A stretch of 39,166 nucleotides of DNA from Prevotella sp. (GTDB taxonomy: Bacteria; Bacteroidota; Bacteroidia; Bacteroidales; Dysgonomonadaceae): positions 1-39,166 of the forward strand of contig JAITVH010000026.1 in assembly GCA_031285905.1 (NCBI GenBank), read 5' to 3'. The notes below the pieces were generated by a model. The model worked only from the letters and a program-made list of their open reading frames with translations. It made no database searches and had not been told where the DNA came from. Below are positions 1-39,166 of this stretch, in pieces; the stretch's first letter is position 1, and each line of letters starts with the position of its first letter. The translations under genes were made by a program, and so were the position numbers.

Positions 1-90
1 TGTTAATGCACCCACAGCCTCTATGGTGATAAGCAGCGGGAAAGGCTGGAACCGTTTTTTTATTTTCAGCCAACCAAAATATATATTGAT

Positions 91-447
91 ATGCTTATCA
101 CCAAAAAGAAAACAAGAAAAGAGAATCAACCCTCTGGTTTCAAGAAAGTAGCCCGAAAGGAAGACGCTGCAAAAAAGAAAGAAGCACATGCTACTATTAA
201 GAAAGTCATTCATCCTGCTTCGGATGAAGTAATCCTTGAACTAAAAGCCGAACAAGCCCATGTACGCTACCTGAAACTCCAACCGCTTTACCGTCAATTA
301 CAACATGGAGAAACTGTTGTACCCGAACTCCGGCTGAATGGTCGCTGGTTGGAACGGGCAGGTTTTGACTTTGAACAATATGTAAGTATCACCATCATGG
401 AAGGATTGTTGATTATAAAACCTGCCACAAATTTAGATAATGGCTAA
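91..447 (+). CDS. SymE-like toxin-family protein
   Basis: A 118-residue basic protein. Residues ~1-60 are Lys-rich and low in complexity. Residues ~75-112 carry the SymE-type signature: PELRLNGRWLERAGF, then a hydrophobic strand ending LLIIKPA. This resembles the SpoVT/AbrB-like fold of SymE, an SOS-induced type I toxin in E. coli that acts on RNA or the nucleoid. Family assignment rests on that C-terminal motif. No lexA-type box or antisense SymR promoter was recognised. The gene stands alone on the + strand beside a minus-strand integrase cluster, so it may be element cargo. The start is the first ATG after an upstream stop. Toxin activity is inferred only. Confidence 0.7.
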   Translation: MLITKKKTRKENQPSGFKKVARKEDAAKKKEAHATIKKVIHPASDEVILELKAEQAHVRYLKLQPLYRQLQHGETVVPELRLNGRWLERAGFDFEQYVSITIMEGLLIIKPATNLDNG

Positions 448-466
448 ACGAAAAGCCATTACCCGC

Positions 467-573
467 AAAAGTTATTCTCGGACTTTCGGTTATTCTCGCA
501 CAGCTTCCGCCCCTCCAAACGGCAGGGAAGCCATGAACGGGAAATAACCGGAATTGGACGGGAAATAACTTTT
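467..573. repeat. Inverted repeat flanking a short GC-richer intergenic stretch
   Basis: AAAAGTTATT at 467-476 is the exact reverse complement of AATAACTTTT at 564-573. Inside lie related direct copies: GTTATTCTCG twice (471-480 and about 490-499) and ACGGGAAATAAC twice (about 537 and 559). No ORF is evident. It could be an end or att-like structure of the neighbouring element, or decayed intergenic repeats. Confidence 0.35.
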
Positions 574-586
574 ACGCATTCTAAAA

Positions 587-618
587 ACGGCAGGCTGTTA
601 AAATCAAAAGCCTGCCGT
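587..618 (-). terminator. Rho-independent terminator of the integrase/RhuM-like operon
   Basis: A perfect 10-bp stem, ACGGCAGGCT (587-596) with AGCCTGCCGT (609-618), and a 12-nt loop. On the minus strand it is followed by TTTTTAG. It lies 23 bp past the stop of the minus-strand gene at 641. Confidence 0.8.
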
Positions 619-640
619 CATTAATTTGGTAAAACATTGG

Positions 641-1003
641 TTAATTCAATATTGGATTTTGAATAGACATTATCAGCATTTCGGGGATTTCCGCTTTAGT
701 CAGCTTTCTTATCAACCAATTCCGAAATATCTCTGCGTTATGGCTCTGAACCCGAAACGCAAGGACGATAATCATTTCCAACCCGTAGAAGTCGGGGTAG
801 ATGGTCATTCCCTCAACCGTACAAGATAGCGTACTGTCGCCCTCTGCAATCGCTGATTTTTCAATGGTGCGGATATGCTTTTTTGCTGTTTGGTAGTAAA
901 TATCAAACAGGTAGGCTATTTCGTCAATAGTCATTCGGATGTTGTTAGGAACTTTCACTATTCCGCTATCGCTAATCGTTATTGTAGTTCTTTCTTCTTT
1001 CAT
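641..1003 (-). CDS. RhuM-like small protein
   Basis: A 120-residue protein. A helix-turn-helix-like segment at ~23-50 (MTIDEIAYLFD...KKHIRTIEKS) is followed by FYGLEMIIVLAFRVQSHNAEIFRNWL at ~73-98. The second segment matches the RhuM-family pattern of Y-x-L-[DE]-x-II followed by [YF]RVxS and FRxW. RhuM-family proteins are common on mobile elements and their biochemical role is not established. The start overlaps the integrase stop by 4 bp (ATGA-type), so the two are translationally coupled. It is the last gene before the terminator at 587-618. It may be a short or truncated member, since full RhuM proteins are longer. Confidence 0.55.
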   Translation of the reverse strand: MKEERTTITISDSGIVKVPNNIRMTIDEIAYLFDIYYQTAKKHIRTIEKSAIAEGDSTLSCTVEGMTIYPDFYGLEMIIVLAFRVQSHNAEIFRNWLIRKLTKAEIPEMLIMSIQNPILN

Positions 1004-2202
1004 TGGGCTACTCCTTTCCTGCTTCTGCGTTCCATAAGTTTATCCATATCTTCGGATATTTTTTGTTCCGTAATTTGTGCATATCCCTGCGTGGTAGAAA
1101 TATTTGCATGTCCCATCATCTTGGCGATACTCTCAATAGAAAGACCTGCTGAAATCGCCAATGTGCCGAAGCTATGCCGACTTTGATGGTATGAAAGATT
1201 CTCTTTTAAATCTGCCAAAATACCGATTTGATTGATGTCGTACCAAATCATATCCCGAAGCGGTAAAGGAAATACAGGTTTGCTGTCATCGGTGATATTA
1301 TAGAGCATCAATATCTGTTCCGCTACCGGATGCAGGGGGATGAACGCCTCTACATTGGTTTTGACCCGCTGTTTGCGAATATAAAGCCTGCCCTCTGATG
1401 TTTTACCGATATGATGCGGATATAGGCGGTGCATATCCACGTAGGCAAGTCCCGTGAAAGATGAAAAGATAAACGCCCGCCGAACCAGTTCCAAACGTTC
1501 ATCCCGCATCGGAGTTTCCATAATCCGTTTCAATTCGGATTTGCTGATATACCTGTGCTTGGCAGGTTCTTTCCTTTCATAATGTACATCTTCGAGCGGA
1601 TTGCTCCTTATCACTTCTTGGTCAATAGCTATGTAGATGAGACGGTTTAGCCAAGTCAAACATTTGTTGATATACCCTGATTTTCGGTCTGCAGTGGTTT
1701 TCATAAAGATTTTGAATGATTCTCCGAACTCTTCGGTAATATCCGCAAAGGCGATGTCTTCCATTCTTCGTGAGTGAAGAAATTCCTGCAAGTTCAGTTG
1801 TGAAAGTCTGGATTGCCGGTAAGTTGTAGTCGAGTTTATCTCTATGGAGCGAACCCGCAGGCGTTCTATTTCTATCTTGCCCGCTTCGAGCAGGTACACC
1901 GGAATGGAGTTTACTCCCACAATCGTATTTTTCAGAAGTTCACTGCTGATAACTCCCTGCTCTTTCAGGATATGTTCGTAGGTATGTTCTAAACGCTGAC
2001 GGAACTCCGAAAGGCGGTTATTCTCCCTTTCTGTTTTAATAATGCCTTTCTTGGTATTCCAGTCTTCGGGCTTGCAATAGATGCCTGTTGCAAGAACGGT
2101 TTGCTTGCCGTCAATAGAAATCCGGCACAGGATGGCTGTTGTACCGTCAGACTTGACTTTTGCCCGATTGATATAGCATAACAGTTTGAATGTTGAACGC
2201 AT
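1000..2202 (-). CDS. Tyrosine recombinase (integrase), IntDOT-like
   Basis: A 400-residue site-specific recombinase with an N-terminal arm-binding domain (~1-90), a SAM-like core-binding domain (~110-205) and a C-terminal catalytic domain. Visible catalytic residues are the HxxR pair in YHQSRHSFGT (~343-352), the second His in MMGHANISTTQGYAQI and the Tyr nucleophile in GYAQ. The position normally held by the first catalytic Arg is occupied by Ala (SSFTGLAYVD). Loss of this Arg is known in the CTnDOT integrase family. The gene lies 11 bp downstream of a second recombinase on the same strand and overlaps the RhuM-like gene. The pair probably mobilises the element containing the excisionase-like genes at 4436-5032. 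Confidence 0.9.
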   Translation of the reverse strand: MRSTFKLLCYINRAKVKSDGTTAILCRISIDGKQTVLATGIYCKPEDWNTKKGIIKTERENNRLSEFRQRLEHTYEHILKEQGVISSELLKNTIVGVNSIPVYLLEAGKIEIERLRVRSIEINSTTTYRQSRLSQLNLQEFLHSRRMEDIAFADITEEFGESFKIFMKTTADRKSGYINKCLTWLNRLIYIAIDQEVIRSNPLEDVHYERKEPAKHRYISKSELKRIMETPMRDERLELVRRAFIFSSFTGLAYVDMHRLYPHHIGKTSEGRLYIRKQRVKTNVEAFIPLHPVAEQILMLYNITDDSKPVFPLPLRDMIWYDINQIGILADLKENLSYHQSRHSFGTLAISAGLSIESIAKMMGHANISTTQGYAQITEQKISEDMDKLMERRSRKGVAQ

Positions 2203-2213
2203 GATATTATTTG

Positions 2214-3512
2214 TTAAAGGATTAATACTAAATCTTGGGTTGCCTCTATGAGTTTGTCCATGTCCTCGAAGAGTTTCTTCGGAGTAACCCGGGCATAGAT
2301 TTGAGTGGTTTGTATGTTGCTGTGCCCGAGCATCCGGCTGATGGTTTCTATCGGAACGCCCTCCTCAAGCGTGATTAAACTGGCGAAGCTGTGCCGCCCT
2401 GAATGGAAGGAAATCCTCTTGTTTATATTACACAGCTCAGCAATCTCTTTGAGGTATTCATTGGTATTCTGGTTACTCTTTAGCGGAAAGATACTTCGAT
2501 TGTTTATGTCTTTTGCCTTTTCTATTTTTATTCTTGGTTTCGTTTCTATCTCACTCAATCTGACACCTGTATATTTCTCAATCAGCCTTAACGGTTTATC
2601 CAGCAGGGGAATATAGGAGATTGTGTTTGTTTTCGTCCGGCATATACGCAGCCTGTACCTGTATTCCGATTTATCTTTAGATTCATCTTTCAATATATCC
2701 GACAGTTTCAATGCCTTTATATCCGAGAAAGACAAGCCTGTATAAGAACTGAACACGAAAGCATCCCTGACTGTATTTAATCTGCGGGTAATAAATTCTT
2801 TTTCAGTGACACTTTTCAGTTCCTCCTCTGTCAGGTACACAGGCTCTTTCTTCTCTATATGGAAGCGGAAAAGATTAAACGGGTTTACCTGTATCAATCC
2901 TGTCTTCTGCGCAAAGTTCATTACCGAGGCAAAGCGCTTCATATACTTGATGGCTGTATTATTGCTGCACCTGTACTTCTTCCTCAGAAACAGGTAAAAC
3001 TTCTCTAAGAACCACAGGTCTATCTTCTGGATATGGATATCCCGCACCTTGTACTTCAATTCCATAAACTCAAACAGCCTGTCCAGTGTCAGCTTGTAGA
3101 TATTCGCAGTCGCCGTACATATATTCCTTCCGGCCTTCGAGCGGTAGATTTTTACCTGCTCCCTGAACTGGTAGCTGAGGAGCGTTTCTTCTCCAGTAGC
3201 CAGAAAAGCCTGCCTGAGCCGGTGGACGGATACATATTGCAGGGATTCCGACAGCCGGATATAATGCTGCTGTATATCTTTGCGGATAGTATCCAGCTGC
3301 CTGTTGACAGCTTCGCTGTACTGGTCATTCCCTATAACCCTTTTTGTCCTGATATCCCATAAGGCGGGATCGATGCTTAGCCTACAGGAGAACTGGGCCT
3401 GCTCCCCGTTAATAGTCAGCCGGACCATAATGGTAGCCAGTCCTGATTTTCTGACATCGTTCTTCTTTACCAGGAAGAGAATGCAAAAGGTATTCCTTGC
3501 TGTACGCTGCAT
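2214..3512 (-). CDS. Tyrosine recombinase (integrase), IntDOT-like
   Basis: A 432-residue recombinase with an N-terminal arm-binding domain (~5-95), a core-binding domain (~115-215) and a catalytic domain (~225-420). The C-terminal motifs SFHSGRHSFASL and MLGHSNIQTTQIYARV supply HxxR, His and the Tyr nucleophile. The first-Arg position reads SSYTGLSFSD, with Ser instead of Arg, as reported for IntDOT (Ser259). It is first of a three-gene minus-strand unit (this gene, the 400-aa integrase, the RhuM-like protein). The sequence diverges clearly from its neighbour, so the pair is not a recent duplication. Tandem recombinases are frequent in Bacteroidales mobile elements. Confidence 0.9.
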   Translation of the reverse strand: MQRTARNTFCILFLVKKNDVRKSGLATIMVRLTINGEQAQFSCRLSIDPALWDIRTKRVIGNDQYSEAVNRQLDTIRKDIQQHYIRLSESLQYVSVHRLRQAFLATGEETLLSYQFREQVKIYRSKAGRNICTATANIYKLTLDRLFEFMELKYKVRDIHIQKIDLWFLEKFYLFLRKKYRCSNNTAIKYMKRFASVMNFAQKTGLIQVNPFNLFRFHIEKKEPVYLTEEELKSVTEKEFITRRLNTVRDAFVFSSYTGLSFSDIKALKLSDILKDESKDKSEYRYRLRICRTKTNTISYIPLLDKPLRLIEKYTGVRLSEIETKPRIKIEKAKDINNRSIFPLKSNQNTNEYLKEIAELCNINKRISFHSGRHSFASLITLEEGVPIETISRMLGHSNIQTTQIYARVTPKKLFEDMDKLIEATQDLVLIL

Positions 3513-3573
3513 AAGTCTTGTCTTGTTCTTTCTTGTTTGTCCTATTTTATTTTATTCAGTTATTCCTATATTA

Positions 3574-3585
3574 TAGAGTACTCTA
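3574..3585. promoter_or_regulatory. Perfect 12-bp palindrome upstream of the integrase operon
   Basis: TAGAGTACTCTA is self-complementary and sits 62 bp upstream of the start of the minus-strand integrase at 3512. Position and symmetry suggest an operator or recombinase/excisionase binding site. No protein can be assigned. Confidence 0.35.
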
Positions 3586-4390
3586 CATTTTTTATAAATA
3601 TTCATATTATATATAGTACACCTTATATATATCTAAAATGTATATATGCCGTCACTTAAATCGTACCTGATGATTCTATTCGGTTTGTTACGATTTTAGT
3701 CACGATTTGCAGAGCGATAAATAGAAATTAACGGCTAAGGAAAAGAAGAAACAGAAGCCAATCAGGAATAAGAGGAATATTCATTAAAACAGAGTGTTTT
3801 TCTGCCAGCCTGAAAACGAGCTGTTTTTTGCCTTTAGAAAAGTTTATTACAATTTAATCACTGAACTTATTACCTGTTTTTCCTTGATTTGCAGCCCGAT
3901 ATGGGAGTCCGAATAATTATGCCATGCTTTTTATGAAGTTATCCCTGTTTTCAGTACATTTGAAAGAATTTATTCAAGTCCCAGGCAGGACTAGCATCTA
4001 TGGCACCTGCAGGAGATTCAGAAAAGAATAAGCGTGGCAAAATATTCTTTTTAGGTTCAACATTCTGCAAACATATTGGAATTTTTATTATCTTCGCGTA
4101 AAGGCAAAAAATATAAGCCTGCTCTTTGAGAAAATGAAACAAAATCCACTCAGTAAAATGTATATTTATTATACAAACATGAATAAATATGCGATAAATT
4201 CTCAAAAAGTAGTGGTCTCTAATTCAAATCTGCCTGGGAGCGTCATAAAATCAGCATTCTGTAAGCATCTGCAACTCACATATTGATATCTTTGTATTTT
4301 AGGGGTTTATGTTCTTCAATCTGCCTGTTCTTGCAACCTCTTAAATTATTTTTCATGCTTGTATTTATTTAATTAAGATGTATAAAAATA

Positions 4391-4424
4391 CAATCCCGAT
4401 ATTCGGTAAAACATACCGGGATTG
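4391..4424 (-). terminator. Rho-independent terminator after the HTH gene pair
   Basis: An 8-bp stem, CAATCCCG (4391-4398) with CGGGATTG (4417-4424), followed on the minus strand by TATTTTTATA. It lies 12 bp after the stop of the gene at 4436. Confidence 0.7.
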
Positions 4425-4435
4425 CGATCGGGTTT

Positions 4436-4729
4436 TTACAGTTTCCATGCCTTGACATACATCTTTTCGAGCATGCGCTCGACGTCTGCTTCACGATACA
4501 TGACTTTCTTGCTGTTCTGGATATAAGGAAGCATTCCCCTTCTACGGTACTCCTGCAGGCTGCGGTCACAGACACCTAATTGTTTGGCCAATTCCTTCTT
4601 GGGTATATAACGCTCGCCGTTAAGCAGAGGCCTGTAGTCTTTAAACAACTCGTCCAGTTTGGAGGACACCCGGTCCATTGATTTGAATACAGTCTGGATA
4701 GCCGGATCATTCTTGTCTATTACATTCAT
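4436..4729 (-). CDS. Excisionase-like helix-turn-helix protein
   Basis: A 97-residue DNA-binding protein. A short N-terminal helical region (~1-35) is followed by a winged HTH of the excisionase/MerR-like group at ~43-90: YIPKKELAKQLGVCDRSLQEYRRRG, then IQNSKKVMYREADVERML. Pairs of such proteins occur next to integrases in CTnDOT-like elements, where Xis2c and Xis2d control excision. It is the second gene of a two-gene unit, 12 bp behind the related HTH gene at 4742. A role as excision factor or transcription factor of the element is inferred. Confidence 0.75.
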   Translation of the reverse strand: MNVIDKNDPAIQTVFKSMDRVSSKLDELFKDYRPLLNGERYIPKKELAKQLGVCDRSLQEYRRRGMLPYIQNSKKVMYREADVERMLEKMYVKAWKL

Positions 4730-4741
4730 AACTTTTCATTT

Positions 4742-5032
4742 TTAGAGTTTATTGGTATTTTCCCTGAGAAACCTATTCACATCGCTTACGCGGTAGGATA
4801 TCTTGCGGTCTATCTGGGTGAAGCTTATTTTTCCGGTGTCCCTGTATGTCTGCAAGGTCCTCGGCTTTATGTTCAGGATAGAGCATACTTGCTCGCCATT
4901 AAGGCGATCTTCCAGTTTCTTTCTCTTGTACTTTTCGTGGAGATAGTCCACACGCCTGGCAAGTGTTTCCAGCCGGCTGAGCATTTCTTCGAAGACCGGC
5001 TGGCTGATTAAAATTATGTTATCATTTTCCAT
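4742..5032 (-). CDS. Excisionase-like helix-turn-helix protein
   Basis: A 96-residue protein with the same layout as its downstream neighbour. A coiled N-terminal segment (~10-40) precedes a winged HTH at ~44-90: LNGEQVCSILNIKPRTLQTYRDTG, then ISYRVSDVNRFL. It leads a two-gene operon from a -7 box at 5096-5103, with GC-rich tandem repeats 40-75 bp further upstream. The likely role is accessory DNA binding for the recombinases at 1000-3512 or autoregulation, by analogy with Xis2c/Xis2d of CTnDOT. Confidence 0.75.
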   Translation of the reverse strand: MENDNIILISQPVFEEMLSRLETLARRVDYLHEKYKRKKLEDRLNGEQVCSILNIKPRTLQTYRDTGKISFTQIDRKISYRVSDVNRFLRENTNKL

Positions 5033-5060
5033 AATTAAGAAAATAAATTAGTGAATAATT

Positions 5061-5103
5061 GGCCATTCTCATGGCCTTGTTTATTTTATTTTTTACAAAT
5101 ATA
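5061..5103 (-). promoter_or_regulatory. Promoter -7 box and 5' UTR hairpin of the HTH pair
   Basis: On the minus strand TATATTTG (5103-5096) matches the Bacteroidetes -7 consensus TAnnTTTG. It is 64 bp upstream of the start at 5032. Between them GGCCAT/ATGGCC (5061-5076) forms a perfect 6-bp hairpin with a 4-nt loop, ending 28 nt before the start codon, so it would lie in the mRNA leader. The -33 box is not clear. Confidence 0.5.
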
Positions 5104-5139
5104 TGGCAATGATATCTATTAATACGCAGATAACCAGTG

Positions 5140-5177
5140 ATGTGGCCGCATGTGTCCACATGTGGCCGCATATGTCC
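5140..5177. repeat. GC-rich tandem 20-bp repeats, probable operator
   Basis: ATGTGGCCGCATGTGTCC (5140-5157) and ATGTGGCCGCATATGTCC (5160-5177) differ at one position and recur at 20-bp period, about two helical turns. The junction creates the perfect palindrome CCACATGTGG (5156-5165). The stretch is an isolated GC-rich patch in AT-rich DNA, upstream of the HTH promoter. A protein-binding array is the simplest reading. Confidence 0.55.
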
Positions 5178-5496
5178 CCCTTAGCTGAATAGTGAATAGT
5201 ATCACAAATACTTAGAAACAACACGTTTGAATTTCTTCATCCATAGAGGTTCTAATATCAGGATTAGCGCAAATCAGACTATAAGATCATTATTAACTTA
5301 TGTCTTATAAAACAGAAGCTCCTCAAAATTCATTAAACACCTTATTCAAATATATATTATTATTTATACTATAATTGCATTCGTTTAAAATTTGGATATA
5401 GTATAATTTATAATATAATAATTAAACAGAAGTGTATATTTAAGAAAAACATTTTATATCTTCGCTAGTATAAAAAAATAGTATAATGTCGATTAT
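5178..5496. other. Intergenic AT-rich stretch, nothing recognised
   Basis: About 320 bp between the tandem repeats and the Fic fragment. There is no ORF with protein character, no convincing hairpin and no tRNA. Confidence 0.5.
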
Positions 5497-5673
5497 ATGA
5501 TTCTTGAATACACGATTACGGACAAAATGATAACTTCCATCATTTCGATATCTGAAAATATAGGAAGGATAAAAGAAATCAGGAATGCAAATAAACATAT
5601 TGATTTTGATACGCTTTGTAATATAAAGAATGTACGGAGTGCTCTTGAAGTGTATAATATAATTGAAAAGTAG
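5497..5673 (+). pseudogene. N-terminal fragment of a Fic-family protein cut by an IS21 end
   Basis: A 58-codon open frame. Residues 5-24 (YTITDKMITSIISISENIGR) match the opening helix of Fic proteins; compare YKITPKIIDLVSKISEAVGS in the intact Fic gene at 10249. NIKNVRSAL at ~42-50 aligns with the conserved KINRIRxI segment before the inhibitory motif. Fic similarity stops near 5650, where the IS21-family terminal sequence begins (TG at 5651). The last residues and the stop are IS-encoded. The Fic core (HxFx(D/E)GNGR) is absent. It is too short to be functional. Identity rests on pattern similarity over about 45 residues. Confidence 0.45.
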
Positions 5674-5705
5674 TCCACTTAGTAATTGAAAAGTATACCA
5701 CTAAG
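5660..5705. repeat. IS21-type multiple terminal repeats
   Basis: Two adjacent 23-bp direct repeats (5660-5682 and 5683-5705) match at 20 of 23 positions. Both begin TAATTGAAAAGTA and contain CCACT. Internal multiple repeats near the ends are typical transposase-binding sites of IS21-family elements. Confidence 0.7.
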
Positions 5706-5733
5706 TGTCTCGGCTGAGATTGGTTAAAGATAT

Positions 5734-6507
5734 TTATTCTTCATTAGATTGTAACATTTTTTGAGTTTCTTTAACACGGTATGACTGTCCGTTCATGTTA
5801 ATCAGATATGCTTTATGCGTGAGCCTGTCGACCATTGCAGCCACCAGTACCTTATCCTTAACTATCTCCCCCCATCTACTAAAAGCTAGATTCGTAGTAA
5901 TAATAGTTGTTTTCTTTCCGGCTCTGAGCGATAAATGATTAAATAATAGTTCCCCACCTTCTTTATCACAAGAGACATATCCGAACTCGTCACAGATGAC
6001 CATGTCATACCTTTGGAAGCGTAGTTCGAGCTGTCTTAGACTTTTCTGGGATCGGCATTCCCTGATTTGAGTAAGCAGTCTTGGAACAGATGTAAAAAAG
6101 ACGGTATATCCCTCCAGGCAGGCTTTAATACCCAAACCTATAGATATATGTGTCTTGCCTGTACCCGGGTTACCGCAAAATACGATATTACGTCCATCCT
6201 TAATAAACTCCAGGGTTTCAAGTTCCGGCAATGCTGTTTGTGCATCTTTAGGCAGTTCTTCCCTTACCAGTTCCTGAAGGTACTTTAGTTCGGGGAACCC
6301 GGCTATCCTGATCCGCTGTTTGCGTCGAGCCTCGATACGCATGTCCATTTCTTTGGTTAATAGCTGGCATATCAATGCCCGGTACGACCAATTCTCATCG
6401 GTTGCCAAAGTAATAAAGTCATCAAGTTCATCCCGCAGAACAGGCAGCTTAAGCTCTTTGGCATAGTTAAATACTCTTTCTTTTTCGTTCAGGTTTTCCA
6501 TTTGCAT
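5734..6507 (-). CDS. istB: IS21-family helper ATPase IstB
   Basis: A 257-residue AAA+ ATPase of normal IstB length. Walker A is GNPGTGKT (112-119), Walker B is ICDEFG (171-176), and an N-terminal IstB-specific domain spans ~1-95. IstB assembles as an ATP-dependent oligomer on target DNA and activates the transposase IstA. Its start overlaps the last codons of an istA remnant by 19 bp, the usual istA/istB coupling. Because istA is otherwise gone, this is an orphan helper that could act only with an IstA supplied elsewhere. It may also start at Met3. Confidence 0.9.
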   Translation of the reverse strand: MQMENLNEKERVFNYAKELKLPVLRDELDDFITLATDENWSYRALICQLLTKEMDMRIEARRKQRIRIAGFPELKYLQELVREELPKDAQTALPELETLEFIKDGRNIVFCGNPGTGKTHISIGLGIKACLEGYTVFFTSVPRLLTQIRECRSQKSLRQLELRFQRYDMVICDEFGYVSCDKEGGELLFNHLSLRAGKKTTIITTNLAFSRWGEIVKDKVLVAAMVDRLTHKAYLINMNGQSYRVKETQKMLQSNEE

Positions 6508-6533
6508 AATGCTTTTTCATGTGGGTCAAATTT
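6489..6533 (-). pseudogene. istA: C-terminal remnant of istA
   Basis: In the frame overlapping the istB start, a stop at 6534-6536 is followed by KFDPHEKALCKWKT and a stop at 6489-6491. Overlap with istB in another frame is the arrangement expected for the end of istA. The rest of the transposase gene has been deleted, with phage-type sequence joined at about 6534. The assignment is by position and frame, not by domain. Confidence 0.5.
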
Positions 6534-6544
6534 TTAGGATTAAA

Positions 6545-6576
6545 GCACGCAAACCAGATTTCTTTGATCTGCGTGC
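6545..6576 (-). terminator. Hairpin after the DUF932 gene
   Basis: A 7-bp stem, GCACGCA (6545-6551) with TGCGTGC (6570-6576), lies 17 bp after the stop at 6593. An inner AGAT/ATCT pairing is possible. The T-tract is weak (TTTAATCC on the minus strand), so it may be a terminator or only an RNA-end hairpin. Confidence 0.5.
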
Positions 6577-6592
6577 TCGATTCGTCTTTTCC

Positions 6593-7336
6593 CTAATTCA
6601 CCTTTACCCGGTTGAGTAATGCACCTGAGATCTCATGCAGTTCCCTGCTCCTGCGTGGTTCTAGTTCCCGTGCATGAGCAGTAATCGCAGAAGTAAGTTT
6701 CCAAAGTGTCGCTTCTCCTTGTACCCCGTCAGCCGGGTTGTTATTCATCAATATCTTTTCGATACTGTCACTATCAGATGTTAGTAACGATCCTTTCTTT
6801 ACAAGGTTTTTTAATTCATTGTCGAAATCAACATCAATTTCGCAGGCCCCTTGTATCTCAATAGCTTTTTGCATGATGTTTTCTTTGCTGTACAATCCAC
6901 GTGTCAGGTCCCGGACGGCTGAAACGGTTGTTTTGGTATCCAGTTCGTACGTCCGTTGGCTTAGTTGCAGATTGTCAGGCAGGCGGGAGCCAAGATGTAC
7001 CTGCTTCATAATACTTTCCCTGACCATTCCGTTCAAGCAGGCTCCATTCAGGAGGAAAGCACGCATATCGACGGCACCATCTCCATAATCCGAAGTACTG
7101 AAGCGGGCTCCGGCGAAAATTACCACATCGCCGTTTTTCCTTGTCGGGATGACAAAAGGTTCCGGAAGAATAGTTTCTGCCCATACTTTCGTATCATTCA
7201 TATAGGCATCGGCTATAACGGCACCCTGAAATCCAGCTTCCTGTATAAATGCTGTGAGTATTTCAACGCTGTTCAATCGCCGGTAACTGTCACTCAATAC
7301 GCCTCTGACCTCACACCCGACAGTCCGTATGAGCAC
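6593..7336 (-). pseudogene. DUF932 phage/plasmid-like protein, N-terminally truncated
   Basis: A 247-residue open frame from a GTG. It resembles the C-terminal two thirds of DUF932 (phage/plasmid-like TIGR03299) proteins: LIRTVGCEVRGVLSDSYRRLNS at the start, then YGDGAVDMRAFLLNG..CLNGMV, the conserved QVHLGSRL and the YELDTKTTVSAVRD helix. Family members are longer and have an N-terminal domain before the LIRT..VRAxLSDxYRxLDN motif. That part is missing. The frame stays open only to about 7393, and similarity ends near 7360 at a junction with an oppositely oriented fragment. DUF932 genes are typical of phages and plasmids, and their function is not established. Confidence 0.55.
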
Positions 7337-7360
7337 ACGCGTGCGCTGAGTCCAGCTTGA

Positions 7361-7612
7361 ATGCTCGTTAATTATGAGGATAGAAAAGATTTTTTAGACG
7401 TCGTAACACATATACGTGAGGTTATTAGGCAAAATCAAATAGAGGGGGCGTGTGTAGGAGCTTACAACTCTAATATTATTTCTAGAATATTAGGTTTAGC
7501 GGAAAAGAAAGAGTTATCAGGTCAAGACGGAAAAGAACTAATTATTAATGTTAACTCCACGGATACTAAGGATAAACTTAAAAAGCTACAACAGGACTTA
7601 CAGAAAAAATAA
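7361..7612 (+). pseudogene. C-terminal fragment resembling a phage terminase small subunit
   Basis: An 83-residue frame with no upstream extension, since a stop lies immediately before the ATG. The segments FLDVVTHIREVIRQNQIEGACVG, YNSNIISRILGLAEKK and the tail ELIINVNSTDTKDKLKKLQ resemble the C-terminal part of phage DNA-packaging (terminase small subunit) proteins of Bacteroidales phages. Those proteins contain an EGA-x-x-G-x-[FY]-N-x-x-I-[IA]-[SA]-R-x-LGL motif. The N-terminal HTH region is absent. It abuts the truncated DUF932 gene head to head and is followed by a terminator at 7638. The identification is from memory of the motif. Confidence 0.4.
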
Positions 7613-7637
7613 CTGTTTGTAAATTTGATCATTTTTG

Positions 7638-7672
7638 AATGGCTTTGTCGTGAGATAAGGCCATTTCTTTTA
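7638..7672 (+). terminator. Rho-independent terminator after the phage-type fragment
   Basis: AATGGC..TT pairs with AA..GCCATT across a short loop, with one bulge, followed by TCTTTTA on the + strand. It is 26 bp past the stop at 7612. Confidence 0.6.
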
Positions 7673-7680
7673 CTTACTGT

Positions 7681-7858
7681 TATACTGTAAAAAGCAAGTA
7701 TAAATGTGTGTAAAAAGTATTATTCTGTTTTAGCTAACATTTATACTGTAAATAAGTAAGTAAAAACGTTAGTAAAGAAAATGCATTCTAAATGAGTTCT
7801 ATTAAGGATTGAGCTATTACCTATTATAAATCTGATGTATGTAAATTTGTATGTAAAA
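7681..7858. repeat. Cluster of GTAAA-containing direct repeats next to tRNA-Arg
   Basis: Two imperfect ~39-bp units start TATACTGTAAA (7681 and 7742). Two tandem 11-mers, TGTATGTAAA(T/A), lie at 7836 and 7848, spaced 12 bp. They sit between a phage fragment and the 3' end of tRNA-Arg, which suits integrase arm-type sites of an element once inserted there. That function is inferred. Confidence 0.4.
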
Positions 7859-7861
7859 TAA

Positions 7862-7901
7862 AATAAGCGAAAGATAAATCATTAATTATCAATCGCTTAT
7901 T
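7862..7901 (-). terminator. Rho-independent terminator of tRNA-Arg
   Basis: A 9-bp stem, AATAAGCGA (7862-7870) with TCGCTTATT (7893-7901), is followed on the minus strand by TTTTATTTT. It begins 12 bp beyond the tRNA 3' end. Confidence 0.8.
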
Positions 7902-7912
7902 CATTTTATCAG

Positions 7913-7986
7913 TGATCCGAGCGGGATTCGAACCCACGACCCACAGCTTAGAAGGCTGTTGCTCTATCCAGCTGAGCTACCGGACC
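7913..7986 (-). tRNA. tRNA-Arg (anticodon UCU)
   Basis: A 74-nt cloverleaf on the minus strand. The acceptor 5' end is GGTCCGG, the D-arm is GCTCAGCTGGATAGAGC, and the anticodon arm ACAGC-CTTCTAA-GCTGT has TCT at 34-36. The T-arm contains GTTCGAATC and the discriminator is A. No CCA is encoded. It reads AGA codons. Its 3' end faces phage-type fragments and repeats, suggesting past use as an integration site. Confidence 0.95.
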
Positions 7987-8120
7987 ATCCTTTTTGCTTT
8001 TAAGCGAGTGCAAAGATAGTATTTTTTTATAAAATCGAAAAACTTTTATATTGGTTATTAAAAAATGCTGAAAGAAAAATCAATTCTCTTCCATCCATTC
8101 AGTCGAATTGAACATCTTCA

Positions 8121-9536
8121 TCAAAATTTTACCCACACTGCAACTTTACCATCCTTGATAGTAAAATTCCCATTTCCATCCTTATCAATCACAACTTTAT
8201 CTTTAATATTACCAGTCAAATCAAACCATTGCTGACCAGCACGCTTCTTTCCTACATTCATAATTTTATTTCCACTCATTCCATTAGAGATGAGAAGTGC
8301 CAAACCAGAATCCGGATGTTCATTATCTCCCGCGCGCACAAAACCAACTACTGCGAGATCATCAAAGTAATCTTGTTGTTTCCCGAATGCATATTTCTGA
8401 CGGGTATGTATCAATATTTCAATTATTGTTTGATGCAGTGATTGCTTTCCCGATATATCATAATAGTCTCCATAAAAAATGCATGGATAGCCTTTCTCCA
8501 TCAATAATATTAATGCATAAGCAGAAGGTTTGAACCAGTCTTCAATTTGAGATTCCAAGGAACTTCCCTTCTGAGAATCATGATTATCAACAAAAGTCAC
8601 AGCATGATCGGAAGATATAGAAATAAGCGTCCCTTGAAGAAGTTGTCGCATATCGTATTTCTTGCCTTGCTGCGATGCCGCAAACATATTATAATGAAGC
8701 GGCACATCAAAAAGATCAATACATCCATCTACCGCTCCAAGATATCTTCCTAAGGAATCAAGATCTCCGCTCCAATATTCCCCTACAGCATAAAATTCAT
8801 CGCCCCTCTCCTTTCTCACACTTTCGAGAAATTGTTTGACAAACTGATCGCTCATATGCTTTATAGCATCAAGACGCATACCATCCAAATTTAGTTCTTT
8901 AGACACCCATGCTCCCCAGCGGTTCAGTTCTCCAACTACTTCGGGATGGTCGAGATCGAGATCGTTTCCGAGCAGGAAGTCATAATTACCATTCTCGGAA
9001 TCTACTCCCTCACTCCATGACTTATTTTCTCCAAGTATTCTATATATGCCGCTTTTTTTAACCGCATCATTATAGTCCGTTCCTGAAAAATGATACCAGT
9101 GCCATTCAAAATCGGAGTACTTTTTATCCCTTCCCGGGAAATTATATCCAGTCCATCCCTGTATCTCAAATGGCTGGGAAATATCTTCTGTTCTTTCTTC
9201 GGGATTAACTTCTACTACTTCAAATCGCTCAGTATAATCTCCCCATGATTTATGGTTCATCACAGCATCCAGATAAACGGATATTTTATATTTATGCAAT
9301 TCATCTATCATATCCTGCAATTCCTTCTTGGTGCCATATTTTGTCCTGACAGTATTTTTTTGATCAAACTCTCCTAAATCAAAAAGATCATATGTCGCAT
9401 ATCCTTCATCCTGTTGCTCATCTGCCTTATAAGCAGAGGGTCGGCGGTTCGAATCCGTCAACGTCCACTTGAAAATCAAAGACTTATGAGAAATCGCAAG
9501 TCTTTTTTCTTTTATATGTACACACAATTTGCACAC
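8121..9536 (-). CDS. GH13 alpha-amylase, 5' end replaced
   Basis: A 471-residue open frame. Residues from ~35 on are a cytoplasmic-type GH13 alpha-amylase: YATYDLFDLGEFDQ, YLDAVMNHK, DGMRLDAIKH (nucleophile D223), GEYW (acid/base E253) and FVDNHD (D320). The C-terminal beta domain is present. The normal N-terminus, about 50-60 residues with the first strand of the (beta/alpha)8 barrel and an MQYFEWY-type motif, is missing. Residues ~1-34 are translated from the antisense of a tRNA 3' half and its terminator on the + strand. The enzyme is therefore probably not functional although its frame is open. It has no promoter of its own. Confidence 0.8.
   Translation of the reverse strand: MCKLCVHIKEKRLAISHKSLIFKWTLTDSNRRPSAYKADEQQDEGYATYDLFDLGEFDQKNTVRTKYGTKKELQDMIDELHKYKISVYLDAVMNHKSWGDYTERFEVVEVNPEERTEDISQPFEIQGWTGYNFPGRDKKYSDFEWHWYHFSGTDYNDAVKKSGIYRILGENKSWSEGVDSENGNYDFLLGNDLDLDHPEVVGELNRWGAWVSKELNLDGMRLDAIKHMSDQFVKQFLESVRKERGDEFYAVGEYWSGDLDSLGRYLGAVDGCIDLFDVPLHYNMFAASQQGKKYDMRQLLQGTLISISSDHAVTFVDNHDSQKGSSLESQIEDWFKPSAYALILLMEKGYPCIFYGDYYDISGKQSLHQTIIEILIHTRQKYAFGKQQDYFDDLAVVGFVRAGDNEHPDSGLALLISNGMSGNKIMNVGKKRAGQQWFDLTGNIKDKVVIDKDGNGNFTIKDGKVAVWVKF
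9421..9467 (+). pseudogene. 3' half of a tRNA (anticodon-loop onward) at the amylase junction
   Basis: The anticodon arm is TCTGC-CTTATAA-GCAGA (9421-9437), with TAT at 34-36. A GGGTC variable loop, T-arm GGCGG-TTCGAAT-CCGTC (9443-9459), acceptor 3' strand AACGTCC (9460-9466) and discriminator A follow. No D-arm or acceptor 5' strand precedes it; the sequence upstream is the amylase gene in antisense. A factor-independent terminator follows, as after a real tRNA gene. Isolated tRNA 3' ends are typical att remnants of integrative elements. By position the anticodon is UAU (Ile), but the fragment is not functional. Confidence 0.75.
9478..9508 (+). terminator. Terminator behind the tRNA 3' fragment
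   Basis: An 8-bp stem, AAAGACTT (9478-9485) with AAGTCTTT (9498-9505), and a 12-nt loop, ending in a T-run on the + strand. It marks the native downstream end of the tRNA gene whose 3' half is left here. Confidence 0.75.
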
Positions 9537-9713
9537 AACTTTTGAGATACAAAGAAATGGTTTGAAAAATATTGCAACCTAAATTTCTTTTCCGGCTAAG
9601 GTAATTTTGCATATAGAATCTTCTTATTTCTTTTAGATATTCAACTACTATGAGAAATCCGAAACTAAAATGATTAGTACAAATGTTTGTTTTATCAAAT
9701 TAAGGATTTCACC

Positions 9714-9962
9714 CTAAGCCTTATTATATTTCCGCAATAAATCTTTCGGGTCGAACAGAAAAGCATAATATTTCCGGTCTTGATATGTAAAGGTAGCAGT
9801 CTCTTTCCTGAAATAATATCGAAGAATTTCTAAAGACAAATGGTTTGCTTCTTCAACAAAGGCTAGACCTCTTTTGAAATTTACACCAAATTCCGAGCAT
9901 AGGAATATCAGCAGTTGAGTTAACAGTCCTTTCCCTTTAAATTCAGGTTTTACTATAACAGG
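9714..9962 (-). pseudogene. C-terminal fragment of a GNAT-type acetyltransferase
   Basis: A frame without a start codon runs from a stop at 9963-9965 to the stop at 9714-9716 (82 residues). It begins PVIVKPEFKGKGLLTQLL, the GNAT motif A acetyl-CoA loop (Q/RxxGxG/A-like KGKGL). A helix and the strand YYAFLFDPKDLL near the end complete the half-domain. The N-terminal half is absent. It is a remnant left between the tRNA fragment and the Fic gene. Confidence 0.55.
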
Positions 9963-10179
9963 TCATTATGCAGAATGCATAGGTGATTAATAACCAATCA
10001 AATGACGATTTTTTAGGTACAAACCCCAAAAGAAGCGGCAAATACATTCTATTTACTGTCAACCACTTACGTAAATATACGTGGTTTTGGTGAAAAGGCG
10101 AAATATTTAATGGAAAGTTCTGAAAGTATTATCCAGAATTTCATTTTTAAATAAAAAATTTAGCATTTAATTTTTATTG
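9963..10179. other. Intergenic stretch between GNAT remnant and Fic promoter
   Basis: No convincing gene. A short + strand reading (VNHLRKYTWFW near 10050-10090) looks protein-like but is interrupted by stops and was not identified. Confidence 0.4.
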
Positions 10180-10244
10180 GGTAGTACTACCTGACAAAAA
10201 CTACCCTGTTAACTACCCTAATTTAAAATTATTTTCTACTTTTG
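10180..10244 (+). promoter_or_regulatory. Fic promoter with four CTACC/GGTAG half-sites
   Basis: TACTTTTG at 10237-10244 matches the TAnnTTTG -7 box and ends 5 bp before the ATG at 10249, so the mRNA may be nearly leaderless. Upstream lie GGTAG (10180-10184) and CTACC (10187-10191), which form the 12-bp palindrome GGTAGTACTACC, plus two direct CTACC copies (10201-10205, 10213-10217). The sites overlap the expected -33 region. Binding there would probably repress, and the Fic protein carries its own C-terminal HTH. Confidence 0.6.
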
Positions 10245-10248
10245 CTTT

Positions 10249-11187
10249 ATGTCATATGAACCACCTTATAAGATCACGCCTAAAATTATCGACCTTGTTT
10301 CTAAGATAAGCGAAGCAGTGGGTAGTTTTTATACTCAAGAGGGATTACGATTGCATCGAATAAACCGTATAAAAACTATTCAAGGCTCTTTAGCTATTGA
10401 GGGTAATACCTTGACGACAGATCAAATTACAGCTATATTGGATGGCAAGCCTGTTGTTGCACCTATTAATGAAGTACAGGAGATTCGAAACGCCATTAAA
10501 GCCTACGAATTGCTTGAAACGCTAAATCCGAACAGCCTGGATGACCTTTTGAAAGCACATCTTACAATGGAAACCGGATTGATTGATGATGCAGGGCGTT
10601 TTAGGTCGGGAGGCGTTGGTGTGGCTTCGGGTGAAGAAATTATTCATTATGCACCGCCAGCTGAGCGTGTACCACAGTTAATGAAAGAGTTATTCCTTTG
10701 GCTAAACAGGACAGAAGAGCATCCATTGATAAAAAGTTGCATCTTCCATTATGAGTTTGAATTTATACACCCGTTCTCGGATGGTAACGGACGAACAGGT
10801 AGACTCTGGCAAACGCTTATCCTTGCCAATTGGCGACCTGTATTCAAAAATCTACCCATTGAGAATATCGTTTATAAATATCGTAAGGAGTATTATAAAG
10901 CTATTGCCATTAGTGGAGGAGAAGATGGTTGCACTCCGTTTATAGAGTTTATCTTGGGAGTAATTGACGAAACTTTGGCTCTCGAAAGTAACACTCCACG
11001 CTCGACACGTGACAAAATCATAGAACAGATACATAATAATCCCAAGATTACCCGCAACGAGTTAGCTTCAATATTGGGTATAACTTCCGATGGAGTTAAA
11101 TATCACCTTCAAAAAATGATAACAGAAGGTGTTATTGTCCGTAATGGTTCGGCTAGGGGTGGATATTGGGAGGTTGTGAGGGATTGA
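10249..11187 (+). CDS. Fic-family protein (class II, with C-terminal winged HTH)
   Basis: A 312-residue Fic protein, probably an AMP-transferase that modifies target proteins with ATP. The core motif HPFSDGNGRTGR is at 174-185. An N-terminal inhibitory helix carries SLAIEGN (47-53), fitting [S/T]xxxE[G/N], which defines intramolecularly inhibited class II Fic proteins. In these, Glu51 would contact Arg of the GNGRTGR loop. Residues ~255-312 form a winged HTH (TRNELASILGITSDGVKYHLQKM). The operator-like half-sites in its promoter suggest autoregulation. No separate antitoxin gene is seen, which is consistent with internal inhibition. The start agrees with family N-termini. It is the first intact gene of the defence-like block. 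Confidence 0.92.
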   Translation: MSYEPPYKITPKIIDLVSKISEAVGSFYTQEGLRLHRINRIKTIQGSLAIEGNTLTTDQITAILDGKPVVAPINEVQEIRNAIKAYELLETLNPNSLDDLLKAHLTMETGLIDDAGRFRSGGVGVASGEEIIHYAPPAERVPQLMKELFLWLNRTEEHPLIKSCIFHYEFEFIHPFSDGNGRTGRLWQTLILANWRPVFKNLPIENIVYKYRKEYYKAIAISGGEDGCTPFIEFILGVIDETLALESNTPRSTRDKIIEQIHNNPKITRNELASILGITSDGVKYHLQKMITEGVIVRNGSARGGYWEVVRD

Positions 11188-11284
11188 TTATATGCGTCAT
11201 TTTAAGGATATATCGCCTTCTACTGCTATACATGAATTAAGGGAAGTAATTGAAAAAAATATTTAGGCAAAAATGGTGTTGGGA

Positions 11285-11318
11285 TATAACCATATATCGT
11301 TATAAATAGTTAATTTTG
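11285..11318 (+). promoter_or_regulatory. Promoter and inverted repeat upstream of the PIN-domain gene
   Basis: TAATTTTG (11311-11318) matches the -7 consensus and lies 20 bp before the ATG at 11339. Directly upstream TATAAC (11285-11290) and GTTATA (11299-11304) form an inverted repeat with an 8-bp spacer, positioned where a repressor would block the -33 region. Confidence 0.5.
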
Positions 11319-11338
11319 AGATAAAAATTACGCAAAAC

Positions 11339-13561
11339 ATGGAAAACAATATATATAATAAAGCTGTCACCTATAGTTTATTATCTCATATAAGCAATTC
11401 TGGAATTTTATCTAGAGGTCCTCTTGATATCTTTATACCAATTGTAAAAAAAGCCTTACATTTTTTATATTCGGGGAGAAACGGAGAATATAAATCTAAT
11501 AAAATAGATGAAATAAGAGATCGAATCAATATTGAATATGGGATTGATATTCCTAAAATTGTTTTACTGAAAATACTTAAACAGATTGCTCTTGATGTAA
11601 ATACAGAGCGTGAATATTTCCAAGTTTTTAATGATGGAGCTTTCTGGATAAAAGATTTTATTTTCGTAGATTTTGATGAGCAAATTGAAGAAGCTAAAAT
11701 TAACATTAAAAACCTACAAAATCTTTTTATGGAATTCTGTAAAATACAGAATATAGACTATGAAGAGAATAACTGTGTCATTAGATTTATTGAGAAACAT
11801 AAACTCTCGATGTCAAAATATTTATCTCACAAAAATACTATTCCAGATAATAAAGATTTTCTGATTGCTGCGAATTTCATCAATTTTTTTAAAGAAAATG
11901 GTAGTATCTTTTATGAACAAATTAAAAGAATTTATTTAGGCTCTGTTTTGTCAATGCGTCTTGATTATGAACCAAATATTAAAGATAATAATATTCAATT
12001 AACATTATTGTTAGATACAAATTTTATTGTAAGTCTTATTGACCTCAATACAAAAGAGTCTACATACACATGTAATACTCTTCTTGATATTTGTAAAAAA
12101 TTAAATGCTTCTTTTTATGTTCTTCCTGAAACAATTGAAGAAATTAAAAAGCTCCTTTACTATAAATCGGAGACACTTGATGATGTCATGATATCTAAAT
12201 ATATAAATGAAGAAGATATATATCGAGCTTGTGAAAGAAGAAATCTATCTAAAGTGGATTTAGACAGGATTGCTGACAATATTGAAGATATTCTGTCTCA
12301 AAAAAGAATTAATATTGTAGGAAATACAGATAAATTAAAAAACAAAGCAAAATATAGTGAAGATTATAAAAATCTAAAGAAAGTAAGAAATACTGATTTA
12401 GCAGCCCTCCATGATGCAATGGCGTTAATATATGTTAGAGAAAAAAGAGGTAATAAAATTAGAGATTTTGAAAAAGTCAACTGTTGGTTCGTTAACAATT
12501 CTTTTTCTCAAGAATCTATGGATAATGAATCCAATATACAGACTAATAATTATCAACCTGAATCTATCAAAGTTGATGATTTATTAAATATATTATGGCT
12601 TAGTTCTCCTGTTATAAATAAAAGTATAAATAATAATGAACTTTCTGATATTGGATTAACATCTTTAATTGCTTTTTCATTAAACGAATCTTTGCCTACA
12701 GCTCGAATTATAAGGGAGTTAGACTCAAATATTGAAAAATACGCAAAAGAGGAAATTACAGAAAAAGATATACATTATTTGTCTATAAGAGTAACGAGTA
12801 GACAACTCAATAGTATTGATGTCGAAGAATTAAATAAATTAGCAAAAACTAATTCGTCTGAGTTTAATATACGACTGAAAGATGAAGTAAAAAAACAAGA
12901 GGAGATTGAAAAAAGAAAAAGTGAAAGGTTTGAACAAGTAATATTAGCTTTTAATGACAAAATGCAAGAATTAGATAGCAAAAAAGAAGAATTGGAGCAA
13001 ATTAAGAAAAAAACAGAAGAGATAAGCCTAATAAAGATTAATGAAGCTTTACAAAAAACGATACAAGCCGAAGAGGAAAATAATAAAATTAACAAAATAA
13101 GAGAAGAAGAGAAAAAGGAGAGAAAGCTTTTAAAAGACACAATAAATGAAATTGATAAACTTACTTCTCAAAAAGAAAGATTGGAGGAAGAAAGAGAACA
13201 ATCCGTTTCAATGTTCAAATATTGGGTAGTAATTATTTTAGAATTTGTTTGTTTTGGTATCCTTTTAATAGGTATTGTATACTATTTATTTATATACAAA
13301 GGAGATGTTACTTTGGAAAGCATGTTTAGTGATAATCCATTTTGGTTAATATTGGTAGGAGTTTCTTTTCTAGCAGTTATCGTAAGAATTTGTTCTTCTT
13401 ATTTAAGTTCTCCAAAAATAATTTATAGAAAACTAAAAAAAGAACAATACATCCATTGGGAAGAAAACCATTCTGAATATCATAAAATTTTGAGCCGCTT
13501 AACTGATTTAGAAAATACGAAAAAAAATATCCTAGATAAAACAGATATTACTACATCTTAA
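11339..13561 (+). CDS. PIN-domain, coiled-coil, two-TM membrane protein of unknown function
   Basis: A 740-residue protein. An uncharacterised N-terminal helical domain spans ~1-210. A PIN-like nuclease domain spans ~220-390: LTLLLDTNFIVSLIDL with D226, acidic E264/E267/E268, and NTDLAALHDA with D353/D359. A linker follows, then a long Lys/Glu-rich coiled coil at ~510-622, two TM helices (~627-652 and ~666-686) and a short C-terminal coiled coil. PIN domains are Mg-dependent RNases or flap nucleases. Tethering one to the membrane through a coiled coil suggests a sensor-effector, for example abortive infection, but this is inferred. It is strongly AT-rich even for this window and sits between Fic and a DISARM-like helicase locus. 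No family name is recognised. Confidence 0.75.
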   Translation: MENNIYNKAVTYSLLSHISNSGILSRGPLDIFIPIVKKALHFLYSGRNGEYKSNKIDEIRDRINIEYGIDIPKIVLLKILKQIALDVNTEREYFQVFNDGAFWIKDFIFVDFDEQIEEAKINIKNLQNLFMEFCKIQNIDYEENNCVIRFIEKHKLSMSKYLSHKNTIPDNKDFLIAANFINFFKENGSIFYEQIKRIYLGSVLSMRLDYEPNIKDNNIQLTLLLDTNFIVSLIDLNTKESTYTCNTLLDICKKLNASFYVLPETIEEIKKLLYYKSETLDDVMISKYINEEDIYRACERRNLSKVDLDRIADNIEDILSQKRINIVGNTDKLKNKAKYSEDYKNLKKVRNTDLAALHDAMALIYVREKRGNKIRDFEKVNCWFVNNSFSQESMDNESNIQTNNYQPESIKVDDLLNILWLSSPVINKSINNNELSDIGLTSLIAFSLNESLPTARIIRELDSNIEKYAKEEITEKDIHYLSIRVTSRQLNSIDVEELNKLAKTNSSEFNIRLKDEVKKQEEIEKRKSERFEQVILAFNDKMQELDSKKEELEQIKKKTEEISLIKINEALQKTIQAEEENNKINKIREEEKKERKLLKDTINEIDKLTSQKERLEEEREQSVSMFKYWVVIILEFVCFGILLIGIVYYLFIYKGDVTLESMFSDNPFWLILVGVSFLAVIVRICSSYLSSPKIIYRKLKKEQYIHWEENHSEYHKILSRLTDLENTKKNILDKTDITTS

Positions 13562-13957
13562 TTTTCCTCTTTCAACAACTGTTATACATCCTAGATACAA
13601 CAAGAATAGAAAGGGTAAGACTTTTTCCTGAGAATACGCTAGTCTGAATGACTACTTGAAAGATTTTTAGAAAAATCGATAGATTTCTGGTCTTGCATGT
13701 TTATTTTAATATGACAATTATTAAAAAAAAGTCGGATTAGAAAAATAATTAAAATATAGTATGCCTTTATGGGTATTTGATGTATTTCTGTAAGCAAGTA
13801 ATCTATCTTTTTGTTAAAATTTTGATACCATACTAGAATTTTACTATTTCTATCTTATTTAATAGGTCCACCTTTTAACTTCCATATATCTTTTATAAAA
13901 TTTTAAAGAGCTGAAAACAAATCTTATATTTGCATAATTAGGTAAATAAATTAAATT
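13562..13957. other. Intergenic region with the helicase promoter
   Basis: About 400 bp, AT-rich, with no gene. TATATTTG at 13925-13932 fits the Bacteroidetes -7 box, 25 bp upstream of the helicase ATG. The helicase thus seems to have its own promoter instead of reading through from the PIN-domain gene. Confidence 0.55.
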
Positions 13958-16303
13958 ATGCAGGCACTGACTACTCATCAGCACATTATTTCGGACTACA
14001 AAAACTTTCTGAAAAGTTTCATTAATATTTCTGATGAAAGAATTAAGAAGAAAGTAGAAGAGGAACTTAATAGAAACTCTTATCTGCCTGAGCCTTTAAT
14101 ACAATTTAATCCTGCATATAAAAAGGGGGAATCTCTTGCAGATTTTCCACCAAATAAAATACACCCTGATCTGATAAAAATTATTGGAAGCTTCAACCTT
14201 TATCACCATCAAGTAGAAGCCATAAAAAAAGGAGTAAACGGAAAAGGTTTTATTGTAACTTCTGGTACGGGGTCGGGAAAGTCGCTGACTTTCCTTGCCA
14301 CTATTTTCAATGATATACTTCACAATCCGGGTAATGGAATTAGAGCCATTATTGTATATCCAATGAATGCATTAATTAACTCACAGGAAGAAGAAATAAA
14401 AAAATACGAAATTAATTATTTAAAATCCAAAATACCTGCAAATTATCTATTGCAAAATACAAACCTTTCTCTTGATGAGCAGATCCTGGAATTGAAAGAA
14501 ATAACTAAAACTTCATTTCCAATCACTTATAGAAAATATACAGGACAGGAAAGTAATGAGCAAAAAAGCGAAATAAGAGAACAAGCACCTGACATTATTC
14601 TAACAAACTACATGATGTTGGAGCTTATCATGACTCGTTATGACGAAAGAGAACTACGGAAAAGTATTTCACGTAACCTTAAATATCTTGCATTTGATGA
14701 ACTACACACCTATCGGGGGCGGCAAGGCGCTGATGTGTCAATGTTAATAAGACGTATTAAAAATTATGCAGGAAATCAAATTATAACTATTGGCACTTCC
14801 GCTACTATGAGTTCCGAGGGAGATGCAATTGAGAAAAAAAAAGCAGTAGCAGATGTAGCAAACATTATTTTTGATTGTAACTATTCGCCCAGTCAAATAA
14901 TAGGGGAACAACTCGAAACATCAACAGGATTTACTGGAACAATTCCTTCTGCTGAAATATTAATAAAAGCTATAAATGAAACAATTTCTTTAACTAGAAA
15001 CGTAAGTGATTTCATTGATAATCCATTGATCATTTGGTTGGAAAGCCGAATAGCTCTGAGTAATGTAAATGGATTCTTTGAAAGAAACCAACCTATGACT
15101 TTATCTCAGATTGCAGAGCTACTTTCTAAAGATTCTGGTGAACTAATAACTAAATGTATAGAAACGATTCAGAAACTTCTCATATGGATTGAACAGATTA
15201 ATGCCAATATTGCAAAACAATTCCGTAAATCATATTTACCATTCAAATTACATCAATTTATTTCCCAAACAGGAACGGTAAAAGTAACCCTCGACGATAA
15301 ACAAAACAGACTTATCACCTTAGACGATGAGTTATATATAAAGAGCAATAAAAAAGACATACCTCTCTATCCAGTATTATTTAGTCGTTATTCGGGAGCT
15401 GACTTTATTTGTGTAAAGCTGATAAATAATCAAATCTTGCCACGTGATCCGGATAATCAGGATGACCAACCACAAAAAATCACGCAGGAAGATATCAAGG
15501 CAGATAAAGATACCGGAAAACAGAAAAGAATTCTTGATATTGATGATTTTCCTTACGGCTACCTAATTTTACAGGAAGACGATGAAGAGGATATATGGCA
15601 GTCATCCGATATTGATTATCTACCAGGTTCATGGTTCACCAACACAAAAAAATTTGGTCAACAAATAAAGAATTTCTACGAACACCGTTTGCCCCGATTG
15701 CTATATTTCAATCAAAACAGAACATATTCATGGCAACAAACTGAAAAACTTCCACTTAAAGCTTGGTATATACCTGCATATCTGCTTTTCGACCCCACTT
15801 CCGGAATAATATTTGACCTGAAAACCAATGAAAATACCAAACTTACCCGTTTAGGGAATGAAGGACGTAGTTCCGCCACCACTATATTAGGAGCTAATAT
15901 ACTGAAAACGTTACATAAGAAGAATACATTACCCGAAAATCAGAAATTCCTGAGTTTTACTGACAACCGGCAGGATGCTTCTCTGCAAGCCGGACATTTT
16001 AATGATTTCTTTACCATTGCCCGCTTGCGTTCTGCCATATATAATTCTGTGAAAAAATTTCCTCAGGGACTGGGTTGTGATAAAATCGGACTCGAAGTTT
16101 ATAAGGAACTTAATCTACAGGAAAAAGAATATGCAAGGTATACATCAACCAATCCTGCATGGCCTGATGAAAAAAATATAAAGGCAATACAAAAATATAT
16201 TCTGATACGGATATTATATGATCTGAAATTAGGCTGGCGTTATACAACGCCGAATCTTGAGCAAACAGCATTGGTGGAAATTGGATACAACCGTTTGGAT
16301 TAA
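13958..16303 (+). CDS. DISARM-like DEAD/DEAH helicase, N-terminal half (ends at in-frame TAA)
   Basis: 781 residues forming the first RecA domain and following insert of a large SF2 helicase. It has a Q-like motif LYHHQVEAI (81-89), Walker A TSGTGSGKS (101-109), motif Ia YPMNAL (134-139), a DEAH variant DELH (247-250) and motif III GTSATM (279-284). Motifs V and VI are absent here. They occur in the next frame segment, which continues in the same phase after a single TAA at 16301-16303. The 16 codons after the stop (FCQQESFFEKISWAKK) read as coding. The original gene was therefore one ~1,750-codon helicase resembling DISARM DrmA or other DUF1998-type phage-defence helicases. Alone, this half lacks a complete motor. 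Confidence 0.85.
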   Translation: MQALTTHQHIISDYKNFLKSFINISDERIKKKVEEELNRNSYLPEPLIQFNPAYKKGESLADFPPNKIHPDLIKIIGSFNLYHHQVEAIKKGVNGKGFIVTSGTGSGKSLTFLATIFNDILHNPGNGIRAIIVYPMNALINSQEEEIKKYEINYLKSKIPANYLLQNTNLSLDEQILELKEITKTSFPITYRKYTGQESNEQKSEIREQAPDIILTNYMMLELIMTRYDERELRKSISRNLKYLAFDELHTYRGRQGADVSMLIRRIKNYAGNQIITIGTSATMSSEGDAIEKKKAVADVANIIFDCNYSPSQIIGEQLETSTGFTGTIPSAEILIKAINETISLTRNVSDFIDNPLIIWLESRIALSNVNGFFERNQPMTLSQIAELLSKDSGELITKCIETIQKLLIWIEQINANIAKQFRKSYLPFKLHQFISQTGTVKVTLDDKQNRLITLDDELYIKSNKKDIPLYPVLFSRYSGADFICVKLINNQILPRDPDNQDDQPQKITQEDIKADKDTGKQKRILDIDDFPYGYLILQEDDEEDIWQSSDIDYLPGSWFTNTKKFGQQIKNFYEHRLPRLLYFNQNRTYSWQQTEKLPLKAWYIPAYLLFDPTSGIIFDLKTNENTKLTRLGNEGRSSATTILGANILKTLHKKNTLPENQKFLSFTDNRQDASLQAGHFNDFFTIARLRSAIYNSVKKFPQGLGCDKIGLEVYKELNLQEKEYARYTSTNPAWPDEKNIKAIQKYILIRILYDLKLGWRYTTPNLEQTALVEIGYNRLD

Positions 16304-16351
16304 TTTTGCCAACAGGAAAGCTTTTTTGAAAAAATATCATGGGCAAAAAAA

Positions 16352-19213
16352 ATGACATCTGAACAAAGACAGATGATGTTAACCCAGATATTAAATTATT
16401 TCCGCACGTCCTTTGCTTTTGATCATATTTATCTGACAGAACAGCGGGAAGAAGTAGAAAATGAACTCAAGAATTTACTGGACGAAAAGAAACAATGGTC
16501 ACTCGATTTTGATGAAAAAGTCGAAGCACCTTTCATATTGATGCCACGCCCCTTAGGCAAAATAAAAACCCGTGAATATACCTCTTCTATTGGCCCCATG
16601 AGCTATTTGGGTAAATACATGAAAAGATTAATCACAAAATATACTCTATATCAACCAAAACTGGACGAAGTACAAAAAACAATTGAAGAGATTTGCAACA
16701 TTCTTGAACAAGGACATTTCTTAAGTAAAGTAACTATAAAATCATTAAAAGAAGAAAGATTTGGCTATCGAATTCGTGTAGATTACCTTTTATGGAAGCT
16801 TGGTGATGAAAATAATATATTGCAGGACGAAGTACGTTTCACCAAATACAAGCAAACCACACTTAAACCAAACAGTTACTTTAAGAATTTCTATAAACAG
16901 GATTTCAAATCTTTTGGTAAAATTATCGAAGGGAAAGAACACACGGGACAATTAGGTAATACCCAGCGAATTGAACGCGAAAGTGAGTTTCGTAAAGGAA
17001 ATCTCTCCGCCTTGTTCTGCTCGCCCACAATGGAACTTGGTATCGACATTAGTCAACTTAATATTGTACACATGCGAAATGTCCCCCCTCGCCCCGATAA
17101 TTATGCACAAAGGAGTGGACGTGCAGGGCGAAGCGGACAATCAGCCCTGGTATATACCTTTTGTTCCAAAGGCTCGCCACATGACCGGAATTATTTCAAG
17201 TCACCAGCCAAAATGATACATGGGGTAGTTGTACCACCCCGATTGGATATTACAAACGAAGAACTGATAAGAAGCCATCTTGATGCCTTTATCTTGATGG
17301 AACTTGAAGTTTACATGAAATACTCTGTAAATGAAGTAATTGACATAACCCGTTCCAGATTACCCATAAAAGCCGAGATACTAGAGAAAATAGAAGAGTT
17401 AGTTAAACACAATACCCTGCAATGGATAAACCAGTTCAGAAAAATTACAGATAGTGTATCCGGCATTCAAAAGACAAACTGGTATAATGACAACTGGCTT
17501 CTGCAACAAGTATCCGGTTTTAACAAACGGCTTGATAAAGCCTTTGATCGGTGGCGGATATTATATACCAATGCAGAGAAAAATCTGAGAGAAGCACATG
17601 TAATTATCTCAACTCCAAACCATCCCGGTATTAAAGATGCCCGTCGCACACAGGCCATAATTTTACGTCAACGGGATTTATTACTCAATAAAGACAATGC
17701 ATCTTCCGGTAATGAATCTGAATTTTATGTTTTCCGCTATCTGGCTTCCGAAGGCTTTCTGCCCGGGTATAATTTCACCCGTCTGCCTGTACGTACATTT
17801 GTCGGCACCAGTAAAGCTGCCGGACAGGGAGAATATATTTCCCGCCCGCGTTTTATTGCATTAAAAGAATTTGGGCCTAATAATCTTATTTATCACAATG
17901 GCAATAAATATAAGATAACCAAAATGCAGCTTAATCAGGAAAAAGGAGAATTACTGCAAACACTTAAAATTTCATCCGAAACCGGTTATGTATTTATAGG
18001 ACAGGAAGCAAAAAATGTAAACAACGATCCTATAACAAATAAGCCTTTCCAATCTGTTGATTCTTTTTTATTATGCAAAAATGTTGTTGAGTTGAACGAA
18101 TCAGAAGCCCAAATAGACGAACGTATTTCATGTAATGAGGAGAACCGTGTTTCGCAAGGTTATGAAATAGGACAATACTTCTCGTTTTCCAAAGGATTTG
18201 CTAACACAGAAAGAGCTACCATACAAGCTGGGGGACATCCTTTACTGCAAATCATATACGATCAATCAGCAACGTTGTTACAAGTGAACAACAAATGGAA
18301 AATCGCCAAAGAACCCGATTTTCCGATAGGGAAGATATCGGGGCGCTGGAAAACAAGAAATGCAGATTTAGATGGATCTTCTGACCCCGTTGAAATGGTA
18401 AGAATCTACACGACCTCTACTTCTGACATACTCTACATTCAGCCCATCGAACAACTAAAACTGTCTGAGTCAGGAGTTATCACCCTTGCATTTACCCTTA
18501 AGCAAGCCATAGAAAACACCTATCAGGTAGAAGAAAGCGAGATAAATGTATGGCTGATGGGGAAAAGCGAAAGCCGTAATATACTGATATATGAATCCGT
18601 AGAGGGAAGTCTCGGCATACTCAAAGACCTGCTTCAAAATGTCCGGAAGTTACAGGAAGTATTCCGCAAAGCCTATAATATACTCGGTTTCGACCTGCAA
18701 ACCCATGCCGATACACGTCCCGATTCACCCCGGGCATCTTATGACGATATACTATCATATTACAACCAACAATACCATGACAAACTAGACCGACACAGTG
18801 TGAAAGAAGCCCTCGAGATGCTTATGCAATGTGAAATAGATAACCAGCAAGGCGACCGCACCCTGGAAGGACATTACCAGTATCTGCTCGAAAAATACGA
18901 CCGTAACTCCGATATGGAGCGACATTTGCTTGACTACTTGTATCAAAATGGATACAAACTACCAGATAAGGCACAAGTAGATATTACAGACCTCTATGTC
19001 AACGCCGACTTCGTATACAAACTGACCGACAACCAGTTTACCCTCATCTTTTGCGACGGCAAACCCCATGACGACCCGCATATAAGCCAACAAGACCGCA
19101 TAAAACGTCACAACTGCCGCGATGCCGGATACGAAGTCATTGTATGGAATTACCGCGAATCGATTGAAGACTTTGTAAGTCGCAATAAACACATTTTCAG
19201 AAAAGTAAGATAA
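16352..19213 (+). CDS. DISARM-like helicase, C-terminal half with nuclease-like end
   Basis: 953 residues from an internal Met; the coding frame really continues from 16304. It holds the second RecA domain: EHTGQLG (~196-202), motif V SPTMELGIDI (224-233) and motif VI QRSGRAGRSGQ (253-263). A long central region resembles DUF1998-type helicases. The C-terminal end reads ADFVYKLTDNQFTLIFCDG, then DRIKRHNCRDAGYEVIVW. This has the pattern of a Vsr/DUF559-like endonuclease domain, but catalytic residues are not certain. Without the first RecA domain it cannot bind ATP normally. It abuts the SNF2 gene (TAA then ATG, no gap), so they were one operon. Confidence 0.85.
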   Translation: MTSEQRQMMLTQILNYFRTSFAFDHIYLTEQREEVENELKNLLDEKKQWSLDFDEKVEAPFILMPRPLGKIKTREYTSSIGPMSYLGKYMKRLITKYTLYQPKLDEVQKTIEEICNILEQGHFLSKVTIKSLKEERFGYRIRVDYLLWKLGDENNILQDEVRFTKYKQTTLKPNSYFKNFYKQDFKSFGKIIEGKEHTGQLGNTQRIERESEFRKGNLSALFCSPTMELGIDISQLNIVHMRNVPPRPDNYAQRSGRAGRSGQSALVYTFCSKGSPHDRNYFKSPAKMIHGVVVPPRLDITNEELIRSHLDAFILMELEVYMKYSVNEVIDITRSRLPIKAEILEKIEELVKHNTLQWINQFRKITDSVSGIQKTNWYNDNWLLQQVSGFNKRLDKAFDRWRILYTNAEKNLREAHVIISTPNHPGIKDARRTQAIILRQRDLLLNKDNASSGNESEFYVFRYLASEGFLPGYNFTRLPVRTFVGTSKAAGQGEYISRPRFIALKEFGPNNLIYHNGNKYKITKMQLNQEKGELLQTLKISSETGYVFIGQEAKNVNNDPITNKPFQSVDSFLLCKNVVELNESEAQIDERISCNEENRVSQGYEIGQYFSFSKGFANTERATIQAGGHPLLQIIYDQSATLLQVNNKWKIAKEPDFPIGKISGRWKTRNADLDGSSDPVEMVRIYTTSTSDILYIQPIEQLKLSESGVITLAFTLKQAIENTYQVEESEINVWLMGKSESRNILIYESVEGSLGILKDLLQNVRKLQEVFRKAYNILGFDLQTHADTRPDSPRASYDDILSYYNQQYHDKLDRHSVKEALEMLMQCEIDNQQGDRTLEGHYQYLLEKYDRNSDMERHLLDYLYQNGYKLPDKAQVDITDLYVNADFVYKLTDNQFTLIFCDGKPHDDPHISQQDRIKRHNCRDAGYEVIVWNYRESIEDFVSRNKHIFRKVR

Positions 19214-19795
19214 ATGACAGGAATCATAACCAATCAGGATATAAAACCCGGAATGCTCGTTTATTTCCGGTACCGCCAATGGGTAATACTGCCCTCAGCA
19301 GATAAGAATATTCTAATGCTTAAACCCATTGGAGGTTCCGATGCCGAAACAACAGCCGTGTACCGGCCCTTGCAATTGCCATCGGACACTATGGAAAAAG
19401 CAGAGTTTCAATACCCTACAGCGGATGATTTGGCCGACTTCCAGTCAGCCAAACTTCTGTATAATGCCGCCAAACTATCTTTCCGCAACGCCTGCGGACC
19501 CTTCCGGTGCATGGGGAAACTCAGTTTCCGTCCACGTTCCTATCAGGTAGTTCCACTGGTAATGGCTCTTAAACAAGATATAGTAAGACTAATGATTGCC
19601 GACGATGTAGGCATTGGAAAAACCATCGAAGCACTCATGATTCTCAAAGAACTGATGGAACGTGGAGAAATAGAACGATTTGCTGTTATATGCCTGCCAC
19701 ACCTCTGCGAACAATGGCAGAAAGAATTGAAGGACAAACTCGACATAGATGCCGAAATCATCCGTTCGAGCACCATTGCAAACTGTGTTATATAA
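19214..19795 (+). pseudogene. SNF2-type helicase (DrmD-like), truncated after the first motifs
   Basis: 193 residues of the N-terminal end of a SNF2-family helicase normally near 1,000 residues. It shows LSFRPRSYQVVPLVMAL (Q-motif equivalent, ~103-119), Walker A ADDVGIGKT (129-137) and motif Ia-like VICLPHLCEQWQKEL (158-172). The DEAH box and the whole second RecA domain are gone. Similarity ends near residue 188 and the frame stops four codons later in AT-rich non-coding DNA. The motif set matches DrmD of class 1 DISARM. In intact systems a methyltransferase and further genes accompany it, and none is present here. It directly follows the large helicase. Confidence 0.8.
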
Positions 19796-20538
19796 TGTTA
19801 AATTTGTATTTTTAATCTGCAATAAAGGGTATTCAGAATATAAAAAAACAATCTTTTTTACTCAAAGATTAACATATAAAATCTAGATAAATATTTTCAA
19901 AGAAAAAAGATTAACATTAATTAGCATTTTTGATATTTTCGAATGATCTTGAAGAAATGGATTCTTCTTTTAATTATTTATGAATATTAAAAAGTTAAAC
20001 ATAGAAAACACCTATAAATAAAAACAACTGTTAAACAGATGATTATCCTTTTAAATTTGTCTTTTTAACTTTTTGGAAAATTGAAAAATAAGAAATATGT
20101 GTATCTATATCTGCTGGGTAATAATTGATCGTTTCTATTTTGTTTTGGAATTAATACATTTTAATATAACAATATAGATCACCTAAAAGTTCAAAAAAAC
20201 ATTCTGGAACATTGTTTAAACATTATAATAAAAATGAATGTTAAATTAACAGTGACTTATAGAAATTAAACTCCAGGCTCATGTAATTAATTATTTCGGA
20301 CAAATTCATTTGTATCTGAGAATTCAGATATAAAAATTTTGTGTGAAAAGGAGGTTATGAGTTTATTGATATACAAATTATTAATAATTAGAAAAGAGGA
20401 ATAAAAAGAAACGACAATAGATAAAGGCCTGAATGAAGCTGATTGCATTAAAGATCAAATCGCAAATAAAATAAATGAATAATTAAAATCAGAAGCGGAG
20501 GCAGTTTAACCAATATCAATAATAAAAAAAAGAAGAAA
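19796..20538. other. Non-coding AT-rich region between the helicase remnant and the lipoprotein gene
   Basis: About 740 bp with no gene. It has an 18-bp near-repeat (TTAAATTTGTATTTTTAA at 19798-19815; the same with C for A at 20051-20068). Both copies contain TAAATTTG, a -7 box match. It also has the 12-bp exact repeat AAAGATTAACAT at 19864-19875 and 19906-19917 (42 bp apart), with a 10/12 copy at 19991-20002. The 3' part probably carries the leader of the lipoprotein gene. Confidence 0.5.
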
Positions 20539-21396
20539 ATGAGAACTTCACTAGCTATTTTTTTTATGGTATTTGTAGGTTTTTTAATGACTGCCTGCCA
20601 AAACGACAATGATGACTTGAATGTCGCTACCACTGAAGGTTCGGAAGAAAAAATATCTGTAAAGTTTGAACTGGATGCCAGTGCTATCGGATACGATGTT
20701 GCCACCAAAGCAGCGACACAATTTGCTCCGACGTACACAAAAGACGGATTCAGTACTTATGCTTTCCGCCAGATAGAGGGTGATACTGATTATGTGTTTG
20801 AAAAAACAGTAAGTCTTACAAATCTAAACTATGTTCCTATGACTAAGAAATTGACAGGTACCGATTTATTACCTATCGGAACTTATAAATTTTTCCCTGC
20901 TTACGGATTAGCTAACCAATCGTCACTCTTGACTATCCTGACATGGAGTTCTCAGATATTAAGTAATGACTTTACCATTAGATATGGTGGAGGTGCAGGA
21001 TTGACAGGGATATTTTTGCCAATAATCATCGGCAATGTAGGTGCCCTTCAGTTTTACGATATGGGGCTCACCAATACTGCTAACCAAACAGTGGAAACAT
21101 CACTGCAAAGAGCTGTATCGCGTGTCAATCTTATGTTTATCAAAGCAATTAAAAGTGCAGGAGAAGATGGAGAAACCATCTATACAAAAACAGCATATCC
21201 CGAAGGAAAAGATGTATTCAAGCAAAAAACGATAGAAACAATACAACTTCGTTACAAAAGGCTTAACAACCTGATGAGTTTCTTCGGGACTGACCTGACT
21301 ACTACAGTTTTCAATGTGGAGGACATCAATCTGAATCTGGCCAATGGCATTATACTGAAAGGTGAAAATCCGACAGAAACCTTTATTGGTAAATAA
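20539..21396 (+). CDS. Fimbrillin-family (Mfa/FimB-like) lipoprotein
   Basis: 285 residues. A signal peptide II ends in LMTAC (lipid-anchored Cys20), followed by the acidic stretch QNDNDD, the type of sequence that routes Bacteroidetes lipoproteins to the cell surface. A segment LQRAVSRVNLMF (~195-206) matches the RAVxRV hallmark strand of Mfa-like/FimB fimbrial anchor and accessory proteins. Pilus assembly or anchoring is inferred from that family. No other fimbrial gene is adjacent, so it is an isolated or leftover member. The C-terminus stops early (TETFIGK) compared with larger family members and could be truncated. Confidence 0.6.
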   Translation: MRTSLAIFFMVFVGFLMTACQNDNDDLNVATTEGSEEKISVKFELDASAIGYDVATKAATQFAPTYTKDGFSTYAFRQIEGDTDYVFEKTVSLTNLNYVPMTKKLTGTDLLPIGTYKFFPAYGLANQSSLLTILTWSSQILSNDFTIRYGGGAGLTGIFLPIIIGNVGALQFYDMGLTNTANQTVETSLQRAVSRVNLMFIKAIKSAGEDGETIYTKTAYPEGKDVFKQKTIETIQLRYKRLNNLMSFFGTDLTTTVFNVEDINLNLANGIILKGENPTETFIGK

Positions 21397-21480
21397 AGAC
21401 AAATAACAATAAAAACACTACATAATCTATTAGCAGGTGTTTGTCTGTAAAAACTAAAATGTCAACCAAAAAATAATGTT

Positions 21481-22329
21481 ATGGAATTAGGATTAGATAT
21501 TGGCTATAGAATGATGAGTATGGCCATGGTAAAGAACAATGAGATACTCAATTTTGTAGATAAGCCTATTGCAACAACTAAAAGGGATTGTAACAGGACA
21601 ATTATGGATAAGATGTTGGCGTCGATTCATAGCGTAGCTAAATCGCGGATAAAAGGAATCGGGTTAAGTCTGCCTTCACGTGTAGATGAGAAGAAAGGTG
21701 TGATGTACGATATCAATAATATACCCTACTGGAAAGGGATGGGGATAAAAAAAATATTGGAAGACGAATTCAATACCAAGGTGTGGGTTAATAATGATAT
21801 TAATTGCTTTGCTTTAGGGGAGAAATATCATGGAATGTGTAAAGATTTTAAAGATATAGTGTGCATTTCGTTAGGTCCTAATGTAGGAGCGAGTATGATA
21901 GTGAATAATAAACTGTATCTCGATAATAAGTATGCATTTTATAATGCACAATGTTTATCTGTACCTTGCTATGATTGTGTTCGTATATATCGTAGTAGTT
22001 TCATACGGACAATAGAAGATCTCCATTTTTTTATAAAGGGTTTTAAAGATGAAATGATGGATGATCCCTCTCATGAAATCTGGAATGAGTTTGGTGTCCA
22101 TGTGGGTCGACTCGTATCTATTTTGCTATGCAATTACGATCCTCAGGTTATAGTATTAGGTGGAAATCTAGCGCGGCATTATGTGCATTTTGCAGAATCG
22201 ATGGATAAATACCTGGAACAATTTATTCACCCGCAAGTACTGCTAAATATGATAATTTTTGCATCCATCGTTGATCATCAACAAGCGTTGGGAGCAACTT
22301 CAATGGTCAAACAACAAATACTGATATAA
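21481..22329 (+). CDS. ROK-family protein, degenerate zinc motif
   Basis: 282 residues with the actin-like ATPase fold of ROK sugar kinases and regulators. Visible motifs are LDIGYRM (phosphate 1, normally DIGGTK), VNNDINCFALGE with the catalytic-type Asp106, LGPNVGASMIVNNKL (phosphate 2) and VLGGNLA (adenosine). The segment that should hold GHxxxxxxxxxCxCGxxGCxE instead reads NAQCLSVPCYDCVRIYR. It lacks the His and the CGxxGC spacing, so zinc binding and kinase activity are doubtful. There is no N-terminal HTH, so it is not a ROK repressor. It lies 85 bp after the lipoprotein and may be co-transcribed. Confidence 0.75.
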   Translation: MELGLDIGYRMMSMAMVKNNEILNFVDKPIATTKRDCNRTIMDKMLASIHSVAKSRIKGIGLSLPSRVDEKKGVMYDINNIPYWKGMGIKKILEDEFNTKVWVNNDINCFALGEKYHGMCKDFKDIVCISLGPNVGASMIVNNKLYLDNKYAFYNAQCLSVPCYDCVRIYRSSFIRTIEDLHFFIKGFKDEMMDDPSHEIWNEFGVHVGRLVSILLCNYDPQVIVLGGNLARHYVHFAESMDKYLEQFIHPQVLLNMIIFASIVDHQQALGATSMVKQQILI

Positions 22330-22369
22330 CAATTTGATATTTGCTTGGAGTTTTTCTATTAACTAATAA

Positions 22370-22848
<479 letters not shown>

Positions 22849-22940
22849 ATGATAAAAATATGAAAAAGAGAGGGTACATCACGATGTATCCTTTCCGTTT
22901 TATTATAAATTATTATATTTATAAATAAATTATATAGCTA

Positions 22941-23840
22941 ATGATAGAAAGTCTTACAGAATTTTATAAACGAATAGATAATGGAAGTCCTGTAGTTATA
23001 AACAAAGGCGAAGAATATATAGATGTAGGTGTAAGCAAATGTAACATTGGAAAAACATCTTTTAGCTATCGTGACTTTTATAAAGTGGGACTTGTTTTGG
23101 ATACGGGAAAATTGTACTATGCAGACAGATGGATAATGGTTGACCGCCCGGCTATTCTTTTTTCAAATCCGATGATTCCATACGCATGGGAAGCCATTGA
23201 GGCAGGGAAAGAAAGAGGTATGTATTGTATATTCAATGAGCCTTTCCTTAAGGCTGGAGACCGTAATAGCCAGCTTGCTGAAACTCCGGTGCTAGATATT
23301 TCAAAAGAAAGAATCTATTTTATAGACGATAAGACTGTTCTAAATATTCAAGATTTATTTAAGAAAATGCAAGAGGAGTTCAACTCAGACTATTCTGCCA
23401 AAAGTGATATCCTGCGTTGCTATCTCCATTTGCTTGTGCATGAAGCTATGAAAGTGCAGACTACCAGCATATATGTTCCTCAGAAAAACGCAGGGCAGCG
23501 TGCGGCAGAGCTGTTTCTTGCTCTATTAGAACGCCAGTTCCCTATAGATATACCCAATAAACCTCTTACATTGAAGACCGCCAATGATTATGCTGAACGG
23601 TTGTCCATACATGTAAACCATCTGAACAGAGTAGTCAAATCTACTACTGGTAGAACCACATCCACATTGATAACAAACCGTATTATTCAAGAAGGCATGC
23701 AATTACTCCAACACTCCCAATATACGGTGGCAGAAATAGCATTTGCGTTAGGATTTGAAGAACCTGCCTCATTCAGTAATTTCATCAAAAAACACACTAA
23801 TTTGTCTCCGACGGCACATCGTTCTATGCAAACTATTTGA
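22941..23840 (+). CDS. AraC-family transcriptional regulator
   Basis: 299 residues. An N-terminal cupin-like sensor region (~20-165) precedes a C-terminal AraC/XylS DNA-binding domain (~195-297). Its two helix-turn-helix units are YAERLSIHVNHLNRVVKSTTG and VAEIAFALGFEEPASFSNFIKKHTNLSP, the second carrying the family signature. It stands directly upstream and in the same orientation as the flavodoxin/ferredoxin/aldo-keto reductase cluster, which has its own -7 box at 23892. Local control of that cluster is the obvious inference. The inducer is unknown. Confidence 0.9.
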   Translation: MIESLTEFYKRIDNGSPVVINKGEEYIDVGVSKCNIGKTSFSYRDFYKVGLVLDTGKLYYADRWIMVDRPAILFSNPMIPYAWEAIEAGKERGMYCIFNEPFLKAGDRNSQLAETPVLDISKERIYFIDDKTVLNIQDLFKKMQEEFNSDYSAKSDILRCYLHLLVHEAMKVQTTSIYVPQKNAGQRAAELFLALLERQFPIDIPNKPLTLKTANDYAERLSIHVNHLNRVVKSTTGRTTSTLITNRIIQEGMQLLQHSQYTVAEIAFALGFEEPASFSNFIKKHTNLSPTAHRSMQTI

Positions 23841-23891
23841 TTTGAACAAGTAATGGTTTGAATTGAAATAGTGAGGGTTTTCATATAAGTT

Positions 23892-23899
23892 TAGTTTTG
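23892..23899 (+). promoter_or_regulatory. -7 promoter box of the redox cluster
   Basis: TAGTTTTG matches TAnnTTTG and lies 28 bp before the ATG of the flavodoxin gene at 23928. It is the probable target region of the upstream AraC regulator. Confidence 0.5.
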
Positions 23900-23927
23900 T
23901 ATACATGAATTAAGCACCTCATAAAGT

Positions 23928-24496
23928 ATGAAAACAAAGTCATTATTTTTAATCATCATTATTATGCTATTTACCGGAAGTGTCAATCTACAAGCGCAGT
24001 CAGCAAAGACCAGCAAAAAAGTTCTTATTGTTTATTATTCTCTGCGTAACGGAAATACCCGTATTGTTGCAGAACAGATACAAAAGAGTGTAGGAGGCGT
24101 ATTTTTCGCATCGAAACTGTAAATGCATACCCTGCACAATATAATGATGTAACTGCTCAAGCCAAAAAAGAGCTTCAATCAGGATATCGCCCACCTTTGA
24201 AAACACAGGTTAAGGACTTTAGTCAATATGATATAATCTATCTGGGTTCTCCTAATTGGTGGAACACAATTGCTCCGGCTGTTATGACTTTCCTCGAAAG
24301 TTACAACTTTGAAAGTAAGACCATTGTACCTTTTATTACCCACGAAGGAAGCCGTTTAGGAGCAAGTGTAAGAGATATTGAAAAACTTGTACCAAAAGCA
24401 ACTGTGCTGAAAGGACTTCCTATACGTGGAAGTTCAGTGGATAGTGCAGAACCTGATGTAAAACGATGGTTGAAAGAACTGGAGATGATCAAGTAA
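23928..24496 (+). pseudogene. Exported flavodoxin, frameshifted in a T-run
   Basis: The first frame (23928-24122) encodes a signal peptide (~1-24, ending LQAQS) and KVLIVYYSLRNGNTRIVAEQI, the FMN phosphate-binding start of flavodoxin. The frame is lost at ATTTTTCG (Ts 24102-24106). One extra base would give VFFRIETVNAYP and join the second frame. That frame runs to 24496 with KDFSQYDIIYLGSPNWWNTIAPAVMTFLESY and the normal C-terminus. The whole would be ~189 residues, a normal length for exported Bacteroidetes flavodoxins. The lesion may be a real pseudogene, slippage-dependent switching or a sequencing error in the homopolymer. Confidence 0.85.
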
Positions 24497-24522
24497 TATA
24501 TTTCGCTAAAAACAAACTACCT

Positions 24523-26046
24523 ATGCTCAAAAAAATCAGAGTAATAACTGCTTTTGTATTCTTTTTGCTGATAACTCTTTTATTTCTTGATTTTACAGGA
24601 ACATTACACATTTGGTTTGGGTGGATGGCAAAAATACAACTCGTGCCTGCTATACTGGCGGTAAACGTTGGCATAATAATCGGACTAACACTTCTAACCT
24701 TGCTGTTCGGACGAATTTACTGTTCGATAATCTGTCCTTTAGGTATAATTCAGGATGGTATATCCCGTGTATCGGGCACTCGCAAAGGGAAAAAGAACCG
24801 TTTCCGCTATTCTAAGGCTAAGTCATGGTTGCGTTATAGTGTATTATTTCTATTCGTTACAGCTTTTATTGGGGGGATTAGCGCTGTAGTTTCTATACTC
24901 GATCCTTATGGAGTCTATGGTCGCATGGCATCTAACCTTTTTACTCCTGTTTATCGTTTGGGTAATAACTTATTGGCTCTGATAGCTGAAAGGGTTGATA
25001 GCTATTCTTTCTATTCCACTGAAGTTTGGATTAAAAGCTGGATTACTTTTGGTATTGCTGCAATTACATTGATTCTTATCGGAATTTTAGCCTGGCGGCA
25101 TGGACGCACCTATTGTAACACAATTTGCCCGGTAGGAACCTTATTGGGCTTACTTTCAAAATATTCAATTTTCCGGGTGGCATTTGATGAAGAGAAATGT
25201 ACAAAATGTAATGCCTGCGAAAGAGGATGTAAAGCTTCCTGCATTGATGTAAAAACAATGAGTATCGACCATGATCGTTGTGTTGCATGCTTCAACTGTA
25301 TTGATAGATGCAAATTCGGAGCCATGAATTATGCTCCTGTAGAATTAGGTAATAAGAAACCAGTAAGCGAAACCATACCGGTTCAAGATATTTCTGTAGA
25401 AAAGCGTAATGACGAAAGGTTCTCCCGCCGTAACATGCTTGCCTTCTTGGGGATGGTAGCTGTAACAAGCACAATAAAAGCTCAGCAGTTGCAAGTGGAT
25501 GGTGGATTAGCAGATATCGAAGATAAAAAGATTCCGAATAGGAAAACTCCAATTGTTCCTCCCGGATCTTTGAGTGTTAAGAACGTGAAAGATCATTGCA
25601 CAGCATGCCAGCTTTGTGTATCGGCTTGTCCTAATAATATACTTGTTCCCTCCAAAAAACTGGAAATATTTATGCAGCCCGAAATAACATTTGAGGATGG
25701 TTATTGCCGTCCTGAGTGTATAGAATGTTCATTGGTCTGCCCAACAGGAGCTATTAAACCGATAACTACAGCAGACAAATCTGCAATATCCATTGGGTTG
25801 GCTGTATGGATAAAGGATAACTGCATAGTAAACCGTGATGATGTGCAATGTGATAACTGTGAACGTCATTGTCCTACCGGGGCTATTACACTAATAGACC
25901 GTGATCCGGGTTATAGTGATTCATTGAAAATCCCCACCGTTGATAAAGAACTTTGTATTGGATGTGGCGCTTGCGAGAACTTATGTCCGGCGCGTCCGTT
26001 CAGTGCGATATATGTGGAAGGGAGTGTAAGACATCATTCCATTTAA
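24523..26046 (+). CDS. NapH-like membrane polyferredoxin (4Fe-4S binding)
   Basis: 507 residues from the chosen Met at 24523 (MLKKIRV...). An earlier in-frame ATG at 24466 lies within the flavodoxin gene and adds a hydrophilic, non-conserved tail. Four or five TM helices occur in ~8-210. Two NapH/RdxA-type motifs are GRIYCSIICPLG (~63-74) and GRTYCNTICPVG. Cys clusters CTKCNACERGC and CVACFNCIDRC follow. A Tat-like RRNMLAFLG segment links to a second ferredoxin part with several CxxCxxxCP-type motifs (CTACQLCVSACP, CIECSLVCP, CIGCGACENLCP). It would carry electrons between the quinone pool or cytoplasm and exported partners, here the flavodoxin and the aldo/keto reductase. Confidence 0.88.
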   Translation: MLKKIRVITAFVFFLLITLLFLDFTGTLHIWFGWMAKIQLVPAILAVNVGIIIGLTLLTLLFGRIYCSIICPLGIIQDGISRVSGTRKGKKNRFRYSKAKSWLRYSVLFLFVTAFIGGISAVVSILDPYGVYGRMASNLFTPVYRLGNNLLALIAERVDSYSFYSTEVWIKSWITFGIAAITLILIGILAWRHGRTYCNTICPVGTLLGLLSKYSIFRVAFDEEKCTKCNACERGCKASCIDVKTMSIDHDRCVACFNCIDRCKFGAMNYAPVELGNKKPVSETIPVQDISVEKRNDERFSRRNMLAFLGMVAVTSTIKAQQLQVDGGLADIEDKKIPNRKTPIVPPGSLSVKNVKDHCTACQLCVSACPNNILVPSKKLEIFMQPEITFEDGYCRPECIECSLVCPTGAIKPITTADKSAISIGLAVWIKDNCIVNRDDVQCDNCERHCPTGAITLIDRDPGYSDSLKIPTVDKELCIGCGACENLCPARPFSAIYVEGSVRHHSI

Positions 26047-26107
26047 TTATAATAAAATCAGAATTCTTAAAAATCAACTTGAAGCAACAGGTAAAAAAAT
26101 AAAAAAA

Positions 26108-26620
26108 ATGAATATATATACATTAGAACTACATACGTTACAATACAAAAATGGCAGAACATATCTGATAGCATCATTTTTTATAATAGGCAATATCTTA
26201 TTACCTCAGTTATGCCACCTAATTCCACAGGGAGGATTGATATTACTGCCTATTTACTTTTTTACCCTTATAGGGGCATATAAGTATGGTTGGAAAGTAG
26301 GCCTGCTTACAGCAATATTTTCCCCTTTGTTAAATCATCTGCTATTTGAAATGCCTTCCTTGAGCATATTACCTGCTATTCTGCTCAAATCTATTCTGTT
26401 GGCATTTATAGCTGGATTTGCCGCCCATTATTATAAACGAATATCTATTCCTATACTTCTGGGTGTTGTTCTTACTTATCAGATTATAGGAACATTGGGA
26501 GAATGGCTGTTGGAAGGAAACTTATATAAAGCTCTTCAGGGTTTCCGTTTAGCCATACCCGGTATGCTGACGCAAATATTCGGAGGCTATCTGTTGATAT
26601 GTAAAGTATTAAGAAGGTAA
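26108..26620 (+). CDS. ECF-transporter-like S component
   Basis: 170 residues, hydrophobic, with about five or six predicted TM helices (from ~20 to ~165) and few loops. This is the size and pattern of substrate-binding (S) subunits of energy-coupling-factor vitamin transporters. The motif around GAYKYGWKVGLLTAIFSPLLNHLLFEMP resembles the S-component small-loop region. Substrate is unknown. EcfA/EcfT are not in the window. It lies between two Fe-S proteins, so the ligand may be a cofactor related to them, or the protein may be a membrane partner of the redox chain (inference). Confidence 0.7.
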   Translation: MNIYTLELHTLQYKNGRTYLIASFFIIGNILLPQLCHLIPQGGLILLPIYFFTLIGAYKYGWKVGLLTAIFSPLLNHLLFEMPSLSILPAILLKSILLAFIAGFAAHYYKRISIPILLGVVLTYQIIGTLGEWLLEGNLYKALQGFRLAIPGMLTQIFGGYLLICKVLRR

Positions 26621-26641
26621 AAACAAAGAGATATCATAAGG

Positions 26642-28030
26642 ATGGAAAACCAAAATAGAAAAGAAATAAGCCGCCGAAATTTCCTGAAAACACTAGGGAC
26701 AGGATCTGTGGCTACAGGCGCTGTAATGGTCGGGTGTAAACCCAATAATACTGTTTCGGCAGAAGGAGGCATGATAGGCGAAGTGCCAACAGATAAAATG
26801 ACTTACCATATCAATCCGCATACGGGAGATGTTGTATCGCTGCTTGGATATGGCTGTATGCGTTGGCCTTTACGAAAAGACAGTAACGGTGAAGATGAAG
26901 TCGATCAAGATACAGTAAATGAACTTGTTGACTATGCTATTGCTCATGGGGTAAATTATTTCGATACAGCCCCTGTATATGTACGAGGATGGTCTGAGGT
27001 TGCAACAGGTAAAGCGTTGAGTCGCCATCCACGCGATAAATATTATATAGCTACCAAGATGTCGAACCATAGGGCAGATGCCCCACGAAGCTTTGAGGCT
27101 GGAGTAGCCATGTATCACAAATCCATGCGGGATCTGCAAGTAGATTATCTTGATTATTACCTGTTGCATGGTATTGGACTGGGAGGAATGGAAGATTTAC
27201 GGAAACGCTTTTTCGATAATGGCTTACTCGATTTCTTGTTTAATGAACGTCGAGCTGGAAACATTCGCAATTTGGGCTTTTCTTATCATGGAGAAATAGA
27301 GGTGTTCGATTATTTGCTTGCCATGGATTATCAATGGGATTTTTGTCAGATACAGCTTAACTATATAGACTGGCTTCATGCTTCAGGATGGAATACTAAT
27401 GCCGAATACCTGTTGGGTGAACTGGAGAAAAAGAATGTACCGGCTATTGTTATGGAACCACTTTTAGGCGGGCGTCTGTCGAGGTTGAGTTCGCAGGCAC
27501 TTAATCTGTTAAAAGAACTGCGTCCTGAAGAAAGTGCTGCCTCATGGGCATTCCGCTATGCAGGAACTCCTCAAAATGTATTGACTGTTCTCAGCGGCAT
27601 GGTGTATATGGAGCATTTACAGGAAAACATCCGCTCCTATTCTCCGCTCGATCCTATTACGGAAGAGGAATATACTACTCTGGAAAAGGTTACAGATATT
27701 ATGATGAATGACGATTATGTGCAATGTACCGAGTGTCAGTACTGTATGCCTTGTCCTTACGGGGTAGATATTCCAAGTGTATTCGGCCATTATAATCGCA
27801 TTATAAGTGCGGGTAAACGCTTGAATAGTTCAAAAGATGAAAACTATAAAGAGGCACGCCGTGCATTTCTTGTCGGGTACGACAGGAACGTGCCTAAACT
27901 CCGTCAGGCTAGCCATTGTATAGGCTGTGATATATGTAAACCACATTGTCCACAAACAATTGATATTCCGAACGAGATGCGCAGAATCGATCTATATACA
28001 GAACAGTTGAAGCAAAAGCTTGAATTTTAA
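26642..28030 (+). CDS. Tat-exported aldo/keto reductase with C-terminal Fe-S motifs
   Basis: 462 residues. A Tat-type signal (SRRNFLKTLG, residues ~10-19) is followed by a Cys in MVGCK. The aldo/keto reductase barrel spans ~55-350 with the tetrad visible: Asp and Tyr in YFDTAPVY, Lys in YYIATKM and His in YYLLHGIG. C-terminal ferredoxin-like motifs are CTECQYCMPCP and CIGCDICKPHCP. The family reduces or oxidises carbonyl substrates. The export signal and Fe-S clusters suggest electrons come from the neighbouring polyferredoxin instead of soluble NADPH (inference). It is the last gene of the cluster and is followed by the terminator at 28072. Confidence 0.9.
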   Translation: MENQNRKEISRRNFLKTLGTGSVATGAVMVGCKPNNTVSAEGGMIGEVPTDKMTYHINPHTGDVVSLLGYGCMRWPLRKDSNGEDEVDQDTVNELVDYAIAHGVNYFDTAPVYVRGWSEVATGKALSRHPRDKYYIATKMSNHRADAPRSFEAGVAMYHKSMRDLQVDYLDYYLLHGIGLGGMEDLRKRFFDNGLLDFLFNERRAGNIRNLGFSYHGEIEVFDYLLAMDYQWDFCQIQLNYIDWLHASGWNTNAEYLLGELEKKNVPAIVMEPLLGGRLSRLSSQALNLLKELRPEESAASWAFRYAGTPQNVLTVLSGMVYMEHLQENIRSYSPLDPITEEEYTTLEKVTDIMMNDDYVQCTECQYCMPCPYGVDIPSVFGHYNRIISAGKRLNSSKDENYKEARRAFLVGYDRNVPKLRQASHCIGCDICKPHCPQTIDIPNEMRRIDLYTEQLKQKLEF

Positions 28031-28071
28031 TCAGATAAACTAAAATATTGTTGAGAACATATTTTAATAAC

Positions 28072-28103
28072 AAGGAGGCTGTTCAAATGAGAACAGCCTC
28101 CTT
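28072..28103. terminator. Bidirectional terminator between the redox cluster and tsf
   Basis: A 13-bp perfect stem, AAGGAGGCTGTTC (28072-28084) with GAACAGCCTCCTT (28091-28103), and a 6-nt loop. It serves the + strand aldo/keto reductase and the minus-strand tsf, which converge here. Confidence 0.85.
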
Positions 28104-28131
28104 TATATAATCTCAATCTCAAACTTAGAGA

Positions 28132-28956
28132 TTACTCAGCATTCAGAGTAAAACGTTTGAAGCCTGTAATTTTCAGTTCTTTATCTTGTGCTGCAAGATA
28201 TTGTGCAACGTTCTGCTTTGGATTTTTAATGAAATCCTGTTGAAGAAGTGTGAAATCTTTATAGAATTTATTTAATGCTCCTTCTGCAATTTTGTCCAGT
28301 ATATTTTCCGGTTTTCCGGCTTCTATAGCCTTTTCGCGTGCAATTTTCATTTCCCTTTCTTTTGTTTCTTCTGCAACTTCTTCTGGAACAAGAGCTGCCG
28401 GATTCATTGCTGCCACTTGCATAGCAATATCTTTAGCTATCTGTGTATCCACATTAGGCTTGTTGAAACCAACGATTGCTGCAAGTTTATTTCCCGGATG
28501 AACGTAAGCCACAACTGTAGGGGCAATAATTTGCTCATATACATTCAACTCCATTTTTTCACCTGTTACACCCATTCTATCTGTAACAAGTTCAGCAACA
28601 GTGCGATCTCCTACTTTTATAGACTTTAAAGTCTCCATATCTCCGGGCTTATTTGCTAATGCTGCATCAAGAATAGATTTTGTCATACCAACAAAATCTC
28701 CATTCATCGCAACGAAGTCTGTTTCACAATTTACTGCTACAATTGTAGCAAAATCGCCATCAGTTGCGGCTAGAACACAACCTTCAGTAGCATCCCGGTC
28801 TTCACGTTTTGCAGCAAAAGCCTGTCCTTTTTTACGAATTATCTCGATTGCTTTATCAAAATCTCCTTCAGCTTCATTCAAAGCATTTTTACAATCCATC
28901 ATACCAGCACCTGTCATTTTACGCAAGTGTTGTATGTCTGCCATAGTAACTGCCAT
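28132..28956 (-). CDS. tsf: Elongation factor Ts
   Basis: 274 residues. The N-terminal UBA-like domain reads IQHLRKMTGAGMMDCKNALNEAEGD, followed by IIRKKGQAFAAKRE. The core contains ETDFVAMNGDF, the Asp-Phe/EF-Tu contact region. EF-Ts exchanges GDP for GTP on EF-Tu in the cytoplasm. It is the last gene of the order rplM-rpsI-rpsB-tsf, separated from rpsB by a long hairpin. Length is slightly below E. coli EF-Ts (283). Confidence 0.97.
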   Translation of the reverse strand: MAVTMADIQHLRKMTGAGMMDCKNALNEAEGDFDKAIEIIRKKGQAFAAKREDRDATEGCVLAATDGDFATIVAVNCETDFVAMNGDFVGMTKSILDAALANKPGDMETLKSIKVGDRTVAELVTDRMGVTGEKMELNVYEQIIAPTVVAYVHPGNKLAAIVGFNKPNVDTQIAKDIAMQVAAMNPAALVPEEVAEETKEREMKIAREKAIEAGKPENILDKIAEGALNKFYKDFTLLQQDFIKNPKQNVAQYLAAQDKELKITGFKRFTLNAE

Positions 28957-29004
28957 TTTTTCTCCTTTTTATTTTAGTTTATAATTATTGTCAAGAAAAG
29001 AAAA

Positions 29005-29052
29005 GACCAAGAAATAGTCTCTAAGAAAAAACTTAGAGGCTAGTTCTTAGTC
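29005..29052 (-). terminator. Long hairpin between rpsB and tsf (attenuator or terminator)
   Basis: On the minus strand GACTAAGAA pairs with TTCTTGGTC (one G-U) and CTCTAAG with CTTAGAG, separated by a small internal loop, and TTTTCTTTTC follows. It lies 13 bp after rpsB. It could lower read-through into tsf or act as an RNA-processing site. Confidence 0.6.
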
Positions 29053-29065
29053 TATATCATTAGAT

Positions 29066-29923
29066 TTATTCTTCGTCCTCTTTAGCAAACTTGCTAGCTA
29101 CAGCCGCATTAATCGCTTCCTGATCTTCTTTTTCAACTACTGCTTTTTTAGCACCAGCTTTGGCTTTGCGTTCTCTTCTTGGAGTGCCACCTTCTTCATC
29201 CTGTGCTTCAGCAGCTGCACTATCTGCTTTTTCTACTTTTCTTTCTTCCAATCCTTCTTTGATTGCATCGCAAAGGCTTCCAAGAATAAGTTCTATAGAT
29301 TTAGCAGCATCGTCATTTGCAGGTATTATAAAATCGATCTCACTAGGATCTGAGTTTGTATCTACCATACCGAATACAGGTATTCCAAGTCTGTTTGCTT
29401 CTTTAACAGCAATATTCTCTTTCATCACATCTACAACAAAAATTGCAGATGGAAGGCGTGTTAAATCCTGGATAGAACCAAGATTCTTTTCTAATTTGGC
29501 ACGTTGACGTGTAACTTGTAGTCTTTCTCTTTTTGAAAGAGTATCAAAAGTTCCGTCTTTCACCATTTTGTCGATAGTTGACATTTTTTTTACAGCCTTA
29601 CGGATTGTAGGGAAGTTTGTCAACATACCTCCAGGCCAACGTTCTACAACGTATGGCATATTTATAGATTGTGCCAAATCGGTAACTACCTGTTTTGCTT
29701 GTTTTTTTGTGGCTACAAACAAAATCTTTTTACCTGATTTAGCTATTTGTTTCAAGGCAGCAGCAGACTCTTCTGTCTTTGCTATAGTCTTGTATAAATC
29801 AATAATGTGGATACCATTTCGCTCCATAAAAATATAAGGAGCCATAGCCGGATTCCACTTTCTCTTCAAGTGACCGAAGTGTACGCCGGCATCTAATAAT
29901 TGATCAAATTCTAATTTTGCCAT
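29066..29923 (-). CDS. rpsB: Ribosomal protein S2
   Basis: 285 residues from the start MAKLEFDQLLDAGVHFGH at 29923. A longer frame reaches 30001, but its extra 26 residues are not part of S2. Conserved S2 motifs are GVHFGHLKRKWNP, IFMERNGIHIIDLYKT and ERWPGGMLTNF. A charged Ala/Lys/Glu-rich C-terminal tail (~225-285) is typical of Bacteroidetes S2. It binds the 30S subunit with S1. It follows rpsI after 194 bp that include a structured leader. Confidence 0.97.
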   Translation of the reverse strand: MAKLEFDQLLDAGVHFGHLKRKWNPAMAPYIFMERNGIHIIDLYKTIAKTEESAAALKQIAKSGKKILFVATKKQAKQVVTDLAQSINMPYVVERWPGGMLTNFPTIRKAVKKMSTIDKMVKDGTFDTLSKRERLQVTRQRAKLEKNLGSIQDLTRLPSAIFVVDVMKENIAVKEANRLGIPVFGMVDTNSDPSEIDFIIPANDDAAKSIELILGSLCDAIKEGLEERKVEKADSAAAEAQDEEGGTPRRERKAKAGAKKAVVEKEDQEAINAAVASKFAKEDEE

Positions 29924-30060
29924 TTTAAATTTTTTGTTTCGTTTACTTTCTTTTTCTGTTAACGAATTGTCGGGTAGCTCATTTATTTGAAGTCCCGGCA
30001 ATTTAGATACTAAACGTAATTCTTAAGATGAAGCCGATTCATCATTATATTATAACCTGA

Positions 30061-30095
30061 TTTGTTCATTATGCAGCCAAGGCTGAAAGAACAAA
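30061..30095 (-). promoter_or_regulatory. Stem-loop in the rpsI-rpsB spacer, candidate rpsB leader element
   Basis: An outer stem TTTGTTC (30061-30067) with GAACAAA (30089-30095) encloses an inner stem CAGCC/GGCTG (30074-30085). It has no T-tract, so it is not a classical terminator. It is 138 bp upstream of rpsB, where autoregulatory S2 leaders occur in other bacteria. Function is inferred. Confidence 0.4.
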
Positions 30096-30117
30096 CCTGG
30101 ATAAAATATTGTCCAAA

Positions 30118-30504
30118 TTAACGTTTTGAGAATTGAAATCTTTTTCTTGCTTTCGGTTGTCCCGGTTTTTTACGTTCTACAACACGAGGATCACGAGTCA
30201 TAAATCCTTCTGCTCTTAGAGCAGCCTTATCTTCAGGATTAATCTTCACTAAGGCACGTGCGATACCAAGGCGGGCTGCTTCTGCCTGTCCTTTATATCC
30301 ACCTCCGTTAAGATTGATCTTGATGTCGTATTTTTCAATAGCATCCAATTTGTTTAATGGTTGCTTTACAACATACTGAAGAATAGTTGAAGGGAAGTAA
30401 TTATCGAGTTCACGCTTGTTGATAATAATTTTTCCGGTTCCTTCGCTTACGAATACGCGTGCTATAGCAGCTTTACGTCTTCCTATTGCATTTACTACTT
30501 CCAT
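30118..30504 (-). CDS. rpsI: Ribosomal protein S9
   Basis: 128 residues, full length. It begins MEVVNAIGRRKAAIARVFV and ends in the conserved basic tail GQPKARKRFQFSKR, which reaches the P-site tRNA. GGGYKGQAEAARLGIARAL is the S9 core motif. It starts 6 bp after rplM and belongs to the same transcript. Confidence 0.98.
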   Translation of the reverse strand: MEVVNAIGRRKAAIARVFVSEGTGKIIINKRELDNYFPSTILQYVVKQPLNKLDAIEKYDIKINLNGGGYKGQAEAARLGIARALVKINPEDKAALRAEGFMTRDPRVVERKKPGQPKARKRFQFSKR

Positions 30505-30510
30505 TAAATG

Positions 30511-30966
30511 TTATTTAAGAGCGTTAATATCTATTACTTTTGGTTCTTGAGCTTCATGTTTGTGCTCATTTCCTGCATATACATGAAGGTTTTTTAGAAG
30601 AGCAGCTCCCAGACGGTTTTTAGGTAACATACCTTTTACCACTTTAAGAACCAGACGATCAGCACCTTTTTCCATTAATTTGGCTGCTGTCATTTCTCTT
30701 TGTCCTCCCGGATAACCTGTATACCTCAGATATACGCGGTCGTTCCACTTGTTACCAGTTAGAACAACTTTATCAGCATTGATGATGATAACATTATCAC
30801 CACAATCAACATGAGGAGTATAGCTTGGTTTATACTTTCCTCTAAGAAGTTTTGCCACTTTGGAAGCCATACGTCCAAGAGTCTGGCCTGTTGCGTCAAC
30901 TACAACCCATTCTTTCTGAGCTGTTGCCTTATTCGCAGAAATGGTCTTATAACTTAAAGTATCCAC
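30511..30966 (-). CDS. rplM: Ribosomal protein L13
   Basis: 151 residues. L13 signatures include VVDATGQTLGRMASKVAKLLRGK, HVDCGDNVIIINADKV, and MLPKNRLGAALLKNLHVYAG. It leads the rplM-rpsI operon from a consensus promoter at 31099-31129, with a leader of about 125 nt that contains a hairpin (31019-31046). Confidence 0.98.
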   Translation of the reverse strand: MDTLSYKTISANKATAQKEWVVVDATGQTLGRMASKVAKLLRGKYKPSYTPHVDCGDNVIIINADKVVLTGNKWNDRVYLRYTGYPGGQREMTAAKLMEKGADRLVLKVVKGMLPKNRLGAALLKNLHVYAGNEHKHEAQEPKVIDINALK

Positions 30967-31018
30967 TTAATTAAAAATTAATTTGGTTAATGACTTTTTG
31001 ATTCACATCACTTTTATC

Positions 31019-31129
31019 CGCTTATCGAGCTAAGTTATGATAAACGATAATTGCTTGTTAATCATTTTTTTACGCTTTATTTCGTAATAATCGGCTCGCA
31101 AAATTACAAATTATCAGTGAATTAGCAAA
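31019..31129 (-). promoter_or_regulatory. rplM promoter and leader hairpin
   Basis: On the minus strand TTTG (31129-31126), a 19-bp spacer, then TAATTTTG (31106-31099) match the Bacteroidetes TTTG-N19-TAnnTTTG promoter exactly. Downstream in the leader CGTTTATC pairs with GATAAGCG (31019-31046, one G-U) across a 12-nt loop. The leader of ~125 nt could hold an L13 autoregulatory element. The rest of 30967-31290 shows no gene. Confidence 0.75.
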
Positions 31130-31290
31130 AATAACAGTGATATTTTTTAAGATATATATAAGACTGTGTAATTCTAAGCTTTGATTTCAAATATTTATAC
31201 TTGCGGATAATTTAATAGAAGACTGGTTGCGTATATCCGATTTAAGAGAAGTTCTTTTTCTATTGTATAAAGACAATCTTCCAGTCTATA

Positions 31291-33114
31291 TTAAAATGAA
31301 TATATAAATCCAGCATTTGTAAACGGTTGAAACTTTGGATAAGGAAAAGTATACCCTGCCAAAACAGGCACATTTATTGATTTTGTATTTAAATCGTAAT
31401 TAGTTAAAGATTTTTCTTTCATCTTAAAGCCATCCTGGATATCCTTTCCTCTTGCTTCAATCTGATCTAAAGGTATAAACTTAGCATAATGACTATCGAT
31501 ACTTGCGGGGAGAGTCATATCGAAGGGAAGTCCCGGTCCTGTCCATATATATAGACCATTATTGATCGGATATTTTTTATATCCTTGTGTTATATCAATT
31601 CCTTTTGCTTTTAACTGGTCTTTTACGGTGCAAGGTTTTATCAAAATATTAGATAATGGTACCTGATTATTTCCATTAATTTGAGTAATAAGACTGCAAT
31701 AGCGGCTTCCTGTCCATGCTATGATACTAAGGGTGAAGATAAGAATAAGAGATTTACTCAACGATAATAATATGCCTCTATCTTTAAAGAATAGTATTCC
31801 GCCTATAGATACAACTGAACAAAGAACACCTGCAACAAACCGTAGATCAGGCCCTCCGGTAACCCAAACAATAATTAATATAAAGGATACTATATATGAC
31901 AGGAAAATATATTGGGGTATTTCTTTTCTCTTTTTCATGAATAGATAAATAAAAAGAATAAAAGAGGAAAAGGTCAGAAGGTATATTGCGTCTGTTAGTA
32001 TATTAATGAACAAAGGGTCGCGTACACTCATATGTGGGTAACGAACCGCAATACGGAAAAAGTAATATCCGATTTCGAATATATAATCTCTTTCCTTCAT
32101 TGCCACTTCAATGGGAACTTTCCAGTCAAAACTGAAAAAATCCAACTGATATAACGGATAAATCAGATACCCTGATATAATTACATTTCTAATAAGCCAT
32201 GGTATGATAATTAATAATCCTATAATGCATGTATAAATTATTGGTTTATATTCTCTCCCTTTAATAAGATGATATAATATGAAGATGCTTATTATGCCGA
32301 TTGGGGTGAATGACAATTTACAAGTCAGTAAAAATACAGGTAGAACAATTCCAATCAGACAATTCTTCCTTAACAGATCAGGGTATAATATTATTCGGGC
32401 AAAAATATAAAAGACAATAAAATTAGGGATTATATCAGTTGAAGTATTACCAAGAAAGTAAATCGATACCCCAAATAGTAGTACATATGATATAAATATA
32501 ATCATTCGCTTAATTTCACTTGATCTAAATAGCTCGTTTATTACCCACAAGCCTATTATAACGACAATAAGAGATTGCAAGGTGTAAATAGCTTCACCTA
32601 ATATGAAACGAAATGAAAATATAGCACTTAATAAGAAATAATTGGAGTTGAAACCAAAACGATCATCGAGATTTGCCAAGCCTGGGACAACAGCATACTC
32701 CTCATTCCATCGTATGTTTTGAAAATGGTAAAAAGCGGAGTCATAAACTTCCTGCTGCCACGAGAAGAAAAATAAAGAAGCTAATATATATAGAAGGAAA
32801 AGTACAATTTGGCTACGGGAATAATCAATACCTTTTTTTAATTCTATAAATAGCTGTTGGATTTTTGCTCGGTTTATTATCCAGTAAATGATTGATCCAA
32901 TGAAGGGTATTACTAAGAAATAATGATTGGAAGGCAACCATAAAGACCATAAAGATAGAGGTATAATAAGAAAACACAGGCCTAGTAAAACTTTATCAAT
33001 ATAGTTGTAAGCCTCTTTTCTCCCTGATACTTTGTCGTACAATAAAGACATCATATCCCCGAATGAGAAGAGGATAAAAAATATGATTATCCATGACAAA
33101 AGAGTTATTAGCAC
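31291..33114 (-). CDS. Large multi-pass membrane protein
   Basis: 607 residues, about 12-14 hydrophobic segments from residue 1 to ~465, then a ~140-residue extracytoplasmic C-terminal domain. The first large loop (~118-155) holds QEVYDSAFYHFQNIRWNEEY and VPGLANLDDRFGFNSNYF. An early acidic loop after a TM pair is typical of GT-C-fold glycosyltransferase-like proteins. It resembles the LIC_10190-type membrane protein group as remembered. Activity is unproven. It follows thyA by 19 bp on the same strand, so read-through from the thyA promoter is likely. Confidence 0.65.
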   Translation of the reverse strand: MLITLLSWIIIFFILFSFGDMMSLLYDKVSGRKEAYNYIDKVLLGLCFLIIPLSLWSLWLPSNHYFLVIPFIGSIIYWIINRAKIQQLFIELKKGIDYSRSQIVLFLLYILASLFFFSWQQEVYDSAFYHFQNIRWNEEYAVVPGLANLDDRFGFNSNYFLLSAIFSFRFILGEAIYTLQSLIVVIIGLWVINELFRSSEIKRMIIFISYVLLFGVSIYFLGNTSTDIIPNFIVFYIFARIILYPDLLRKNCLIGIVLPVFLLTCKLSFTPIGIISIFILYHLIKGREYKPIIYTCIIGLLIIIPWLIRNVIISGYLIYPLYQLDFFSFDWKVPIEVAMKERDYIFEIGYYFFRIAVRYPHMSVRDPLFINILTDAIYLLTFSSFILFIYLFMKKRKEIPQYIFLSYIVSFILIIVWVTGGPDLRFVAGVLCSVVSIGGILFFKDRGILLSLSKSLILIFTLSIIAWTGSRYCSLITQINGNNQVPLSNILIKPCTVKDQLKAKGIDITQGYKKYPINNGLYIWTGPGLPFDMTLPASIDSHYAKFIPLDQIEARGKDIQDGFKMKEKSLTNYDLNTKSINVPVLAGYTFPYPKFQPFTNAGFIYSF

Positions 33115-33133
33115 GTTTTTCCTAATTCATAAT

Positions 33134-33928
33134 TTAAACAGCGACTTCTCCTTTGATATGAGGGTGCGGATCATAACCTTCTAACTGAAAATCCTCAAAT
33201 TTAAAATCAAAAATGTTTTTTACATCCGGATTTATAATCATTCGTGGTAATGGACGAGGATCACGGGATAATTGCAGTTTTACCTGTTCCAGATGATTCA
33301 CATAGATATGCGCATCCCCCAGTGTATGTACAAAATCACCGGCTTCCAATCCTGTCACTTGTGCCATCATTTGTAGCAACAAAGCATACGAGGCAATATT
33401 GAAAGGTACGCCTAAAAATATATCGGCACTACGCTGATACAACTGTAAACTCAACTTTCCGTTTGCTATGTAAAACTGAAAGAATGCATGGCAGGGAGGA
33501 AGATTCATATTAGGAAGATCAGCTACATTCCATGCACTAACAATAATACGGCGCGAATCAGGATTATTCTTTATGGTATCTACTACATTGGTTATCTGGT
33601 CTATATGTCCACCATTATAATCGGGCCATGAGCGCCACTGATAACCATATATATGACCAAGTTCCCCATTTTCATCAGCCCACTCATTCCAGATACGTAC
33701 ACCATGTTCCTGCAGGTATTTTGCATTAGTATCACCTGCCAGAAACCAAAGAAGTTCATATATAATGGATTTTAAATGAAGCTTTTTTGTTGTCAGCACA
33801 GGAAAGCCCTCTGAAAGATCATAACGGCTCTGATGTCCAAACACGCTGATAGTACCTGTTCCTGTTCTGTCTTCTTTGTGAACACCTTCATCCAACACAC
33901 GCTTCAGGAGATCATGATATTGTTTCAT
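33134..33928 (-). CDS. thyA: Thymidylate synthase
   Basis: 264 residues, the E. coli ThyA length. Motifs include [14 protein letters not shown], the nucleophile Cys146 in [20 protein letters not shown] (phosphate-binding Arg), [23 protein letters not shown] (dUMP/folate binding) and GDAHIYVNH. It converts dUMP to dTMP with methylene-tetrahydrofolate. Bacteroidales often place a dihydrofolate reductase gene next to thyA. Here the downstream neighbour is a membrane protein instead. Confidence 0.98.
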
Positions 33929-33955
33929 CTTACTAAAATACTTTTTATTTAGTCA

Positions 33956-33973
33956 CAAAAATAGACAAAAATA
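33956..33973 (-). promoter_or_regulatory. Two tandem -7 boxes of thyA
   Basis: Minus-strand TATTTTTG occurs at 33963-33956 and at 33973-33966. Both fit TAnnTTTG and lie 28 and 38 bp before the thyA start. Either or both could be used. Confidence 0.5.
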
Positions 33974-34047
33974 AGGGATTATGATACAACTTAACTTTTG
34001 TTTAATGAATAAAGCTTACTTTCTCTAACAGCCTCAACAAAAAAGAG

Positions 34048-34055
34048 TATTTTTG
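34048..34055 (+). promoter_or_regulatory. -7 promoter box of prmA
   Basis: TATTTTTG matches TAnnTTTG and ends 19 bp before the prmA ATG at 34075. It diverges from the thyA promoter within a ~145-bp spacer. Confidence 0.5.
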
Positions 34056-34074
34056 TCAAAAAATATCATTTATA

Positions 34075-34914
34075 ATGAATTATATTGAAGTCTCTTTTAT
34101 ATGCATACCTAACGATGAAATCGTAAACAGTATCCTCTCTGCTACGATATCAGAACTCGGTTTCGAAAGTTTTGTTGAATATGAGCAAGGAACAAAAGCT
34201 TATATCCAGGATTATCTATTTAATGATAGTGAATTGAAAAATGTTCTTGATAATTTTCCCATAGAAGCTGATATAACTTATACTTACAAAGTTATAGAAG
34301 ACAAAAACTGGAATGAAGAATGGGAGAAAAACTATTTTCAACCACTGATAATTGATGATCGCTGCATCATTCAAAGTACATTTCACAATGTTCCTGCCAC
34401 ATATGAATATAACATCTTCATTGATCCTAAAATGGCATTTGGCACTGGTCATCACCAGACAACAGAATTGATGATGAAACAAATATTGAAGGATGATTTT
34501 AATGGAAAATCATTGTTAGATATGGGTACAGGAACAGCAATATTAGCCATTCTTGCATCTATGAGAGGAGCTGATCCAATTGTGGCAATAGACATCGATC
34601 AATGGGCATATGATAATGCGATGGAAAATCTTAAATTAAACAATATAAAAAATATAGATGTTAAAATAGGCGGGGCGGAATTATTAGAAGATGTAAATTT
34701 CGATATAATCCTGGCAAATATCAATCGGAACATATTACTTAATGATATTCCCCAATACGCATCTGTACTGAATGAGGGCGGATATCTATATATGAGTGGA
34801 TTTTATGTAGAAGATATTCCGGCTATTACTGAAGCATGCCAAAACAACGGTCTGTCCTATATATACCATGCAGAAAAAGATAATTGGGCGGCTGTAAAAT
34901 ACAAAAAAGCATAA
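34075..34914 (+). CDS. prmA: Ribosomal protein L11 methyltransferase
   Basis: 279 residues. The N-terminal L11-recognition domain (~1-90, with NWNEEWEKNYFQP) is followed by a class I SAM methyltransferase domain. It has AFGTGHHQTT (~122-131), SAM loop LLDMGTGTAILAI, AIDIDQWA, and ILANINRNIL in place of the NPPY-like motif. PrmA trimethylates L11 in the cytoplasm. It is the only + strand gene in this core block and is closed by the hairpin at 34928. Confidence 0.95.
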   Translation: MNYIEVSFICIPNDEIVNSILSATISELGFESFVEYEQGTKAYIQDYLFNDSELKNVLDNFPIEADITYTYKVIEDKNWNEEWEKNYFQPLIIDDRCIIQSTFHNVPATYEYNIFIDPKMAFGTGHHQTTELMMKQILKDDFNGKSLLDMGTGTAILAILASMRGADPIVAIDIDQWAYDNAMENLKLNNIKNIDVKIGGAELLEDVNFDIILANINRNILLNDIPQYASVLNEGGYLYMSGFYVEDIPAITEACQNNGLSYIYHAEKDNWAAVKYKKA

Positions 34915-34927
34915 TCTCTATAAACGA

Positions 34928-34963
34928 CATAAGAGGAGGCTTTTTTACAAACCTCCTCTTATG
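34928..34963 (+). terminator. Terminator after prmA
   Basis: A 12-bp perfect stem, CATAAGAGGAGG (34928-34939) with CCTCCTCTTATG (34952-34963), and a T-rich loop, 13 bp past the prmA stop. The T-tract after the stem is short. Confidence 0.75.
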
Positions 34964-35165
34964 TTTGAGTTAATTAGGTATTAGGCTTTAAGGTAAATAA
35001 AGATTGTTTGGTTATCAATACAAAGAAAGACCATTTAAATGGGCGCTCCAAATAAAAAAACATATTATAAAACATATTTTTTTATAAATTTTACTAATTA
35101 ACATTTAACCTTATAATAAAATATCAAATTTACCAATATACACCTCAAAGCCGATTAAATTTACA

Positions 35166-35591
35166 TTAATCTTCATTATCTAAATCCCAATCGTCAAAAT
35201 AAGAATAATCATCTGTAAACTGATCCAGTTCACGACGATCTTTTTTTGTCGGACGGCCTGTTCCACGCGCACGGTCTACAAATCCACTTATTTTTGACAT
35301 TTCCAGAATCTCTAATTGGGAGGTCGGGGTAACATCCTTCATAAATTCGGGAACAAGCTTAGCGCCCATCCTGTTCTCTGCAAGTTGCAATACTTCAAAT
35401 GAGTAAGTTACAGGTGCGCGGCGTACTTCTATAATATCTCCCACTTTTATCATCCGGGAGGGCTTTATTGTTACTCCTTTTATTGTAATCCGTCCTTTTT
35501 TACAAGCTTCAATAGCGATTGAGCGGGTTTTGAATAAACGTACCGCCCAAAGCCATTTATCTATACGGACTTCTTTTTTAGGTTCTTTCAT
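35166..35591 (-). CDS. hslR: S4-domain RNA-binding protein (Hsp15-like)
   Basis: 141 residues. An S4 domain at ~7-68 reads VRIDKWLWAVRLFKTRSIAIEACKKG and continues IKPSRMIKVGDIIEVRR. A basic and then acidic tail follows (TGRPTKKDRRELDQF, then DDWDLDNED). Hsp15 binds stalled 50S subunits carrying peptidyl-tRNA. This agrees with its probable operon with pth and rplY, although the GH95 gene now lies between them, 6 bp upstream of its start. Confidence 0.9.
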   Translation of the reverse strand: MKEPKKEVRIDKWLWAVRLFKTRSIAIEACKKGRITIKGVTIKPSRMIKVGDIIEVRRAPVTYSFEVLQLAENRMGAKLVPEFMKDVTPTSQLEILEMSKISGFVDRARGTGRPTKKDRRELDQFTDDYSYFDDWDLDNED

Positions 35592-35597
35592 AATTAT

Positions 35598-37859
35598 CTA
35601 AAGAATTGCTTCTATTTGATATTTTCTATCCTTTGCTGTATCAAACTGAAGTATATAATAACCGTTGTTATCTTGAGTAGATTGGATATTCAGTTCTTTT
35701 ATTTGTACAGGAATACTTGTTCTTATCTTGCACTTATTACCATGTGTAGATAATACTGTAGCAGATTTCAATTTGTTGCCTTTCCATATCATATCCACTT
35801 CAAAGCCTCCCCGTGCTCTCAACCCTTTTACTGTACCATCCATCCATACAGAAGGAAGAGCCGGCAATAAATGTAACTCATTCAAATGGCTTTGTAGCAG
35901 CATTTCAGCGACTCCGGCTGTTGCACCGAAATTGCCATCTATCTGAAATGGAGGATGAGCATCAAAAAGATTCTCATAAACTCCACCTCCACCACTGCCA
36001 TAGGAGACATCACCTGAACCCTTACCTGTTAATGTCATTGCACTTTTAATCAGTAGATGAGCATGATCACCATCCAATAATCGTGCCCAGAAAGAGATTT
36101 TCCACGCGCGGCTCCATCCTGTACCTCCGTCACCTCTGGCATTTAAAGAAACTTTTGCCGCATTGGCAATTCTTTCGTCCAATATCGGTGAAATCTGTTT
36201 TCCCGGATATAAGCCAATAAGGTGTGAAACATGCCTATGCTCGTTTTTGGGATCATCCTGTTCATGTTTCCATTCTCTTAATTGTCCCCAATCTCCGACA
36301 GTTAATCCGTTATCCAGTTTATTGAATTTAGCTTCTAATACCTTTATAAACTCGTTATCAGTTCCAAGTATCTTACCAGCTTCAATTGTATTTGTAAACA
36401 AATCCCATATCAACTGTTGGGCATAAGCAATACCGCTTTCCCATGGGCCATGCTCTGGCGACCATTCATTTGGAGCAACCAGTTTTCCGTCTTCATCAAT
36501 TATCATACGGTCTATCCAAAACTGACAAGCAGATTTCATCACCGGATATGCAGTCTTTTCAAGATAGTCTCTCTGCGGATCGAATAAGTATTTGTCCCAG
36601 ATGTGCATACAATACCATGCATTAGCCGGACGGTTCCAGTTCCAATCCGAATAACCAAATATATTGTTCTGAGTTTTCATTGCCCAACCAGAGCATTCCA
36701 ATTGCTTTGCCATATTCTGCCACGATTCGTGAACCATAGCCTCATTATAAATATAATTGATATAAGGGAGATGACATTCAGCCAGATTGGTTGTTTCTAC
36801 AGGCCAATAGTTCATTTGAACATTGATGTTTGAGTGAATATCACTTTCCCAAGGTGGAGTATTACTATCATTCCACAGACCTTGCAAATTTGATGGTTGA
36901 TCTAATCCCGGACGCGAACATGCTATTTTTAAGTAACGTCCATATTGAAAATACAAGATATCGGCAGCAGAGTTATATTCTCCATCTGTATATTTCTTGA
37001 ACAGTTCATTAGTAGGGATTGTAGGGGTAGTATTTCCTACATTGAGATAAACACGGTTGAAAAGAGCTTGAAAATCCTTTGTATGATCTTCTTTTATTTT
37101 CTTATATCCCTTTTTGACAGCATCTTCGTTTGTAGACAATATCTTTCCTTTCCAGTCTGTTCTTGTCAGATAATCCAACTCTATAGCATCATAGTTAGTT
37201 CCTGCTGTAAGGTATATAGTTACATCATTAGCATTTTCTATAGTGATAGAAGTCCCATCATTCTTAATACTACCTCCATTATTCTTAATGGTTAGTTGTG
37301 TATAATATGAAAGTAGTTCAAACTTACCCGATATGGATAAAGTATTGTTTATTACTTCTGTTTTCTCATTATGCGCCCCATCCAAACGTATCTTAAAGCT
37401 TATTTTGCCTTTTTTATTTGCAGAAAGATGCATCGCTATTATATCATCAGGATAGCTGGCAATATACTCACGGCTATAAGTAACTCCATCGGATTTGAAA
37501 GCTACTTTAGATATAGCATTTTCTATATCCAACTCCCTTCTATAATCTGTGTATTTACCCGATTGATTAGTGAAGTCTATAAATATATTCCCAAAGTTCT
37601 GGAAAGCGCCTCTTATTGTTTTGCTTCCTGTCCAGAGGGTTTTATCATTGAACTGAATTCGTTCTTGTTCTATACCTCCAAATATCATAGCGCCGATACG
37701 CCCATTACCGATAGGTAAAGCTGAAGTCATCCATTCTTCGGCAGGCGCCGTATACCAGAGTGTTAAGCTTTCTTTTGGAGATTTTACTTTTTGGGCTTTA
37801 GCAATAGGAAATATTGCAAACAATACAATTATCAGAAGGACTGTCCTGTAGCATTTCAT
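35598..37859 (-). CDS. GH95 alpha-L-fucosidase/galactosidase-type glycoside hydrolase
   Basis: 753 residues with a signal peptide (~1-22, ending AIAKAQK). The N-terminal GH95 beta domain starts [29 protein letters not shown]. An (alpha/alpha)6 catalytic domain follows: [35 protein letters not shown] (acid Glu region) and [16 protein letters not shown]-terminal beta domain completes the fold. GH95 enzymes act by inversion on alpha-1,2-fucosides or related L-galactosides of host or plant glycans, and this one is probably periplasmic or outer-membrane associated. It is slightly short for the family (~780-830). No SusC/SusD pair is near. It sits inside a housekeeping gene order. Confidence 0.92.
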
Positions 37860-37910
37860 GGTGTATTATTAATTTAAGTTGTTTATAAAAGACAAATATA
37901 ACCAAATCTT

Positions 37911-38474
37911 TTATTTGTTATTATATAGATTCATAGTGTTTTGTAGTCCTGCCAGACAAAAGCTTTTAATGATCTCCCCACATATTTCCAATCTTTCGGG
38001 AAGTGCTTTCTCTTCTTCATCAGAGAAGCCATCCAGCACATAATTCACTTGCCCTCCCTGGGGAAACTCACTCCCTATGCCGAACCGCAAACGTGCATAT
38101 TGCTGGCTATTCAGTATTGATTGAATATGTTTCAATCCATTATGCCCGGCATCACTACCTTTACCTTTAAGGCGTAATGTGCCGAATGGAAGCGCTAAAT
38201 CATCTACAACAACTAGGAGGTTTTCGGGTTGAATCTTCTCTTGATTCATCCAATAACGGACAGCATTTCCGCTGAGATTCATATAGGTTGATGGTTTTAA
38301 CAAGACTATAGTCCTACCTTTCAACTTCAACTCGGTCACAAAACCATAACGCCTATCTGCAAAAGAAATATTGGACGCTTTAGCTAAAGCGTCCAATACT
38401 CTGAATCCTATATTGTGGCGGGTATATTCGTATTCTCTACCAATATTACCTAAGCCGGCAATCAAATACTTCAT
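37911..38474 (-). CDS. pth: Peptidyl-tRNA hydrolase
   Basis: 187 residues. Pth motifs are [18 protein letters not shown] with catalytic His20 and Asn10, [20 protein letters not shown] with the conserved Asp, and GHNGLKHI. It recycles peptidyl-tRNA released from ribosomes. It follows rplY by 28 bp on the same strand, a common pairing. Confidence 0.97.
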
Positions 38475-38502
38475 TCAATAATTTATAACAACTTATTAGT
38501 TA

Positions 38503-39081
38503 TTAGCCGTTTTTAGCAGCAAGACCTCTTGCAGCACGTGTTAACTGAACGCGACAAACAACAGCATTTTTTGCATTAAGCAATTCTAATCCTTCAAAAT
38601 GCAATTCTCCAACCTGTATAGATTTTCCTAGAGTCAGGCCTGATACGTCGATATGTACTTTTTCAGGAACTTTGTCATAAAGTGCTTTAACTTTCAATTT
38701 ACGTAAGTCAAGAGATAATTTACCTCCGGCTTTCACACCTTCAGCCAATCCGTCAAGTACTACAGGCACATCTATAACAATTGGTTTCTTCTCGAATACA
38801 TGAAGAAAATCGAGGTGAAGTACTGCGTCAGATACAGGATGAACCTGTATATCCTTTAATATTGCTTTATAGTTATCTTTTCCAACAGTAAGGTCTACCA
38901 GAAAAATCTCAGGTGTATAGATCAATTTACGAACATCGCTATTTGTAACAGAAAAGTGAATCGCTTCTTTTGATTCACCACCGTATATTACAGCAGGAAT
39001 TTTATCTTCTTTACGGAAAGCTTTAGTCGGTTTTTTACCAGTAGCTTCTCTTAGTTCGCCTTTTAATTCAAATGTTTTCAT
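38503..39081 (-). CDS. rplY: Ribosomal protein L25/Ctc
   Basis: 192 residues, the long Ctc form. The N-terminal 5S-rRNA-binding domain (~1-90) has ELREATGKKPTKAFRKEDKIPAVIYGG and VHPVSDAVLHLDFLHV. The C-terminal TL5-like beta domain (~95-180) includes GLAEGVKAGGKLSLDLRKLKVKA. It is first of the rplY-pth unit. The remaining 85 bp to the window end show only upstream DNA. Confidence 0.96.
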   Translation of the reverse strand: MKTFELKGELREATGKKPTKAFRKEDKIPAVIYGGESKEAIHFSVTNSDVRKLIYTPEIFLVDLTVGKDNYKAILKDIQVHPVSDAVLHLDFLHVFEKKPIVIDVPVVLDGLAEGVKAGGKLSLDLRKLKVKALYDKVPEKVHIDVSGLTLGKSIQVGELHFEGLELLNAKNAVVCRVQLTRAARGLAAKNG

Positions 39082-39166
39082 TCTTAAACTTTTTTAATTG
39101 TGTTACTCAAATTAAGGATTGCTTCCTCATTCCCATCACACGTACGGGCTTATAAAAGCGGTGCAA

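Follow-up and report, generated by a model that had tools for sequence, protein, structure and literature searches.

The window, by which we mean the whole 39,166-nucleotide stretch analyzed here, likely carries an ARMADA Type I operon that was inactivated recently. Because its helicase gene ArmC is interrupted by an in-frame TAA, its ArmA gene ends after 193 codons, and a search of the genome assembly found no ArmB gene, the operon is predicted not to function. These three observations make the case for decay; the motifs of ArmC and the rate of change along its branch count against it. The features of the locus are:

13958–16303, plus strand: ArmC-like (YprA family) helicase, first part; 781 codons plus TAA, with RecA1 (motifs I–III) and the first RecA2 strand (motif IV)
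16301–16303, plus strand: in-frame TAA, equivalent to residue 782 in the family alignment
16304–19213, plus strand: same ArmC frame beyond the stop; 969 codons plus TAA, with the remaining RecA2 insertion, motifs V and VI, the MrfA-type C-terminal region and the Vsr-like nuclease tail
16352–19213, plus strand: open reading frame (ORF) from the first ATG past the TAA, 953 aa
19214–19795, plus strand: truncated ArmA-like (BrxHII/SNF2) helicase; 193 codons of ~940, with homology stopping after residue 189 (19780)
19781–20414, no strand assigned: stretch past the ArmA breakpoint that lacks any ORF of at least 100 aa; the expected site of the remaining ArmA and of ArmB

The interrupted ArmC frame

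The TAA at 16301–16303 is present in the assembly, where it ends an ORF of 781 aa, and the same frame stays open for 969 codons beyond it, to 19213. The stop, the continuous frame and the approximate division of motifs that the preliminary description had reported are thus all confirmed. The frame right after the TAA reads FCQQESFFEKISWAKK, and its first ATG (16352) lies 48 bases past the stop. An open run of this length exceeds chance, since 20 of the 26 window ORFs checked have fewer than 50 open codons past their own stop, and the second-longest run among the 26, at 469 codons, is merely a separate gene in the same frame (26642–28030). All 80 intact relatives that we aligned have a sense residue at the TAA column. 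The ATG at 16352 (Met 799) was considered as a new start for the second half and rejected, as 18 of these 80 relatives have an internal methionine at that column, which makes it unspecific as a start.

In the first part of ArmC, motif I lies at 14258–14284, motif II at 14693–14713 and motif III at 14792–14809; in the second part, motifs V and VI lie at 17018–17050 and 17108–17131. The motif-IV strand FLSFTDNRQD (15947–15976) lies before the TAA. The core motifs are all intact in both parts. As the motif-IV strand precedes the TAA and motifs V and VI come after it, the interruption falls within RecA2 and not at the RecA1/RecA2 border. The structure model places the TAA site in a confidently modelled helix inside a RecA2 insertion of ~300 residues, so that the stop would split RecA2 over two chains. 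The stop does not coincide with the border that separates DrmA from DrmB in DISARM; it lies ~400 residues ahead of the DrmB-like region.

The ArmC family and its operon

A protein search with the read-through frame scored 7,995 candidates and matched 6,206 of them; the top 120, which were listed, are each 1,687–1,769 aa long. The nearest of the matches listed is an uninterrupted full-length protein, 88% identical over its whole length, and a 20-sequence alignment across the junction, a check that the preliminary description had proposed, is collinear through the TAA. None of 29 ArmC matches contains an inner stop; these come from 27 of 395 genomes of the phylum (with the window's own genome counted, and some matches partial at contig ends). 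We also assembled a set of 81 loci, ranked by similarity, from the best 80 of 466 genome-contig relatives and one viral contig, with three loci (L024, L041 and L081) matching only partly. Eighty of the 81 have one open frame over the matched range, of ~1,750 codons; the exception, L024, has a single stop at codon 278 of its match. The ends of 119 listed shorter homologues are scattered over residues 550–1350 (one near 1750), with 11 to 13 per 50-residue bin between 650 and 899 and no peak near residue 782. These three results lead us to reject a natural two-gene arrangement, which had been offered as one account of the stop and, in the form of naturally two-gene homologues, as a refuting condition in the preliminary description. 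Among the matches listed from a protein search restricted to 430–1,367 aa, the 781-aa form comes from this contig only and the next match is 56% identical. Among viral contigs there is one relative, at 38%. Plasmids gave 29 records with similar DNA, none with a match covering 80% of the query, and the rows listed are short local matches in DEAD/DEAH helicase genes.

By the published definition (PMC12458937), the gene order and domain content of the relatives and the window identify the operon as ARMADA Type I and not DISARM. The order given there is a YprA-like helicase (ArmC), a BrxHII/SNF2 helicase (ArmA) and a PglX-like methyltransferase (ArmB), and ArmC has an MrfA-type C-terminal region fused to the helicase and a C-terminal Vsr nuclease (PMC12458937, Bell et al. 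2025). Among the relatives, a triplet of ORFs of ~1,750, 940 and 1,260–1,690 codons is present in 15 of the 17 loci inspected; of the other two, L028 has its third ORF, the methyltransferase, in pieces and L102 reaches the end of its sequence. The third gene of the relatives is a methyltransferase by its Eco57I/MmeI and DrmMI matches, and tblastn finds it in 60 of the 61 loci with room for it. Locus L090 has 6 kb in which such a gene could lie, yet gives no methyltransferase match. L024, L028, L039 and L090 are further ARMADA-like operons that are damaged or incomplete.

The C-terminal 272 residues are well modelled (mean pLDDT 91.5) as an MrfA/DrmB-like region followed by a nuclease that resembles I-Bth0305I, and Pfam finds MZB in 40 of 40 members and DUF559 in 18 of 40 over the C-terminal region. 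Both the fused MrfA-type (OB-CON-DUF1998) region and the Vsr-type C-terminal nuclease of ARMADA Type I are present. Pfam gave no match for the last 101 residues of the window ArmC alone, and solved structures searched by sequence with the C-terminal part gave nothing meaningful (best E 0.31). For the RecA2 piece, no Foldseek match reached E 0.001; a second structural look at this piece (VIA) gave RecA2 matches. Residues 324–381 of the model form a helix-helix-strand-strand unit that would fit a winged helix. The traits of ARMADA Type I include a MarR-like domain inserted in RecA2, a BrxA-like domain after RecA1 and a zinc-binding beta-barrel.

The best PADLOC models for both ArmC parts are DruE3 (149.9 and 146.9 bits; E 1.9e-44 and 1.5e-43), with weaker matches to DpdJ in the first part (67.2 bits) and DrmA in the second (26.0 bits), and by PADLOC profile score ArmC is closer to DruE than to either. 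Druantia, however, differs in its surroundings and its tail. The neighbors of the relatives' ArmC are SNF2 and methyltransferase genes, and the tail is Vsr/DUF559-like and not a PLD pair. The traits of Druantia Type III are a DruH partner and PLD-like nuclease domains. In DISARM (DrmA, DrmB, DrmD and DrmMI), a gene of its own encodes the DUF1998 region (DrmB); the ArmC family has the DrmB-like region on one chain with the motor, and it is fused in 80 of 81 relatives. The earlier label "DISARM-like" was close but inexact, since the models nearest to the helicase are those of DruE and the genes follow the ARMADA Type I order. Neither this better fit to ARMADA nor the truncated SNF2 gene at 19214–19795 was listed in the preliminary description. 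PADLOC labels the gene after ArmC as DpdE and DrmD, and its model PDLC02853, named DpdE, spans ArmA of one relative (L025, 14263–17088) end to end with E 5.4e-166. This label may mislead in ARMADA operons: PADLOC-DB 2.0 puts ARMADA genes under DruE, DpdE and DrmMI, and annotation can go astray.

The locus thus resembles ARMADA Type I in the gene order of its relatives, its DruE-nearest helicase, its fused MrfA-type region and its Vsr-like nuclease. It differs in that three intact genes are not present: in the window a stop interrupts ArmC, ArmA retains 189 of ~940 residues, and ArmB was not found. Judged on this gene content, it is a remnant of the ARMADA Type I family and not a working member.

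Damaged partners and genomic surroundings

Past residue 189, the window ArmA reads NCVI and then stops, whereas a fragment that is 85–86% identical (P0243) goes on there. Similarity to same-genus DNA picks up again at ~20415. The rest of ArmA was not found elsewhere in the assembly, where a full-length query matched the window piece and, weakly, a helicase on another contig (38%, 98 residues). ArmB was not found in the assembly either, by a search tool run without a positive control; the same query matches 60 of 61 loci by tblastn. ArmA is full in 64 of the 81 loci, cut by the end of the sequence in 13, unmatched in three (where the sequence ends) and short in one (L039; a frame of 301 codons at 12207–12743). 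A 179-aa SNF2-related fragment (P0354), which shares 60% identity with the truncated ArmA, is present in 15 contigs and carries a name from Ralstonia pseudosolanacearum, and truncated ArmA pieces may persist elsewhere in this way. In the ARMADA Type II system tested, deletion of any of four genes abolished protection (PMC12458937). By analogy with this result, which concerns Type II and not Type I, the window locus would not protect even with a whole ArmC.

Mobile-element surroundings and a tRNA gene lie upstream of the operon:

1000–3512: two adjacent tyrosine recombinases
5734–6507: IS21 IstB gene
7912–7986: tRNA-Arg, ordinary, and the sole tRNA gene in the window

A search of 9300–21000 for direct repeats marking island borders gave only short, mostly AT-rich pairs, none of which we accepted as an attachment site. 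At 10249–13561, a Fic protein with a winged helix is followed by a 740-aa protein at 26–29% G+C. At E 0.001 the latter matched nothing in Pfam, PADLOC or NCBIfam, and it has no counterpart in 102 loci searched; by eye it appears to have a PIN-like part, a coiled coil and a membrane part. The pair is perhaps a separate defence cassette.

On the right flank, a fimbrillin-like gene (20539–21396) has 285 codons, compared with 394 and 396 in two same-genus genomes (G416 and G409). Only 84 bases separate it from a ROK-family gene (21481–22329), where these two genomes have six ORFs (~7 kb). This shortened locus is a second deletion or an assembly collapse adjoining the broken operon. We could not define a clean empty site in three same-genus genomes: their right flank, with the fimbrillin-like and ROK genes, is recognizable, but G416 and G409 have these two genes ~7 kb apart, and the amylase of the left flank sits elsewhere.

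It is unlikely, though worth weighing, that a mixed or chimeric assembly produced the stop, the ArmA junction or both in error and that the operon of the organism is intact. The source is a single metagenome-type assembly (88% complete) whose 173 contigs and 6.11% contamination are consistent with such errors, as are the abrupt truncation at the adjoining fimbrillin-like gene and the fact that, among the matches listed, neither the 781-aa form nor the 193-aa ArmA form comes from any other contig. However, the remainder of ArmA and ArmB matched no other contig of the assembly, the contig runs ~19 kb beyond the junction with same-genus genes directly after it, and the lesion in ArmC is one stop codon in an otherwise perfect frame of 1,750 codons.

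Age, proposed history and meaning

Measured against the majority of seven outgroups, the window ArmC shows 13 changes to its sister's 13 in the first part and 24 to 27 in the second. Where all seven outgroups agree on a residue, the counts are 0 and 4 in the first part and 7 and 3 in the second, where the tilt leans towards relaxation but the counts are small. As the branch shows no clear acceleration against the sister and no sign of long decay, the ArmC lesion looks young, in keeping with the earlier suggestion that it is recent. A search of 100 further genomes from the family found ArmC in none of them. This fits horizontal gain, and the operon was probably acquired in that manner in this lineage.

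In an intact operon, ArmC would combine a YprA-like motor with an MrfA-type canopy fused to it and a Vsr-like nuclease, and with ArmA (BrxHII/SNF2 motor) and ArmB (PglX-like methyltransferase) it would block phage DNA without cell death, as the published studies of Type II describe. After the operon was gained, a rearrangement ending near 19780 would have removed ArmB and four fifths of ArmA, and a nonsense change would have arisen in ArmC, although we infer the order of these losses. If the locus is transcribed, a 781-residue chain would contain RecA1 and one RecA2 strand, and a restart of translation at 16352 would give a 953-residue chain with the remainder of ArmC. Neither chain would hold a whole motor.

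A functional split motor, in which both chains are made (the second from ATG 16352) and reassemble into a working helicase-nuclease, is highly improbable. Both frames are open and conserved, the motifs are all there and acceleration is not clear, and some YprA-type motors do have their canopy on a separate chain, as in DISARM DrmA/DrmB (PMC12458937). However, the cut lies in a folded helix inside RecA2 in the model and not where RecA2 meets the canopy, none of the other relatives listed is split at the TAA position, and neither partner, ArmA or ArmB, is whole. The two-subunit motor raised in the preliminary description is therefore unsupported. Also highly improbable is that the translated halves form a split-RecA2 helicase-nuclease that works independently of ArmA and ArmB; if true, this would be an architecture not seen in the YprA family. 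Read-through or suppression of the TAA to give the full-length protein, which the preliminary description had also raised, is the least credible reading and no sign of it was seen: the continuous frame and nothing more speaks for it, whereas TAA terminates 20 of the 26 window ORFs, so that a general suppressor would probably be harmful, and the tRNA-Arg is ordinary.

Under the preferred reading of an ARMADA Type I operon that lost its function recently, what had been a candidate split-motor system would be an ordinary nonsense lesion in an otherwise single-chain family. The locus would represent a dated-looking ARMADA loss, in which the helicase-nuclease sequence is still fresh but the SNF2 arm and the methyltransferase arm have been lost. 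If sequencing reads confirm this, half-lost operons of this kind could reveal which component is lost first, and whether the ARMADA nuclease-helicase is tolerated without its methyltransferase.
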